Shown in pieces: positions 1-64,000 of a stretch of DNA of 64,000 bases. Numbering within the stretch: the stretch's first letter is position 1; every line of letters starts with the position of its first letter. The notes beneath the pieces were generated by a model that was not told the DNA's origin, searched no databases, and was given only the letters and a program-made list of their open reading frames with translations. Position numbers and translations under genes: made by a program. The stretch lies in contig NZ_CP115541.1 of the NCBI RefSeq assembly GCF_031834595.1, forward strand, positions 3,962,501 to 4,026,500. The letters are read 5' to 3'. The DNA comes from Stenotrophomonas oahuensis. GTDB taxonomy: Bacteria; Pseudomonadota; Gammaproteobacteria; Xanthomonadales; Xanthomonadaceae.

Positions 1-2
1 AG

Positions 3-2801
3 GTGCCCCTGAAAAATGATGCGCCCAGTGCCCTGTTGGCCACCCGGTCCGGCGGCATATGGGTCGCCTTTGAAAGCTCGCATCGGTTCGGTGTGTACCG
101 CAACGGCGCACTTCGTCTAATGAAGGGACCCCCTGCCCCGGACCGGGTGGTCAGCATGGCCGAGGGCAAGGATGGTGCAGTCTGGGCCCTGACGGCCAAC
201 TACAATGCGCAGGTGGTTCGGCTGAAGGACGGCGCAAGCCGCGTATTCGACGCGCGCGATGGCCTACCCGAAAGCAATGCGTCGCACCTGCTTGTGGCCG
301 GCGACGGCACCCTGTGGGTAGCCGCCAGTGAAGGGGCTGCCTGGTTGCGGCCCGGTGAGGACCGATTCAAGGTTCTGAACGCGGGGTTGCCCACCCGGCT
401 CTCGCGGGATGCGCAAGGAGCCATATGGGCGTCGGACCGCACGGGTACCTATGCGTTGCCGGCGGACCCCGACCGCAGCACGGTGGCCGCTTTTTCCCCG
501 CGCTACCCCACGGACGAGCTGGATGTCCGCGGCATGCCGGTGTTCGACCGCAAGGGAAACCTGTGGGTGGTCACGCGCTATCAGGGCGTGCGCCGCTATC
601 AGGCGGTGAGCAGCGAGTACCCATTGCAGGCTCCCGCAGAGACCCTCACCACCCAGGAGGGTTTGTCTTCCGACATCGTGCACGCCATCTTCGAAGACCG
701 CGAAGGCAATGTCTGGATTGGCACGGAAGGCGGACTGGATCGACTGAGGGAAGCGGCCTTCGTCCGCGAGCCATCGCTGGCCTCCCCTGCCCGCTTTGGG
801 GACAAGTTGCTCGCAGCCCATGACGGAACTGTGTACATCGGACAGGCGAACACCGTCTTCCGCGTACCTGCGCACGGGGTGCCCGAACCCATCATTGAGA
901 ACATCGTCGAGCCTGAAGCTCTGTGCGAATCTGCCCAGGGAAGCGTTTGGGTTGTTCTGCGCACCGAGGTGCTTGCCTGGTCAGAGCGGGCGCCGCTGCG
1001 GCGGCTGCAGCGTCCTGATCTGGAAGCCCGCCACAACATCGCCTATGACTGCGCCTTCGACGCCAAGGGCGGGTTCTGGCTGTCGTCCGCTGGCGGTGGC
1101 GTGCATGTGCTGCGCAAAGGACAGTGGCAGAAGGTGTTCGATGCTGGCAGCCATGCCGCGACCTACCCGACGACGCTGACGTCCACCCCCAATGGCGGCA
1201 TTGCATTTCAGTCAGGCGAGCGGCTGATCCGGTATGAATCAGGTCGCATGTCAACAACACCCCTGCGCTTTGGCGGCAGCCCGCCGAAAGTGCTCACGCT
1301 GCAGACGACGGAAGGCCATCTATACGCGGCAGGTGCCTTTGGGCTGACCCGTCTGGACGATAAGGAGGGTGTCACCGCCTGGACCCCCGACATCACACCC
1401 GCCAGCCGGATCAATGGTTTGGCCCAGACGTCCGGAGGGGACATGTGGGTGACCTACCCGCGCATGCTGGCGCGGATATCCAAGGAGGAGCTGGAACAGG
1501 CGTTCGCGAAAGGGAGGCTCCAGCCTCCCGGCTTTTCGCTTGGCCGCGGCGACGGGCTGGCAAGCCGTGCCCATTCGCATTCACAGCGCGCCCTGGTCAT
1601 GGGAGGAGATGGCCGGCTATGGATTGCCACCCAGACCGGCACGCTATGGCTGGATCCTGCCGCGTTGGAAAATAGCGACGTTGCCCCGGGGGTTTCGATC
1701 ACCGCCTTGAGGGATGGGACGAACGTGCATCGAGACCCCGTCAGCGTCAAGCTCCCCGCCGCTACGTCCAAGGTCGAGATTGATTACGCGGTGCTGACCT
1801 TTTCCGACCCGCAGCGTGCCCAGGTGAAGTACCGCCTGCAGGGTTTCGATCAGGATTGGGTACATCCTGGGCAGCGGCGCCAGGCCTTCTACACCAACCT
1901 GACGCCGGGCAACTACCGCTTTGAGGTGATGGCGGCCAACAGCGATGGCGCCTGGACCCCGGCCGCCGCATCGTTGGATTTCGACATTCCGAAGACGTTC
2001 TTCCAAACCGGCTGGTTTCCGTTGCTGTGCCTTGCGGCGACGCTTCTTGTTCTGTACGCACTGCATCGCCTGCATCTGCGGCAGACGTCGAATCAGATAC
2101 GCACCCGGCTTGAAGAACGCAACGCCGAGCGGGAACGCATCGCGCGTGAACTTCATGACACGCTGCTGCAGGGTGTCATGGGCCTTGTGCTGCGCTTCCA
2201 GGCGGTGGCCAATACGATGCCCAGGGAAACGCCGGTCGCCCGAAAGCTGGATTCCGCGCTCGTGGCGGCAGACGCGGTTGTGACCGAGGCGCGAAACAGC
2301 GTCCACGATCTGCGGGGCGCGGACGAAGGTGAGGACCTGCTTACCACGCTCAAGCGCATCGCGGCTGAAACAGCGTTTTCCCCGCCGGTGTCGGTTCGCC
2401 TGCTGATTGAAGGGCGGCCTCGCCGGCTGCATCCGCTGGTGGCTGAGGAGATCGCCAAGATCGTCAAAGAAGGCCTGTTGAACATCGCGCATCACGCCCA
2501 GGCCAGCGAAGTTGAGATCGCCGTTGACTATGCGTCCCGCCATCTGGCCGTCAGGTTGCGCGACGATGGCGTCGGCATTCCCGAGGACGTGCTTGAGCAG
2601 GGCCGCAAAGCGGGCCACTTTGGGCTGGTCGGCATGCGCGAGCGCGCGGAGCGGATCGGCGGCATCCTCAACATCATCAGTGTGCGCGGAGATGGCGTCG
2701 AACTGACGCTGCTGCTTCCGGGGAAGCTCGCCTATGGCGAACGCCATGCACGCAAAGCTGGCTGGTGGAAACGAATTTTTGGGAGAGAATCCAATGACTG
2801 A
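3..2801 (+). CDS. Hybrid-propeller sensor histidine kinase (5' end outside window)
   Basis: Membrane sensor kinase of the family with periplasmic two-component-regulator propeller repeats. The visible 932 residues hold repeated blade motifs of the type G-LSS-VHAIFEDREGNVWIGT, a Y_Y_Y domain (about residues 590-660), one membrane helix (about 670-692), then a HisKA_3 dimerisation domain with RELHDTLLQG and a HATPase_c domain with DDGVGIP and GHFGLVGMRERA. The phospho-acceptor His is encoded at 2154-2156. There is no signal peptide and the first blades are missing, so the GTG at position 3 is probably internal and the gene begins before the window. Its stop overlaps the start of the response regulator by 8 bp, so the two form one operon. 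The ligand is unknown. Confidence 0.9.
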   Translation: MPLKNDAPSALLATRSGGIWVAFESSHRFGVYRNGALRLMKGPPAPDRVVSMAEGKDGAVWALTANYNAQVVRLKDGASRVFDARDGLPESNASHLLVAGDGTLWVAASEGAAWLRPGEDRFKVLNAGLPTRLSRDAQGAIWASDRTGTYALPADPDRSTVAAFSPRYPTDELDVRGMPVFDRKGNLWVVTRYQGVRRYQAVSSEYPLQAPAETLTTQEGLSSDIVHAIFEDREGNVWIGTEGGLDRLREAAFVREPSLASPARFGDKLLAAHDGTVYIGQANTVFRVPAHGVPEPIIENIVEPEALCESAQGSVWVVLRTEVLAWSERAPLRRLQRPDLEARHNIAYDCAFDAKGGFWLSSAGGGVHVLRKGQWQKVFDAGSHAATYPTTLTSTPNGGIAFQSGERLIRYESGRMSTTPLRFGGSPPKVLTLQTTEGHLYAAGAFGLTRLDDKEGVTAWTPDITPASRINGLAQTSGGDMWVTYPRMLARISKEELEQAFAKGRLQPPGFSLGRGDGLASRAHSHSQRALVMGGDGRLWIATQTGTLWLDPAALENSDVAPGVSITALRDGTNVHRDPVSVKLPAATSKVEIDYAVLTFSDPQRAQVKYRLQGFDQDWVHPGQRRQAFYTNLTPGNYRFEVMAANSDGAWTPAAASLDFDIPKTFFQTGWFPLLCLAATLLVLYALHRLHLRQTSNQIRTRLEERNAERERIARELHDTLLQGVMGLVLRFQAVANTMPRETPVARKLDSALVAADAVVTEARNSVHDLRGADEGEDLLTTLKRIAAETAFSPPVSVRLLIEGRPRRLHPLVAEEIAKIVKEGLLNIAHHAQASEVEIAVDYASRHLAVRLRDDGVGIPEDVLEQGRKAGHFGLVGMRERAERIGGILNIISVRGDGVELTLLLPGKLAYGERHARKAGWWKRIFGRESND

Positions 2802-3420
2802 AAACAACGTACGCGTGCTGGTGGTGGATGACCACCCGGTACTGCGAGCTGGCGTGTGTGCCCTGTTTGAGGATCGCACCGATATCACGATTGTCGGTGA
2901 GGCTGACAACGGCCAAGACGCCCTTGTCCAGTTCCGGCTACTGAAGCCGGATGTGGTGCTGATGGATCTTCAGATGCCGGGCAGCAACGGGCTGGAAGGC
3001 ATAACCGCCATCCGCGCGGAGTTTCCTGATGCGCGCATCATCGTGTTGACGACCTATCAGGGCGATGCTTCCGCCGTGGCCGCGCTCAAGGCCGGCGCGA
3101 TGGGCTACCTGCTCAAGAGCGGCCTGCGGACGGAACTGGCAGATGCGGTACTGAACGTGTCCCGAGGCAAGCGCCATGTGCACAGAGAGGTCGCCGATGA
3201 GATCGCGCTGCATGTGGGTGATGGCATGCTTACCGATCGGGAGGTCGCCATTCTGAGGCTGGTGGCCAATGGAAAAGCCAACAAGCAGATCGGGTCTGAG
3301 TTGAATCTGACCGAGGCAACCGTCAAGGGACATCTGAAGAGCATCTTTGCCAAGCTGGGCGTGGCCGACCGCACCCATGCCGTCACGATAGCGGCACGGC
3401 GCGGCATCATCGACCTGTGA
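2794..3420 (+). CDS. NarL/FixJ-type response regulator
   Basis: Cytoplasmic DNA-binding partner of the upstream kinase, 208 residues. The receiver domain has the acidic pair D12-D13, phospho-acceptor D58 in VVLMDLQMPG, and the conserved Lys in YLLKSG. A C-terminal LuxR helix-turn-helix follows (LTDREVAILRLVANGKANKQI, then LTEATVKGHLKSIFAKLGV). The start is the ATG at 2794, which sits behind GGGAGAG and overlaps the kinase stop. A start further upstream would add residues that are part of the kinase reading region. Targets cannot be read from the sequence. Confidence 0.93.
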   Translation: MTENNVRVLVVDDHPVLRAGVCALFEDRTDITIVGEADNGQDALVQFRLLKPDVVLMDLQMPGSNGLEGITAIRAEFPDARIIVLTTYQGDASAVAALKAGAMGYLLKSGLRTELADAVLNVSRGKRHVHREVADEIALHVGDGMLTDREVAILRLVANGKANKQIGSELNLTEATVKGHLKSIFAKLGVADRTHAVTIAARRGIIDL

Positions 3421-3426
3421 CCGGCG

Positions 3427-3870
3427 TCAACTGGAACGGCGTATGGCATCCAGTGCATGGCGGCCGGGCCCGGTCGCGAGCAGTAGCAGGCTTCCGCCGG
3501 CGATGGACAGGTTCTTGTAGAAGTTGACGGTATCGGCGTACTGCTGTGCACCTTCGGTCGCCCAGTATGGGTGGCCGATCAGGGCGGCCACCAACGCGTA
3601 GATCGCAAGCAGGCATGCGACCGGCCGGGTCCACAGACCCACCACGAGTGCTGCGCCTGCGCCGAGCTCGATCACGGCGGCTGCCATGGCGGCCAGCTCG
3701 CTGGCCGGGACGCCGAGCTGATCCATATAGGCAGTTGTGCCCGATATGTCCATCAGCTTGTTCCAGCCGAACAGCAGGAACAAGGCGGCCAGCAGCAGAC
3801 GTGCGAGCAGAATCACGGCATCTTCCGCCTTGCCGAGACCGCGATTGGGCGCAATCCATTCGGTATTCAT
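3427..3870 (-). CDS. DoxX-family membrane protein
   Basis: Small integral membrane protein of 147 residues with four predicted helices. The first (ILLARLLLAALFLLFGWNKL) carries the typical DoxX N-terminal pattern, and GLWTRPVACLLAIYALVAALIGHPYW is characteristic of the family. The ATG at 3870 lies one base after the stop of the cupin gene, so the two are translationally coupled in an AraC-cupin-DoxX operon. The biochemical role of most DoxX proteins is unsettled, and none is assigned here. It ends 6 bp from the convergent response-regulator stop. Confidence 0.85.
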   Translation of the reverse strand: MNTEWIAPNRGLGKAEDAVILLARLLLAALFLLFGWNKLMDISGTTAYMDQLGVPASELAAMAAAVIELGAGAALVVGLWTRPVACLLAIYALVAALIGHPYWATEGAQQYADTVNFYKNLSIAGGSLLLLATGPGRHALDAIRRSS

Positions 3871-3871
3871 G

Positions 3872-4315
3872 TCAGTGTCCGTGTTGGATGGGGGTGGTGA
3901 GTACGGTGTCTGTCTTGTCCACGACGAAGACCGCCAGCAGGCTGGCCGGCTCGGTCTTGCTTGCATTGGCACTGACGTCGTGGCGATCGCCGGGTAGCTC
4001 GGTAAAGTTCTGACCCTTGGTGAAGGTGCGCAGCGGCCCGCCGTTGAGTTGATTCAGAACCGCGCCCTCCAGGACGGTGGCGTAGATCAATGCGGACTTG
4101 GCATGGTAATGCGGCGCATTGACCCCGCCCGGCTCGTACTCCACCAGGATGCCGCGCACGACCTTGTCTGGCAGGCCGGGCACTTCGTGCTCGTAGACCT
4201 GGGTGACTTTGGTTCCTTTGTATTCCTGCGCTGCTGCAGATGCGCAGAGGAACGCAGATAGGATCCCCGCAAACGCAAGGTTCAAACGAGTGACGACAGC
4301 TCGCTTTCTATTCAT
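3872..4315 (-). CDS. Secreted cupin-domain protein
   Basis: 147 residues: an N-terminal signal peptide (LNLAFAGILSAFLCASAAAQ) followed by a single cupin barrel with a metal-site-like NAPHYHAKSALIYATVLEGAV and GDRHDVSAN. Likely a periplasmic small-barrel protein; substrate unknown. The start at 4315 is one base beyond the stop of the AraC gene and its own stop is one base before the DoxX start, which is a compact operon layout. It resembles secreted cupins found beside AraC regulators in Xanthomonadaceae and Pseudomonas. Confidence 0.8.
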   Translation of the reverse strand: MNRKRAVVTRLNLAFAGILSAFLCASAAAQEYKGTKVTQVYEHEVPGLPDKVVRGILVEYEPGGVNAPHYHAKSALIYATVLEGAVLNQLNGGPLRTFTKGQNFTELPGDRHDVSANASKTEPASLLAVFVVDKTDTVLTTPIQHGH

Positions 4316-4316
4316 C

Positions 4317-4769
4317 TTAGTATCCTGAAGGGTGGGCGCAGGCGGACGCTGTGCCGCAGGGGGAAACGCGCGACAGCCTGAGCGCGTATCGGCGCGGCGT
4401 CGTACCAGAGATGCGTCGGAATACCTTGTTGAAGTGGGCCTGGTCGCAGAACCCCAGTTCGGTAGCGAGACCCGCGAGTGGGACCGCCGGATCCCGCTCC
4501 AATGCGGAACGGGCGGCTTCAATGCGCCGACGCGCTATGTACTCCACGAAGGTCATGCCCATCGACATCGTAAAGCAGCGTGAGAAGTGGTATCGACTTA
4601 CGCACGCGGCGTTGGCCACATCGTCCAGGCGTAGTGGAACAAAGAGGTGGTCGTCGATGTAGTGCTGCGCTCGAGCAAGCGCACCGGTCCTCAGCCCTGG
4701 GGCGGTGCGGATTGCCATGGAGGGTGCCGCTGCAGGCGTGCGGTGGCTGTGTTCCAAAGTGCTGGACAT
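4317..4769 (-). CDS. Short AraC-family transcription regulator
   Basis: 150 residues consisting almost only of the double helix-turn-helix domain: helix one in LRLDDVANAACVSRYHFSRCF and helix two in PLAGLATELGFCDQAHFNKVFRRISGTTPRRYA, which fit the AraC/XylS signature. No ligand-binding N-terminal domain is visible beyond about 30 residues, so it may act without an effector, like SoxS or MarA types (inference). It is first in a three-gene operon with the cupin and DoxX genes and may regulate its own operon. The 156 bp upstream of it hold no further gene. Confidence 0.87.
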   Translation of the reverse strand: MSSTLEHSHRTPAAAPSMAIRTAPGLRTGALARAQHYIDDHLFVPLRLDDVANAACVSRYHFSRCFTMSMGMTFVEYIARRRIEAARSALERDPAVPLAGLATELGFCDQAHFNKVFRRISGTTPRRYALRLSRVSPCGTASACAHPSGY

Positions 4770-4925
4770 GGGTCATTCCCAGGCGTTGGACAAGGGTCAA
4801 GATGGACTGCCTGATCAGAATGGTCGTGCCGCACCGATTGCGAATCCCCCAATGGCGCTACTGCAGGCGTCTCGTTCGGAGGGTTGGCGACCCCGCCATT
4901 TGGGCGGCGGCGCCAGACACCGAGC

Positions 4926-5541
4926 TTACTTGCCGGGGATGTCAACGCCCTCCCAGCGAGCGCTCAGCTCCCAGACCATAGGCCTGCATGCGGTCGTAGG
5001 GGCGCTGGTGGTAGTCAATGTCATCGAAATCAATGTCACTCAGCATGTGGCCGCGAGACGAGAGCACCACCACACGGGCACCGCGCGCGGCGACCAGCGC
5101 GGGCCAGAGCCGGCAGACAAGGCGGAAGTGGCCAAGATGGTTGGTTGCAAACTGTCCTTCGTGCCCCTGTACGTCACGGAACAGCGGTGGTGCCATGATG
5201 CCTGCGCTGAGCACCAGCAGATGAAAGGGTTCGCGCCGCGCAAGGATGGCGGCGGCGAACGCATCAATGGAAGCGCTGTCCAGCAGATCGAGCGGCATTA
5301 CCTCTGCCGACGGCACCTCAGCGAGCACATTGGCAGCAGCGCGCTCATTGCGGGCAGGGACAATCACATGTGCACCCCTTGATGCGAGAACACGTGTGGT
5401 CTCCAGTCCCAATCCGGAGGCACCACCCGTGATGATGGCAAGGGTGCCAGAACAGTCGATACCTTCGGCGACTTCCTCGGCGCGACTTGCAGCACCGAAA
5501 CGTGTGCCCAAGGGGTGTTGTTGTGTGCTGTGGTTGCTCAT
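4926..5541 (-). pseudogene. SDR oxidoreductase with an out-of-frame internal deletion
   Basis: The N-terminal two thirds is a normal NAD(P)-binding short-chain dehydrogenase: TGGASGLGLETTR cofactor loop, LVLSAGIMA, FATNHLGHF, VVLSSRGH. The start at ATG 5541 follows GGAG. At the catalytic Tyr (YDRMQAYG, Tyr about 188) the family normally continues with SKTAN and about 110 further residues. Here the frame runs out after 11 codons at 4942. In the +1 frame immediately after AYG the sequence reads WELSARWEGVDIPGK then TAA at 4926-4928, which matches the usual SDR C-terminus. About 100 codons including the catalytic Lys have been lost and the tail is out of frame, so activity is very unlikely. It is divergent from the AraC gene at 5601. 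Confidence 0.8.
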
Positions 5542-5600
5542 GGGAGGCTCCTCGTTGAAGCACACAGGATGTCAATGAGCGCGCCTTAGCCCAGGCAGCG

Positions 5601-6449
5601 GTGTCCACCGGATTGGATGCGCGCGGGGCCTGGGCCTTGAGCGTGTCACCTGCACAGGTGCTGAAGTGCAATGTGTCACGAACCGGGCAATGCTGCCTGG
5701 ATGCGGGCGGCACGCAGTGGCTGCTTGAGGCGGGCGATTGCTTCCTTGTTGCGCCCGGTCAGGTGTTTGTTCTGGTCTCGGATCTGTCACTGCCGACGAT
5801 TCCAGCCGAGCAGGTGTTCGCCGGTTCTGGCGCTTCCCCGTTTGCCAGACTCGATGGTGGTGCGGGCGCTGACTTCCGAAGCCTGGGCGGGCGAATGGAG
5901 CTTCCCGCTGCCGCCGAATTGTTGATCTCGGCACTGCCGTTCGTCGCGGTTCTGCGATCGGACAGCCAGGCGGCCCAGCGCATCCGCTGGCTGTTGGATC
6001 GGCTCGAAGAGGAATCCAACCAGGTATCACCCGGTCGCGCAGCGGTGTCATCGGCGCTCATGCAATTGGTGTTCATCGAACTCTTTCGCGGGCTTCCCGA
6101 TGTCCAGACAAGAGGCTGGTTGGCGGCGTTGGCCGATCCCCGCCTGGGGCCCGCCTTGCAGGCCATCCATCGTGAGCCAGGCAGATCGTGGAAAGTGACC
6201 GATCTGGCGGACGTCGCCAGCTTGTCCCGATCACGCTTCGCACGCCGGTTTCATGATGTGGTCGGGCGCTCGCCCATGGACTATGTGCTGCACTGGCGCA
6301 TGGCGCTTGCAACGCGTCGGCTTGCCGAGCCCGGCAGTACCGTCGCCGAAGTAGCGGAAGAATTGGGATACAGCTCTGAAAGCGCATTTGGTGCAGCGTA
6401 CCGGCGCGCTACAGGCCATTCGCCACGCGGCCAGCGCATTTCGCGCTGA
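5601..6449 (+). CDS. AraC-family regulator with cupin-like sensor domain
   Basis: 282 residues. The N-terminal half fits the cupin_6/AraC-binding domain (ARGAWALSVSPAQVLKCNV, then LEAGDCFLVAPGQVFVL). The C-terminal half is a complete AraC double helix-turn-helix (WKVTDLADVASLSRSRFARRFHDVVGRSPMDYV and STVAEVAEELGYSSESAFGAAYRRATGHSPR). The start is GTG 5601; the frame is open upstream only to a TGA at 5556 and has no ATG, so the protein lacks the roughly 15-20 residues that precede this domain in typical relatives. Divergently placed next to the SDR pseudogene, which is the sort of target these regulators usually control. Confidence 0.85.
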   Translation: MSTGLDARGAWALSVSPAQVLKCNVSRTGQCCLDAGGTQWLLEAGDCFLVAPGQVFVLVSDLSLPTIPAEQVFAGSGASPFARLDGGAGADFRSLGGRMELPAAAELLISALPFVAVLRSDSQAAQRIRWLLDRLEEESNQVSPGRAAVSSALMQLVFIELFRGLPDVQTRGWLAALADPRLGPALQAIHREPGRSWKVTDLADVASLSRSRFARRFHDVVGRSPMDYVLHWRMALATRRLAEPGSTVAEVAEELGYSSESAFGAAYRRATGHSPRGQRISR

Positions 6450-6527
6450 CGGTCGCGCAAACAATTTCTATTTCCGCTGCATCTGCCGGCGGATAGTCGC
6501 CCTGTCACCACGAACAGGGCCTATGCC

Positions 6528-7520
6528 ATGAGCGATGTAAATGATCCGGAACTCGCCAATCCTGGGCGCCGCGACGTGATGGCGCTCGGTGCTGGCATTG
6601 CGACCTTGATGATGGTCGGCGCGCTGCCGTTCTTCTCTGCTGCCTCCCCCGGCGCTCCCTCCCCCACGATTGGAGACGATGTCATGTCAAGTGTCACCAC
6701 GAAAGACGGTGTGGAAATCTTCTACAAGGACTGGGGCCCGCGCTCCGGCCAGCCCATCGTGTTCCATCACGGCTGGCCGCTGAGCAGCGACGAGTGGGAC
6801 ACCCAGATGCTGTTCTTCATCAGTCACGGCTATCGGGCCATCGCCCATGACCGCCGCGGGCATGGGCGGTCTTCGCAGGTGAATGAGGGCCATGACATGG
6901 ACCATTACGCCGACGATACGCTGGCGGTGGTGGAACACCTGGATCTGCGCAATGCGGTTCACGTCGGGCATTCCACAGGCGGGGGCGAGGCGCTTCACTA
7001 TGTCGCGCGGCATGGCCAGAAGCAGGGGCGCGTCGCGAAGCTGGTGCTTATCGGCGCGGTTCCGCCTACCATGCTAAAAAGCGCCGCCTATCCCGGCGGT
7101 CTACCCATGGAAGTATTCGATGGGTTCCGCAGTGCCTTGGCCGCCAACCGTGCACAGTATTACGTTGATCTTCCTGCTGGGCCCTTCTACGGCTTCAACC
7201 GCCCGGGCTCAAAGACCATTCCCGGCGTGGTGCAGAACTGGTGGCGCCAAGGCATGGCCGGCGGGGCCAAGGCGCATTACGACGGAATCAAGGCATTCTC
7301 GGAAACGGACTTCACTGAAGACCTGAAATCCGTGACCGTGCCGGCCTTCGTCATGCACGGCGACGACGACCAGGTTGTCCCGATCGGCAACTCGGCACCG
7401 CTGTCGGCCAAGCTCCTGAAGAACGCGAAGCTGAAGATCTACCCGGGCTATCCGCATGGGATGTGCATGACCCATGCGGACGTCGTCAATGCGGATCTGC
7501 TCGCGTTCATCAAGAGCTGA
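6528..7520 (+). CDS. Alpha/beta hydrolase, non-haem haloperoxidase/arylesterase type, with Tat-like leader
   Basis: 330 residues. From residue 53 the sequence is a standard haloperoxidase-type alpha/beta hydrolase: oxyanion HHGWPLS, nucleophile elbow GHSTGG (Ser), acid in HGDDDQVVP (Asp), and catalytic His in [10 protein letters not shown]. Residues 1-52 carry [26 protein letters not shown], a twin-arginine-like leader. An internal ATG at residue 53 (MSSVTTKDG) is preceded by GGAGA at good spacing, so a cytoplasmic form is also possible. Such enzymes act as esterases or perhydrolases; the natural substrate is unknown. Confidence 0.85.
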
Positions 7521-7533
7521 GCTGGAGCAGGCG

Positions 7534-8919
7534 CTACTTTGCTGCTGGAATCTTGATCGCCTTGACGTTGACGAACTCCTTCAATCCCTCCGGCCCGTGC
7601 TCGCGCCCGTAGCCGGAGGCCTTCACGCCACCGAAGGGCATGCTCGGGGACGCGACGTCGAAGCTGTTGATGCAGACCATGCCGGTGTCAAAGTACTTGG
7701 TCGCCAGTTCGCGGGCACGCTTCACATCGCGACTGAAGATGCCTCCGCCCAATCCGTAGCGGCTGTCATTGGCGATACGCATGGCGTCTTCATCGTCCTT
7801 GGCGCGGATGATGGCAGCGGCCGGCCCGAACAGCTCAACCGCGTAGGCGACCTGGCCCGGGGCCACATCCGCCAGTACCGTGGCCGGGTAGAACCAGCCG
7901 GTGCGATCCGGCACTTCGCCACCGACCAGCAGGCGTGCATCCTGCGAGACGCTCTTGCTGACCTGCTCGTGCAACTTGTCTCGCTGCGCTTCAGAGACCA
8001 TGGGTCCGAGTTGGGTGTCTTCGGCGTTCGGGTCGCCGATCTTGATGGCTTCGAATTTCTTCGCGTAGGCGGCGACGAACGCGTCGTAGTTCTTCCCGGT
8101 AACGATGAAGCGCTTGGCGTTGACGCATGTCTGGCCGTTGTTGAACAGGCGGCCCTTGACGCAGGTGTCCACGGCCAACTCCAGGTCTGCATCGTCGAGC
8201 ACCAGGTAAGCGTCATTGGAGCCCAGTTCCAACACGGTTTTCTTCAGCGCCTCTGCTGCCTTGGTGGCCACGGTGCGCCCTGCGGCCTCGCTGCCGGTGA
8301 GGGTGACGGCACGCACAAGGTTGTTCTCCACGATGGCGTTGGACTGGTCGTGGCTGATCAGCAGCACCCCGAACAGGCCCTTGGGGAGCCCGGCACTTTC
8401 ATAGATGTCACGCAGCAGCAGGCCGCTGCCAGTGCAGCTTTCGGCATGCTTGAGCAGTACGCCATTACCGGCCATCAGGCTGGCAATCGAGTAACGGATG
8501 GCCTGATAGGCGGGGAAGTTCCATGGCTGGATGCCGTAGACCACGCCAATGGGGGAATGAGTGACGATGCCGCTGGCACCTTCCACCTTTCGTTCTTCAT
8601 CAGCCAGCACCGTTGGTCCCTGCTGGGCGGTGTAGTCGCAGATGGCGGCACACAGGTCGATCTCGGTGCGGCTGTCCTTGATCAGTTTGCCAACCTCGTT
8701 GGTCATGAGCTGGGCGAACTCTTCCTTGCGGTCACGCAGCGCCTTGGCGATCGCGGCGACAACCTTGGCGCGCTCATCCAGGCTGCGCAGGCGCCACTGC
8801 AGGTAGGCTTCGTGACTGGCCTTGACCACGGCAGTGGCTTCTTCATCAGACATGTAGTCATACGTGGCCAGCACCTCCTCTGTCAGCGGGTTGATGGTGG
8901 TGAGCTGCTTCTTTGACAT
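7534..8919 (-). CDS. NAD(P)-dependent aldehyde dehydrogenase, succinate-semialdehyde dehydrogenase type
   Basis: 461 residues spanning the whole ALDH fold. IQPWNFPAYQAIR is the cofactor-loop motif, LTGSEAAGRTV the NAD-binding turn, LELGSNDAYLVL holds the general base Glu, and NNGQTCVNAKR holds the catalytic Cys. The C-terminus has PFGGVKASGYGREHGPEGLKEFVN. The length and motifs resemble the Sad/YneI group of succinate-semialdehyde dehydrogenases, but the substrate is inferred. The ATG at 8919 follows AAGGA and is preferred over the TTG two codons earlier. It is convergent with the hydrolase and ends 13 bp from it. Confidence 0.9.
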   Translation of the reverse strand: MSKKQLTTINPLTEEVLATYDYMSDEEATAVVKASHEAYLQWRLRSLDERAKVVAAIAKALRDRKEEFAQLMTNEVGKLIKDSRTEIDLCAAICDYTAQQGPTVLADEERKVEGASGIVTHSPIGVVYGIQPWNFPAYQAIRYSIASLMAGNGVLLKHAESCTGSGLLLRDIYESAGLPKGLFGVLLISHDQSNAIVENNLVRAVTLTGSEAAGRTVATKAAEALKKTVLELGSNDAYLVLDDADLELAVDTCVKGRLFNNGQTCVNAKRFIVTGKNYDAFVAAYAKKFEAIKIGDPNAEDTQLGPMVSEAQRDKLHEQVSKSVSQDARLLVGGEVPDRTGWFYPATVLADVAPGQVAYAVELFGPAAAIIRAKDDEDAMRIANDSRYGLGGGIFSRDVKRARELATKYFDTGMVCINSFDVASPSMPFGGVKASGYGREHGPEGLKEFVNVKAIKIPAAK

Positions 8920-8966
8920 GAACAAAATCCTTCGCTTTGGGGGGAGAGGTAGGAGCGCGGCAGGCG

Positions 8967-9728
8967 CTACAGATGGGCTTTGCGGTGGCGCTCCAGCGTC
9001 GGCTCCACGTCTGTCAGGGCGCGTAGCACTTCGCGTTGCCAGTCACCCGGCTGCAGCCGACGCACCGCCGAGTGGGCGGCGCACACGGCCGGGGTGTCGG
9101 CCCATCGAGCGGCCAAGGCTCGTGCCCAGCTGGCGAATGCATCGGCTGCTTCTGGAGTAGGCTTGAGCGCCTTGCCTAGCATGGGATGGAACTTCAGCCG
9201 CGACTGCGGCAGCAGCTTCCCCAGCCAGCCGGGAGCCGCCAGCACGTTCAGGGTGTCATCCACATGCACGATGCCGGTGCGGCGATGGCGGACCAGCACC
9301 GAGGCGGCGTGGACCTTGTCGTCAGATGTGACCAGATCCAGCCCGTCGGGAGTCGAGAAGTCCAGGTCTTCACGAAACTGCTGCTGGGTAGCGGGATCCT
9401 CAATCACGGCGGGGTCCCATCGCACCGTCGGAGCGTGTTGTTGATGCCGACGCGTGCCGATCATCCGCGCCCGTGGCAGCAGCTGGTGCATGCTGTAGCA
9501 GTGCAGGGTGTGGAACGGGTGCACGTTGATGATGGCTTCAACCAGATCACCGTTGCCTGTTTGTGCCAGCAGGCGGGCGCGGTCATCCTCGTCTACCGCG
9601 TAGCTGTCGATCAGCAGATAGCGACCGTTTGCGCGGCGGATCAGCGACATCTGCGTGCCGACATCGAGGACGCCGGCAATGCGATGATGGCCGCGGAAGT
9701 TCCAGAAGTCTTCGGCCAGTTGTTGCAT
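8967..9728 (-). CDS. Conserved protein of possible metallo-beta-lactamase fold
   Basis: 253 residues, no signal peptide, no membrane helix. The order of elements suggests a degenerate metallo-beta-lactamase fold: an initial beta strand with RYLLIDSYAV, a histidine-rich NVHPFHTLH, and a late strand with TGIVHVDDTLNVL. The canonical HxHxDH motif is not intact, so metal binding and hydrolase activity are uncertain. It lies upstream of the aldehyde dehydrogenase on the same strand with a 47 bp gap and could share its transcript. I do not recognise a specific function. Confidence 0.65.
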   Translation of the reverse strand: MQQLAEDFWNFRGHHRIAGVLDVGTQMSLIRRANGRYLLIDSYAVDEDDRARLLAQTGNGDLVEAIINVHPFHTLHCYSMHQLLPRARMIGTRRHQQHAPTVRWDPAVIEDPATQQQFREDLDFSTPDGLDLVTSDDKVHAASVLVRHRRTGIVHVDDTLNVLAAPGWLGKLLPQSRLKFHPMLGKALKPTPEAADAFASWARALAARWADTPAVCAAHSAVRRLQPGDWQREVLRALTDVEPTLERHRKAHL

Positions 9729-9908
9729 GGGAATTGAGATTCCAGCGTGGGGGCTGAGGCATTCGATGATCGGCCTCTGCCGGTTCCCACGTTGTGAATT
9801 CTGTGGCGCTGCGTCTCACTTGGGTTTCACCGCATCAGTGCCCTGTCGGGCACCGGGCCACGCACAGCTTGCGTTAGAGTGGGTCTTCGATCTGCTCTGC
9901 CCTCGCCT

Positions 9909-11492
9909 ATGCCCACCTGGTTACGACACATTTCCACCCTTCTCATCGCCGCGCTTGCGACTGCCACGGTCGCCAGCGTGCTGCAGACACAGATCAATCT
10001 TTACTCGATCACGCAGTTGGGCGTGCCGGTCACCATGATGGAGCGAGCCGAGGTGACCGCGGAGGACCTTGCGCGGTTCGGGCCGGTGATGTTCGGCTTT
10101 GCGCTGGCGGCGGGCGTGCTGGCATCCATGCTGCAACCCTGTCTGCGGCGCTTGCGGCTGGGGGCCCTGCCCTGCGTGTTGTTCGCTGGTTTGCTGGGGC
10201 TGTGGATCGTACTCGCACTGCTGCGCAGCGTAATCCCAATGCCGGCGATTGCCGCAACCCGCGCGATGTCCGGTTTGGCGCTGATGAGTCTGTGCGGGCT
10301 GGTGGGCGGGTATGTGAGTTATACACTTTCCTCGCGCATGTCGCGCCCCTCCTCCGCGGGCGCGTGGGCCTACCTGGTGCCAGTGGCTGCACTGCTTCTG
10401 CCGGCGGGCTCGTTCCTGATGATGCGCCCAGTGCCGCAACAGCCTGTGCCGCCTGCGGGAACGGGGTATTCAGTCACGACTATTGCAAAGAACCTGCAAT
10501 GGCCCTGGTCGATGGCGGAACTGCCTGACGGCCAATTGATCGTCACGGAAATGGCTGGCCGACTGAAGCTGATCGACCGCGCGGGCCTCACGAAAGAGGT
10601 CAACACCGTGCAGGTGCCTGCACCCTATCAGCGTGAGCGCGTGATTGGACGGATGGAGGTCGCGCTTTCTCCAGATTTCCAGAATGACCGCTACATCTAT
10701 CTGACACATGGCTATCGCGACGCACGCGGAGCAGGAGTACTGCTGCTTCGTGGCGTGCTGACCGAGGCTGCTGGCGAATGGTCAGTAGGTCAGGTCAAGA
10801 TCCTGTTTGAATCCACACCCAAGGCCAGCGATGGCAACAACGGGGGCCGTCTGGCGTTTCTGGACGCCAACACGCTGTTGATGACCGTGGGCGACGGCAG
10901 CGAACGACGGGAGGAGGCGCAGAGCCCGGGTAACTCTCTGGGCAAAGTGATGCGCATTGATCTTTCCCCTGCAGCAGGTCGCGCCGTCGTGCACACCTCC
11001 GGCCACCGTAACCCGCAGGGCATCGTGCGTGATCCGGTCACCGGGGCGGTGTATGTGAGCGAGCACGGACCGCGTGGCGGTGATGAACTCAACCGGCTGC
11101 GGCCGGGTGGCAACTACGGTTGGCCCATCGTCAGTCACGGAATTGACTACCCATTCGCACGAGTAAGTCCGTTCACCCGACTCGATGGTTTCGAGGATCC
11201 GGAGCTGGTCTGGTCGCCCTCTATCGCGCCCTCAGGCTTGGCGGTGTATCAAGGCGAACTGTTCAAGAGCTGGCAGGGAGACTTCTTGGTGCCCGCCTTG
11301 CGCGAGCGTGGCATCCGCCGGCTCGTCCGCGAAGGTGGCCGTGTCGTGCGTCAGGAGCTGGTTCTTGGTGAGCTGGGCGAGCGCATCCGTGATGTCAAAG
11401 TGGCGACGGATGGTTCGATCTACGTGCTGACGGACGGGGTGGACGGGAGGCTGCTTAGATTGGCACCGACTGCGGAAGTTGAATCCGGCTAG
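9909..11492 (+). CDS. Membrane-anchored PQQ-dependent glucose/sorbosone dehydrogenase
   Basis: 527 residues in two parts. Residues 1 to about 175 contain about five hydrophobic helices (e.g. HISTLLIAALATATVASVL, FGPVMFGFALAAGVLASML, LVPVAALLLPAGSFLMM). From about residue 185 a GSDH six-bladed propeller follows: NLQWPWSMAELPDG, a conserved GHRNPQGI, YVSEHGPRGGDELNRLRPGGNYGWP and SIAPSGLAVY. The family oxidises sugars with PQQ in the periplasm, and an odd number of helices with a cytoplasmic N-terminus would place the propeller there. The ATG at 9909 is preferred over an upstream start. The 180 bp before the gene hold no further gene. Confidence 0.85.
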   Translation: MPTWLRHISTLLIAALATATVASVLQTQINLYSITQLGVPVTMMERAEVTAEDLARFGPVMFGFALAAGVLASMLQPCLRRLRLGALPCVLFAGLLGLWIVLALLRSVIPMPAIAATRAMSGLALMSLCGLVGGYVSYTLSSRMSRPSSAGAWAYLVPVAALLLPAGSFLMMRPVPQQPVPPAGTGYSVTTIAKNLQWPWSMAELPDGQLIVTEMAGRLKLIDRAGLTKEVNTVQVPAPYQRERVIGRMEVALSPDFQNDRYIYLTHGYRDARGAGVLLLRGVLTEAAGEWSVGQVKILFESTPKASDGNNGGRLAFLDANTLLMTVGDGSERREEAQSPGNSLGKVMRIDLSPAAGRAVVHTSGHRNPQGIVRDPVTGAVYVSEHGPRGGDELNRLRPGGNYGWPIVSHGIDYPFARVSPFTRLDGFEDPELVWSPSIAPSGLAVYQGELFKSWQGDFLVPALRERGIRRLVREGGRVVRQELVLGELGERIRDVKVATDGSIYVLTDGVDGRLLRLAPTAEVESG

Positions 11493-11541
11493 CATCAATT
11501 CGTCGGAAGCAACCCATCGCTTGGATCTCCGCCGTAGTCCC

Positions 11542-12366
11542 TTAATCCCGGTCGGCCGAGTAAGCCACATGTCGCCCGGCATGAAGATCCTCCATCCGGG
11601 CAAGCAGCGACCGCTCGATGTTCTGAAACGCTGCACTCCCCAACGCCAACCGCCGGCGTGGCGCTGCTTCGTCTGCATACGCAATCATGGCCGCCACCGT
11701 CCGCTCTGCATCGCCCTTGATCGCGAAGCTGCCATCTGCCACACCCCGGCGCACGTCCCCCGCTGGTGTGGCGTCATAAGCATCCATGACGGTACCGTGG
11801 TCGAGTCCGGCGGCAAAGCCGGTAGCGGTGGGACCCGGCTCGGCAATCAGCACTTCGATGCCGAGCGGCAGCACCTCCTGCGCCACCGCTTCAAGGAAGC
11901 CCTCAATACCCCACTTGCTGGCGTGATACAGGCTGAAGTTCGGGTAGGCCACCTGCCCGCCCTCCGAGGATACCTGCAGGATGCGGCCGCCTCCCTGCGC
12001 ACGCAGATGCGGCAGCACTGCCCGCACCAGTTGGATCGATCCGGTCAGGTTTGTGGCGAGCTGCCGCTCAATCTGGGCGTCGCTCACTTCCTCGGCGGCA
12101 CCAAACAGGCCGTAGCCGGCGTTGCTGACCACCACGTCGATTCGGCCAAATGCCGCGAAGGCGTCTTCCACCGCCGAACGCATTGCGGCGGTATCGGTGA
12201 TATCGAAGCGCGCCACCATCAGGCGGTCACCGTGTGCCTGCTGGAGGTCTGCAAACGGCTCGGTGCGGCGGCCAGTCGCCACCACGCAATCGCCACGTTC
12301 CAGCAGCACGCGGGTCATCTGCAGGCCCAGGCCGGAGGATGCGCCTGTAATCAGCCAGGTCTTCAT
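11542..12366 (-). CDS. SDR-family oxidoreductase
   Basis: 274 residues, classical short-chain dehydrogenase: TGASSGLG cofactor loop at residues 7-14, NAGYG, VSSEGG with the catalytic Ser, and YHASK with catalytic Tyr and Lys. The C-terminal region (EPGPTATGFAAGLDH, later AFQNIERSLLARMEDL) resembles the group often found beside LysR regulators. The start at 12366 gives a complete Rossmann fold from residue 1. It is transcribed divergently from the LysR gene with 100 bp between them, the usual arrangement for a regulator and its target. Substrate unknown. Confidence 0.9.
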   Translation of the reverse strand: MKTWLITGASSGLGLQMTRVLLERGDCVVATGRRTEPFADLQQAHGDRLMVARFDITDTAAMRSAVEDAFAAFGRIDVVVSNAGYGLFGAAEEVSDAQIERQLATNLTGSIQLVRAVLPHLRAQGGGRILQVSSEGGQVAYPNFSLYHASKWGIEGFLEAVAQEVLPLGIEVLIAEPGPTATGFAAGLDHGTVMDAYDATPAGDVRRGVADGSFAIKGDAERTVAAMIAYADEAAPRRRLALGSAAFQNIERSLLARMEDLHAGRHVAYSADRD

Positions 12367-12427
12367 TGGGGAAGCCTCGTTTGGTTGGAATGCCCACAGG
12401 GTAAGTGGCAGCCGCCTGCGTGATAAG

Positions 12428-12468
12428 CTGCACCAATTAGCATGGGCTGGTGAGGAATCTGCACCAAT
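12428..12468. promoter_or_regulatory. Paired 10-bp direct repeats between SDR and LysR genes
   Basis: CTGCACCAAT occurs at 12428-12437 and again at 12459-12468, 31 bp apart, about three helical turns. Both copies lie in the divergent intergenic region and the second covers the ATG of the LysR gene. LysR regulators typically bind such regions and repress themselves. That these repeats are the binding sites is an inference. Confidence 0.45.
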
Positions 12469-13369
12469 GGCGGACGTCAGTCTCTCGGATCTCAAGGCCT
12501 TTTCGGCCGTTGCCCGGCACCGTAGCTTTCAGCGGGCGGCAGACGAGCTCGGCGTGTCGCGGTCCTCACTGAGCCACGCAGTACGGGCGTTTGAGCAACG
12601 CCTGGGTGTGCGTCTGCTGCATCGGACGACCCGCAGCGTGGCAACCACCGAAGCGGGCGAGGCGCTGTTGCGGCGGCTGAATCCGCTGCTGCAGGAGCTG
12701 GACGCCACCTTGGACGAAGCACGCCATGGGCAGGACACTGTGGCCGGCACCCTGCGCATCAACGCCGGTGCTGGCGCAGCGCGCTGGCTGCTGGAACACG
12801 TCGTGCCCACCTTCCTGCAACGGCACCCACATGTGGCGCTGGATATCGTCAGTGAAGGTCGGCTGGTGGACATCATTGCCGAAGGCTTCGATGCGGGCGT
12901 GCGGCTGGCCGAATCCGTACCCAAAGACATGGTGGCGGTGCCGTTTGGTGGTGCCCTGCGCTTCATTGCGGTGGCCTCTGCGGACTATGTGGCAGCGGCA
13001 GGCCGCCCACGTACACCAGAGGATCTGCAGGCGCATCGGTGCATCCGGCAGCGCCTCCCCAGTGGCAAGCGCTACCGCTGGGAGTTCAGCAAGGGCCGCC
13101 GTGAAGTGGCTGTCGACGTGGCCGGTGCTCTCAGCCTGGATGACAGCGCGTTGATGGTGGACGCCGCCCTCAATGGATTGGGTATTGCCTTCGTGCCGGA
13201 GCCCTTTGCGCGTGACGCGCTGGACGACGGACGACTGGTGCTGCTGCTTGAAGACTGGTCGCCCCCGTTCGAGGGGTTATGCCTGTATTACGCGAGCTGG
13301 CGGCAGGTTCCGGCGCCGTTGAAAGCATTCATTGCCGTGCTGCGTGAGAACGACAGTCGCAAACCCTGA
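12467..13369 (+). CDS. LysR-family transcription regulator
   Basis: 300 residues. The N-terminal winged helix-turn-helix reads LKAFSAVARHRSFQRAADEL then SRSSLSHAVRAFEQRLGVRLLHRTTRSV, a textbook LysR signature. A periplasmic-binding-protein-like effector domain follows (VAGTLRINAGAGAARWLLEHVVPTFLQRHP through GLGIAFVPEPFARDAL). The ATG at 12467 is chosen because the helix-turn-helix starts about 20 residues later. It resembles the regulators that control divergent SDR genes in Xanthomonadaceae and Pseudomonas. Confidence 0.93.
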   Translation: MADVSLSDLKAFSAVARHRSFQRAADELGVSRSSLSHAVRAFEQRLGVRLLHRTTRSVATTEAGEALLRRLNPLLQELDATLDEARHGQDTVAGTLRINAGAGAARWLLEHVVPTFLQRHPHVALDIVSEGRLVDIIAEGFDAGVRLAESVPKDMVAVPFGGALRFIAVASADYVAAAGRPRTPEDLQAHRCIRQRLPSGKRYRWEFSKGRREVAVDVAGALSLDDSALMVDAALNGLGIAFVPEPFARDALDDGRLVLLLEDWSPPFEGLCLYYASWRQVPAPLKAFIAVLRENDSRKP

Positions 13370-13430
13370 CAGCGTGCGCGCAACCTGCGCGCGCTATCAT
13401 GACGCCGATTCAGGAATACAAGGCACAAGG

Positions 13431-15145
13431 ATGAGCAGATACGTTGGCGCAAAAGCACTGCTGTTCATGGCACTCACCCCGTTCATGGCGGCTGCTGCAG
13501 AACCTGCGACCTTTGTACTGCAGGCCAGCGGGTTTGAGGATGGCATTGTGGCCAACGAGCAGGGTCGTCTGGTGCAGGACTGGCCCGGCAAACCGCAGTT
13601 GCTGGTGCCGGGCCGCTGGGTCGCCGTCGATTTCGAGAGCCAGCGCAGCGTCTGGTTTGATGATGCCGCGGGGATTGGGCGCGCACTGCGCATCCGCAAC
13701 GCTACAGTTGGCGCGCGCGCACGGCCGGCGAACGGATGTTTGATCAGGACGGCCGCGTACGCCTTCAACTACTGCCGAATGAGATGCGTGCGGCCGGTCC
13801 TTTTGCAGGCCGTACGGATTACCTGATCTGCGACATGTCTGACGAGGGTGCGTGTGCCCTGCGCGACGAGGACGGAACCACAGGGCCCGCCGTGGAACTC
13901 GACGGCATGTTGCCACTTCAGAACGGCGGTTGGCTCGGCCGTCAGGGCAATGCATGGCGGCACACGGACGCCAGCGGGCAACTGGCGGGCGATCAGACCC
14001 GCATCTACACGGACCGCGGGTATTTCGCCCGCCTGCGCGAATGGGCGGATGACGAGGTGCCGTCCTGGCCGCACTGGATGACCGAGTATCGTATCCAGCG
14101 CAACAGCGACGATACCCTCGCAGTGCAGGAGGACAGCGCCACCAACGGGCTCATGCAGGCCACTGGACAGTTCGTCCCCGTACCGGGTGCATCTGCGGCC
14201 CGCCAGGTCTGCCCCGGGGTGTGGCGCTTCACGATGAAAGATGGCGACCGGCTGGGGGGCGGTGATGGGCAACTGGGCGCGCGTATCGACGACTACGCGT
14301 GGGCCGAGATCGAATCGCGGCCGGATCTGAGGGTGTCCATCGCCGACAACAGCCACAAGACGTTGATTGATTGCCAAGGGCGGCGCGTGGTGGATCTGCC
14401 AGCACTGAGTGGGCTGACTTCCGACGGCGTGGGCTTCATCGGGACGCTTGCGGATGAGGATCAGCCGCGCCTGTGGCTGGATGCAGCGCTGAAAGCGCAC
14501 CTGCTGCCTGAGGGGAGTCGCATGGAAGCGTCCAGCGCTGACGGCAGCCTGCTCAGTGTGCGCGACGCTCAAGGTGGAATGCGGCTCTTCAACGTGGCGC
14601 ATCAGCGCTTTGTCGGCAGCGCGTTCACCGACATGGAAGCGTTGCTTACGGTTGGGGCGGTCTTCTTCCGTGACGGGTACTACGGTTTCATGGACAGCGA
14701 TGGCAACGAGCGATTGTCCCCGCAGTACAACACGGTCCTGCCTTGGGGCACTGATCGGCTCTGGACGTCGCGTTATGTGGAAGCCGGTGGCGAGAATCGA
14801 ACGCAGGTCACCCTGCACCGTCTGGATGGCTCAGTTGTTGCGCGCTGGATGGATGCCACGCCGGGCACCAGCCCAATGCTGCGGGACCTGCCTGGCCAGG
14901 GTCCGGTTGCGGAATTGCTCGGCCGCACCGTGGAAACAACGCAGGGAAGCTACTTCGGGCAGCAATGGGTGGACCGCGAGGGCCGCACGCTGTTTCTGGC
15001 GGTGGATTGCCAGGGAACGAGCGGAGAGGCCAGGGGCGGCGTTATTGAGCCGTTGCAGGGTAAGCCGCGCTACCACGGTGCGCCCTGCGCGATTCCCGAT
15101 GTGGTCAGGGCGAGTATGGCGAAGCTGCCTGATCCGGCATCGTAG
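13431..15145 (+). pseudogene. Secreted WG-repeat-like protein interrupted at a (GC)5 tract
   Basis: From ATG 13431 there is a signal peptide (YVGAKALLFMALTPFMAAAAEP) and about 90 mature residues. The frame then runs into unrelated sequence and stops at 13826. The remaining about 470 codons are open in another frame to 15145 (MFDQDGRVRLQLL onwards). The switch coincides with a (GC)5 tract at 13711-13720. Removing one GC unit joins the frames as NATVGARTAGERMFDQDG, so one inserted dinucleotide explains everything. The C-terminal part contains GYYGFMDSDGNERLSPQYN, similar to WG/KWG beta repeats. Either a recent frameshift, a sequencing error, or a contingency locus switched by GC copy number. 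Function unknown. The stop TAG lies in a SMAG repeat. Confidence 0.7.
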
Positions 15146-15206
15146 AGCGGGGCTTGCCCCGCTGGGTGGGCGCGCGCGAAGAGCAGCCGGGCAGGCCCGG
15201 CATTAC
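15142..15206. repeat. SMAG/REP dimer between convergent genes
   Basis: Two hairpins: GTAGAGCGGGGCTTGCCCCGCT followed by GCCGGGCAGGCCCGGC with an inverted GTAA flank. They match the GTAG-headed SMAG palindromes of Stenotrophomonas. The element sits between two convergent genes and supplies both stop codons (TAG at 15143-15145 on plus, TAA at 15203-15205 on minus). It could also act as a bidirectional terminator. Confidence 0.85.
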
Positions 15207-16228
15207 GTGGTTGCGTTCTGGATCACGGCGACCGTGCGGTCGATGGTATTCCGGTCCACCTGCCAGTGGGTCACCAGCCGCATCTTGCCGCCATACGGGC
15301 CGTTGGCGCGGATGCCTTCGGCGGCCAGCGCGGCGGTGAGCTGGTCTGAATCAACGGATTCGGGCAGCGCAAACCAGACCATGTTGATGTGCACGTCGTC
15401 CGAGTCGACGGTGATGCCGGGTATGGCGGCCAGGCGCTCGGCAAGGTAGCGCGCATTGGCGTGGTCTTCGCCCAGCCGCTTTGTCATTTCGGTCAGGGCG
15501 AGGATGCCCGGGGCAGCCAGCACGCCGGCCTGACGCCAGCCGCCGCCCAGAAGCTTGCGGTTGTAGCGGGCGCGTTTGATGAAGTCTGCCGGGCCAGCGA
15601 GGATTGAGCCTACCGGTGCTGCCAGGCCTTTAGACAAGCAGCACATGACGGTGTCGACGTGCCGGGTGATCTCCTTGACGTCACAGTTAAGGTGGGTGGC
15701 GGCGTTGAAGACCCGGGCACCGTCCAGGTGGATGGGGATGTTGTGCCGGCGGGCGATGGCGGCAGTTTCGGCCATGGTTGCCAGCGGAATCACCCGGCCA
15801 TTGCCGTGTGCGTTCTCCAGGCAGATCAGGCCGGTGCGGGGGATGTGGATGTCCTCCCCTACCCGGATGCGCGCCTCGATTTCCTTTGGAGGGACGACGC
15901 CGCGGTCGCTGGCGATGGTGCGCATCTGTACGCCGCTGATCACGGCGGCCGCGCCGTTCTCGTGCCAGACCAGGTGGGAGTCGTCGCCGGCGATCACTTC
16001 GTCACCGCGGCGGCAGTGGGTGAACACGGCCAGCTGGTTGCCGAACACGCCGGTGGGTACGAACAGGGCGGCTTCCTTGCCCAGCATGTCAGCGGCGAGC
16101 TGTTCAAGTTGGATGACCGTGGCGTCGTCGCCGTAGACGTCGTCGCCGACCTCGGCGCTGGCCATGGCCGCGCGCATCGCGGGCGTGGGTTGGGTGACGG
16201 TGTCGCTGCGAAGGTCGATCCACTGCAT
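15203..16228 (-). CDS. ltaE: Low-specificity L-threonine aldolase
   Basis: PLP enzyme cleaving threonine or allo-threonine to glycine and acetaldehyde. 341 residues from MQWIDLRSDTVTQPT, close to the usual 330-345. Visible motifs are GDDVYGDDAT, HLVWHENGAAA, LENAHGNGRVIP, HLDGARVFNAA (PLP-binding Asp) and CLSKGLAAPVGS with the Schiff-base Lys. The start at 16228 is chosen by family length; an upstream ATG at 16273 would add 15 residues. The stop codon is part of a SMAG repeat. No functional link to its neighbours is apparent. Confidence 0.92.
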   Translation of the reverse strand: MQWIDLRSDTVTQPTPAMRAAMASAEVGDDVYGDDATVIQLEQLAADMLGKEAALFVPTGVFGNQLAVFTHCRRGDEVIAGDDSHLVWHENGAAAVISGVQMRTIASDRGVVPPKEIEARIRVGEDIHIPRTGLICLENAHGNGRVIPLATMAETAAIARRHNIPIHLDGARVFNAATHLNCDVKEITRHVDTVMCCLSKGLAAPVGSILAGPADFIKRARYNRKLLGGGWRQAGVLAAPGILALTEMTKRLGEDHANARYLAERLAAIPGITVDSDDVHINMVWFALPESVDSDQLTAALAAEGIRANGPYGGKMRLVTHWQVDRNTIDRTVAVIQNATT

Positions 16229-16310
16229 GTTCGGGGTGTCTGGCTGGGTGAGTACCGTGGAAGTATCGTTCATCCAGACCGGTGGTGGCGGGTGAATTCT
16301 GGTGTGGGAC

Positions 16311-16375
16311 GTAGAGCGGGGCTTGCCCCGCTGCCGTTTGCGCAGCGAAGAGCAGCCGGGCAAGCCCGGCTCTAC
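16311..16375. repeat. SMAG/REP dimer
   Basis: GTAGAGCGGGGCTTGCCCCGCT plus GCAGCCGGGCAAGCCCGGCTCTAC on the opposite strand, together a typical head-to-head SMAG dimer. It fills most of the gap between the threonine aldolase start and the TonB receptor stop. Confidence 0.88.
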
Positions 16376-16393
16376 GGTGCATCGGCGATTTAC

Positions 16394-18615
16394 CTAGAAG
16401 GTGTACCGCACGCCCAGAACCATGCTGCGGCCGCGCAGGGGTGACTGGTCCTTGACGAACGAGGTGTGCACATAGGCCTCCCTGTTCAGCAGGTTGGTGG
16501 CGCGGACGTAGAATTCGGCGGCCTGCCGCTCGGTCAGCTCCAGGCGGTACGCGAAGGTGGCGTTGAGCATGTCGTAGCCCTTGGTTCGCGTCTCGTACGA
16601 GGCAATCCGGTTCTGCGCATAGGTGTGGTAGTACTCGGCATCCAGCGAATACGGCCCACTGGACCAGGCATGGCGTACGCCGAGACGCCCCGGCGGAATA
16701 CGCGGCAGGTTGTCGTCCTCGCTCTTGAGGTCGGCGCGCACATAGTCGCCGAACAGCGTGGTGCGGTGGCCGGCACCGTACTGCAGGCTGATCTGGCCAT
16801 CGACGCCCTCCAAGGTCGCGTCGGCGGCGGTGTACAGCAGGTAGTTGTGCGGTACGCCGGTTTCGTTCTCGGTCTCGATCAGGCGCGCGAACACGTAATC
16901 CTTGATGTCCTGGTGGAACACGCCCACCTCGTACTCCAAGACCCCGCCGACCTTGCAGAAGATCAGATCGACCGATCGGGTCGTTTCCAGTACATCGGTA
17001 CGGCTGTCCGGGAAGGTGTCGGACACGCTGCCGGATCGGACCAGGCCCACTTCGTAGCTGTTGGAGGCCAGGTTGTTGCCGTAGGCGTAGAGCTCGCGGA
17101 CGCTGGGTGCGCGTTCGGTGCGGGCGATGTTCAAAGAAGCCGAGTAGCCGTCACGGATGTTCCAGGTGGCACCGAGCGACGCGGAGAACGGATTCTGGCG
17201 CGTGGTCGGGTTCCTGGTCTGGAAGATCTCCACATCTGATTCCCGGATGACGTTCTTCCAGTCCGGGCCGTACCAGCTGGCGAACAGCTCCTCATAGAAC
17301 GGCGTGAAGTTGACCCGGAACTCGGGCACGGGAACCCGGATCTCACGCCAGTCCTTGCGCAGACCGATATCCAGGTCGATGGGACCGAACGAGCGTGATT
17401 CGCTGAGGAGGACGGCCTTGTTGCGGGTCTTCTGGTAGTTCGGCGGCACGAAGCCGTAACCGTTCTCCGGGAACGCCACATGCAGGTTGTTGACGTTGAG
17501 GCCGCCAAAGGTGCCCTCGGTGTACTGGACCCCGAAGGTACCGGTGAACCCGAACAGCGGCTTGTGGGTCAGTTCGATGCGGCCGTCGTCCACCTCGTTG
17601 GTGTAGCGATTGAACAGCGCCGGGCCATCGATTTCGTCGTGCTGGTAATCGGTATGCGACAGGCGCAGGCGGATATGGGCAAAGCCCGGCATCGGGTCGT
17701 CGTAATCGGCGCGGATGTCGGTTCGTTCGCTGCGCACCTTGATGTAGGCGGTGTGGTCGTCCGACGACCCGAACGGATCCTCATAGGAACCGTGCGCTTC
17801 GCAGTGCAGGTCGATGCCGTGGGTGTGGCAGACGCCGTTCTTGTGTGAGTGCCCCGGCAGTCCGTATTTGCTGTCCTGGCGGGTGAAGGCTGCGCCAATG
17901 TAGCCGCGTTCCGTGATCCAGGATGCACCTGCCGAGGCGGTGGTGCCTTCGGCGAAGGAGTCCTGCAGGGTCCCGCCGGGAATGTCGTAGTCATCGGCGT
18001 TGTGGCGGGCGACTTCGGCGTGCAGGCCGACCTGCCCTACTCCGGCGGTGATGCGGCCGACACCGGTCTTTTCCTGATCGCCCGAGCCGAGGCGCACTTC
18101 TGCGGCACCGGTGACGCCGTTTTCAGGCAGCCGGGTGGGAATGCGGCCGTCAATCAGGTTGACGGCACCGTTCATGGCACTGCCGCCGTACAGCACGGCG
18201 GCGGGGCCGCGGATGACTTCGATGGCGTCCAGCAGCAGCGGATCGGTGCCGATGGCGTGGTCCGGCGACACCGAGGAGGCGTCAAACACGGGGGCACCGT
18301 CGCTCAGAATTTCGATGCGTGGCAGGGTCTGGCCACGGATGACCGGGCGCGACGCGCCGCCGCCGAAGTTGTCCAGATGCACGCCGGGAAGACCGGCGAG
18401 GGTTTCGCCCAGACCGCCCTGGCGCCGGTGCATCAGGGCGTCGCCGCTGAGGATGTCGGTGGGCAGTGGGGCAAGTGCGGTTCTTCTGCCCTTTTCGGCG
18501 GTGACGCGTAGTTCGTCGAGTTCTACCGGGGTTCGAGTGACGGTGTCCTCCGCGGAGGCGCAGGCGGGGCGAACATCAGGCTGGCAATGGCGGACGACAG
18601 GACGCGGTGCTTCAT
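16394..18615 (-). pseudogene. znuD: ZnuD-like zinc TonB-dependent receptor, signal peptide out of frame
   Basis: The main frame encodes a full outer-membrane receptor. It has a plug domain (DELRVTA, PGVHLDNFGGGASRPVIRG, AIEVIRGPAAVLYGGSAMNGAVNLID) and a barrel ending in RSMVLGVRYTF with terminal Phe. A His/Cys-rich loop (LPGHSHKNGVCHTHGIDLHC) is typical of ZnuD zinc receptors. The main frame has no signal peptide; upstream it reads through the Zur box. A good one, MKHRVLSSAIASLMFA, begins at ATG 18615 in another frame. Adding one base in the four-C run (G's at 18566-18569 on plus) gives MKHRVLSSAIASLMFAPACASAEDT. So a one-base loss separates leader and receptor. Regulated by Zur (inferred from the box). 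It could be phase variation, decay or an assembly error. Confidence 0.78.
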
Positions 18616-18634
18616 CGGGCTCGTTCGGGATGAT

Positions 18635-18658
18635 GTGAATGTAATAGCATAACATCAC
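18635..18658 (-). promoter_or_regulatory. Zur box upstream of the zinc receptor
   Basis: On the minus strand, GTGATGTTATGCTATTACAT followed by TCAC. It matches the known gammaproteobacterial Zur palindrome (GAAATGTTATANTATAACAT and TTC) at nearly every core position: ATGTTAT--TAT-ACATT. It lies 20 bp upstream of the receptor ATG at 18615. This supports zinc-dependent repression. Confidence 0.8.
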
Positions 18659-18673
18659 ATTCACACGAGCCGC

Positions 18674-18735
18674 GTAGAGCGGGGCTTGCCCCGCTGGGGG
18701 TGCACGCGAAAAGCAGCCGGGCCAGCCCGGCTGGG
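18674..18735. repeat. SMAG/REP dimer
   Basis: GTAGAGCGGGGCTTGCCCCGCT followed 36 bp later by GCAGCCGGGCCAGCCCGGCT. Lies between the Zur box and the methionine synthase stop, so it may end the mesD transcript. Confidence 0.85.
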
Positions 18736-18779
18736 ACAACCTAGCGCGCAGGTTTAAAGAAACATCGCCCGGAGCGGCG

Positions 18780-19805
18780 TTACAGCTCGCCGCGCACGAT
18801 GGCGGCACCGGCGGCAAGCGCCTGCAGCTTGCCGCGGGCGACGCTTCGGGCCAGCGGGGCCATGCCGCAGTTGGTGCTGGGATACAGTTTGTCCGCATCC
18901 ACGAACTTCAGCGCCTTGCGCAGGGTGTTGGCTACCTCTTCCGGGGTCTCAACGGTACTGGACGCCACATCAATCGCCCCCACCATCACCTTCTTGCCCC
19001 GCACCAGTTCGATCAGGTCAATCGGTACGTGGGAGTTGTGGCATTCCAGCGAAATGATGTCGAGGTTCGACTGCTGCAGCTTCGGGAACGACTCTTCGTA
19101 CTGACGCCACTCCGAACCCAGTGTCTGCTTCCAGTCGGTGTTGGCCTTGATGCCGTAGCCATAGCAGATGTGAACTGCGGTCTCGCACTTCAGGCCTTCA
19201 ATGGCACGCTCCAGCGCGGCAACGCCCCAGTCATTCACCTCATCGAAGAACACATTGAAGGCGGGCTCGTCGAACTGGATGATGTCCACGCCGGCGGCTT
19301 CCAGCTCGCGGGCTTCCTGATTGAGGATCTTCGCGAACTCCCAGGCCAGCTTTTCGCGGCTCTTGTAGTGCGCATCGTACAGGGTGTCGATCATGGTCAT
19401 CGGACCCGGCAGCGCCCACTTGATCGGCTGCTTCGTCTGCCCGCGCAGGAACTTCGCGTCGTCCACGAACACCGGCTTTGGCCGGCTCACCGCGCTCACC
19501 ACGGTGGGCACGCTGGCGTCGTAGCGGTTACGGATGCGCACGGTCTCGCGCTTCTCGAAGTCCACGCCGCTGAGGTTCTCGATGAACGTGGTCACGAAAT
19601 GCTGGCGGGTCTGCTCGCCGTCACTGACGATGTCGATGCCGGCGTGCTGCTGTTCCTGCAGCGACAGGCGCAGTGCGTCCTGCTTGGCTTCAATCAGCGC
19701 GTCGCCTTCCAGCTTCCAGGGCGACCACAGCTTTTCAGGTTCGGCCAGCCACGAGGGCTTGGGCAGGCTTCCGGCGGTCGAGGTGGGCAGAAGTGTGTTC
19801 GTCAT
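18780..19805 (-). CDS. mesD: MesD-type folate-independent methionine synthase
   Basis: 341 residues, a stand-alone version of the MetE catalytic domain. It transfers a methyl group to homocysteine. Zinc ligands typical of MetE are visible: His and Cys in TAVHICYGYG, Glu in ISLECHNSHV and Cys in STNCGMAPL. WALPGPMTMIDT and DIIQFDEPAFN are core motifs. It lacks the MetE N-terminal half that binds methyl-tetrahydrofolate. Families of such short synthases were described by Price and colleagues, and the MesD branch works with MesX (DUF1852), the next gene here. The methyl donor is not known to me. It lies last in the order FMN reductase, mesX, mesD. Confidence 0.88.
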   Translation of the reverse strand: MTNTLLPTSTAGSLPKPSWLAEPEKLWSPWKLEGDALIEAKQDALRLSLQEQQHAGIDIVSDGEQTRQHFVTTFIENLSGVDFEKRETVRIRNRYDASVPTVVSAVSRPKPVFVDDAKFLRGQTKQPIKWALPGPMTMIDTLYDAHYKSREKLAWEFAKILNQEARELEAAGVDIIQFDEPAFNVFFDEVNDWGVAALERAIEGLKCETAVHICYGYGIKANTDWKQTLGSEWRQYEESFPKLQQSNLDIISLECHNSHVPIDLIELVRGKKVMVGAIDVASSTVETPEEVANTLRKALKFVDADKLYPSTNCGMAPLARSVARGKLQALAAGAAIVRGEL

Positions 19806-19814
19806 GTGCGTGGT

Positions 19815-20813
19815 TCAGGCCTTTGCGGTGGATGCGGGCCAGGTGGCGGCCCACTGGTTGAGCGTGTTCTGGTAGGGTTTGATGAAGGTTTCCTCGGTGA
19901 ACCGGCCCTGTTTGACCGCCAACTGGCTGCGCTCTTCGCGGTCATACACAATGCGGGTGGCCGAGTAATCCTCGTGCTTCAAGCTGGGCTGGTAGACCTT
20001 CCCCGCCGTGGAATTGGCGTTGTAGATCTCAGGCCGGTAGATCTTCTGGAACGCTTCCATCGTGGCGATGGTGGCGATCAGCTCGGCATTGGAGTAGTCG
20101 CCCAGCAGGTCGCCCTGGAAGTAGAACGCCAGCGGAGCCACGCTGCGCGGCGGCATGAAGTAGCGCACGCGCAGACCCATCTTGCCGAAGTAGTCATCGG
20201 TGGGCGAGAACTCGCTCTGCTTGTACTCCACGCCCAGAATCGGGTGATGGTTCTCGGTGCGGTGGTAGGTCTTGCTGCTGGAGACGCTGATGCAGATCAC
20301 CGGCGGCTTGGCGAAGTTGGCCCGGTACGCGTCCGAACCAAGGAAGTGCCGGAACAGCTTGCCGTGCAGGTCGCCGAAGTCATCCGGTGCCGAGAACGCC
20401 GCCTTGCCTTCGTTGTGCTGGGGCAGCAGCACGCTGAAGTCGTAATCGCGCACGTAGGACGAGAAGTTGTTGCCGACGATGCCGTCAGTGCGCGCACCGG
20501 TCTGCTTGTCGACGATGGTGGTCTTGAGCATTTCGATCAGCGGGAAGGTTTCGCTTTCACTGCCCTGCTCGACCTGCATCTCCACCGTGATGATGTCCAG
20601 CTCTACTGCATAGCGGTCCGCGTTGGGGTTGTCCCAGTGGGCCAGGTCGTTGAAGCGGTTGTCGATCATGCGCAGGGTGTTGCGCAGGTTTTCCTGGCGA
20701 CGTTCGCCCCGGGCCAGGTTGGCGAAGTTGGTGGTGATCCGGGTGCCGTCGGCCGGACGATAGTTCTCGTCGAAGGCGATGCGCTTGATGCTGAAGGTGA
20801 AGTCGTGGCTCAT
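19815..20813 (-). CDS. mesX: MesX (DUF1852), partner of methionine synthase MesD
   Basis: 332 residues, soluble, starting MSHDFTFSIKRIAFDENYRP and containing TTNFANLARGERRQENLRNTLRM, LPQHNEGKAAF and RPEIYNANSTAGKVYQP, features of DUF1852. Genetic work on Acinetobacter showed that MesD needs MesX to make methionine; the chemistry of MesX is unresolved. It is 9 bp upstream of mesD and 38 bp downstream of the FMN reductase, so all three are probably one operon divergent from a MetR-like regulator. Confidence 0.88.
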   Translation of the reverse strand: MSHDFTFSIKRIAFDENYRPADGTRITTNFANLARGERRQENLRNTLRMIDNRFNDLAHWDNPNADRYAVELDIITVEMQVEQGSESETFPLIEMLKTTIVDKQTGARTDGIVGNNFSSYVRDYDFSVLLPQHNEGKAAFSAPDDFGDLHGKLFRHFLGSDAYRANFAKPPVICISVSSSKTYHRTENHHPILGVEYKQSEFSPTDDYFGKMGLRVRYFMPPRSVAPLAFYFQGDLLGDYSNAELIATIATMEAFQKIYRPEIYNANSTAGKVYQPSLKHEDYSATRIVYDREERSQLAVKQGRFTEETFIKPYQNTLNQWAATWPASTAKA

Positions 20814-20851
20814 GGTGACCTGCCGTGGGGGTTCGTTAGGTTCGGAAAGGC

Positions 20852-21433
20852 TCAGGCGGCGGCGACCGCGCTGCTGGCGTGGGGTTCAACGCGACGCGCA
20901 AGCTCCAGCAAGGGAAGCGCCCGTTGCACTGCAAGGCGGGAGCGCTCCAGCAGCGCCTCGTTGTGCAGGCGACAATCGAGGAAGTCGCTGTCGGTGGCGT
21001 ACACGCCCAGCGGCAAGGTGCGCGCCTGGAAGAAGCTGAAAAGTGGCCGCAGCTGGTGGTCGATCACCAGCGAATGGCGTTCGCTGCCGCCGGTGGCGGC
21101 GAGCAGGATCGGCGTGTCGGTCAGCGCGTCCTGGTCGATGAAATCGAAGAAGTGCTTGAACAGGCCCGTGTACGAGCCGCGATAGACCGGGGTAGCGACC
21201 ACCAGCACGTCGGCCTGCTCCACCGCCGCCAGTTCCTGCTCCACCGAGGCGGGCAGCTGGCTGCGCCAGGTGGCACCGGCCAGTTGGGGCGCGACCTGGC
21301 CGAGCTCGACCAGGTGCCGGTCACAGGGAAGCTGTTCCCCGATCAGGTCCATCAGGTGCTGGCAGAGGGCGGCGGCGCGGGAGGTGCGCTGCAGGCCCCC
21401 GGAAACGGCGACTACGCGAAGAGGTTGTGTCAT
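20852..21433 (-). CDS. NADPH-dependent FMN reductase (MsuE/SsuE-like)
   Basis: 193 residues with a flavodoxin-like fold: initial RVVAVSGGLQRTSRAAALCQHLMD (phosphate-binding loop), ADVLVVATPVYRGSYTGLFKHFFDFID and PILLAATGGSERHSLVIDHQLRPLFSFF, a pattern shared with MsuE and SsuE. It would supply reduced FMN to an oxygen-using partner. Its place at the head of the mesX-mesD operon suggests that the MesX step uses reduced flavin and oxygen (inference). Confidence 0.88.
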   Translation of the reverse strand: MTQPLRVVAVSGGLQRTSRAAALCQHLMDLIGEQLPCDRHLVELGQVAPQLAGATWRSQLPASVEQELAAVEQADVLVVATPVYRGSYTGLFKHFFDFIDQDALTDTPILLAATGGSERHSLVIDHQLRPLFSFFQARTLPLGVYATDSDFLDCRLHNEALLERSRLAVQRALPLLELARRVEPHASSAVAAA

Positions 21434-21460
21434 CGAATCGATGCTAGCGACGGGCTCCCA

Positions 21461-21483
21461 TGACGTAAAATGGTATTACTTCA
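21461..21483. promoter_or_regulatory. Candidate LysR/MetR operator
   Basis: TGACGTAA and TTACTTCA form an imperfect inverted repeat with a 7 bp spacer (arms match at 7 of 8 bases), with outer TGA/TCA ends like the TGAA-N5-TTCA MetR site but longer spaced. It sits in the 76 bp between the divergent FMN reductase and MetR-like genes, the expected position for control of both. Confidence 0.45.
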
Positions 21484-21509
21484 CGTATCCATGAGCGGAA
21501 TTCATCATC

Positions 21510-22424
21510 ATGCTGGAGCGCATCCACCTCAGCATCGTCCAGCAGGTTGAGCAGCAGGGGTCGCTGACCGCAGCGGCCGGCGTACTGAACCTGACCCAGT
21601 CGGCCCTCAGCCACAGCATGAAAAAGCTGGAGCAGCAGCTGGGCACCCCGATCTGGCTTCGGGAAGGCCGCAGCCTGCGCCTGACCCAGGCCGGACAGTA
21701 CCTGCTGGCGGTGGCCAACCGGGTACTGCCGCAGCTGGACCTGGCCGAAGAGCGGCTGGGCCAGTTTGCCCAGGGCGAGCGCGGTGCGCTGCGCATCGGC
21801 ATGGAGTGCCATCCCTGCTACCAGTGGCTGCTGAAGATCGTCTCGCCTTACCTGGCCGCGTGGCCGGACGTGGACGTGGATGTGAAGCAGAAGTTCCAGT
21901 TCGGCGGCATCGGCGCCCTGTTCGGCTATGAGATCGACCTGCTGGTCACCCCCGACCCGCTGCTGAAGCCGGGCCTGCGCTTCGTGCCGGTGTTCGATTA
22001 CGAGCAGGTGTTGGTAGTGGCCAGGGACCATCGGCTGGCCAAAGCGGCGTTCGTCGAGCCGCAGCAACTGACCCAGGAAGTGCTGATCAGCTATCCGGTG
22101 CCAATCGAGCGGCTGGACATCTACAACCAGTTCCTGCTGCCGGCCGGGGTGAGCCCACGGCGGCACAAGGCGATTGAAACCACCGACATCATGATGCAGA
22201 TGGTGGCCAGTGGGCGCGGTGTGGCCGCCATGCCGCGATGGCTGGTGGAAGAGTACGCGGCAAAGATGCCGGTGGTGCCGGTGCGGCTCGGTCCGAGCGG
22301 CATTCCCAAGCAGATCTATCTGGGGGCCCGGGAAGCCGACGTTGATGTCGACTATCTGCGCGCGTTCGTCGAACTGGCCCGGCACAGCGACACCAGCGGT
22401 GTTCGCTCGAGCGCGGCCGGGTGA
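21510..22424 (+). CDS. MetR-like LysR regulator
   Basis: 304 residues. The helix-turn-helix (LTAAAGVLNLTQSALSHSMKKLEQQLG) and effector domain follow MetR of enteric bacteria closely: LRIGMECHPCYQWL, PVFDYEQVLVVARDH, ISYPVPIERLDIYNQFLLPAGVSP and MQMVASGRGVAAMPRWLVEEY. MetR senses homocysteine and activates methionine synthase genes, so the divergent FMN reductase-mesX-mesD operon is the obvious target (inference). The start ATG at 21510 fits the family. Confidence 0.9.
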   Translation: MLERIHLSIVQQVEQQGSLTAAAGVLNLTQSALSHSMKKLEQQLGTPIWLREGRSLRLTQAGQYLLAVANRVLPQLDLAEERLGQFAQGERGALRIGMECHPCYQWLLKIVSPYLAAWPDVDVDVKQKFQFGGIGALFGYEIDLLVTPDPLLKPGLRFVPVFDYEQVLVVARDHRLAKAAFVEPQQLTQEVLISYPVPIERLDIYNQFLLPAGVSPRRHKAIETTDIMMQMVASGRGVAAMPRWLVEEYAAKMPVVPVRLGPSGIPKQIYLGAREADVDVDYLRAFVELARHSDTSGVRSSAAG

Positions 22425-22438
22425 CGGCGGCGCCTTTC

Positions 22439-22570
22439 GTAGAGCGGGGCTTGCCCCGCTGCTTTTCGCGCGCGGCATGGGTCGTCGGTTGTTCAGCGGG
22501 GCAAGCCCCGCTCTACGGGGGGGGCGTGGTGTGCCGCGCCGTTTGTTCAGCGGGGCAAGCCCCGCTCTAC
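22439..22570. repeat. Three SMAG/REP palindromes in tandem
   Basis: GTAGAGCGGGGCTTGCCCCGCT at 22439-22460, then two inverted copies AGCGGGGCAAGCCCCGCTCTAC at 22494-22515 and 22549-22570. The two inverted copies are spaced 55 bp apart and each is preceded by a near-identical GTTGTTC or TTTGTTC, so they look like a local duplication. The array lies between convergent genes, and the third copy supplies the stop codon (TAG, 22567-22569 on minus) of the next gene. Confidence 0.9.
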
Positions 22571-23040
22571 GGGGTGGGTCGTGGTGTGCAGGGCTGGTAG
22601 TCGAAGCGGATTTCGTGTTGTTTGCCGTCCTCGACCGGACCGGAAATAACCGCCTTCAGTGCATCCCCTTCCCTTCGATACTCAATGCGATTGGGGAAAT
22701 CGTGCGCCGGGTTCTCGAACACCACCCATCCCCTGCCCTGGCTGGAAATGGTGAACAACGTCGCCGGCACACCATTGGGCTGCACATGAAATCCCGCATC
22801 GTTGCCGGACGGCACCAGCCGCATGAACTCAAAGGATTCTGTACTGTCGCCGGCCAACGTACGCGACATACCCAGCAGTGCGCCCCCGGCCTGGGGCAGC
22901 CAGACTTCCTCGATCTGCCGCTGTTCCGTGCCGCCACACCAGTGACCGGCCAGCCAGTCGAACGCTGGGCCGGCAGCATTGGCCGGCCCACTCCCAAGTG
23001 CCAGACCGGCACCCAGCATCGCCATCGTCGTCTTGATCAT
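22567..23040 (-). CDS. Secreted DUF6265-like protein
   Basis: 157 residues with a signal peptide (MAMLGAGLALGSGPANAA). The mature part opens with FDWLAGHWCGG, then EVWLPQAGGALLGMSRT, WVVFENPAHDFPNRIEYRR, a lipocalin-like small beta-barrel pattern found in DUF6265. Function unknown. The ATG at 23040 follows GGGAG. It is divergent from an AraC regulator 89 bp away. The stop codon is part of a SMAG repeat, so the natural C-terminus may have been altered by the repeat. Confidence 0.75.
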   Translation of the reverse strand: MIKTTMAMLGAGLALGSGPANAAGPAFDWLAGHWCGGTEQRQIEEVWLPQAGGALLGMSRTLAGDSTESFEFMRLVPSGNDAGFHVQPNGVPATLFTISSQGRGWVVFENPAHDFPNRIEYRREGDALKAVISGPVEDGKQHEIRFDYQPCTPRPTP

Positions 23041-23129
23041 GTACCCGCTCCCTTGGTCTGGTGAGCGCAGGCTAGCCGGATCCCGCAGGGTCCGCTTGTA
23101 AAAAAGCGCAGCCTGCGCTCCGATGGCGC

Positions 23130-24017
23130 ATGGACTACGCCGAGTACCCTGCCCCTACCGACCTGCGCCGCCATGTGCGGTGCCTGTGGCAGTTGCGCGA
23201 CGACACGCCCAGTGACGAGATCCAGGTGATTTACCCGGATGGCTGTTGCGAGCTGCTGGCCGAACTCGGGACGCCGCTGCAGATGCATGCCGTGGATGGC
23301 GAGGTCCGGTCCGATCAGCCGTTCTGCTTCGCCGCACAGCAGCGCGGGCCGGTACGCCTGCAGGCGGTCGGTCCGGTGCTCTGCATCGGTGTCCGCCTGC
23401 AGCCGGCGGCCAGCGCATTGGTCGCTGGTCCGCGCCTCCCTGGCCTGCGCGACCATGCGCCGGATCTGCATACGCTTGATGATCCATTCGCGAAAGTGTT
23501 TGCAGCGGCTGCCCGGGCCAGTGCCGAGGCGTGTGATCCCGAGCCGCTGTGGCAGTTTCTGCGTCCGTTCTGCAACGCCTTCGCACTGGACGCGAGGATC
23601 GAGAAAGCCGTCGCCCTGCTGGACGCGGCGGAGGGCGATCTACGGATCAGCGCACTGGCGAAGACGCTGGGCGTTTCGTTACGCACGTTGCAACCCGGAT
23701 TTCTTGCCGCCGTGGGCATGACACCCAAGGAGTACGCCCGCGTGCGGCGGCTGCAGGCATTGCTGCGGTCGCTGGATGAAGCGGAGCCTGACATCGCCGC
23801 CGCGGCGGCACGGCACGGATACAGCGACCAGGCGCATGCCACGCATGACCTGGTGCGCTGGACCGGCAGCACGCCGGCGGCTCTGGTGCGGGCGTTGCGT
23901 GGCGATCGCAACAGCAGCGACGCGCTGGCACTGGCGGCCGCGTTCGTACGCGGCACCAGCGCCGGCCGAGGTCAGGGCGTGTCGCGTCGGATGCCCAAGG
24001 CAACCGCCTGGGTGTAG
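23130..24017 (+). CDS. AraC-family regulator (DUF6597-type N-terminal domain)
   Basis: 295 residues. The N-terminal half (LRRHVRCLWQLRD, QVIYPDGCCELLAELG, VGVRLQPAA-type stretch) resembles the sensor part of AraC proteins that begin with a cupin-like DUF6597 domain. The C-terminal half has the double helix-turn-helix (LRISALAKTLGVSLRTLQPGF, PDIAAAAARHGYSDQAHATHDL). It is divergent from the secreted DUF6265-like gene. Its 3' end overlaps the next, convergent gene by 46 bp. Confidence 0.85.
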   Translation: MDYAEYPAPTDLRRHVRCLWQLRDDTPSDEIQVIYPDGCCELLAELGTPLQMHAVDGEVRSDQPFCFAAQQRGPVRLQAVGPVLCIGVRLQPAASALVAGPRLPGLRDHAPDLHTLDDPFAKVFAAAARASAEACDPEPLWQFLRPFCNAFALDARIEKAVALLDAAEGDLRISALAKTLGVSLRTLQPGFLAAVGMTPKEYARVRRLQALLRSLDEAEPDIAAAAARHGYSDQAHATHDLVRWTGSTPAALVRALRGDRNSSDALALAAAFVRGTSAGRGQGVSRRMPKATAWV

Positions 24018-24595
24018 GAGATCCGCAGCAGGTCACCGCGCTTCACATTGGGCAGTTTGGCGCGCAGATCCGGGCGTTCCACCGCGATCAGCTGGGTGTT
24101 GCCACTCTCTCCGCGCAGGGCGATGGTGCCGCGCTCTGGATTCACCGCGGCCACCTCGGTAACCAGGCTGATCGTATTGGAGCGCGCGCCACCGGGAATG
24201 CTGCCCCGCTTGGGTACGGTGCGGGACTGGGTGGCGGTCGCGCCCAGTGGTGCACTGCCTGCGGGCTCCAGTTCAAGCGCAACGGCGGCGCGGTAGTCCA
24301 GCGCGACCTGATCACCTACCTTTAGTTGGCTGAAGTTGCGGATGTCGGGGCCGGCCACGATGTCCACGCTGCTGCCATCGGCACCGGTGACGGTTACTTC
24401 GCGGGTGCTTGTGTTGAGCGCTGAGATCCGGCCCAGCAGCGTGGCGCTGGTGGATGCGGCGGTTACCGGGCCTGGGACGTTGCGCGGCGGCGGAGGCGGT
24501 GCATCGGCCGTTGCGGCGAAGGTGGCCTGGCTGGCGGTGGCGGCCAGGGCGAGGATGAGCAGTGTGGAGGGGGACGTCAGGACGGGCTTGCGCAT
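23972..24595 (-). CDS. Secreted conserved hypothetical protein
   Basis: 207 residues with a signal peptide (TLLILALAATASQATFA) and a proline run (DAPPPPPRNVPGP). The rest has two similar beta segments: LGRISALNTSTREVTVTGADG..VGDQVALDYRAAVALELEP, and VTEVAAVNPERGTIALRGESG..RGDLLRISYTQAVALGI. The repeated pattern suggests an internal duplication of an OB-like or DUF5666-like domain. Probably periplasmic; no function assigned. Its 3' end overlaps the convergent AraC gene. Confidence 0.75.
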   Translation of the reverse strand: MRKPVLTSPSTLLILALAATASQATFAATADAPPPPPRNVPGPVTAASTSATLLGRISALNTSTREVTVTGADGSSVDIVAGPDIRNFSQLKVGDQVALDYRAAVALELEPAGSAPLGATATQSRTVPKRGSIPGGARSNTISLVTEVAAVNPERGTIALRGESGNTQLIAVERPDLRAKLPNVKRGDLLRISYTQAVALGIRRDTP

Positions 24596-24658
24596 GAGGT
24601 GCTCCAGGTGGGCTCTTGGGACCAGTGCCTGGTATTGCAGCAGGTGGGGGGTGTTGGT

Positions 24659-24680
24659 GCGCCAGTAGTAGTACTGGCGC
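24659..24680. promoter_or_regulatory. Perfect 9-bp inverted repeat upstream of the molybdenum operon
   Basis: GCGCCAGTA-GTAG-TACTGGCGC, perfect arms with a 4-base loop, in the 207 bp between the divergent hypothetical gene and moeA. No T-run follows, so it is more likely an operator or RNA hairpin than a terminator. No ModE-type consensus was seen. Confidence 0.4.
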
Positions 24681-24802
24681 TTGGGCCGAAAAGATACCGC
24701 ATGGGGTCGGCTGTTCCGCCGTGAAATGGTGATCACGCCCGGATCGCCAGACTGTGGACTCTGGATTGCCACGTCGATGAGGTGGGACCGAGGGTGCGGA
24801 CA

Positions 24803-25999
24803 ATGAAGGCATTGATCAGCGTAGACGAAGCGATGTCCATCATCCTGGCCGATGTGCGCTCGACCGGCACGGAGGTGATCCGGCTGGAAGAGGCCGGGGG
24901 AAGGGTGTTGGCACAGACTGTGCTCGCTGAAGGTCCGCAGCCACCGTTTGATCGCATCATGATGGATGGCATCGCGCTGCGCTGGCAACCTCGGTTCCCA
25001 ACGATCTTTCCGGTTGCCGGCGTACAGATGGCCGGTGGAGACCCGGTTCGGCTGGAAGATTTCAACTCCTGCATTGAGGTGGCCACCGGGGCGGTGCTGC
25101 CGGAAGGCTGCGACTGCATCATCCCGTTTGAGCACGTCCAGCGCACGGCGCAGGGTTACCAGTTGCGCGCGTCGGCAGCACCCACGCCCGGTCAATTCAT
25201 CCACCGCCGCGGTAGCGACTGCATTGCCGGCTCGCGGGTGCTCAAACCCGGCTGCACCATCGGTGCCGCTCAGATGGAACTGCTGGCCGCGAACGGCGTG
25301 GCCTCGGTGACCGTGGCGCGACTGCCCTCCGTGGCCATCGTCGCCACCGGCGACGAACTGGTGGACGCGGGAGCCCCGCTGCCCGCAGGCCGCATCCGCC
25401 GCTCCAATGACCTGGCGTTGATGACAGCGCTGCAGGCTGCAGGGCTTGGCCGTGCCTCCCGCCATCACCTGCGCGATGACCCGGACCTGCTTGGACCGGC
25501 ATTGGCCAGGCTGTTTGAAAGCCACGACACCCTGGTGCTGTCGGGCGGTGTTTCCATGGGGCAGCGTGACTACCTGCCTGACGTTCTGAATTCGCTGGGC
25601 GTAACATGCCGCTTCCACGGAATTGCGCAACGGCCCGGCAAGCCGATGTGGTTCGGCGTGGGTCCGGACGGACAGATGGTGTTCGCCCTGCCCGGCAACC
25701 CGGTGTCCTCTCTGGTCTGCCTGCTCCGCTATGTGCGACCGGCCTTGTTGTCACGCCTGGGCGCGGTGCCAGACCTGCCAGTACAGGTCAGGCTTGCCAC
25801 CCCGCTGCCGGCGTTTACGCTGGCCCAGTTCATACCGGTGACACTGAAGCCGGATCCCCAAGGCGATCCGGTGGCAGAGCCGGTGAGCTCGCGCAACTCG
25901 GGCGACTTCACGGCACTGGCCGAGACAGCGGGCGTCGTTGAACTGGCGGCCGGAAGGGCTGCCGAAGCAGGTCAACCACTGCGGCTGCATCGGTGGTGA
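24803..25999 (+). CDS. moeA: Molybdopterin molybdenumtransferase MoeA
   Basis: 398 residues, typical length. MoeA inserts molybdenum into adenylated molybdopterin. Visible motifs are FDRIMMDGIAL, EVATGAVLPEGCDCIIPFE, ATGDELV, RRSNDLAL, LSGGVSMGQRDYLP and FALPGNPVSSLVC. The ATG at 24803 is selected because MKALISVDEAM is the normal N-terminus. It opens an operon that runs through moaA, moaC, mobA, moaD, the moaE fusion and the aldehyde oxidoreductase genes, with start/stop overlap at nearly every junction up to the moaE fusion. Confidence 0.95.
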   Translation: MKALISVDEAMSIILADVRSTGTEVIRLEEAGGRVLAQTVLAEGPQPPFDRIMMDGIALRWQPRFPTIFPVAGVQMAGGDPVRLEDFNSCIEVATGAVLPEGCDCIIPFEHVQRTAQGYQLRASAAPTPGQFIHRRGSDCIAGSRVLKPGCTIGAAQMELLAANGVASVTVARLPSVAIVATGDELVDAGAPLPAGRIRRSNDLALMTALQAAGLGRASRHHLRDDPDLLGPALARLFESHDTLVLSGGVSMGQRDYLPDVLNSLGVTCRFHGIAQRPGKPMWFGVGPDGQMVFALPGNPVSSLVCLLRYVRPALLSRLGAVPDLPVQVRLATPLPAFTLAQFIPVTLKPDPQGDPVAEPVSSRNSGDFTALAETAGVVELAAGRAAEAGQPLRLHRW

Positions 26000-26000
26000 C

Positions 26001-27022
<1,022 letters not shown>

Positions 27023-27026
<4 letters not shown>

Positions 27027-27514
27027 TGCAGACCCCTTCCCTCACCCTTTCACATTTGGATGCCGACGCGCGACCGCGCATGGTGAACGTAGGTGGCAAA
27101 GCCGCGACGCAGCGCATGGCGCACGCGCAGGCGCGTGTGCGCTTCCCGCCTGAAGTTGCCACGCAGTTGCGCGATGCCCGGTTTGTACTGCCCAAGGGTG
27201 CGGTACTGAGCGTGGCTCACATTGCGGGTGTGATGGGTGCAAAGGCAACGTCCCAGCTGATTCCGCTGTGTCACCCGCTTGCCCTGCAGCGCTGCGACAT
27301 CGTCATCGACATGGACGGCGACTGTGCCGTCATTGATTGCACGGTAGGCTGCCATGGCACCACCGGTGTGGAGATGGAAGCGCTTACCGGGGCCAGCATT
27401 GCCGCCCTGACCCTATACGACATGTGCAAGGCGCTGTCGCACGCCATCGTCATCGAGGAGGTCCGGTTGATCTCCAAACAGGGCGGAAAATCCGACCTGG
27501 AGCTTCCGGCATGA
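27023..27514 (+). CDS. moaC: Cyclic pyranopterin monophosphate synthase MoaC
   Basis: 163 residues, usual length. MoaC converts the MoaA product to cPMP. Motifs: MVNVGGKAATQRMAHA, AHIAGVMGAKATSQLIPLCHPL with the catalytic region, and GVEMEALTGASIAALTLYDMCK. Start overlaps the moaA stop (ATGA) and its stop overlaps mobA. Confidence 0.96.
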
Positions 27515-28101
27515 GCGCCCCGTTGTTCGCGCTGCTGCTGAGTGGGGGCAACAGTCGTCGCATGCGCACCGACAAGGCCCTGTTGGAGTATGCCGGCCGG
27601 CCACAACTGCTGCGTACATGGGACATGCTGCAGCAGGTCAATGTCGCCAAGGTGGCGGTCAGCATCAACCCGGATCAGCGCGAGGAGGCCGTGCGTGCCG
27701 GGCTGCCCACCCTGGTTGACCGCTTTGACAGTGTCGGCCCGGTGGCAGGGCTGCTCAGCGCGCAGCTGGCCGAGCCGGACGCGGGTTGGCTGGTCGTCGC
27801 CTGCGACCTGCCCTTGCTAGACGTCGCCACACTGGAATCACTCATCAAGGCGCGAGCCCCGAACTGTGACGCCACCGTGTTTGACAGCCGCCACGATGGG
27901 CTTCCGGAACCGCTGTGCGCCATCTGGGAACCTTCGTCGACCCAGCTCCTGAAGCAGCGCTACGAGGCTGGGCTGTACTGCCCGCGCAGCGCCCTGCTGC
28001 AGCTGCGCACCCAGCGTCTGCCCTCGCCCGGACAGGCCCTGGACAACGTCAATACGCCTGAGGAACTGATTCAGGCACAGCGCCAACTGGAGTTGAACTG
28101 A
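27511..28101 (+). CDS. mobA: Molybdenum cofactor guanylyltransferase MobA-like
   Basis: 196 residues. The nucleotide-binding motif LLLSGGNSRRMRTDKALLEY and DSVGPVAGLLSA, VVACDLPLLD fit MobA. MobA attaches GMP to the cofactor for DMSO-reductase family enzymes. The aldehyde oxidoreductase downstream is expected to need the cytosine form made by MocA, so this gene probably serves other enzymes in the cell. Start ATG 27511 overlaps the moaC stop. Confidence 0.88.
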   Translation: MSAPLFALLLSGGNSRRMRTDKALLEYAGRPQLLRTWDMLQQVNVAKVAVSINPDQREEAVRAGLPTLVDRFDSVGPVAGLLSAQLAEPDAGWLVVACDLPLLDVATLESLIKARAPNCDATVFDSRHDGLPEPLCAIWEPSSTQLLKQRYEAGLYCPRSALLQLRTQRLPSPGQALDNVNTPEELIQAQRQLELN

Positions 28102-28343
28102 TGCCACAACTGGAACTTCGTTACTACGCACAGTTGCGCGACCAGGCCCGGATCAGCACGGAGCGGGTGGAGACCGGTGCCACTTCGCCAGCATCGCTGT
28201 ATGAGCAGCTGCGCGAGCGGCACGGATTCAGCCTGCCGGCTTCGCTGTTGAAAGTGGCAGTCAACGCCCGCTTCTGCGGTTGGGACCAACCCCTGCGTGA
28301 CGGGGACACGGTTGTATTCATTCCACCGGTCAACGGCGGATGA
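28101..28343 (+). CDS. moaD: Molybdopterin synthase small subunit MoaD
   Basis: 80 residues, ubiquitin-like fold ending in PPVNGG; the terminal GG is thiocarboxylated to carry sulfur. VNARFCGWDQPLRDGDTVVFIPPV is diagnostic. Start overlaps the mobA stop by one base (TGATG) and its stop overlaps the moaE fusion. Confidence 0.95.
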   Translation: MPQLELRYYAQLRDQARISTERVETGATSPASLYEQLRERHGFSLPASLLKVAVNARFCGWDQPLRDGDTVVFIPPVNGG

Positions 28344-29938
28344 ACAGTTCCGTGATGTCCGGTTTCTCGGTCAGCGCCCTGCCCTTGGACGTCACCACGC
28401 TGCGAAGTGCGCTGGCGAATCCAGCGCATGGCGGGTTCTGTGCCTTCGAGGGCTGGGTCCGCAACCGCAATGATGGCCGGGAGGTCGAAGGCCTGGAGTA
28501 TGAGGTTTACGCGGAACTGGCACTGGCGGAAGGTGAAACCATTCTTGCCGAGGCCCGCGAACGCTTCGGCACCATCGAAGCGGTGGGCGTGCATCGCACC
28601 GGCACCCTGCAGGTGGGCGAACTTGCGGTGTGGGTAGGCGTGTCCTCCCCACATCGGGACGCCGCGTTCCGGGCGTGTCGTTACATCATCGATGCATTCA
28701 AGCATCGGTTACCGGTGTGGAAGAAGGAACTGTACCTGGACGGGGATACGCAATGGGTGGTCTGCTCGCATGGCAGCGCTGAAACGCCGCACGCCACCGG
28801 GTTCGAGCCGGACTACTCGCGCCAGACCCGGCTGCGTGACGTCGGCGAGCAGGGCCAGGCCAGGCTCGCCGCCGCCCGCGTGCTGGTGATAGGTGCCGGC
28901 GGGCTGGGCAGCCCTGCCCTCACCTATCTGGCGGCCACCGGCATCGGCACCTTGGGCATCGTCGACGGCGACCGCGTCGAGGCCAGCAACCTGCATCGGC
29001 AGACCCTGTACACCGCGGCGGACATCGGGCAACCCAAGGCCGTCATGGCGGCCCAACGCGTGCGCGCGCAGAACCCGACGCTGTCGGTTAAGGTCTTCAC
29101 CGAACCGCTGGGTGCCGACAACGTGGTGGACGTCTTCCGGCAGTTCGACCTGGCACTGGAATGCACTGACGACATGGAGAGCCGCTATCTGAGCAGCGAT
29201 GCGGCGCAGATGGCCGGCATTCCGCTGGTTCTGGCCAGCGTGCATCAATATGAGGGGCAGTTGCAGGTCATCCTGCCGGGAGGTCCCTGCCTGCGTTGCC
29301 TGTGGCCGGAGCCTCCCGACGCGGGCCTGCTGGGCAGTTGTGCGGAATCGGGCGTACTGGGCACCGTCCCGGGCGTGCTCGGTACGCTGCAGGCCCATGA
29401 AGCGCTCAAACTTCTGTTGGACCTGCCGGGCCGTCGCCCGGGAGAGCTGCTGCTGGTTGATCTGATGGACACCACCCTGCAGCGCTTGCCCATTGACCCG
29501 GCGGCGGGCTGCGCCCTCCATGGAGGGTGCGCTGACGTCGCTGCACGTGCGCTGGAAGCGCGGAGCGCGGAAAGCGATCTGGAGCGCGCGTTCGACTCAC
29601 TGGCAGCCGCCGTATCAGCCGGGTTTCATCTGGTCGATCTGCGTGAAGCAGATGAGCGAGCGGCGCTTCCCAGTGGCGTAGATGCCCTGTGCAGGCCGTA
29701 CTCCAGTTGGAGCGCGGACCCGTTCACGGCACCTGCCTCCGGCCCCGTCCTGCTGTTCTGCGCCACTGGCAAGCGCAGCAATGCGGCGGCGCGCTTCCTG
29801 CGCGAGCGTGGGCACGCCGAAGCGTTTTCACTGCAAGGCGGCCTGCGCCGGCTGCAGCAGATGCACTCCGCACGTGAAGACGCGCTTCACCATCCGCCAA
29901 CCGGCTGTTCCGCATCATCAGCGTGTCGGCACGCATGA
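28340..29938 (+). CDS. MoaE-MoeB-rhodanese fusion protein
   Basis: 532 residues in three parts. Residues 1 to about 150 are MoaE, the large molybdopterin synthase subunit (FCAFEGWVRNRNDGREVEGLEYE, PVWKKELYLDG with K128-K129). About 155-395 is MoeB/ThiF, the enzyme that adenylates MoaD: GAGGLGSP at 185, IVDGDRVEASNLHRQ, LECTDDMESRYL, Cys pair GGPCLRCLWPEP. The second zinc Cys pair is spaced wider (CALHGGC) than the usual CxxC. About 410-510 is a rhodanese domain with active-site C474 in FCATGKRSNAAA, a likely sulfur carrier. The MoeB-rhodanese pair resembles MOCS3; addition of MoaE would place MoaD adenylation, sulfuration and use in one polypeptide. Confidence 0.9.
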   Translation: MNSSVMSGFSVSALPLDVTTLRSALANPAHGGFCAFEGWVRNRNDGREVEGLEYEVYAELALAEGETILAEARERFGTIEAVGVHRTGTLQVGELAVWVGVSSPHRDAAFRACRYIIDAFKHRLPVWKKELYLDGDTQWVVCSHGSAETPHATGFEPDYSRQTRLRDVGEQGQARLAAARVLVIGAGGLGSPALTYLAATGIGTLGIVDGDRVEASNLHRQTLYTAADIGQPKAVMAAQRVRAQNPTLSVKVFTEPLGADNVVDVFRQFDLALECTDDMESRYLSSDAAQMAGIPLVLASVHQYEGQLQVILPGGPCLRCLWPEPPDAGLLGSCAESGVLGTVPGVLGTLQAHEALKLLLDLPGRRPGELLLVDLMDTTLQRLPIDPAAGCALHGGCADVAARALEARSAESDLERAFDSLAAAVSAGFHLVDLREADERAALPSGVDALCRPYSSWSADPFTAPASGPVLLFCATGKRSNAAARFLRERGHAEAFSLQGGLRRLQQMHSAREDALHHPPTGCSASSACRHA

Positions 29939-29995
29939 TCAGCGCCGTGCCCCATCCCGTGAGCCAGGCTGTACCAGCCAACGAGGAGCCCGTGC

Positions 29996-30637
29996 ATGAG
30001 TACCCCGCCCTACCTTTCCCTGTCACGTCGTGACGTACTGAAACTCGGCGCAGGGTCGGCCACCAGCATGGCATTGCCTGCAGTCGTGGCCCAGGCGCAG
30101 ACTCCCGCCGATGCGCGCCCGCCGGTAACCGCACGCGTCGCTTTCGAGGTGAACGGAAAGCCGCGCAGTCTGGAGGTGGACACCCGCGTCACCCTGCTGG
30201 ACGCGTTGCGGGAACATCTGCAGCTCACCGGAACCAAGAAGGGCTGCGACCATGGCCAATGCGGTGCCTGCACGGTGCTGGTGGACGGTCGCCGCATCAA
30301 TGCCTGTCTCACCTTGGCGGTAATGCACGAGGGTGCAAAGATCACCACGATTGAAGGACTGGGTTCGCCGGATGATCTGCACCCGATGCAGGCGGCCTTC
30401 GTGAAGCACGATGGATACCAGTGCGGCTACTGCACGCCCGGCCAGATCTGCTCGGCGGTGGCGGTCCTGCAGGAACTGCGTGACGATATTCCCAGCCACG
30501 TCACCGGCGATCTTGACCGGCGCGCGGCCCTGTCCGGCGACGAGATCCGCGAGCGCATGAGTGGCAACATCTGCCGCTGCGGCGCTTATTCCAACATCGT
30601 CGAGGCGATCGAAGAAGTCGGGGGCCGCGGCGCATGA
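29996..30637 (+). CDS. paoA: Aldehyde oxidoreductase 2Fe-2S subunit PaoA
   Basis: 213 residues with a Tat leader ([22 protein letters not shown]). Two 2Fe-2S sites follow: the plant-type [21 protein letters not shown] and the alpha-helical [10 protein letters not shown] ... GNICRCGAY. It is the electron-transfer subunit of the periplasmic PaoABC enzyme (E. coli YagT). The ATG at 29996 follows GAGGAG. A 57 bp gap separates it from the moaE fusion. Confidence 0.94.
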
Positions 30638-31584
30638 AGGCTTTCACCTATGAACGCGTCAGCACGCCTGCCGAGGCGGCTGCGGCCGCCGCCCGGACCC
30701 AGGGTGCGCGATTCATTGCAGGCGGTACCAATCTGCTGGATCTGATGAAGCTGGAGATTGAAACGCCGGCACACCTCATCGATGTCAACGGGCTGAAGCT
30801 GGACACCATTGAGCCGACCCCCGAGGGCGGCCTGCGGGTCGGCGCGCTGGTGCGCAATACCGACCTGGCCGCCGACCGCCGCATCCGCCGCGACTATGCC
30901 CTGCTGACCCGTGCGCTGGTCGCCGGAGCCTCCGGGCAGCTACGGAACAAGGCCACCACCGCAGGAAATCTGCTTCAGCGCACCCGCTGCCCGTACTTCT
31001 ACGATACCGCGCAGCCCTGCAACAAGCGCCTGCCCGGCAGCGGCTGCGGTGCCATCGGCGGCATCAGCCGGCAATTGGCGGTGGTGGGCACCAGTGCCTC
31101 CTGCATCGCCACCCACCCCAGTGACATGGCGGTGGCGATGATGGCGCTGGATGCCATGGTTGAGACGCTGCGGCCCGACGGCAGCAGCCGCACGCTGGCG
31201 TTGGATTCGCTGTATCGCGCGCCCGACAGCACGCCGCATCTGGAAACCACGCTGGAGAAAGGCGAGCTGATCGCTGCGGTCCATCTGCCCCGCCCCTTGG
31301 GTGGCACCCATATCTACCGCAAGGTGCGCGACCGCGCCTCGTATGCGTTCGCACTGGTGTCTGTGGCGGCGGTGCTCCAACGCGATGGCAGTGGCCGCGT
31401 GGCACTGGGCGGCGTTGCCTACAAGCCGTGGCGGAAGCCGGAGGCGGATGCACTGCTGCCGCAAGGGGCCGCCGCCGTCGTGGCGAAGCTGCTCGAGGGT
31501 GCCAGCCCCTCATCACAGAATGCATTCAAGGTGCAGTTGGCCGAGCGCACGCTGGCTTCGGTTCTGCTGGAAGCAAAGGGGTAA
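30634..31584 (+). CDS. paoB: Aldehyde oxidoreductase FAD subunit PaoB
   Basis: 316 residues of the CO-dehydrogenase FAD-binding family ([39 protein letters not shown]). The stretch [16 protein letters not shown] and GSGCGAIGG has the additional Cys residues that bind a 4Fe-4S cluster in E. coli PaoB. No leader; it would be carried through Tat with PaoA. Overlaps the paoA stop (ATGA). Confidence 0.93.
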
Positions 31585-31587
31585 GCC

Positions 31588-33786
31588 ATGAAGTTCGACA
31601 CGCCCGCTGGGACCAACCCGATCGACCAGCTCAAGGTGGTGGGGCAACCGCTCAGTCGCATTGATGGCCCGCTGAAAACCACCGGCCACGCGCCTTATGC
31701 GTACGAGCACCACCAGGCAACCGAGTCACCCGCGTATGGGTACGTCGTCACCGCTGGCATCGCCAAGGGGCGCGTCAGCGCCATGGAACTGGATGACGCG
31801 CGTCGCGCACCCGGTGTCATCGCCATCGTCACTGCCGAAAACGCAGGGCCGCTGCAACAATCCCAGCGCAATGCCGCACCGCTGCTGGGCGGTCCCGACA
31901 TTTCCCACTATCACCAGGCGTTGGCGCTGGTGGTAGCAGAAACCTTCGAGCAGGCACGCGCTGCCGCAGGTTTGGTCCGGGTTCGCTACGCCACACAGAA
32001 GGGCAGCTACGACCTGGCCGCAGCGAAGCGCGCGGGGGGCAATCTGCAGAAGACAGATCCCGACGCCCGCGTCGGCAACTTCGAGAAGGCCTTCGGCGAA
32101 GCACCCGTCACCCTGGATGCGACGTACCACACCCCCGACCAGTCGCACGCCATGATGGAGCCGCACGCCACGCTCGCAGCGTGGGAAGGCAACAAATTGA
32201 CCGTGTGGACGTCCAACCAGATGATCGACTGGGGCAAGACCGACCTGGCCAAGACGCTGGGGCTGCCCAAGGAGGACGTCCGCTTGATCTCCCCCTACAT
32301 TGGCGGTGGGTTCGGCGGCAAGCTGTTCGTGCGTTCGGATGTGGTGCTGGCTGCGCTGGGTGCACGTGCCGCCAAGCGGCCGGTCAAGGTCGCGCTGTCG
32401 CGCCCGCAGATCGCCAACAACACCACCCACCGGCCCGCCACCTTGCAGCGTATCCGTCTGGGCGCTACCGCCGAAGGCACCCTCACCGCCATCGGGCACG
32501 AATCCTGGTCGGGCAATCTGCCCGGTGGGTCGCCCGAAGAAGCGGTGCAGCAGACCAAGCTGCTGTATGCCGGTGCCAACCGCCTCGCCGGTCTGCGCCT
32601 GACCCATCTTGATCTGCCCGAAGGCAATGCGATGCGCGCTCCCGGGGAAACGCCCGGCCTGATGGCGCTGGAGATCGCCATGGACGAAATGGCGGAGAAG
32701 CTCGGCTTGGACCCTATCGAGTTCCGCATCCGCAATGACACGCAGGTCGACCCGGCCAATGCCGAACGCCCGTTCTCGCAGCGACAACTCGTGCAGTGCC
32801 TGCGCACCGGTGCCGAGCGCTTCGGGTGGGACAAGCGCAATGCACGTCCCGGAATGCAGCGCGATGGGCGCTGGCTGGTCGGCATGGGGGTCGCAGCGGG
32901 TTTCCGCAACAATCTGGTGATGAAGTCCGGCGCGCGCATCCGCCTCGACGCCAAAGGCGGAGTGACGGTGGAGACCGACATGACCGACATCGGTACCGGC
33001 AGCTACACCATCATTGGACAGACCGCGGCCGAAATGCTGGGCGTCCCGCTTGAACAGGTAACGGTCAAGCTGGGTGATTCCAGTTTCCCGGCCTCGGCCG
33101 GATCCGGCGGCCAATGGGGCGCGAACAGTTCCACCGCCGGTGTATTCGCTGCATGTACCCGGATGCGGGAACTCATTGCCGGCAAACTCGGGCTTGACCC
33201 GGCTACGGCCACGTTCTCCGACGGTCAAGTCAGTGCCGGCGGCAGGAGCTTCGCGCTTGCGAAGGCCGCCGCCGACGGCGAGCTGGTCGCCGAGGACACC
33301 ATTGAGTTCGACAAGCTGGAGGAGCGCTTCCAGCAGTCCACCTTCGCCGCCCATTTCGTCGAGGTCGGTGTGGATGTCGCCACCGGCGAAAGCCGCATCC
33401 GCCGCATGCTCGCCGTGTGCGCAGCCGGCCGCATTCTCAATCCCAAGACCGCGCGCAGCCAGGTCATCGGAGCCATGACCATGGGCGTGGGTGCTGCGCT
33501 TTCCGAAGAACTCGCCGTGGATACCCGGCTGGGCTTCTTCGTCAACCACGACCTGGCCGGTTACGAAGTGCCAGTTCACGCCGACATCCCGCATCAGGAC
33601 GTCGTGTTTCTGGATGAAACCGATGCCGTTTCTTCGCCCATGAAAGCAAAGGGCGTGGGCGAGCTTGGGCTGTGCGGTGTCAGCGCGGCGGTGGCCAATG
33701 CGATCTACAACGCCACCGGCACCCGCGTCCGCGAGTACCCGATCACGCTGGACAAGCTGCTGGCCGGCCTGCCCGCACTGGGATGA
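31588..33786 (+). CDS. paoC: Aldehyde oxidoreductase molybdenum subunit PaoC
   Basis: 732 residues of the xanthine oxidase family; it oxidises aldehydes to acids at a molybdenum centre. Motifs: IGGGFGGKLFVRSDVVLA, MRAPGETPGLMALEIAMDE, DIGTGSYTIIGQTAAEMLG and, near the end, KGVGELGLCGVSAA with the catalytic Glu. Size matches E. coli PaoC (YagR). No leader of its own. It overlaps the XdhC-like gene. Confidence 0.95.
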   Translation: MKFDTPAGTNPIDQLKVVGQPLSRIDGPLKTTGHAPYAYEHHQATESPAYGYVVTAGIAKGRVSAMELDDARRAPGVIAIVTAENAGPLQQSQRNAAPLLGGPDISHYHQALALVVAETFEQARAAAGLVRVRYATQKGSYDLAAAKRAGGNLQKTDPDARVGNFEKAFGEAPVTLDATYHTPDQSHAMMEPHATLAAWEGNKLTVWTSNQMIDWGKTDLAKTLGLPKEDVRLISPYIGGGFGGKLFVRSDVVLAALGARAAKRPVKVALSRPQIANNTTHRPATLQRIRLGATAEGTLTAIGHESWSGNLPGGSPEEAVQQTKLLYAGANRLAGLRLTHLDLPEGNAMRAPGETPGLMALEIAMDEMAEKLGLDPIEFRIRNDTQVDPANAERPFSQRQLVQCLRTGAERFGWDKRNARPGMQRDGRWLVGMGVAAGFRNNLVMKSGARIRLDAKGGVTVETDMTDIGTGSYTIIGQTAAEMLGVPLEQVTVKLGDSSFPASAGSGGQWGANSSTAGVFAACTRMRELIAGKLGLDPATATFSDGQVSAGGRSFALAKAAADGELVAEDTIEFDKLEERFQQSTFAAHFVEVGVDVATGESRIRRMLAVCAAGRILNPKTARSQVIGAMTMGVGAALSEELAVDTRLGFFVNHDLAGYEVPVHADIPHQDVVFLDETDAVSSPMKAKGVGELGLCGVSAAVANAIYNATGTRVREYPITLDKLLAGLPALG

Positions 33787-34772
33787 GCGCACACGGGCAC
33801 CCTGCTCCGCTGGATGTGGAGGAAGGCAATCCCGCCCGGGTCCTGCGTGCAGCCGTGGAGGCCCTGCACACCGGACAGCGGGCAGCCCTGGCCGCAGTAC
33901 TGGAGACTGAAGGGTCCACCTACACCCGCGCCGGCACGCTGGCGCTGTTCACCGACCACGGGCATGTCGGCTGGCTCAGCGGCGGTTGCCTGGAGCCTGA
34001 GATCGAGCGCCGCGCGATGCAGGCGGTGGACCGCGAGGCACTGGAATGGCTGGAAATCGACACGCGTGACGATGACGCTCTGTTCTCCGGCAATGCGGTC
34101 GGATGCCGTGGCCGGCAGCGCGTCGTGCTGCTCCCGCTGCCCGCACTCACCCGACTGGAACCCCTTTTCAGCGCGTGGCTGCACGGGGATGGGACGCTGG
34201 ATATGACGGTCCAGACCAATGGCGCGGTTACATGCCAGTTTGCCGACGTGCGGATGCGTGAGCAGGTGCATGGCAGCCCGCCAGACTGGCCCGGCATACT
34301 GGACGCGTGGACGCTTCGCTGGCGTCGCCCACCACGCGTTCTGATATATGGCGCAGGCCCGGAGGCGGTTCCATTGCGGCCGCTGCTAGAGGGTCTTGGC
34401 TGGTCGGTATCGATCAGCGAGCCACGCGCCGCCTGGCGCGCACGGGTACCGGATGCTTCCTTTACCGAAGAGGCGTTGACCCGGTTGCGGCCAGATGCCG
34501 CCCTGGTGATGCATCATAATTTCGAACGCGACCTCGAGGCCCTGCAGCTGTTGGCGGTGTCGACGGTCCCCTTCATAGGCCTGCTCGGGCCCGAGCGCCG
34601 GCGGGAAGACCTGTTCCAGGTGCTGCCTGAATCCCTGCGGATCCTCCTGCTGCCTCGCCTGCGCTCGCCCATCGGGATGCCGCTGGGCGGACGGGGGCCC
34701 GAGGCGATCGCGCTGAGCATCGCGGCACAGCTGCAGGCGTGGCGCCACGGCGTGCACGGTGAACTGCAATGA
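33783..34772 (+). CDS. paoD: XdhC/CoxI-family Moco insertion factor (PaoD-like)
   Basis: 329 residues. N-terminal XdhC_CoxI domain (RAALAAVLETEGSTYTRAGTLALF, GWLSGGCLEPEIERRAM, NAVGCRGRQRVVLLPL) and a C-terminal Rossmann-like domain (RVLIYGAGPEAVPLRPLLEGLGW, LLGPERRREDLF). Such proteins bind mature Moco, protect or sulfurate it, and deliver it to the enzyme. ATG at 33783 overlaps the paoC stop; its own stop overlaps mocA. Confidence 0.92.
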   Translation: MSAHGHPAPLDVEEGNPARVLRAAVEALHTGQRAALAAVLETEGSTYTRAGTLALFTDHGHVGWLSGGCLEPEIERRAMQAVDREALEWLEIDTRDDDALFSGNAVGCRGRQRVVLLPLPALTRLEPLFSAWLHGDGTLDMTVQTNGAVTCQFADVRMREQVHGSPPDWPGILDAWTLRWRRPPRVLIYGAGPEAVPLRPLLEGLGWSVSISEPRAAWRARVPDASFTEEALTRLRPDAALVMHHNFERDLEALQLLAVSTVPFIGLLGPERRREDLFQVLPESLRILLLPRLRSPIGMPLGGRGPEAIALSIAAQLQAWRHGVHGELQ

Positions 34773-35383
34773 ACGACTCACGACCCCACGCGCATGCGGC
34801 CGTGCTCCTGGCTGCCGGCGTCAGCGAACGTCTTGGCCAGCCCAAACAGTTGCTCCGTCGCGCCGGTGAAACGCTGCTGCATCGCATGGCACGGCTGGCC
34901 GCTTCCACCACACCGGCGACGCTGGTCATTGCACTGCCTGCGCACGCCCACGCCATGGCTGGGATTCTGCGCGATCTCCCAGGACTGAAGATCGTCCATC
35001 CCCAGCCAGGCAAGGGAATGGGTGCAAGCCTGCAGGCAGCGGCAGCATCCGTGAAGGCATTCCAAAGGGTCCTGGTGCTGGGCTGCGACCAGCCCGCACT
35101 TGAATCCCCGCATCTGCACGCGCTGCTGGACGGCGCGACGAATTCGGAGTCCGGGTGTGCCGCCACCGTACTTTCAGGAACAGTCGGCGTACCCGCTGTT
35201 CTGCCCGGCAGCTGGTTCGAAGAACTTGATCCTGGGTCCGGCAACGCGGGATTCCGCGAGCGCCTTCGTACCCTGCCCCGCCAGCACCTGGCCTTGATTC
35301 ATGCGCCGGGCTTGGCTTTGGATATCGATACGCTGGAAGATCTGGTTACTGCGCGCAGCCTGGGATTGATTGATCCCCCTTGA
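34769..35383 (+). CDS. mocA: Molybdenum cofactor cytidylyltransferase MocA-like
   Basis: 204 residues. Nucleotidyltransferase motif AVLLAAGVSERLGQPKQLL, then GKGMGASLQAA, VLGCDQPAL, GVPAVLPGSWFEEL and GNAGFRERL. MocA adds CMP to Moco for the xanthine-oxidase family, fitting the paoABC genes directly upstream. It is the last gene of the plus-strand operon; modC converges on it 7 bp beyond the stop. Confidence 0.92.
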   Translation: MNDSRPHAHAAVLLAAGVSERLGQPKQLLRRAGETLLHRMARLAASTTPATLVIALPAHAHAMAGILRDLPGLKIVHPQPGKGMGASLQAAAASVKAFQRVLVLGCDQPALESPHLHALLDGATNSESGCAATVLSGTVGVPAVLPGSWFEELDPGSGNAGFRERLRTLPRQHLALIHAPGLALDIDTLEDLVTARSLGLIDPP

Positions 35384-35390
35384 TTCCGGC

Positions 35391-36071
35391 TTACCCGGGG
35401 TCTGACGTCAGCCTGCGGCCGTCACGAAGGCGCAGTACTTCACCGCCGAACCGATTCACGTCTTCCGGGTCATGTGTGATCAGCACCACCGGAATGCCCA
35501 GCGTGTCCAGCAGGTGCTCCAGTCCCTCGCGGGTGGCCTGGCGGTTGGCGTGGTCAAGCGCCGCGAACGGTTCATCAAGCAGCAGCGCACGTGGCTGCGC
35601 CACCAACGCGCGGGCAACAGCAGTACGCTGTCGCTGGCCGCCAGAGATGTCACGCGGGTACTGGTCGCCCACTGCGCCAAGATTCAGCCGGTCCACCCAG
35701 TGTTCGACCGCCGCGGAGCGGCTACGTCGGCCTGGGTTGAACAGCCCCGCAGCGAGCGAAAAGGCGATGTTCTGACGAACCGTCAAGTGCGGAAACAACG
35801 CATAGTCCTGGAAGACATACCCCATTCGCCGGTTCTGCGGCGGAAGGTCGATGCCGCGCGTGCTGTCGAACAGCGTCTCCCCGTCGACACGTATCCAGCC
35901 CGAATCGGGCCGCAGCAATCCGGCAATTGCGCGCAGCGTCAGGCTCTTGCCGGCACCGGATTCGCCGAAAACCACAACGCGCCGGACCGCTGTCTGCAGT
36001 GAAACGTCGAGCTCGAAGTGGCGGCCAGGCGATTGCAGCTGCATGCGCACGCAGAAGTCGATGCAGGTCAT
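35391..36071 (-). CDS. modC: Molybdate ABC transporter ATP-binding protein, short form
   Basis: 226 residues. Walker A GESGAGKS, Q-loop YVFQDYALFPHLTVRQN, signature ISGGQRQR, Walker B LLLDEPFAALD, and the switch His in ITHDPEDV. Canonical ModC is about 350 residues with a C-terminal MOP/TOBE domain that senses molybdate; that part is absent here and the following bases belong to the convergent operon. Overlaps modB (ATGA). Confidence 0.92.
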   Translation of the reverse strand: MTCIDFCVRMQLQSPGRHFELDVSLQTAVRRVVVFGESGAGKSLTLRAIAGLLRPDSGWIRVDGETLFDSTRGIDLPPQNRRMGYVFQDYALFPHLTVRQNIAFSLAAGLFNPGRRSRSAAVEHWVDRLNLGAVGDQYPRDISGGQRQRTAVARALVAQPRALLLDEPFAALDHANRQATREGLEHLLDTLGIPVVLITHDPEDVNRFGGEVLRLRDGRRLTSDPG

Positions 36072-36748
36072 CGGCGTGGACTCCCTTCGGACGGCCCGGA
36101 TGCGAGTCGACTGGCCAGCAGCAACGCCCCCATGCAGATCACCGATGTGACGACGACAAGAAACAGAGCGCGGTCGTCCTGCCCGGCCTGCACCGCTTCA
36201 TAAACCGCGATGGAGAGCGTCTGGGTCTTGCCGGGAATACTGCCGGCAACCATCAGGGTCGCGCCGAACTCCCCCATTGACCGGGCGAAAGCCAGCAGCA
36301 GGCCTGGAAGGATGCCGCGCCAGGCGAGTGGCAACGAGACGCGCAGGAACACGCCAGCCTCGCGCACTCCCAGTACCCGGGCGGCCTGCTCAAGCTCGGT
36401 ATCCACTGCTTCAAATGCGGCGCGCGCCGGCTTGAACACCAACGGGAATGAAACGATGGCCGCCGCAAGCACCGCCCCCTGCCAGGTGAAGATCAACTGG
36501 ACGCCCAGGGTAGTGTCCAGCCAATGGCCGATGGGCCCGTTACGTCCCACCAGCACCAGCAGGTAGTAGCCCAGTACCGTGGGGGGCATGACCATCGGAA
36601 GCGTCAACAGGGTGTCCAATGTCTCACGGCCTGGAAACCGCCAGCGAGCGAACGCCGCACCCGCGGCCACGCCCAGCACAAGATTGATCAGCGTCGCAGA
36701 GCCGGCGACCTTCAACGACAGCAGCACCGCTGTCCAATCCATCTCCAT
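36068..36748 (-). CDS. modB: Molybdate ABC transporter permease
   Basis: 226 residues with about five membrane helices and the permease loop EAVDTELEQAARVLGVREAGVFLRVSLPLAW that docks to ModC. FARSMGEFGATLMVAGSIPGKTQT is highly characteristic of ModB. It starts directly after the modA stop. Confidence 0.95.
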   Translation of the reverse strand: MEMDWTAVLLSLKVAGSATLINLVLGVAAGAAFARWRFPGRETLDTLLTLPMVMPPTVLGYYLLVLVGRNGPIGHWLDTTLGVQLIFTWQGAVLAAAIVSFPLVFKPARAAFEAVDTELEQAARVLGVREAGVFLRVSLPLAWRGILPGLLLAFARSMGEFGATLMVAGSIPGKTQTLSIAVYEAVQAGQDDRALFLVVVTSVICMGALLLASRLASGPSEGSPRR

Positions 36749-37504
36749 CTAGCGCGCGTCGGCGGCGCTGAAGCCGTAGCGGCGCAGGATCTCCTGCGCG
36801 TCCGCGGAACGCACGAAGGTAACAAAGGCGGCCGCCTGCGAGGCATTCGCGCTTCGTGCAACCGGTGCAATGGGATAGTTGACTGGCTGCGGCAACGGTA
36901 CCGTGAATGCCGTGCGCACCCGCTGTTTGAACGTGCTGGCGTCACTGCCATACACGAAGCCTGCATCCACTTCGCCGCGCGCCACATAGTCCAGCGCTTG
37001 GCGCACGTTCTGGGTGGTGATCAATTTCGGTGACAGAGGTTGCCACAATCCTGCTGCCTCCAGTGCCGCTTTCGCGTAGCGGCCTGCCGGTACGGACTGC
37101 GGATTTCCTACGGCAATCCGCTCCACGTCGGTGCCTGCCAGCGCCTGCAGCCGCGACGGCGATGCGGAGGCATTGATCGGCACCACCACCACAAGTGTAT
37201 TGCGGGCGAACACATGGCGCTGCGACGCATCGATCAATGAGGCACGGGCGGCCTCGTCCATGGTGAACTCATCTGCCGAGGCGAACACATCCACCGGCGC
37301 GCCATTACGAATCTGCTGCAGCAGGACGCCAGAGGCGGCTGTGTTCAGATGTACCTGCGTGCCCGGGTTTGCCTTTTCGTACGCCGCGCCGATTTCCCGG
37401 AACGCATCCAGCAGGCTTGCCGCCGCCGATACCGTCAATTCGGCGGCGTGCGCCGTGCCTGTTGTCAGTAACAGCAACCCCAAGCCCAGCCCGATGCCAC
37501 GCAT
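36749..37504 (-). CDS. modA: Molybdate-binding periplasmic protein
   Basis: 251 residues with signal peptide (GLGLGLLLLTTGTAHAA) and the ModA motifs LTVSAAASLLDAFREIGAAYEK, NTAASGVLLQQIRNGAPVDVFASADE and AGFVYGSDAS. It captures molybdate or tungstate for ModBC. ATG at 37504 follows GGGGA. First gene of the modABC operon, which converges on the cofactor operon. Its 5' flank (37505-37577) shows no recognisable ModE site. Confidence 0.95.
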   Translation of the reverse strand: MRGIGLGLGLLLLTTGTAHAAELTVSAAASLLDAFREIGAAYEKANPGTQVHLNTAASGVLLQQIRNGAPVDVFASADEFTMDEAARASLIDASQRHVFARNTLVVVVPINASASPSRLQALAGTDVERIAVGNPQSVPAGRYAKAALEAAGLWQPLSPKLITTQNVRQALDYVARGEVDAGFVYGSDASTFKQRVRTAFTVPLPQPVNYPIAPVARSANASQAAAFVTFVRSADAQEILRRYGFSAADAR

Positions 37505-37577
37505 AGATTTCCCCACAGTGTCCGACCGGGTGATTGTGAACAGGCAGCCATGGAGGCGACGTGATGCCCTGCCGTTG

Positions 37578-38960
37578 TCAGCTTCGGCGCAGCAGGATCA
37601 TCTTCTCCTGGGACATGTCGCGCATGGTGTACGGAATGCCGCCGGTGCCGTAGCCGGATTCGTGGCGGCCGGCGAAGGGCATCCAGTCGGTGCGGAATGC
37701 GGTGGGGTCGTTGACCATCACCGCAGAGGCATCCAGGCGGTTGGCCGCACGCATCGCGACGTCGATGTCCTGGGCAAAGATGCTGGCCTGGAAGGCCGTC
37801 GGCAGTGAATTGGCGCGTGCTATGGCGTCGTCGAGGTCGCTGTAGCGGTACACGGCCACGACCGGGCCGAATACTTCCTGCGTGGTGACGCGTGCGTCAG
37901 CCGCGGGATTGAGGAGCACCGTGGGCTGCAGCGTCGTTTCAGAAAGCCGCTTGCCGCCGGTGGCCAGTTGCGCCCCACCCTTCACCGCTTCGTCGATCCA
38001 CTCGGCCACCCGGTCCGCTTCGCGGATCTGGATCAGCGGGCCGACTTCGGTGTCCTTCAGGGTGGGGTCGCCGGTGCGCAACTTCTCCACCCGCGCAATC
38101 AGCGCCTGGGTGAAGTCATCGGCAATCGCGTCGTGCACGAAGATGCGCTGGGTAGACACGCACACCTGCCCGGCGTGGTAGTAACCGCCCTTCACAATCG
38201 GCTCGATGATCTTGCCGAGGTCGGCGCTGCGGTCGACGATGGCCGGTGCCACCCCGCCGTGCTCCAGTGCCGAACGCGCCCCGTGTGCCAGTTTGGCATG
38301 CAGCGACCAGCCGACTTTGGCTGAGCCGATGAAGCTGAGGAACGCAACGCGCCTGTCGGTGGCCAGTGCTTCGGCCAGCTCGTTGCCATCTGGCAGGAAG
38401 GTCTGCGCCCACGCCTCCGGCAGGCCGGCCTCGTGGGCCATGGCGACGAACTCCAGGCACGACAGCGGCGTGGACGAGGCCGGCTTGATGATCACCGGGC
38501 AGCCCACGGCGATGGCCGGTGCCACCTGATGCACGATCAGGTTCAACGGATGGTTGAAGGCTGAGATCGCCGCCACGATGCCAATCGGCTCCTTGGTGGT
38601 GAAGGCCCAGCGATTGTCCGCCGCTGCCGACAGGCCCATCGGAATCTCGCGGCCGGCGAAGTTGCGCAGTTCATCGGCGGCGTTGTGCACGCCATCAATG
38701 GCGCGGTTGGTCTCAACAATGGCGTCCGGCAGCGGCTTGCCGCCTTCACGGGCGATCTGCATGGCCAGATGGTCGCGTTTGGCCTCCATCAGCCCGGCCA
38801 GTCGGCGCAGGATCGCAATGCGCTGGTGCGGCGGCAGCCAGCCGTCACGGTTCTTGAACGCCTTCTCGGCGGCACTGAGCTTACGCTCCAGTGCGGCAGC
38901 GTCATCAAAGGGGACTTCCGCGATCGGAGCGCGGTCGAAGGCCTGTACTACGCTAAGCAT
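37578..38960 (-). CDS. NAD-dependent aldehyde dehydrogenase
   Basis: 460 residues of the ALDH superfamily: SAFNHPLNLIVHQVAPAIA cofactor loop, FIGSAKVGWSLHAKL turn, LEHGGVAPAIV with the general base Glu, and HAGQVCVSTQRIFV with the catalytic Cys; C-terminal FGPVVAVYRYSDLDDAI. It resembles the broad aldehyde dehydrogenases related to lactaldehyde/glyceraldehyde enzymes. It follows the acetolactate-synthase-like gene by 15 bp on the same strand, so the ThDP enzyme and this ALDH may act in one catabolic path. Substrate unknown. Confidence 0.9.
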   Translation of the reverse strand: MLSVVQAFDRAPIAEVPFDDAAALERKLSAAEKAFKNRDGWLPPHQRIAILRRLAGLMEAKRDHLAMQIAREGGKPLPDAIVETNRAIDGVHNAADELRNFAGREIPMGLSAAADNRWAFTTKEPIGIVAAISAFNHPLNLIVHQVAPAIAVGCPVIIKPASSTPLSCLEFVAMAHEAGLPEAWAQTFLPDGNELAEALATDRRVAFLSFIGSAKVGWSLHAKLAHGARSALEHGGVAPAIVDRSADLGKIIEPIVKGGYYHAGQVCVSTQRIFVHDAIADDFTQALIARVEKLRTGDPTLKDTEVGPLIQIREADRVAEWIDEAVKGGAQLATGGKRLSETTLQPTVLLNPAADARVTTQEVFGPVVAVYRYSDLDDAIARANSLPTAFQASIFAQDIDVAMRAANRLDASAVMVNDPTAFRTDWMPFAGRHESGYGTGGIPYTMRDMSQEKMILLRRS

Positions 38961-38975
38961 GGGGGATTCCTTGGG

Positions 38976-40631
38976 TTACGCACAGCCGACATCGGGCGTG
39001 CGGTTGCGCAGTTCGTTGACCAGAACGCGGGTGTTTTCGGAGTAGTCGATCGGCACGTCCAGCAAATGGACGCCACCACCAGCGAATGCCGCTTCGATGC
39101 TGGGCACCAGGTCTTCCACGGCGGTGACGCGGGTGCCCTTGGCTCCATAGGCTTCGGCATAGCGCACGAAATCCGGATTGCCGAAGCGCATGCCGAAGTC
39201 CTCGAAGCCATCTACGGCCTGCTTCCAGCGGATCATGCCGTAGGCGCTGTCGTTGAGAATCAGCACCACCAGGTTCAGGCCCAGCCTTACGGCGGTTTCC
39301 ATCTCCTGCGAGTTCATCATGAAGCCGCCATCGCCGCACACGGCCAGCACCCGGCGCTGCGGATACAGGATGGACGCCATCATCGCCGACGGCAGTCCGG
39401 CCCCCATGGTGGCCAGGGCGTTGTCCAGCAGCAGCGTATTGGCCACGTGGGTGCGGTAATTGCGCGCGAACCAGATCTTGTACATGCCGTTGTCGAGGCA
39501 GACGATGCCGTCCTCGGGCATGGCCTCGCGCACGTCGTGCACCAGCCGCTGTGGGGTGACCGGGAAGCGGTCTTCCTCGGCGCGGTCGTTGAGGCGCGCC
39601 AGGATCTTCTGGCGCAGCTCCATCATGCCGCCGTCTTCGGTCAGCTTGCCCTCCAGGCGATCCGCCAGCGCACCGACGGTGCTGCCTATGTCACCGAGCA
39701 CTTCGATATCCGGCTGGTAGACCTGCTCCACCGTGGCGGACTGGAAGCCCACATGGATCACCTTGGGCCCACCGCCACTCTTCATCAGGAAGGGCGGCTT
39801 TTCGACCGTATCGTGACCCACGGCGATGATCAGGTCGGCGCGTGCCACAGCCTCATGCACGTAGTCGCCTTCGGACAACGCCGCCGTGCCCATGTACAGG
39901 TTGGAGCCACCGGTGACCGCGCCCTTGCCCATCTGCGTGTTGAAGAACGGCAGCCGGGTCCGGCTCACGAACGCGGACAGGTCGTCGGCCAGCCAGGGTC
40001 GGCTGCCGGCGGCGCCGATCATCACCAGCGGTCGCTTGGCGGCCAGAATAGCGGCAGCGGCACGGTCCAGCGCTGCCGGTGCGGCAATGGGCCGCTCCAG
40101 TGGGTGCACGGGCACCACCGGCACGGCCTCGACTTCTTCGCCCGCGATGTCCTCCGGAAGCTCCAGGTGCACCGGGCCGGGGCGCTCTTCCATCGCCACG
40201 CGGAAGGCGTCGCGCACGGTGGCGGGAATCGCGGCTGCGTTGACGATCTGGCGCGTCATCTTGGTCAGTGGCTTCATCGAAGCCACGATGTCCACGATCT
40301 GGAAGCGCGCCTGCTTGGCGCTCATGACCGCCTTCTGGCCGGTGATCAGGATCAGCGGCCACGCGCCCAGGTGGGCGTAGGCCGCACCGGTCGAGAAGTT
40401 CAGCGCGCCAGGGCCCAGGGTGGCCAGGCACACACCAGGCCGCCCGGTCAGCCGGCCGTGGGTGGCGGCCATGAAGGCCGCGGCCTGTTCATGCCGGGTG
40501 AGGACCAGTTCGATGCGGGAGTTGCGGAGTGATTCCAGGAAATCGAGGTTTTCCTCGCCTGGAACGCCGAAGATGCGGTCGACGCCCTCGTTTTCCAGGG
40601 CGGCGACGAGAAGATCCGAGCCTTTGGGCAT
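38976..40631 (-). CDS. Acetolactate-synthase-like ThDP enzyme
   Basis: 551 residues. The N-terminal ThDP domain has GVPGEENLDFLESL and the catalytic Glu in LTRHEQAAAFMA; the C-terminal ThDP domain has GDGGFMMNSQEMETAVRLGLNLVVLILND, the GDG...N cofactor motif. Annotated relatives are called acetolactate synthase large subunit, but there is no small regulatory subunit next to it and the partner is an aldehyde dehydrogenase, which suggests a catabolic role rather than branched-chain synthesis (inference). Start ATG at 40631. The 87 bp upstream hold nothing recognisable. Confidence 0.87.
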   Translation of the reverse strand: MPKGSDLLVAALENEGVDRIFGVPGEENLDFLESLRNSRIELVLTRHEQAAAFMAATHGRLTGRPGVCLATLGPGALNFSTGAAYAHLGAWPLILITGQKAVMSAKQARFQIVDIVASMKPLTKMTRQIVNAAAIPATVRDAFRVAMEERPGPVHLELPEDIAGEEVEAVPVVPVHPLERPIAAPAALDRAAAAILAAKRPLVMIGAAGSRPWLADDLSAFVSRTRLPFFNTQMGKGAVTGGSNLYMGTAALSEGDYVHEAVARADLIIAVGHDTVEKPPFLMKSGGGPKVIHVGFQSATVEQVYQPDIEVLGDIGSTVGALADRLEGKLTEDGGMMELRQKILARLNDRAEEDRFPVTPQRLVHDVREAMPEDGIVCLDNGMYKIWFARNYRTHVANTLLLDNALATMGAGLPSAMMASILYPQRRVLAVCGDGGFMMNSQEMETAVRLGLNLVVLILNDSAYGMIRWKQAVDGFEDFGMRFGNPDFVRYAEAYGAKGTRVTAVEDLVPSIEAAFAGGGVHLLDVPIDYSENTRVLVNELRNRTPDVGCA

Positions 40632-40718
40632 GGTTTCGATCCGTGTGAGGGATGGAAACGACTATACGCCCGGGGGTGTGGTCAGGGCGGCAACAGAGTG
40701 TTCCTGACGGGCGTGGCT

Positions 40719-41591
40719 CTACGGCTGGGCAGGGTCTGCCTGGGTCGAAGCAACGCAGGGCGCGAAGGTCATCTCGAAGGTCAGGTACAGACACTGGCCC
40801 GGCTCAAGCCGGTTCGGCATCAGCGTGAACCCATCGGGCGGCCCGGTCTGTGGCTCCACGCAGGTGGCATGCGCCGCCCCGTCATACACCACCCAGTGGT
40901 TGGAGTCAGATCGCAGCCGAAGCCGCTGCCCGTCCCGCTCAAGCACAACATCGCGACGTGAGATGAAGCAGTCATCCCACGAGCCCGGCGTGGGCACCAC
41001 TGTCGGATACACCGCAATGCCCTCCTCGTCCCGCGGATACATGGCATCCGGAGCAAACTCCATGCGCTCCGGCTTGCGAAACCACGGATGCCAACCCAGC
41101 ACGGCGGGCATGGCGTGCGCACCGGCCCGAACCTCCAACTGCAAGCGCACGCTGTCAGGCATGAGCTCGATCACCTGCGTGGCGATGCCACCAAAAGGCC
41201 AGTATTCGTCCTCCGGCAGCGCCAACGAAAGCGTGGCGACGTCTGCCTCAAGTGGGTCGATTCGCCACGGCCGTGAGAAGCCGACACCGTGGATCGCGTG
41301 CGCTTCAAAGTTGATCGGCAGCACGAAGGATCTTCCGCCAAAATCGAATCGCCCACGCCGGATCCGTCCCGCCCACGGCACCATCGGGTAGCAACCCCAG
41401 GCAATTGTCGCGGGCCAACCGTCCTCCGGACCCACCAGCCAGTCCACGCCTTGGTACCTCAACTGGGCGATGCGCCCACCAGCCTCCGGGGCCAACGCGA
41501 CCTCCAGCGCGCCGCACCGCAACCAGTGCAAGGGGCCGGCCGGCATCGGGGCCTGCGCGTCGTCCACCGGCGACACCGGCTTACGCTCCAT
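40719..41591 (-). CDS. Aldose 1-epimerase family protein
   Basis: 290 residues of the galactose mutarotase fold: LAPEAGGRIAQLRYQGVDWL, GCYPMVPWAGRIRRGRF, HAIHGVGFSRPW (catalytic His) and LGWHPWFRKPE (second His), plus a late VEPQTGPPDGF with the Glu. It would interconvert alpha and beta anomers of released sugars such as xylose or arabinose. The ATG at 41591 overlaps the end of the symporter-GH43 gene by 11 bp; last gene of the six-gene xylan operon. Confidence 0.9.
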   Translation of the reverse strand: MERKPVSPVDDAQAPMPAGPLHWLRCGALEVALAPEAGGRIAQLRYQGVDWLVGPEDGWPATIAWGCYPMVPWAGRIRRGRFDFGGRSFVLPINFEAHAIHGVGFSRPWRIDPLEADVATLSLALPEDEYWPFGGIATQVIELMPDSVRLQLEVRAGAHAMPAVLGWHPWFRKPERMEFAPDAMYPRDEEGIAVYPTVVPTPGSWDDCFISRRDVVLERDGQRLRLRSDSNHWVVYDGAAHATCVEPQTGPPDGFTLMPNRLEPGQCLYLTFEMTFAPCVASTQADPAQP

Positions 41592-44037
41592 AAGGATCAA
41601 TCGTCTGGATGGCACCATCTGCGTCCATCTGCAGCGGTGTGCACTTGACCGAACGCAGGTGCGTAACCCCGCCCGACAGCAGCGCGTCGTGATAGAACAG
41701 CCACCACTGCCCCTCGAACTGGCAGATGGAGTGGTGCGTGGTCCAGCCGACCACAGGCTTCAGAATCACGCCTTTGTAGGTGAACGGCCCGTACGGACTG
41801 TCGCCCACGGCGTAACACAGCAGATGCGTGTTGCCGGTGGAGTACGACAGGTAGTACCGGCCATGGAACTTGTGCAGCCACGGCCCTTCGAAGAACCGCC
41901 GCGCGTGGTCGTCGGCGCGCAGTGGTTGCCCGTGTTCGTCCAGAATGACCACTTCGCGCGTCGGCTCGGCCAGCTGGATCATACCGGCTTGCAACCGCCC
42001 TACCCGCGGGCCCAACGCAGGCGCGTCGCCCGTTGGCTCCTCGTGAGCTGGATCAAAACGGTTGTCACGGTACTTCTGCAGCTGGCCGCCCCAGATCCCG
42101 CCGAAGTAGAGGTAATGCTCCCCGTCTTCGTCCTCGAATACAGCCGGGTCAATGGAGTAAGTCCCCTCCATCGGCGTAGGCTCCGCCGTGAACGGACCCT
42201 CCGGGTGGTCGGCCACCGCCACGCCGATGCGGAAGATTCCCTGCGGATCCTTGGCGGGGAAATAGAGGTAGTAGCGTCCGTCACGATACGCCGCATCCGG
42301 TGCCCACATCTGCTTCTCGGCCCACGGCACGTCGCGCACGTGCAGGGCGACGCCACAGTCGACGGCCTCGCCCGCAGGCGAATCCATGCGCAGCACGTGA
42401 TAGTCCTCCATGCCGAAGTGTCCGCCGTCATCGTCGAACGGTGCGCCGGCATCGATATCGTGCGAGGGGTAGATGTACAGCTTTCCATCAAACACGTGGG
42501 CCGAAGGGTCCGCAGTGTAGATATGGGTCACCAACGGCTGTGAGATGGCGTGCGCGGCAAGGTGCCCCAGATCGTCACCTTCACGGCGCTGCTGCAGCTC
42601 ATGTTCAATGCGGTTTTCCATGCGCTTGTCGATCTCGTAGAGGAACAGCAGGGCCACCGCCACCAGGAACGGGATGGAGCAATAGATGCTGACGGTCAGG
42701 CGGATGCCGTCAATCACGCCTTGCGGCTGCTCCGCCGCGCCAGCCTGATAGCCGTAGTGCGCGAGAATGCCGGCCACCAGGGCACCGCCGACGCTCAGGC
42801 CGACCTTCAGCCCGCATAGCATCGCGGAGAAGATTATCGCGGTGGCACGGCGATGGTTCTTCCACTCGGAGTAGTCGGCCACGTCCGCAATCATCGCCCA
42901 CAGCAGCGGAATGGTGATGCCGTAGCAGAACCCATGCAGCATGAATGACACGAAGGCCACGGCGACCGCCGTGGGCGGGAACAGATAGAACACCAGCAGG
43001 AACACGGTGGACGCCAGCAACGCACCACCGAACACGTCGCGCTTGCCGAACCGATCCGCCAGCCGTCGCGAGACGCCGATGCCGAGAATCATGCAGATGA
43101 TGCCGCACGCGTTGAACAGGCTGAAAGCCGAGGTGGCCGGATCTTCCGGCCAAGTGAAACCCGCCAACCCTGCGCCGCTGACCGCCGCGTTCAAGCCGTG
43201 AATGAAGCCATTGAAGCCGGTGCTTTGCAGGAAGCCTGCCAGCGCAGCCTCACTCATGTAGTACTGGAAGTAGTAGATGTACGTGCCGCCCTTGAGGGCG
43301 AGGTTCATGAACACCAGGATCGTCAGCGCCAGCATCACCTGCCATGGGCGGTTGTGCAGCAGGTCCTTCAGATCCTGCAACACCCCGCTGGATTGTTCCT
43401 TCGCCGGTACGATGCGCTCGCGCGTGGTGGCGAAGGTGATCAGGAAGAACACCGTACCCACCACCGCAAACACCGTCATCACCCGCTCGAAGCCCAGCAC
43501 GCGGTCGCCGTCGCCAAGAATCAGCACGAACGGCAGCAGCAGCACCTGGATGATGAACTGCGCAATCATCACCGCCACGAAGCGATAGGCTGACAGGCTG
43601 TTGCGCTGGGCCATGCTGCCGGTCAGCACGCCGCTCAGCGCGGAGTACGGCAGATTGTTGGCCGCGTACACCAGCATCAGCAGGCCGTAGGTGGCCAGCG
43701 CATAGGCCACCTTGCCACGCTCAGCGAAATCCGGCGTGCTGAACGCCAGCAGTGACAGCACGCCGAACGGGATTGCCGTCCAGAGAATCCACGGACGGAA
43801 CTTGCCCCACCGCGAGTTGGTGCGGTCTGCGGCAATGCCGATCAACGGGGTGAACACAAACGCACCGAGCAGGCCGATCACGAAAATGATGGTGGCGGCC
43901 GTGGCCGGTGGCAGCCGGAACACATCGGTGTAGAAGAACGCCAGGTAGGTGACCAGGGTCTGGAAGATCAGATTGGCCGCCAGATCCCCCAGGCTGTAGC
44001 CGAGCTTCTCGCGGATCGAGAGCAAATGTTCAGTCAC
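41581..44037 (-). CDS. Glycoside-pentoside symporter fused to a GH43 glycosidase
   Basis: 818 residues. Residues 1 to about 460 are a complete 12-helix GPH-type sugar:cation symporter (EKLGYSLGDLAANLIFQTLVTYL, GIAADRTNSRWGKFRPWILW, NLPYSALSGVLTG, ADVADYSEWKNHRRATAIIFSA). After TM12 (FLVAVALLFLYEIDKR) and a charged linker, about 495-818 is a five-bladed GH43 domain. Its likely catalytic triad is D510 (TADPSAH), D630 (SIDPAVF) and E717 (FFEGPWLHK). With 12 helices both ends are cytoplasmic, so the glycosidase would sit on the inner face of the transporter and cut imported xylo- or arabino-oligosaccharides. GTG 44037 overlaps the GH3 stop by 8 bp. No stop, gap or frameshift lies at the junction. 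Confidence 0.9.
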   Translation of the reverse strand: MTEHLLSIREKLGYSLGDLAANLIFQTLVTYLAFFYTDVFRLPPATAATIIFVIGLLGAFVFTPLIGIAADRTNSRWGKFRPWILWTAIPFGVLSLLAFSTPDFAERGKVAYALATYGLLMLVYAANNLPYSALSGVLTGSMAQRNSLSAYRFVAVMIAQFIIQVLLLPFVLILGDGDRVLGFERVMTVFAVVGTVFFLITFATTRERIVPAKEQSSGVLQDLKDLLHNRPWQVMLALTILVFMNLALKGGTYIYYFQYYMSEAALAGFLQSTGFNGFIHGLNAAVSGAGLAGFTWPEDPATSAFSLFNACGIICMILGIGVSRRLADRFGKRDVFGGALLASTVFLLVFYLFPPTAVAVAFVSFMLHGFCYGITIPLLWAMIADVADYSEWKNHRRATAIIFSAMLCGLKVGLSVGGALVAGILAHYGYQAGAAEQPQGVIDGIRLTVSIYCSIPFLVAVALLFLYEIDKRMENRIEHELQQRREGDDLGHLAAHAISQPLVTHIYTADPSAHVFDGKLYIYPSHDIDAGAPFDDDGGHFGMEDYHVLRMDSPAGEAVDCGVALHVRDVPWAEKQMWAPDAAYRDGRYYLYFPAKDPQGIFRIGVAVADHPEGPFTAEPTPMEGTYSIDPAVFEDEDGEHYLYFGGIWGGQLQKYRDNRFDPAHEEPTGDAPALGPRVGRLQAGMIQLAEPTREVVILDEHGQPLRADDHARRFFEGPWLHKFHGRYYLSYSTGNTHLLCYAVGDSPYGPFTYKGVILKPVVGWTTHHSICQFEGQWWLFYHDALLSGGVTHLRSVKCTPLQMDADGAIQTIDPYGA

Positions 44038-46702
44038 GCGCGGCCTCCACCTCGAACCGGGCCTGCACGCGGGCATCGGCGCTGGAACTGCCTACCCGGA
44101 CCTCGTAGCTTCCGGAAGGCACCGTGTAACGGCCGCCGGCCTCGTCGTACTGCCGCAGGGCCTGTTGTGCGTCCAGGTCGAAGGCTACGGTGCGCTTCTC
44201 ACCAGGGGCCAGGTGCACACGCTGGAAGCCGCGCAGGTTCTGCTGCGCATCGCCGGGTGCAGCTTGTTGCCGCCGCACGTACAACTGCACCACTTCGTCC
44301 CCGGCCTGCTTGCCGGCATTGGTAACGTCCACCTCCACCTTCAGACGTCCGTCAGCACTGATGCGCGGCACCTCGAGACGCAGCTTGTCGTAACCGAAGC
44401 GGGTGTAGGACAGGCCGTGTCCGAACGGATACAGCGGCGTTCCGCGGAAGTAGCGATAGGTACGCCCCTCCATCGTGTAATCGTCGAATGCCGGCATCTT
44501 CTGGTCTGCGGTATAGAACGTCACCGGCAGACGTCCACCGGGATTGACCTCGCCAAACAGGGCCTGGCCCACCGCGGTGCCGCCGCGTTGGCCCGGGTAC
44601 CAGCTCATCAGGATGGCCGACAGCTTGGCTGGCTCCACCGCCAACGCGGAGCCACCGGTCAGCACCATCACCACCGGCTTGCCGGTGGACTGCAGTGCCT
44701 CCAGCAGAGTGCGCTGGGTGGCGGGCAGGCGCAGGTCGGTGCGATCACCGCCGGCGAAGCCGGGATAGTTGACCTTCATCTCCTCACCCTCGACATCGCC
44801 GGTGAGGCCACCGACGAACACCACGACGTCCGAACTGCGTGCAGCGTCCAACGCCTCCTCGAACGGCTGCTTGGCCCCGGGCATCCGCCAGCCCAGTCGT
44901 ACGCCGGCGTCACGCTCGGCATCGAAGTACTCCAAGCGCAGCTCGTAGGCGCGCCCGGCCTGCAGCTCCAGCTCCACGCCGTCGCCGCGCATACGGTCGC
45001 TGGGGGTCCAGTGGTCCAGCACCTGCTTTCCATCCACGTACAGACGGAAGCCATCGTCTGCGGCCGCCTCGAGCCGATAGCGCCCGGACACCGGCGGTAG
45101 GAGCTGGCCGCTCCAGCGGATGCTGAAGTGATCGTTCGGAACCCCCTGCCCCGGCCCTGCCTCGCCCCGGGCCATCAGGTTGTCCGTGGGCGAGCCCCGG
45201 TCCCAGCGGAACCCAATCTGGGCGTCGGTGCGCACCAAAGATGGTGTGCCGGATAGATCGGCCGTACGGAAGTACTCGCCGCGCAGACCACGTTCCGGCG
45301 AATCGGCGGATGGTCGCAGATAGGCGGCCTCGATCAGGGGCGTGGCACTGGGATCGTCGCGTCCCTCCACCAGGTCCACGCCACGCGCGTAACGCACCTC
45401 AACGCCCTTTGCGGCATCGCGGATGCCCTGCAGAATCGTCACCGGTGCGGCCGGGGTGCCAAAGTAGTTGCCCAGCAGTGCCATGGTGTCGTCCGCGGTC
45501 GGGCCCACCACGGCAATGCGCTTGACCGTAGGCGCAAGCGGCAGCACACCATCGTTCTTCAGCAGGACCAGCGATTCCTGCGCCGCCTTCAATGCGAGCG
45601 CGTCGTGCGCCGGTGCCTGGTTCACCGACGGCGGAATACGCGCCCAGCGCACGCGCTCAGGCGGGTCGAACATACCCAGCCGCATGCGTGCAACGAACAG
45701 GCGCGTCACCGCATCATCGATCTCGGCTTCGCTGATCAGGCCCTGACGCACCGCCGCGGGCAGCGTGGTGTACTCCTGTCCACATTCCAGTTCGGTGCCG
45801 TTCTTCACCGCCAGCGCTGCCGCCGCCTCGCGGGAGGGCTCGATCTTGTGGTTCTTCCAGATATCCACGATGGCCCAGCAGTCGGACACCACATAGCCCT
45901 TGAATCCCCAGTCGCGGCGCAGCACGTCGCGCAGCAGGAACTGACTGGCACTGGCGGATTCGCCGTACACGCGGTTGTAGGCCCCCATCACCGCATCCAC
46001 GTCGCCCTCCTTGATCAGCGCCTCGAACGCAGGGAAGTAGGTGTCATACAGATCACGTTTGCTGGGGCGGGCGTCGAAATGGTGGCGGTCGGCCTCGGGC
46101 CCGCTGTGCACTGCGAAATGCTTGGCGGTGGCGTCCAGCTTGCGATACACCGGGTCATCGCCCTGCAGGCCGTGCACGAAGGCCACGCCCATGCGCGCGG
46201 TCAGGTACGGGTCTTCGCCATAGGTTTCCTGGCCCCTGCCCCAGCGCGGGTCGCGGAAGATGTTGATGTTCGGTGACCAGAACGTCAGCCCCTGGTAGCG
46301 CCCGTGCTGGTTTTCGCGGATGAACTGATGATGCTTGGCGCGTGCTTCATCGCTGATGGTGGTGGCCACCTGCTGCATGAGCGGCACGTCGAAAGTGGCG
46401 GCCAGTCCGATGGCCTGCGGGAACACCGTCGCCTGCCCTGCCCGCGCCACGCCATGCAGACCCTCGTTCCACCAGTCGTACGCTGGAACACCCAGCCGCT
46501 CGATGGGCGGGGCGGCGTTCTGCATCTGAGCCGCTTTCTCCTCCAATGTCATCTGTGACACCAACGCCGCAGCGCGGGTTTCAAACGAGGCGGAGGTGTC
46601 CAGCCACGGCTGCGGTTGCGCCGCATGAACAGCGGTGGCCATCGCGATGGCGGCGCTCAGGGCCAGCGTGCGATACAGCGAACAAGGGTTCCGCATCATC
46701 AT
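44030..46702 (-). CDS. GH3 beta-xylosidase/glucosidase with PA14 domain
   Basis: 890 residues with a signal peptide (LALSAAIAMATAVHAA), periplasmic. GH3 N-terminal barrel with DWWNEGLHGVARAG, SPNINIFRDPRWGRGQETYGEDP, AKHFAVHSGPEADRHHFDA and nucleophile D274 in YVVSDCWAIVDIW. A PA14 domain (LRGEYFRTADLSGTP to DAGVRLGWRMPG) is inserted in the C-terminal domain, then FPFGHGLSYT-type and fibronectin-III ends. Sequence of the first half resembles beta-xylosidases of xylan loci. Three consecutive ATGs follow GAGGAG; the first overlaps the GH43 stop. Confidence 0.9.
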   Translation of the reverse strand: MMMRNPCSLYRTLALSAAIAMATAVHAAQPQPWLDTSASFETRAAALVSQMTLEEKAAQMQNAAPPIERLGVPAYDWWNEGLHGVARAGQATVFPQAIGLAATFDVPLMQQVATTISDEARAKHHQFIRENQHGRYQGLTFWSPNINIFRDPRWGRGQETYGEDPYLTARMGVAFVHGLQGDDPVYRKLDATAKHFAVHSGPEADRHHFDARPSKRDLYDTYFPAFEALIKEGDVDAVMGAYNRVYGESASASQFLLRDVLRRDWGFKGYVVSDCWAIVDIWKNHKIEPSREAAAALAVKNGTELECGQEYTTLPAAVRQGLISEAEIDDAVTRLFVARMRLGMFDPPERVRWARIPPSVNQAPAHDALALKAAQESLVLLKNDGVLPLAPTVKRIAVVGPTADDTMALLGNYFGTPAAPVTILQGIRDAAKGVEVRYARGVDLVEGRDDPSATPLIEAAYLRPSADSPERGLRGEYFRTADLSGTPSLVRTDAQIGFRWDRGSPTDNLMARGEAGPGQGVPNDHFSIRWSGQLLPPVSGRYRLEAAADDGFRLYVDGKQVLDHWTPSDRMRGDGVELELQAGRAYELRLEYFDAERDAGVRLGWRMPGAKQPFEEALDAARSSDVVVFVGGLTGDVEGEEMKVNYPGFAGGDRTDLRLPATQRTLLEALQSTGKPVVMVLTGGSALAVEPAKLSAILMSWYPGQRGGTAVGQALFGEVNPGGRLPVTFYTADQKMPAFDDYTMEGRTYRYFRGTPLYPFGHGLSYTRFGYDKLRLEVPRISADGRLKVEVDVTNAGKQAGDEVVQLYVRRQQAAPGDAQQNLRGFQRVHLAPGEKRTVAFDLDAQQALRQYDEAGGRYTVPSGSYEVRVGSSSADARVQARFEVEAARD

Positions 46703-48393
46703 CTGCTCCTCGATGCGCGCTCGTCGCGCGCGAATGGTCCCAGCAGGGTGCCGACAAAGCCCCCTGCACGATCGGTACTCAAAACGGTGCCGTCGACGTC
46801 GCCTTTCAGCGTCCGCCAGCCGCGTCCATCGTCGCTATCGAACGAAAAGGCGTAGCGACCTTCGTCGCCTGTGATCTTCAGGCGTAGCGTCGCCGATGCT
46901 GCCAGTTCGCGGCTGGCCAGCGTCTTCGTGACGCCACCGCCGTCGCGTCCTTCAGCGAACACGGCCATGCGATTTCCTTCCAACTGACGAACGCCAAAGA
47001 AGTACCAGTAGTCCTCGCTCTGGTACGCCGCCAGTCCAGCCGCGACACCCTTCGAAGGCAGCGTCATTTCGGTACTGGCATCGAAGCGGAGATGCTGCTG
47101 GCGGCGGCCGAGGAACGAAGGATTGCGGCGCGTATCGAGATCCTCGCGTAGTGGATGCACGCCGAGGCTGCCGGTGCGGCTGCTCAGGTCGACCCACGTC
47201 CTGGTGGGAACCCGCACCTGCAACCACTCATCTGCCGGCTTCGCCCCGTTGAAGTCATCGCGCATCACGAAATTGCCGGTGCCAGGTGCCTGTGACAGCC
47301 CGTCCTGCAGCCAGGAAGGTCCCTTCACCACATATGGAATGGCCTGCCCAGGCGGCAGGATGATCGGCCAGCCGTCCTGCCACTGCACCGGCAGCAGGTA
47401 GGTTTCACGGCCGGTGTTGTAATGGCGTTGCTGGTAATTGCGGCTTGCCAGAAACACGGCCCACCAGGAACCATCGGGTCCTTCCACCAGATCGGCATGG
47501 CCGGCGTTGGTGATGGGCAGCGGTCTGTCTGCCGGGAGGTCGCGCTGGGTCAGGATGGGATTGCCCGCAAACGGCACATAGGGACCCCAGATGTTTCGAC
47601 TGCGCAGCACCACCTGCGAATGCTGCGGACCGGTGCCGCCCTCTGCGGCCGACAGGTAATACCAGCCCTCGCGCTTGTAGAGATGCGGGCCTTCGATCCA
47701 GATCGGCTTGGTGGTCGGGTCCACGCCGCCGTCCACCAGCACCTTGCGCGGCCCAACCGGATTCAGCGTGGCCCGGTCGATCTGCTGCATCCAGATCGCC
47801 CGATGCCCCTCGTAACGCGGCGTCCCGTCTGGCGCGTCATTGTTCACCAGGAAGGCACGGCCGTCCTCATCGAAGTACAGCGACGGATCGATGCCGCCGA
47901 CGCCGGGCAGCCAGTGCGGTTCCGACCACGGGCCGGCCGGGTCGCGCGCGGTGACGATGAAGTTGCCGCCACTATCGACGGCGGTGGTGACCACGTAGAA
48001 CAGGCCGTCGTGATACGAAATGGCGGGCGCGAAGATGCCGCGGGACACGCCCAGGCCATCGAAATTCAGTACGCCCGGGCGATCGATGACGTTGCCGATC
48101 TGCTTCCAGTGCACCAGGTCGGTGCTTTCGAACACGGGGATGCCGGGGAAGTACGCAAAGCTGGAGTTGACCAGATAGAAGCGGCCGTTGGCGGCAACAA
48201 CGCTGGGGTCGGCGTGAAAGCCGGCGAGCACCGGATTGCGGTAATGCCCGGCCGGCACCGGGCCGTCGAAGGCCACATCGTGGCCGGCGTACTCGAACCA
48301 GTCAAAATAGACCGGCTGTACCGGTTGCGGCACACGCGCGAGACCCATGGCGGCCAGGATCAGTACGAGCACCACGATGCGTAGTTTCATCAT
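46699..48393 (-). CDS. GH43 beta-xylosidase/arabinofuranosidase with C-terminal beta-sandwich
   Basis: 564 residues with a signal anchor or leader (LRIVVLVLILAAMGLA). GH43 propeller with the catalytic base Asp in FHADPSVV, the pKa-modulating Asp in GGIDPSLYFDEDG and the acid Glu in WIEGPHLYK. The C-terminal part (MRDDFNGAKPADEWLQVRVP onwards, with SEDYWYFFGVRQLEGN) is the concanavalin-like beta-xylosidase C-terminal domain. Likely periplasmic and active on xylo-oligosaccharides. Overlaps the esterase stop (ATGA) and the GH3 start. Confidence 0.9.
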   Translation of the reverse strand: MMKLRIVVLVLILAAMGLARVPQPVQPVYFDWFEYAGHDVAFDGPVPAGHYRNPVLAGFHADPSVVAANGRFYLVNSSFAYFPGIPVFESTDLVHWKQIGNVIDRPGVLNFDGLGVSRGIFAPAISYHDGLFYVVTTAVDSGGNFIVTARDPAGPWSEPHWLPGVGGIDPSLYFDEDGRAFLVNNDAPDGTPRYEGHRAIWMQQIDRATLNPVGPRKVLVDGGVDPTTKPIWIEGPHLYKREGWYYLSAAEGGTGPQHSQVVLRSRNIWGPYVPFAGNPILTQRDLPADRPLPITNAGHADLVEGPDGSWWAVFLASRNYQQRHYNTGRETYLLPVQWQDGWPIILPPGQAIPYVVKGPSWLQDGLSQAPGTGNFVMRDDFNGAKPADEWLQVRVPTRTWVDLSSRTGSLGVHPLREDLDTRRNPSFLGRRQQHLRFDASTEMTLPSKGVAAGLAAYQSEDYWYFFGVRQLEGNRMAVFAEGRDGGGVTKTLASRELAASATLRLKITGDEGRYAFSFDSDDGRGWRTLKGDVDGTVLSTDRAGGFVGTLLGPFARDERASRSR

Positions 48394-50372
48394 CGTGTTG
48401 CGCCCTCATCAATGACCAGCTCGAACGGACCGGCCGGGGCACCGCTGCGGTCGCGCAGCGTGCAGACCGGGCCGTCTGCCCAGCAGTAGCGCACGCGGGC
48501 CGCCGTCTGCGAGGCTGGGCCGTGTAGAACGACGTCGTGCCCGTCGATGTCCGCATCGACATAGGTACATGGCGAGCCATCAGCAGCGCAGAGCTCGAAG
48601 CCGATGGGCCGCTGCGCGCCGGTGGTCACCAGTGCGCCACTGACGCCGTCAAAGTGCACCCGCACTTCGGAAGACGAGCGTGTCGCACCACGTGCGCTCG
48701 GGCCGGAAGGAGGCACCCCTGCTTCGCCCTGCACGACGTAGCGGGCCAGCCGGGTCAAACGCCGGCCAAGCTCCTGCTTGTTCGGCGGGTGGATGTCGTA
48801 GGCGTCGCCGATGTCGATGGCGACCGCGAGCCCGCTGTGCGGGTCTTCCGCAGCCACACGACGTTGTGCTTCGCGCACCTCGGCCCAGCCGCTTTCCACC
48901 GGAGCCACCGGCGGCTGGCCGTAGCCGGCCAACTGCACGATCAGCAGCGGTGTGTGCGCGCCGAACTGCCTGCGCCAGTCGTCACGCAAGGTCCGCAGTC
49001 GCGCCGCGTATGCTCGGCCGTCAGCCGTGTTGGACTCGCCCTGGTACCACAGCATGCCGCGCAAGGCGGGACTTCCGAGCGGTGCGATCATGCCGTTGTA
49101 CAGGGTCGACAGCCCGGTGGCGGCATGCCACGGCGCCAATGGCGGTGGGCCTTCCCCAGAGGCTGGACGATACTGCCAGCCTGCATCCAGAACTACGCGC
49201 GTGCCATCGTCAAAACGCACTGCGTGCGCCGACGCCGGGCCGGCCAGTCCACCGTCGGCCCAGGTGTCCAGCACGTTGATCACGATGTGATTGGTGCCTG
49301 CTTTCAGCAGGCCGGGGGGCAGCGGATACGAACGTGGCTCGCCCGGTGCGTACCGGCTGCCCACGCCCCCCCCGTTCACCCAGGTCATGTCGGTTTCATC
49401 AACCGGTCCGAGTTCAAGCGTGGCTCCCTGCGTTGACTGCGCGGTGGTCAGCGTCACCTGGGTGCGATACCACACCATGCCATTGTAGTCAGCCAGTGTG
49501 GGCACGCCCCAACGCTCCCATGCACCCAGCGAGGCCGGTGCCTCGCGCCAATCCCCACCTGCACCTGGCTGCCAGGGGGCATCTTCCGGTGCGGCACCGG
49601 GGCGTGAGGTCCACCACTGGGCCCAATGCCTGCCCCACTCCGCGTTGGCGGCTGCGCTGTCCTGGGTCGACAGCGCCAGCAGATCCAGTGCCGTATCCAT
49701 GCTCCCCTGCGCACGCAGTGCCTCGGCACTTGTCCACGCTTCGATCCGCGAGCCACCCCAGGCGGCCTGGATCAAGCCCATCGTCACCTTCACCGTCTTC
49801 TGCAGCTCCCGCGCAAAGTAGAAGCAGGCAGCAGAGAAATCACGCACGGTGTCTGGCGTCACCGGCGTCCAGGCGACGGAATCGTGGAAGCCCTCCTGCG
49901 GCGCCGCAGCCGCGTGCTTCGGTGCCGTGAACAGACGGATGTTCGGATGGGTGGCAGCGGCGATCTCACCGTCTGCGTTGAGCGCACGCCACACCGGCAG
50001 TTCCATGTTCGACTGCCCGGAGCACAGCCATACATCGCCGATCTGCAGGTCCTGCAGGGTCTGGGTACGCTGGCCTGCCCGTACGGTCATCTGGTAGGGA
50101 CCGCCTGCCGCGAGCGGGCGCAGGGTTGTGCGCCAATGGCCGTTGGCGTCCGGGTGCGCGGTTACGTTCTGGGTAGCGAATGTCACCGTTACTGGAGTAC
50201 CGGGTGCGGCGCGGCCCCATACCGTGATCGGCTGGTCGCGTTGCAGGACGGCGTGGTCCTGGAACAGCGGATGCAGCAGCGGTGTCATGGATTCCTGTGC
50301 GATGGCGGGTGCTGCGCAGCAGGTCGCGATGGCGAAGAGGATTCGCGCGAAACAGGCGGCGTGGCGGGTCAT
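48390..50372 (-). CDS. Sialate O-acetylesterase-type (SGNH) acetylxylan esterase
   Basis: 660 residues with leader (CFARILFAIATCCAAPAIAQ). SGNH esterase blocks: VWLCSGQSNMELPV with the nucleophile Ser, AWGGSRIEAW, GMLWYQGESN, and the DIHPPNKQELGRRL His/Asp block. A beta-galactosidase-like jelly roll lies in the middle (WYRTQVTLTT ... NHIVINVLD). Members in xylan loci remove acetyl groups from xylose units; that role here is inferred from context. The start at 50372 overlaps the alpha-glucuronidase stop by 4 bp. Confidence 0.88.
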   Translation of the reverse strand: MTRHAACFARILFAIATCCAAPAIAQESMTPLLHPLFQDHAVLQRDQPITVWGRAAPGTPVTVTFATQNVTAHPDANGHWRTTLRPLAAGGPYQMTVRAGQRTQTLQDLQIGDVWLCSGQSNMELPVWRALNADGEIAAATHPNIRLFTAPKHAAAAPQEGFHDSVAWTPVTPDTVRDFSAACFYFARELQKTVKVTMGLIQAAWGGSRIEAWTSAEALRAQGSMDTALDLLALSTQDSAAANAEWGRHWAQWWTSRPGAAPEDAPWQPGAGGDWREAPASLGAWERWGVPTLADYNGMVWYRTQVTLTTAQSTQGATLELGPVDETDMTWVNGGGVGSRYAPGEPRSYPLPPGLLKAGTNHIVINVLDTWADGGLAGPASAHAVRFDDGTRVVLDAGWQYRPASGEGPPPLAPWHAATGLSTLYNGMIAPLGSPALRGMLWYQGESNTADGRAYAARLRTLRDDWRRQFGAHTPLLIVQLAGYGQPPVAPVESGWAEVREAQRRVAAEDPHSGLAVAIDIGDAYDIHPPNKQELGRRLTRLARYVVQGEAGVPPSGPSARGATRSSSEVRVHFDGVSGALVTTGAQRPIGFELCAADGSPCTYVDADIDGHDVVLHGPASQTAARVRYCWADGPVCTLRDRSGAPAGPFELVIDEGATR

Positions 50373-52627
50373 CGTCCGTCTCCTGGTGCGGAGGGGAACT
50401 GGAGGGATTGGTAGTACAACAGCGGGTGTGGGGGTGCGGACTCGCCTGCTGGCAATGGCCTGCTGCTGATGGACTGGAAGTAGGAGACGCTGGCGTCGCG
50501 CCACCATTGGGCTTCGCGGCGTTGGATGTTGAGGTAGGCGGCGATCTGGGCGTGGCGTTCGGGGTCTATCGCCAAGGGCAGCCGGGCAAGACCCGGCTCT
50601 ACGGGGTTGAGGGTGGCCCAGGTTTTCTGCATGGCCTGGACTTGGCGGACGCCTTGCGCATAGCGGGCAATCAGCTCATCCCATAGCGGGCGGCCGGAGG
50701 CCATGCGGTGGTCCCACGGGACGTGGTGGAACCACAGCAGCAGCGCTTCCGGAACCTGGTTGATGTCTCCATAGCGCGCCGCGACGGCCGGTGCGTACTG
50801 CGCCACGGCATTGCTGCCGCTCGCGGTGCGGTCGAAACCGATGCCGCTTCCATCTGCCCGGTGGTAATACACAGAGGTCCAGTCTGCGCGTGGGCCGCCG
50901 TCCACCCAGGGGCCGGGGCCGTAGTGGTGACCGCGTGCCATCAGATGGTGCAGGCCCAGCGGGGTCATGTAGTTCACCGCCGCTTCGCGCGAACCCATCA
51001 TCATGTCGACGATCGGCTGCACCACGGCCGGATCCGGCGAGAACGTCATGGCGGCCCAGTCCGCAGCGATATCGCGGGCGGATTGATGCGGATTCCAGGC
51101 CAGCCGACCGAACGCGTACCAGTTCGCCTGGTCGAAATGCGAGCCAGTCCAGGTTCTGTCGTTGCCGATATTGGCCACGCCGGCCATGCCGGTCAGTGCA
51201 TGCCCTTCCAGCGTGCCATCGATCACCTGTGCCACAGTGGAGCCCGGGCCACGCGCGTGGGTGTCCGACTGCAGCACTTCCTCGTACAACGGCCCCAGGT
51301 ACACCAGGTGCGTGGCGAAGCCGAGGTACTCCTTGGTGATCTGGAACTCCATCATCAGCGGCGTGCGCGGCATCGCACCGAACAACGGATGGAACGGCTC
51401 ACGCGGCTGGAAATCCAATGGTCCGTTCTTCGCCTGCACGATCACGTTGCGACGGAACGCCCCATCGAGGCCTTTGAACTCCGTGTACGCCTGCGTGGTG
51501 CGGTCCGCAGGCACGTCGTGCGCGTAGACAAAGGCCCGCCACATCACCACGCCACCATGAGGTGCCAGTGCGTCCGCCAACAGGTTGGCTCCCTCCGCAT
51601 GTGAGCGGCCATAGTCCTGTGGACCCGGCTGCCCTTCAGAATTTGCCTTGACCAGGAAGCCGCCGAAATCCGGTATGTACGAATAGATCTCGTCCACCTT
51701 GCGCTGCCACCAGCGCTGCACGCCGGGATCCAGCGGGTCGGCGGTGGTGAGCCCGCCCAGTTCGATGGGGGCGCTGAACCGCGCACTCAGGTACACGCGG
51801 ATCCCATAGGGCCGCAGCACATCGGCGAGCGCCGCCGCCTTGACCAGATAGTCTGGAGCCAGACTCCAGGCGCTGGCGTTGACGTTGTTCAGCACCGCCC
51901 CGTTGATGCCTATCGAGGCGTTGGCACGCGCATAATCGGTGTAACGCGGGTCGCGCCACTCCGGCAGGCTTTGCCAGTCCCATAGCGAGCGTCCGGCGTA
52001 ACCGCGTTCGACATACCCATCGAGATTGTCCCAATGATCGAGCACCCGCAGCGCTACCCGGGGCGATTCGCGAACGTCCAGGCGATCCAGCGGCGCGCCG
52101 GTCTGTAGCATACGCAGCAGATGAAAAGCGCCGTACAGCACGCCGATGTCCTGCCGCGCAGCGACCAGAATCACGTCACGCCCGTCCCGCCGCATGCGCC
52201 TGATCAGGTAGCCCCCGTTGCCCAGCTCAGCCAGCTCGTCCTGCAGCGGGGCAATCAACGACGACGTCTGTGGTGTGCCCAGAATCAGCCCGCTGTCACC
52301 GGCGATGGTAGTTCGCAATGTGGGGGCATGCCCCAGCAGGCCGGTGAGACCACGCACCAGTTCCTCGCGTGCGGCGCGTTGGGTAGGCGTGCCGTCGGGC
52401 GCAACAATTTCCTGCAGCTGTTCGCTACGTTCTGCAGCCAGTGCGGATGGCAGTGGAACGTAGCGCATCCACAGCGCATAGCCGTCTTCCGCGCGTGCGC
52501 TGCCGGTGAACACCAGCAGTGCAGCAAGCACCACTGCACTCCAATGACACCGCGCGACAAGGCGAGCGGCCGGCAGCGTGGCAGATAAACGCGGTAAGCT
52601 GGGGCCGTGCGCAGGGTGCGCCATCAT
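50369..52627 (-). CDS. aguA: GH67 alpha-glucuronidase
   Basis: About 752 residues. Signal peptide (HWSAVVLAALLVFTGSARA) then the three GH67 domains. Catalytic motifs: FLVKANSEGQPGP (acid Glu), NGPLDFQPREP (Asp) and MMEFQITKEYLG (Glu). It removes 4-O-methylglucuronic acid from the non-reducing end of xylo-oligosaccharides. Two adjacent ATGs (52627 and 52624) lie only about 50 bp from the divergent LacI gene; later starts are possible since the leader is long. Near residue 676 an in-frame SMAG repeat encodes PVEPGLARLP, an apparent insert before the conserved DPERH...WWRDA region. First gene of the six-gene operon. Confidence 0.92.
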   Translation of the reverse strand: MMAHPAHGPSLPRLSATLPAARLVARCHWSAVVLAALLVFTGSARAEDGYALWMRYVPLPSALAAERSEQLQEIVAPDGTPTQRAAREELVRGLTGLLGHAPTLRTTIAGDSGLILGTPQTSSLIAPLQDELAELGNGGYLIRRMRRDGRDVILVAARQDIGVLYGAFHLLRMLQTGAPLDRLDVRESPRVALRVLDHWDNLDGYVERGYAGRSLWDWQSLPEWRDPRYTDYARANASIGINGAVLNNVNASAWSLAPDYLVKAAALADVLRPYGIRVYLSARFSAPIELGGLTTADPLDPGVQRWWQRKVDEIYSYIPDFGGFLVKANSEGQPGPQDYGRSHAEGANLLADALAPHGGVVMWRAFVYAHDVPADRTTQAYTEFKGLDGAFRRNVIVQAKNGPLDFQPREPFHPLFGAMPRTPLMMEFQITKEYLGFATHLVYLGPLYEEVLQSDTHARGPGSTVAQVIDGTLEGHALTGMAGVANIGNDRTWTGSHFDQANWYAFGRLAWNPHQSARDIAADWAAMTFSPDPAVVQPIVDMMMGSREAAVNYMTPLGLHHLMARGHHYGPGPWVDGGPRADWTSVYYHRADGSGIGFDRTASGSNAVAQYAPAVAARYGDINQVPEALLLWFHHVPWDHRMASGRPLWDELIARYAQGVRQVQAMQKTWATLNPVEPGLARLPLAIDPERHAQIAAYLNIQRREAQWWRDASVSYFQSISSRPLPAGESAPPHPLLYYQSLQFPSAPGDGR
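50578..50602. repeat. SMAG-like palindrome inside the alpha-glucuronidase gene
   Basis: GCAGCCGGGCAAGACCCGGC then TCTAC, on minus GTAGAGCCGGGTCTTGCCCGG then CTGC, with the same GTAGAG head as the intergenic copies. It is read in frame as VEPGLARL in the C-terminal part of the GH67 enzyme. Confidence 0.8.
52518..52540. promoter_or_regulatory. Inverted repeat in the leader region of the alpha-glucuronidase
   Basis: AGTGCAG-CAAGCACCA-CTGCACT, perfect 7-bp arms around a 9-bp spacer. It falls in the signal-peptide codons of the GH67 gene, 138 bp before the divergent LacI start. It may be an operator of that regulator if the true GH67 start is downstream, or chance. Confidence 0.25.
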
Positions 52628-52677
52628 CCGCCCTCGTTGCAGCGCGGCAGCGTCACGAAGATCGAAGGGAACGCGTA

Positions 52678-53736
52678 TTGGACAAGCCGAAGAAATCGGT
52701 CCGCCGCAAAACCAGCGGCGTGACGATCGACGAGGTGGCAGCACGGGCCGGCGTGTCGCCGATGACGGTGTCGCGGGTGATCAACCAGGGCAAGGTGCGC
52801 GACACCACACGCGAACGCGTGATGGACGCGGTACGGGAGCTGGGTTACACGCCCAATCTGGCCGCCAGCACCCTGGCCGCTGCACAGCACACCCGGGTCG
52901 CGCTGATCTACACCAATCCCAGTGGTGCCTACCTGCGCGAGCTGCTGGTCGGCCTGCTGCGTGTCGCTTCGAATGCGGCCATCCAGCTGGTGATCGACTA
53001 CTGGGACACGCTGGAACCGGCAGCCGAGCGCAAGGCCGCCCGCGCGTTGTCCGGCCGCGTGGACGGCGTGATTCTGCCGCCGCCGCTGTGCGAATCGCCG
53101 GCAGCGGTGAGTGAGCTGGTAAAGGCCGGCATTCCGGTGATCGCGATTGCCTCGGGCCGGCTGGGCGACGGCATCTCCTGCGTCCGCATCGACGATTTCC
53201 ACGCCGGCAAGGAGATTGCCGAACACCTTATCCAGCACGGCCACACCCGCATCGGATTCATCTGCGGGCGCCACGACCTCAGCGCCAGTGCACGGCGCTA
53301 CGAGGGGTTTGTCACCGCGTTGGATGAGGCCGGACTGGAAGTTGAATCCGGGCTGGTCCAGCACGGTGACTACACCTACCGTTCCGGACTGGACGCGGCG
53401 GAGAAACTGCTGTCCCACCCGCGCCCGCCCACCGCGGTGTTTGCCAGCAACGACGATATGGGAGCGGCCGTCATCTCGGTCGCGCACCGGCGCGGTCTCG
53501 ATGTGCCGCGCGACCTGTCGGTGGTGGGCTTCGATGACAGCTCGGCCGCCACCACAGTGTGGCCGGAGCTGACCACGGTGCAGCAGCCAATCGGTGCCAT
53601 GGCCGATGCCGCGCTTGAACTCCTGCTGCGCAGCATTCGGCGCAAGGGCGAAGCGCCCCTCGAATTGACCGACCACCTGGTCCCGCACCGTCTGGTGGTG
53701 CGGGACTCGGTGGCGAGGCCGCCGAAGCGTCGATAG
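52678..53736 (+). CDS. LacI-family regulator of the xylan operon
   Basis: 352 residues. The LacI helix-turn-helix reads VTIDEVAARAGVSPMTVSRVINQGKVRDTTRERV with hinge YTPNLAASTLAAA. A periplasmic-binding-type sugar domain follows (VALIYTNPSGAYLRELLVG, FICGRHDLSASARRYEGF, VFASNDDMGAAVI, VVGFDDSS). The start is TTG 52678 behind GAAGGGA, as no ATG is close to the domain edge. Divergent from the GH67-led operon, so likely its repressor; effector probably a xylan-derived sugar (inference). It converges on the GH3 lipoprotein with 14 bp between stops. Confidence 0.9.
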   Translation: MDKPKKSVRRKTSGVTIDEVAARAGVSPMTVSRVINQGKVRDTTRERVMDAVRELGYTPNLAASTLAAAQHTRVALIYTNPSGAYLRELLVGLLRVASNAAIQLVIDYWDTLEPAAERKAARALSGRVDGVILPPPLCESPAAVSELVKAGIPVIAIASGRLGDGISCVRIDDFHAGKEIAEHLIQHGHTRIGFICGRHDLSASARRYEGFVTALDEAGLEVESGLVQHGDYTYRSGLDAAEKLLSHPRPPTAVFASNDDMGAAVISVAHRRGLDVPRDLSVVGFDDSSAATTVWPELTTVQQPIGAMADAALELLLRSIRRKGEAPLELTDHLVPHRLVVRDSVARPPKRR

Positions 53737-53750
53737 CGCCGCGGGCATGG

Positions 53751-56309
53751 TCACTTGCCCGGGCATGCAACCGTGACTTCGGCTTCGTTCAACGCCCCCA
53801 GCGCCACGCGCGAGACGGACACCGTCATCGCCCCGGCGGTGCCCAGCGACCAAGGCCGGTCCAGCTTGCTGACATCCGCACCGGCGGTGGTCAGGCATTT
53901 CAACGGAATGCCCACCTGCTTCCATTCACCCACCGGTAGTGCCGCCAGCGTCGGACCCACGTCAACACGGGCCGAACACCCGGTGCCGCAGCCGACCGCC
54001 AGCCACGCATTGCCCTTGGGCGCAGCGTCAACACGCAGCGTGGTCAGCAGCATCAGGTCACCGTTGCTTTCGCGCTGAACGTCCAGCGGCGTATGCGATT
54101 GCAAGGCAACGGTGGCCTCGCCCTTGCCCGACCAGGCCAGACGGCGCCCGTCTTCCTGCGCAAGGTGATCAACCCCCGTGACCTTCAACAGATCGCCGTC
54201 GAGGGATTCCGGCACTTTGGTGACGGTCACGCCCTGCCCCGTCGGGTTTTCCAGTCGCAGGGCAATGCCGGAACCGGCGTCGCCGCGCGCGAAGTACACG
54301 CCCACCGCACCTTCATTACCGGTTACGCCCGACTCTTCCGGCAGTGCCGCCAGATCGCCCTTGTCGGCGTAGGTGAGGCCGTAGCCGAAGGCAAACTGCG
54401 GGTTGTAGTCCTTCTGTCCGACATTGTTGGCGTACTGCGTCGCAGTGCGCGGCCAGCTGAAGCTCAACTTTCCCTTGAAGTCGTGCTGCACGCTGCCATC
54501 CGGCTTGCGCAGCAGGACGTCGGCAATGCCTGCACCTTCCGAACCGGGCAGCCAGGCTGCGATGAACGCATCGGACGCGTTGATCTCACGATTCACCCAC
54601 AGCGGGCGGCCACTCAGGAACACCGCCACCACCGGAATGCCGTCCGCCTTCAAACGCTTGAGCAGTTCCAGGTCTGCATCATCGCCCGGCTTGTAGGCCA
54701 GTGTGGGCAGATCGCCCTGAAACTCGGCATACGGGTTCTCGCCGAACACGACCACCGCCACATCCGGCTTGGTGGTGTATTTGCCGTCCACCGCCAGCAC
54801 CGCCTCACCGCCCGCCGCCTTGACCTGCTTCGCGATACCTTCGTAAATGGTGTTTGCGTTCGGGAAGTCCTTGCGGGTGGTGCCGGTACCCTGCCAGTTC
54901 AGCGTCCAACCGCCTGCCTGCTTACCTACATCATTGGCACCGTCACCGGCCACCAGGATGCGCTGCTTCGGCGACAGCGGCAGTACGGCACCCTGGTTCT
55001 TCAGCAGCACCAGCGACTCGCGCACCGCCTGCCGGGCCACCTCGCGATGCTCCGGTGCACCGATCAGGGCAAACTGCCCGCCCACGGCGCGCGTGGAGGG
55101 CTTGCCGGCTTCGAACAGGCCCAGGCGCATCTTCACCCGCAGAATGCGCCGCACCGCTTCGTCCAACCGCTCCTGGCTGATGGCGCCGTCCTTGACTGCC
55201 GCCAGCGTGGTTTCGTAGAAGCCTTTCCAGCTGTCCGAAGCCATCGCCATGTCCAGGCCGGCGTTGATCGTGGCCGGGCAGTCGGTGGTGGTGCAGCCCT
55301 TCACCTGGCCATGGCCGTTCCAGTCGCCGACCACGAAGCCGCCGAAGTTCATGCGACCTTTCAGCGCGTCGGTCAGGTACGGCTTGTGACCGTGCATCTT
55401 CTCGCCGTTGACGCTGTTGAACGAGGCCATCGCGGTCTGCGCACCGGCTTCAATCGCTGGCGGATAGCCGGCGTTATGGATGCGCACCAGTTCGGCCTCG
55501 CTGATCTTCGTATCACCCTGGTCCTTGCCGTCGGTGGTGCCGCCGTCACCAAGGAAATGCTTTACCGAGGCGATCACATGCCGGCCATCCAGGAACTCTG
55601 GCGAACCGACCTTGCCCTGCAGGCCTTCGACCATCCGGCCGGAGTAGCTGGCCACGACGTCCGGGGATTCGGAATAGCCCTCGTAGGTGCGACCCCAGCG
55701 GTCGTCCTGCGGTACCGCCACGGTGGGAGCGAACGTCCACTCCATGCCGGTGGCACGGGTTTCCAGCGCGGTGATCTCGCCGATGCGATGCAGCAGGTCC
55801 GGATTACGGGCGGCACCCAGGCCGATGTTGTGCGGGAACAACGTGGCCCCGACGATGTTGCTCTGCCCGTGCACGGCATCGATACCGAACAGCACCGGAA
55901 TCGCCTTGCCGCCCTGTGAGGTATCCATCGACGCTTCATAGAAGGCATCGGCCAGCGCCAGCCACTCGGCCGGCGAGGCGTCATATCGGCCGCCCGGGTC
56001 GGAGTTGCCGCCGGCCAGGATCGAGCCGAGCCGGTACTTGCGCAGATCGTCCGGGGTGATGCTGGCAATATCGCCCTGCACCAGCTGACCCACCTTCTCC
56101 TCGACGGTCATGGTCGCCATCAGGTTGGTGATGCGCCTTTCCATCGCGGCATCTTCGGCCAACGGCCAGGTCACCTGTGGCCAGGGGTTCGCATCGGCCT
56201 GCGCCGGTGCGGGCGAGGCCGCCTTGTCATCGCCCTTGCAGGCCGCCAGGGCCAGCAGCAGGGCAACCATCAGTACGCCGCTACGGCGCGTCGAGTAGTG
56301 GTGGGTCAT
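53751..56309 (-). CDS. GH3 glucan 1,4-beta-glucosidase-type lipoprotein
   Basis: 852 residues. Signal with lipobox LALAACKG, so probably lipid-anchored. GH3 motifs: GIDAVHGQSNIVGATLFPHNIGLG, ASVKHFLGDGGTTDGKDQGDT, nucleophile D329 in GFVVGDWNGHGQV, C-terminal FSWPRTATQYANNVG and FAFGYGLTY. A further galactose-binding-like domain (SLGTAGAMTVSVSRVALG) ends the protein, as in ExoP-type exo-beta-glucosidases; some relatives act on xylan fragments. The ATG at 56309 is chosen for the leader. It follows xylA by 23 bp, so xylB-xylA-GH3 is probably one operon. Confidence 0.9.
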   Translation of the reverse strand: MTHHYSTRRSGVLMVALLLALAACKGDDKAASPAPAQADANPWPQVTWPLAEDAAMERRITNLMATMTVEEKVGQLVQGDIASITPDDLRKYRLGSILAGGNSDPGGRYDASPAEWLALADAFYEASMDTSQGGKAIPVLFGIDAVHGQSNIVGATLFPHNIGLGAARNPDLLHRIGEITALETRATGMEWTFAPTVAVPQDDRWGRTYEGYSESPDVVASYSGRMVEGLQGKVGSPEFLDGRHVIASVKHFLGDGGTTDGKDQGDTKISEAELVRIHNAGYPPAIEAGAQTAMASFNSVNGEKMHGHKPYLTDALKGRMNFGGFVVGDWNGHGQVKGCTTTDCPATINAGLDMAMASDSWKGFYETTLAAVKDGAISQERLDEAVRRILRVKMRLGLFEAGKPSTRAVGGQFALIGAPEHREVARQAVRESLVLLKNQGAVLPLSPKQRILVAGDGANDVGKQAGGWTLNWQGTGTTRKDFPNANTIYEGIAKQVKAAGGEAVLAVDGKYTTKPDVAVVVFGENPYAEFQGDLPTLAYKPGDDADLELLKRLKADGIPVVAVFLSGRPLWVNREINASDAFIAAWLPGSEGAGIADVLLRKPDGSVQHDFKGKLSFSWPRTATQYANNVGQKDYNPQFAFGYGLTYADKGDLAALPEESGVTGNEGAVGVYFARGDAGSGIALRLENPTGQGVTVTKVPESLDGDLLKVTGVDHLAQEDGRRLAWSGKGEATVALQSHTPLDVQRESNGDLMLLTTLRVDAAPKGNAWLAVGCGTGCSARVDVGPTLAALPVGEWKQVGIPLKCLTTAGADVSKLDRPWSLGTAGAMTVSVSRVALGALNEAEVTVACPGK

Positions 56310-56332
56310 GGTGGTCGTCCTTGTGGGCGCGC

Positions 56333-57667
56333 TCAGCGCAACAGGTACTGGTTGATCAGGTTTTCGTAGCGTTCCTGCTTGCCGCTGATCTGCTTCGGCT
56401 CGCCGCCCTTCGCACCGAGCGCCGCCAGGTCGACAAGACTGAGTGCGCCACGCTCGAACTGCTGGCCGGCACCGCTGTCGAAGCTGGCGTAGCGCTCTTT
56501 GCGCCACTGCTCCCACGGCGAGTCGTTCAGCAGGCCATGCGCCACTTCCAGCCCGCGTGCGAACGCATCCATGCCGCCGATGTGGGCAATGAACAGATCG
56601 TCCAGATCGGTCGACTCGCGCCGCACCTTGGCGTCAAAGTTCAAGCCGCCTTCCAGCCCGCCCTGGCGCAGCACCACGAGCATTGCGCCCACTGTGTCGT
56701 ACAGGTCGGTCGGGAACTGGTCGGTATCCCAGCCGTTCTGGGCGTTGCCGCGATTGGCGTCGATGCTGCCGAGCAGGCCGTGGTCGGAGGCCACCTGCAG
56801 GTCGTGCTCGAAGGTGTGGCCGGACAACGTCGCGTGGTTGGCCTCGATGTTGAGCTTGAAGTCCTTCTCCAGCCCGTGCTCCTTCAGGAAGCCGGCCACG
56901 GTGGCGCTGTCGAAGTCGTACTGGTGCTTCATCGGCTCCATCGGCTTCGGCTCGATCAGGAAGTTGCCCTTCAAGCCGATGCTGCGGCCATAGTCGCGGG
57001 CCATGGTAAGGAAGCGGGCGAAGTGGTCGACCTCCCGCTTCATCTGCGTGTTCACCAGCGAGGCATAGCCTTCACGGCCGCCCCAGAACACATAGTGCTC
57101 ACCGCCCAGCTCGACGGTCGCTTCCAGTGCCGCCTTGACCTGCACGGCGGCGCGCGCGACCACGGCGAAGTCCGGGTTGGTCGAAGCACCGTTCATGTAG
57201 CGCGGGTGCGAGAACAGGTTCGCCGTGCCCCACAGCAGCTTCATGCCGGTGGCCTCCTGGCGGGCCTTGGCCAGGCCGACCATGTGCTTCAGGTTCTTCT
57301 CGTACTGCGCCGGGTCGTCAGCATCCGGGGCCAGGTCAATGTCGTGGAAGCACCAATACGGCACGCCCAGCTTGGTGAAGAACTCGAACGCCGCATCCAC
57401 CTTGGCTTCAGCAGTCGCCATGGGCGAGCTCGATTCCCACGGGAAATGGCGGGTACCCGGACCGAACGGATCATGCCCGGCGTTGCAGAAGGTATGCCAG
57501 TAGCACACGGCGAAACGCAGGTGCTCCTGCATGGTCTTGCCGCCAATGACCTTGTTGGCGTCGTAGACCTTGAACGCCAGCGGATTGTCCGAGCCGCGAC
57601 CTTCGAACGGGATGCGGCCAATGCCGGGGAAGTATTCCTTGGCGCCGATGTAGGGCTGCGTGCTCAT
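56333..57667 (-). CDS. xylA: Xylose isomerase
   Basis: 444 residues, the usual length of the group II enzyme. Converts D-xylose to D-xylulose. Motifs: [27 protein letters not shown] with the catalytic His, [34 protein letters not shown] (metal-binding Glu), [37 protein letters not shown]. The ATG at 57667 begins the canonical [16 protein letters not shown]. Lies 44 bp downstream of xylB. Confidence 0.97.
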
Positions 57668-57711
57668 GGTGCATGTTCCTTTGGTTATGCGAGGTGTCGC
57701 GAAAAGTGAGA

Positions 57712-59205
57712 TCAGCCGCGCTGCAGCGGCGTGATGGCGTCGAGGTGGCGCAGATAGCGTGTGTAGGCGCTGGCATAGGCCTGGCTGCGTGCCGGGTCCG
57801 GGCGTGCCGAAAGCGATGCCTCCAGCGCGACGTGCCGATCGGTGATGTCGTGGATGGAGGCCGCATCGCCGCGCGAACGGCCCAGCGCCCACAGTGCCTG
57901 CAGCGCAGCACCGAACGCTGCGCCTTCGGCCTGCACTGGCACCTCCACCGGCAGGCCGAATACATCGGCGACCAGCTGGCGCCACTCGGCACTGTTGCTG
58001 CCGCCGCCGGTCAACACAATGCGGTCGAACTGCATGCCGGCACGCACGAATGCGTCGTAGCCGTACTTCAGGCTGTACGTAGCCCCTTCCATCGCCGCGC
58101 GGTAGAGGTGCGCCGGGGTCATGTTGGTGGTATCCAGGCCCGCCAGAACGCCTTTACCGTGCGGCAGATCCGGGGTGCGCTCGCCGTTGAGGAACGGCAG
58201 CATCACCAGCCCCTCGGCACCTGGCGCGGTGGCGCGCAGGTGCGCATCGCCATCACGGGTGCTGAATCCGAAGGCCTTGGCGACCTGCTCGGTCACCACC
58301 GTGCAGTTCATGGTGCAGATCAGCGGCAGCCAGCCGCCGGTGGAGGAACAGAACGCGGCCCACGCGCCTTCCGGGTCCACCACCGGGGTATCGGAGTAGG
58401 CAAACAAGGTTCCGGAGGTGCCGAGGCTCATGGCCAGACGCCCGGGGACGACGCACCCGGTACCAATGGCAGCCATCATGTTGTCGCCGCCTCCGACCGC
58501 CACTTTCGCGGCAGCCGGGATGCCGAGTGCAGCAGCGGTGGCAGGATCCACGCCGAACAAGGCATCAGGCCCGGCGATGGGCGGCAGGCATTCCGCAAGG
58601 TCCCGATCCGGATCGGTGGCACGCAGCAGTTCGTTGGACCAGGTGCGGGTGCGCACGTCCAGCCAGCCGGTACCGGAGGCGTCCCCGTATTCGCAGAAGC
58701 GCTGGCCGGTCAGCACGAAGTTGAGGTAGTCGTGGGGCAGCAGGATGGTCGCCAGGCGCGCGTAGGCTTCAGGGCGATGCGCCTTGGTCCACGGCAGCTT
58801 CGACGCCGTGTAACCGGTCAGCACCGGATTGCCCGCCAGTTCAATGGTGCGGGCGGGTCCGCCCACCGCGTCCATGATCTGCACGCACTCGGCCGAGGTG
58901 CTGGTATCGCACCAGAGTTTGGCCGGTGCCAGCACCTCCCCCGCCGCATCCACTGGCACGAAGCCGTGTTGCTGGCCCGACACCGCCAGTGCGGCGATGT
59001 TCGCGCGTATGCCGGGGTCCAGTGCGCTGAAACACGCATGCAGCGCCGCAACCCAGTCGGCTGGCCGTTGTTCACGGCTGCCATCGCTGCCGCTGCTCAG
59101 TTCGAGCGGCGCGCTTGCAGCGGCCACGATGGCCTGCCCGGCCGCGTCGTAGACCACCACCTTCAGGCTTTGCGTACCCGCATCAATTCCCGCAACCAGA
59201 TCCAT
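57712..59205 (-). CDS. xylB: Xylulokinase
   Basis: 497 residues of the FGGY kinase family. It phosphorylates D-xylulose. [15 protein letters not shown] (phosphate loop), [40 protein letters not shown] (catalytic Asp), [45 protein letters not shown]. The ATG at 59205 follows AAAGGG; a TTG one codon earlier is less likely. A xyl-box lies 25 bp upstream. Confidence 0.96.
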
Positions 59206-59228
59206 CAAAACACCCTTTGAAAAATTAA

Positions 59229-59242
59229 AGTTAGCGCTACCT
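59229..59242 (-). promoter_or_regulatory. xyl-box upstream of xylB
   Basis: On the minus strand AGGTAGCGCTAACT, 12 of 14 identical to the xyl-box TGGTAGCGCTAACA reported for XylR control of xylan genes in Xanthomonas campestris. It contains the palindrome core GTTAGCGCTAC. Placed 25 bp before the xylB start, suited to repression by a LacI-type XylR. No other close copy was found upstream of the GH67 operon. Confidence 0.75.
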
Positions 59243-59271
59243 TGAGCGGCCGGCAGAAGGCCGCGCGGCGG

Positions 59272-60801
59272 CTATGCCATGGCCACGCGCGACGGCCACA
59301 CGTCCGGTGCCGCCCTGCAGTACTGCTCGATGAACCTGTCCTGCGAGGGCATCCGGGCAACCGCCTGATGCAGCGGCTGCTGGATGCGCGTCAGCAAGGT
59401 GCGCAGATCGGGGTCGCTCAGGGCACGCGCCAATGGATGCGGGGCACCGGGCTGGATCCCCTGCCCCATCAATACACTGGTCCAGGAATCCACGCGGAAC
59501 AGTTCGCCCGGGTCCTGCCACGCGTGCGCCCGCTCGCGCCAGGCACGCAGGCGGATGTCCAGCGAATCCGGCAGGGCCATCTCGCGACATGCCTTCCACA
59601 TCGGCTCGTCGCGCTGGGTGGCGTGGTAGTGCAGGATGATGAAGTCGCGCACGTGCTCCATTTCCTGCTGGCTGACCTCGTTGAACAGCCGCACCAGCGA
59701 CGGGCTGATGCCATCGGACGGGAACAACTGGATCAGCCGTACCACGGCGCTGATGGTCAGGTGGATGCTGGTGGACTCAAGCGGCTCGATGAAACCGCTG
59801 GCCAGGCCCAGCGACACCACATTCTGGTTCCAGGCCTTCAGCCGGCGCCCGCTGCGGAACGGCACCAGCCACGGGTCACGCAGTGGTTCGCCGTCCACAT
59901 CACGCAGCAACTTGGCATGCGCCTCGTCGTCGGACATGTGACGGCTGGAAAACACCAGCCCGCAGCCGACCCGGTGCTGCAGTGCGATATGCCAACGCCA
60001 GCCCGCTTCATGTGCGATCGCGCGCGTATACGGCACCGGCGGTGCCACCGATTCGGTCTGCACGGCCACGGCGCGGTCACTGGGCAGCCATTCGTGCCAG
60101 TCCTCGTAGCCGGTCTTCAGTGTCTGCTCGATGAGCAGGCCGCGGAAGCCGGTGCAGTCGATGAACAGATCGCCTTCGATGACCTGCCCGTCCTCCAGCA
60201 CCAGTGCCTGCACCGAACCGTCATGTGCGTGCTGCCGGACTTCGCGGATCTTGCCTTCCACGCGCCTCAGCCCTTGCGCTTCTGCCCTGCGCCGCAGGAA
60301 CTTGGCGTATAGCCCGGCATCGAAGTGGTAGGCGTAGCTCACCTGCGGCTGGGTATCCAGCGAGAACTGGTCCCCGCGCGAGGCCAGGCTCTCCAGGCAG
60401 AAGTCGCCCAGGTCCGACGGCATGCCGCGACGCAGGCTGTCCAGCCAGAAGTGATGGAACGGCGTGGCCCAGGTGTTCTGGCCGATGGTGCCGAACGGAT
60501 GGAAGAACCGTTCGCCGGGCCGACGCCAGTTCTCAAATGAGATCGAGAGTTTGAACGTGCCGGCCACTTCGCGCAGGAACTCCTGTTCGTCGATCTGCAG
60601 GAAGCGGTGGAAGGTGCGGATGGGCGGTACCGTCGACTCGCCTACCCCCACAGTTCCAATCTGCTCCGACTCCACCAGGGTGATCTCCAGCTGGTCACGG
60701 AACTGATGCGACAGCGCGCAGCCGGCCAGCCAGCCAGCCGTGCCACCGCCGGCAATGACCACCCTGCGGATCCGTCCTTCGGTTGTCTCAGCAGCGTTCA
60801 A
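59272..60801 (-). CDS. Tryptophan-halogenase-like flavoprotein
   Basis: 509 residues, FAD-dependent. The FAD motif GGGTAGWLAG (about residue 20) and GTVGVGEST fit the flavin-dependent halogenase family, as does SGFIEPLESTSIH, which holds the catalytic Glu. Two hallmarks deviate: the WxWxIP motif reads GWRWHIALQ (Ala for Pro), and around the position of PrnA Lys79 the sequence is VPPIRTFHRFL with no Lys. It may act as a monooxygenase or on an unusual substrate. Start TTG 60801 follows GGGGAG. Gap to the cupin stop is 13 bp; part of the receptor-SapC-cupin-flavoprotein series. Confidence 0.82.
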   Translation of the reverse strand: MNAAETTEGRIRRVVIAGGGTAGWLAGCALSHQFRDQLEITLVESEQIGTVGVGESTVPPIRTFHRFLQIDEQEFLREVAGTFKLSISFENWRRPGERFFHPFGTIGQNTWATPFHHFWLDSLRRGMPSDLGDFCLESLASRGDQFSLDTQPQVSYAYHFDAGLYAKFLRRRAEAQGLRRVEGKIREVRQHAHDGSVQALVLEDGQVIEGDLFIDCTGFRGLLIEQTLKTGYEDWHEWLPSDRAVAVQTESVAPPVPYTRAIAHEAGWRWHIALQHRVGCGLVFSSRHMSDDEAHAKLLRDVDGEPLRDPWLVPFRSGRRLKAWNQNVVSLGLASGFIEPLESTSIHLTISAVVRLIQLFPSDGISPSLVRLFNEVSQQEMEHVRDFIILHYHATQRDEPMWKACREMALPDSLDIRLRAWRERAHAWQDPGELFRVDSWTSVLMGQGIQPGAPHPLARALSDPDLRTLLTRIQQPLHQAVARMPSQDRFIEQYCRAAPDVWPSRVAMA

Positions 60802-60814
60802 TGCTTTGCTCCCC

Positions 60815-61834
60815 TCAACGATTGAGTCGACCCAGCAGCTGGGCGCGCACACGGCGTGCCTGCGACTCGTCGAACGGTGCCAGTTCCCCGCGTGCGGCCT
60901 CGGGCAGGTGCTGCCCCGCCCGCTCGCCAGGACCGAAAACGTAGTACTCGAAGATCTTTGCCCACGCCTGCTTTTCCCGTTCCGGAAGATCGCGCAGTGC
61001 CCACATGGCGTGCTGCAGCGCAGGCAGAGGTGAAGACAGGAAGGCCGGCGAGCTGCGCCACCAGTAATTCACCAGCACGTTGAACGGCTCGAGGCTGCGC
61101 ACGTGATGCCACCACATGCTGGGAATGAAGATCCCATCGCCGGGCTCCAGCACCGCGCTCTGCGCGCTTGCCAATGCTTCACGGAAGCGTGGGTGGCGGT
61201 CGAAATCCGGCTGGTCGAAATCCACTACGCTGACCACCTGTCCGCCTGGGGTCGGTTCCAGCGGCCCCGGATAGAGGTTGTCGATCTGATCCGGTGGAAA
61301 CAGGGTGAACCGGCGCCGGCCGACGGCGCAGCAGGCCAGGTTGTCCGGTGTGTCGAAATGGCAGGAGGCGGTGACCCGGTTGCCGATCCAGATGCTGGCC
61401 GACGCATTGATGCCCAGCGCTGCAAGGCCGGCGTCGTTGTCCTGGGCGAAGCCGGGCAAGGCCCGCTCGATCAGCAGCGAGGCCACATAGTAGGTGGGTG
61501 GGCGCGGAACGTCGAAGGTGCCGGCAATCTCATCCAGCACCGCGCCCAGCACCCCGCGCCGGACCTCGAAGTTCAACTGGGTGAAGTCTGCGTTGTAGAA
61601 CGGGCGGCCGTTGATCTCGGGCGCGCCGAATGAATACTGCACCGGTACGCCGGCGTCGAAACCCCGAAGATAATCCAGCGCGTCTGCAGTGGACCGTCGC
61701 CCTGCCTGGACCAGCGCCCAGTCCCGTGCAATGCCGCGCAACACCACCGGCTCACCGGCGGCCACCAGTGCCTCCATGGGCAGCGCGGCGGGATCCAACC
61801 CGTCCAGCGACCGCATGGCAACGCCGTGCAGCAT
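60815..61834 (-). CDS. Cupin-8/JmjC-like protein
   Basis: 339 residues. Cupin_8 family: SIWIGNRVTASCHFDTPDNLACCAVGRRRFTLFPP with the HxD iron ligands, then EPGDGIFIPSMWWHHVRSLEPFNVLVNYWW with the distal His. These are hallmarks of Fe(II)/2-oxoglutarate hydroxylases. Substrate unknown. The ATG at 61834 lies 3 bp after the SapC stop. Often found beside SapC and halogenase-like genes in TonB-receptor loci. Confidence 0.85.
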   Translation of the reverse strand: MLHGVAMRSLDGLDPAALPMEALVAAGEPVVLRGIARDWALVQAGRRSTADALDYLRGFDAGVPVQYSFGAPEINGRPFYNADFTQLNFEVRRGVLGAVLDEIAGTFDVPRPPTYYVASLLIERALPGFAQDNDAGLAALGINASASIWIGNRVTASCHFDTPDNLACCAVGRRRFTLFPPDQIDNLYPGPLEPTPGGQVVSVVDFDQPDFDRHPRFREALASAQSAVLEPGDGIFIPSMWWHHVRSLEPFNVLVNYWWRSSPAFLSSPLPALQHAMWALRDLPEREKQAWAKIFEYYVFGPGERAGQHLPEAARGELAPFDESQARRVRAQLLGRLNR

Positions 61835-61837
61835 CGG

Positions 61838-62611
61838 TCAGTTCCTGCTGGACATGGCAGCGTCCTGCACGCGCAGGCGTCGCTGCTTCTCAGCGATCAG
61901 GCGGCGCATGTTGTGCAGCGACGCCAGCATCAGATACACCCCTTCCAGATAGCCGGCACGATTCAGTTCGGCCAGCGCCGCGCCGTCCAGCTGGGCCAGC
62001 CGATCCCGGTCGATGGCATGCAGCCCATTGACGTTCACCCGGTGCTGCGGGTCGAGCTGCACGTCCAGCGCCACCGGCTGGATCAAGCCCTTGGCATCGA
62101 GCGTCGCGAACATCTGCGTGCCGTATGCATGCCCATCGTGGATGCCGCGCAGCACGCCGGCAATATGGTCGAGATAAGGTGTATTGCCGCCCTGCGGCAG
62201 AAACACCGGCTCACCCTGCACCGCGGACACCCGCGGATGATCCAGATCCACGTGGAGTACCGCCTCCTGGGTCAGCGCGCCGTCGATGCGCTGCTCCTGA
62301 AAACCGATCAGGAACGGCCCTTTGGCTGCCGCGCCAGGCAGGTAGGACGCATTCCAGCGCCCGTCCTGCAGGTACAGATTCTCGTGCTGTTCGAAACCGA
62401 GCAGCGCTACCGACTGCCATTCCCCGGTAGCGGCGTCTTTCCTCAGGAAGATCGGGTACTCACGCTGCAGCTCCGCGAACTCGCTTGGGTACGCCGGCAC
62501 CATGCCCACCGCGTCACCAAACTCGGGCCCGAAACCGGTGGCCACGCGCAGGTCCCGGTGGGCAATGTTGTTGAGCATTTCGTAACGCGCCATCGTCTCA
62601 TCCAATCCCAT
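61838..62611 (-). CDS. SapC family protein
   Basis: 257 residues from ATG 62611, which follows AAGG; an alternative ATG lies at 62593. SapC pattern: YEMLNNIAHRDLRVATG, VPAYPSEFAELQREYPIFLRKD, LGFEQHENLYLQDGRW, and PFLIGFQ. The family is common in TonB-receptor operons of Xanthomonadales and Caulobacterales; its role is not established, though S-layer export was proposed for the founding member. Positioned 49 bp after the receptor gene and 3 bp before the cupin gene. Confidence 0.87.
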   Translation of the reverse strand: MGLDETMARYEMLNNIAHRDLRVATGFGPEFGDAVGMVPAYPSEFAELQREYPIFLRKDAATGEWQSVALLGFEQHENLYLQDGRWNASYLPGAAAKGPFLIGFQEQRIDGALTQEAVLHVDLDHPRVSAVQGEPVFLPQGGNTPYLDHIAGVLRGIHDGHAYGTQMFATLDAKGLIQPVALDVQLDPQHRVNVNGLHAIDRDRLAQLDGAALAELNRAGYLEGVYLMLASLHNMRRLIAEKQRRLRVQDAAMSSRN

Positions 62612-62660
62612 CAGAGCCTTGCGCGGGTGCCACCGCACATGCAGTGGCACCCGTACCCGA

Positions 62661-64000
62661 TCAGAACCTGTAGCGAACGCCCAGCATGTAACGCGGACTC
62701 TGGTCAGCCAGTTTCACGATCATCTGCGAAGTGCGCGAACGCCAACGGACGTCCTCACCAGTCAGGTTGATTGCTTCCAGTCCGAACGACCAGTTGTCAT
62801 TCAGCGTGTAGTTCACGCTGAGATCCCACTGATCGTACTCTTCCACATAGTACGGGTTTCGGCTGGCGCCCTGGTTGGCCAGGATCAGGTACTCGTCGCG
62901 CCAGTTCCAGGCCAGGCGGACCGACCAGCCATACTTTTCATACATCAGCATCACATTGGCGGTATCGCTCAGGCCAGTGAGCGAGAACTGGTCGATGTTC
63001 GGATCACCTGCATCGTTGTAGCCCACGTCGCCGTTGACGATGGTGTAGTTGGCCAGCACGCCGAACCCGGTGTCCCCGAAGAAGTACTGCCCGCCCAGTT
63101 CCCAGCCGTGCAGCTTGGATTCGTTCTGGTTGATGGGGCGGTTGACGTTGAACTGGTACAGCGGGTCGGCCGCCGTGCCATACAGGTCGTAGGCCGCTTC
63201 GGTGGCCAGAACCTGTGCATCTGTACCGTTGTAGGCTCCCAACCCGGCCGGGTTGTTGCGCAACAGCGCCAGCGCGGTGAACAGCGCGGTGTCATTGGCA
63301 TTACAGGCCGCTGCATTGGCCGCGCCCACCTGGCTGACGCATGCGCCACTCGTCAGGAAGGCAAGCGCCGCCTGTGCATCAGGACCAGAGGTAGGATCAC
63401 GCAGGCCGTACAGATTCTCCTGCACAATGGTGTTGCCGATGAAATTGGCCACCTGCTTGTTCCAGTACGTCACCGACACGTAGCTTGCGTCGGCGAAGTA
63501 CCACTCCAGCGCCAGATCCAGGTTATCCGATTCCAGCGGCTTCAACTGCGGGTTCTGTGCCGTGCCGCTGGCTCGCACAGAGGGGTCGATCAGCACCGAG
63601 CCAAACGGTTGCTGTGCGGTCGGGCCTGCGTACAGGTTGCCGATCGGCGCGCGCGCGATGCTCTTGCCGAACGAAACGCGGCCCTTCAGATCGTCCATGA
63701 GGTCGATGCTGAAATCGAGATTGGGCAGGATGTAGCTGTACTTATTCTTCTCGGTGAACGGCTGCTGCTCATCGGACAGAACCACGCGGAAGTCGTTGTT
63801 CGACTGCCACTCGATCGCCTCGGGAATGGCGATGATCGACGTCGACACCACGTCGGTGGTTTCATAGCGCACGCCCAATCGCGTATTGGTGCGCATGCCG
63901 CCCAGTTCGCCGTCCAGCTCGATCTGGAAGTAAGCCGACTTGGTCTTTTCCTCCACCCGGTTGTCGGCCGCATTCTGCGGGCTGACGCCCAGGTTGGCAC
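62661..64000 (-). CDS. TonB-dependent receptor, C-terminal barrel (5' end outside window)
   Basis: At least 446 residues; the frame remains open to the window edge (ANLGVSPQNAADNRVEEKTK). Barrel features: NTRLGVRYETTDVVSTS, FSIDLMDDLKGRVSFGKSIARAP, YVSVTYWNKQVANFIG, GWELGGQYFFGDTGFGVLANYT, and end SPRYMLGVRYRF with terminal Phe. This is the pattern of large carbohydrate receptors of Xanthomonadaceae. With the downstream SapC and xylan genes it probably imports xylo-oligosaccharides, though the substrate is not shown by this sequence. Confidence 0.92.
   Translation of the reverse strand, partial: ANLGVSPQNAADNRVEEKTKSAYFQIELDGELGGMRTNTRLGVRYETTDVVSTSIIAIPEAIEWQSNNDFRVVLSDEQQPFTEKNKYSYILPNLDFSIDLMDDLKGRVSFGKSIARAPIGNLYAGPTAQQPFGSVLIDPSVRASGTAQNPQLKPLESDNLDLALEWYFADASYVSVTYWNKQVANFIGNTIVQENLYGLRDPTSGPDAQAALAFLTSGACVSQVGAANAAACNANDTALFTALALLRNNPAGLGAYNGTDAQVLATEAAYDLYGTAADPLYQFNVNRPINQNESKLHGWELGGQYFFGDTGFGVLANYTIVNGDVGYNDAGDPNIDQFSLTGLSDTANVMLMYEKYGWSVRLAWNWRDEYLILANQGASRNPYYVEEYDQWDLSVNYTLNDNWSFGLEAINLTGEDVRWRSRTSQMIVKLADQSPRYMLGVRYRF

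Follow-up and report, generated by a model that had tools for sequence, protein, structure and literature searches.

The window analysed here, a 64,000-nucleotide stretch of Stenotrophomonas oahuensis DNA, encodes a sugar carrier of the GPH family and a glycoside hydrolase of family 43, subfamily 1 (GH43_1), as a single chain of 818 residues (41581..44037, minus strand). I show that this fusion is real and conserved. Judged from the sequence, it probably joins two adjacent genes of a xylan operon into a xylo-oligosaccharide carrier that would hold a membrane-tethered, cytoplasmic exo-oligoxylosidase, trimming the oligosaccharides at their entry.

One reading frame for carrier and enzyme

The fused gene starts with GTG at 44037 and runs for 818 codons without an internal stop to a TAA at 41583-41581; read on the plus strand, the frame at 41581..44037 contains five stops. 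The original prediction had placed the gene correctly without giving its strand, which is the minus strand, and its claim of one uninterrupted frame with the carrier first and the GH43 enzyme second is confirmed by Pfam and TIGR00792. Pfam recognises MFS_2 (best stretch 13-277), MFS_1 (304-474) and Glyco_hydro_43 (569-809), and TIGR00792, the model of the GPH family, scores 340.6 bits, above its curated cut-off of 231.35. The best NCBIfam subfamily for the carrier half is YagG, with a score below the cut-off of that model. In a profile search of this genome the fusion was the only GPH match over the cut-off (343.5 bits).

As had also been predicted, the gene overlaps both of its neighbours and is embedded in an operon. 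Its start is overlapped by 8 nt by the stop of the upstream gene, a GH3 enzyme with a PA14 domain (44030..46702, minus strand), and its stop is overlapped by 11 nt by the ATG (41591) of the downstream gene, a member of the aldose 1-epimerase family (40719..41591, minus strand).

The enzyme half

The enzyme domain, assigned from Pfam and from sequence and structure matches, spans residues 499-818 (41584..42543, minus strand). By sequence, the closest structure is that of Xanthomonas citri XacGH43_1 (6xn0, 563.8 bits), followed by 5glk (CoXyl43) and 4mlg (RS223-BX); in structural alignments these enzymes are 71-73%, 62% and 56% identical to the GH43 part, respectively. In an AlphaFold2 model, both the fold of this part and its closest structures are those of GH43 subfamily 1. 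The alignment with XacGH43_1 is free of gaps, with a numbering offset of 480, and it bears out the claim that all three catalytic acids are present: D510 (42508..42510), D630 (42148..42150) and E717 (41887..41889), all on the minus strand, correspond to the general base D30, the pKa modulator D150 and the general acid E237. The three residues are invariant in 35/35 aligned Xanthomonadaceae fusion rows (34 fused loci, 28 of them distinct in sequence, plus the window, itself one of these loci), and so is H768, the counterpart of the calcium ligand H288.

RS223-BX, presumably a subfamily 1 member, and CoXyl43 are close GH43 beta-xylosidases but free-standing. XacGH43_1 (Xac4258, 6xn0-6xn2) and CoXyl43 have been assigned to GH43 subfamily 1, the former being calcium-activated, releasing xylose from xylobiose to xylohexaose (X2-X6) and behaving with calcium as a monomer in solution (PMC7809346). 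Both the structure and the assays of XacGH43_1 are those of a free-standing, soluble monomer with no carrier attached, whereas in the window GH43_1 is joined to one; as XacGH43_1 is monomeric, no required oligomer would stand in the way of tethering. By its sequence, the GH43 half is an exo-oligoxylosidase-type enzyme, of which both the activity and the substrate are presumed.

When the window was compared with the other 33 fused loci, the median dN/dS came to 0.10 (carrier), 0.09 (enzyme) and 0.18 (linker); these are rough values, as the synonymous sites have diverged strongly and duplicates occur among the loci. Purifying selection acts on both domains, which rules out a chance open frame.

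In LacS, the streptococcal lactose carrier, an EIIA-like domain is fused to a carrier of the GPH family, and MFS fusions of many classes have been described (PMC10710835). With this precedent for a C-terminal regulatory domain on a GPH carrier, one may ask whether the GH43 domain is a sensor or exerts feedback on its carrier. The extra domain of LacS is a phosphorylated regulator, however, and no IIA-like domain was found here: the C-terminal domain is GH43, seemingly an enzyme type for the transported sugar itself. The invariant catalytic residues and calcium-ligand histidine, together with an enzyme dN/dS about equal to that of the carrier, are as expected of an enzyme, and a regulatory role appears distinctly unlikely.

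The carrier half

The carrier domain (residues 1-480; 42598..44037, minus strand) has 12 predicted transmembrane helices with a predicted N-in/C-in topology. Twelve long helices were likewise counted from the secondary-structure line of the AlphaFold2 model, the carrier part of which resembles MelB structures in structural alignment, that is, a MelB-type MFS fold; the pTM of the model was 0.64, and the geometry between the two domains was left out of all readings. With loops placed manually, lysine and arginine account for 19 of the 111 residues in loops placed inside vs 3 of the 100 in loops placed outside. This bias and the predicted topology agree with the original prediction in putting GH43 on the cytoplasmic face, and the enzyme domain is accordingly predicted to lie in the cytoplasm.

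MelB, the melibiose permease of the GPH family, is ~21-23% identical to the carrier and comes without an enzyme domain. Its D59, which I take to be a cation-site residue, aligns (as read by eye) with T63 of the fused carrier. In the same alignment A59 stands at the place of MelB D55, a cation-site residue according to the title of structure 8fq9. Both A59 and T63 occur in 34/34 fused rows, and in split rows of the Xanthomonadaceae type A59 occurs in 70/70 and T63 in 69/70. Among 41 more distant split rows, mostly from Bacteroidota, 38 have N and 3 have D at the second position (T63), the latter being the Prevotellaceae loci L100, L104 and L113. D18 is conserved in each of the 145 grouped rows. 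The fused carrier hence does not display the cation-site aspartates of a MelB-type sodium symporter. Of the 12-helix GPH-type symporter originally proposed, the GPH carrier with its 12 helices stands; with these aspartates absent, it is a putative symporter at most.

Distribution of fused and split forms

In a protein search, 54 of the best 120 of 6738 matches were the same chain, with the same domain order and a similar length (99-100% query cover, 804-839 residues); 51 of them are 85-93% identical to the query and three are 60-61% identical. With the GH43 part as query, the carrier domain was present in 54 of the 120 matches listed, and a GH10 domain in 49 of the remaining 66. In these GH10-GH43_1 chains the enzyme is also fused, but its partner is GH10 and not a membrane carrier. 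Both searches were limited to proteins 0.55-1.75 times the query length, so that free-standing GH43_1 enzymes could not appear and the listed counts are not frequencies. Those fused chains among the matches listed that bear a name from their source are called carrier or hypothetical protein, never enzyme, a point of interest for annotation.

In the genus of the window, Stenotrophomonas, 37 of 91 genomes match at E <= 1e-150, 22 in the fused and 15 in the split form. The 22 include the window genome; 21 are in one piece and one (G249) is broken by contig ends, the last part of its carrier sharing one frame with the enzyme. Stenotrophomonas rhizophila (L037) is a relative with the fused form. 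In a Xanthomonas genus, that of genome G006, 18 of 20 genomes match, of which 7 fused and 11 split. In a sample of the family, 63/198 genomes match at E <= 1e-60, seven of them with a single, uninterrupted chain. The first 114 loci examined, some of which represent the same genome from two collections, comprise 14 fused and 95 split loci, one with a carrier only and four without a carrier.

Stops between the domains, which the original prediction had named as grounds for refutation, are thus present in many relatives, and this split state is what might suggest an assembly or sequencing artefact in the window. Yet the same chain recurs in 54 of the 120 proteins listed and across 29 genomes from two genera, that of the window included, which rules an artefact out; its probability is practically nil. 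The same recurrence means that the split relatives do not refute the fusion and that an assembly error near the junction, allowed for in the original prediction, is not borne out.

Split carrier plus GH43_1 pairs, in Xanthomonadaceae and Bacteroidota, consist of the same two domains in adjacent genes, but make two chains. YagG/YagH and XynT/XynB are further pairs of this kind, with the two domains encoded by neighbouring genes as two chains. As to a natural GPH-GH43 fusion in the literature, full-text searches showed none in the titles and abstract openings of the papers listed; Willson et al. 2019 (doi 10.1099/mic.0.000771), who surveyed C-terminal fusions of MFS proteins, may list this one.

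Origin of the fusion and the linker

In split Xanthomonadaceae the carrier ends ~10-20 residues past the stretch aligned with EHEL, and the enzyme has its own ATG and a hydrophilic start leading into an AISQPLV-type stretch. The matched domain ends lie 130-131 nt apart in the closest split relatives listed, Pseudoxanthomonas japonensis (L092) and S. maltophilia D457 (L095) among them, vs 54 nt in the window; a net loss of 76-77 nt removed the carrier stop and the enzyme start, leaving one frame. A GH3 gene upstream and an epimerase gene downstream flank 27/35 fused loci, the others being the seven of the Xanthomonas genus with GH3 only and no epimerase match, and L080 with neither. Both flanking genes are also seen at 11 of 16 picked split loci (Stenotrophomonas and Pseudoxanthomonas types), L024 having the epimerase only and four Xanthomonas loci lacking any flanking gene. 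Since these genes are common to fused and split loci, the fusion arose in place within the window's genus.

The carrier tree (94 rows, a quick method with SH-aLRT support only) unites all 28 distinct fusion rows of Xanthomonadaceae in a single branch (support 95), and a Chitinophagales MAG (L080) stands apart from it, so that at least two changes are forced. This tree gives one fusion origin within Xanthomonadaceae. In the enzyme tree the fused rows fall into two groups (9 and 19) at a polytomous fork, compatible with a single or a multiple origin. There, the seven rows of the Xanthomonas genus group with two Stenotrophomonas fusions (99/90), pointing to a transfer of the ready-made fusion to that genus. 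The fusions of that genus are 85-86% identical to the window; its split carriers are 69-72% identical.

The same pair is, by its sequences, also fused in Bacteroidota. Of three such proteins, P0052 and P0053 (the latter being the protein of L080) cluster in both trees and P0054 falls elsewhere, which forces two label changes: either two gains or a gain plus a loss. The three have three different junction sequences.

The linker, residues 481-498 (42544..42597, minus strand), lies largely within a predicted helix (471-495), and its 3' half corresponds to the former N-terminus of GH43. It is variable in sequence and 18 residues long in 30/34 fused loci, with 24 residues in the other four (L008-L011); match ends had pointed to a 20-residue linker in L122, which the alignment did not confirm.

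The history outlined above could be all there is to explain: in a neutral account, a deletion within a tandem pair joined the frames and the chain works, the tether adding nothing beyond equal expression. Split relatives already have the two genes side by side and in the same orientation, with 66-201 nt between matched domain ends, so that a single small deletion is enough, and the single Xanthomonadaceae clade of the carrier tree and the free variation of the linker sequence fit the same account. It sits less well with the fact that 28/28 distinct rows of the clade stay fused, with the transfer to a Xanthomonas genus and retention there, with the further fusions in Bacteroidota and with the constancy of the linker length. 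A neutral fusion is therefore a real contender, though I lean slightly against it. More generally, repeated fusion, the lack of a reversal among 28 rows and a stable linker length speak for a tether that matters, and the fast diffusion of small sugars, which may leave little for proximity by itself to gain, and the survival of split forms among relatives speak against.

The two halves might also end up separate, through cleavage after synthesis or through an internal start yielding the enzyme as well. The lower model confidence in the linker (block mean pLDDT 66 for residues 481-490) would suit the former, and candidate starts exist for the latter, namely a GTG (25/34 loci) four codons past the domain start and an ATG (30/34 loci) at codon 473. 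Against this, a ribosome-site-like motif, in an admittedly crude test, accompanies the GTG in 0/25 loci and the ATG in 1/30. Between codons -30 and +9 relative to the enzyme start, the 34 fused loci share no conserved start codon with such a motif, the starts that do have one being confined to one or two loci each. Separate products appear unlikely, and the fusion is presumably expressed as a single chain.

Xylan context and proposed function

Upstream of the fused gene, the GH3 enzyme with PA14 has Xyl3A xylosidase as its best NCBIfam match, below the model cut-off, and a signal-like N-terminus by eye. It is followed on the minus strand by a GH43 enzyme with a GH43_C2 domain (46699..48393), also signal-like by eye, a SASA-family carbohydrate esterase (48390..50507) and a GH67 alpha-glucuronidase (50369..52744). 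A divergent LacI-family regulator (52519..53736, plus strand) comes next, then a GH3 enzyme with an Exop_C domain (53751..56516, minus strand) and an FGGY-family carbohydrate kinase (57712..59208, minus strand), by context a putative xylulokinase. An isomerase-like frame at the locus scores just under its Pfam cut-off. This content (GH67, GH3, GH43, esterase, LacI regulator, FGGY kinase and isomerase-like frame) supports a role of the locus in xylan use, in line with the context originally proposed. Xylan loci described in Xanthomonas comprise genes such as xylE and agu67A (PMC3826837).

The three other GH43 genes of the genome have signal-like N-termini by eye, and neither a second close GH43_1 copy nor a GH39 match was found in this genome. 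GH3 matches number seven in the genome, two of them without an obvious signal by eye. One of the seven is presumably NagZ-like, and some of these GH3 enzymes might also act on xylo-oligosaccharides. Among split GH43_1 homologues, the N-terminus is usable in 60/70 rows, and none is signal-like by eye. A PADLOC run returned no defence-system match.

The reading favoured here, a carrier with a tethered exo-oligoxylosidase, would work as follows. The exported enzymes of the locus would produce short xylo-oligosaccharides outside the cell, and the inner-membrane GPH carrier, its presumed direction of transport being inward, would import them. The carrier C-terminus and the short helical linker would hold the GH43 domain at the cytoplasmic face, a compartment in which no other GH43 enzyme of the genome seems to work, and the domain would take xylose off the non-reducing end of the arriving oligosaccharides. 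If tethering brings a benefit, the minimum gain would be an importer and an enzyme locked at a 1:1 ratio and in a set position. The coupling of import to hydrolysis and the sparing of a free pool, both raised in the original prediction, would be further, hypothetical gains.

A stronger version may be envisaged, namely a single-chain transport metabolon with the GH43 active site below the cytoplasmic opening of the carrier, capturing oligosaccharides upon release. Were it true, hydrolysis would pull import and limit back-flow, and a carrier without the MelB cation site would run largely on a gradient upheld by its own enzyme; I regard it as rather unlikely.

Chains combining an importer with the enzyme for its cargo are something that engineers of sugar-using microbes would want. 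Within one genus, and at the same place in the operon, the same two proteins occur both fused and unfused, and these natural matched sets make the benefit of tethering an enzyme to its transporter directly testable.

Distribution of the fusion and its domain partners

In one Xanthomonas genus, the Stenotrophomonas-type fusion of a GPH-type carrier with a GH43_1 enzyme, accompanied by the GH3 gene, is found in 7 of 18 genomes (loci L008-L011 and L139-L141), and the remaining 11 encode carrier and enzyme as separate genes, their carriers showing 69-72% identity; because of this distribution, the Xanthomonas fusion was likely acquired via horizontal transfer. By eye, a 593-aa database protein (P0113) resembles a frame-disturbed piece of a Xanthomonas-type fusion. 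Among the matches listed, GH43_1 is joined to a GH10 domain in 49 proteins and to other domains in a few (P0121, P0123 and P0124 are among these fusions).

Carrier cation site

In the alignment with the melibiose permease MelB, the cation-site aspartates D55 and D59 correspond to A59 (43863-43861, minus strand) and T63 (43851-43849, minus strand) of the fusion, and equivalents of both are absent from its carrier subfamily; among the carrier rows compared, aspartate occupies the second position only in the Prevotellaceae relatives L100, L104 and L113.

Other genes in the window

Trp_halogenase, Cupin_8, SapC and TonB-dependent receptor genes adjoin the xylan genes (59272-63956). Elsewhere, a molybdopterin-binding dehydrogenase gene and a solute-binding protein lie a few kb apart (31588-33786 and 35391-37516); the latter has ABC-like neighbours, with which it might form a molybdate transporter.
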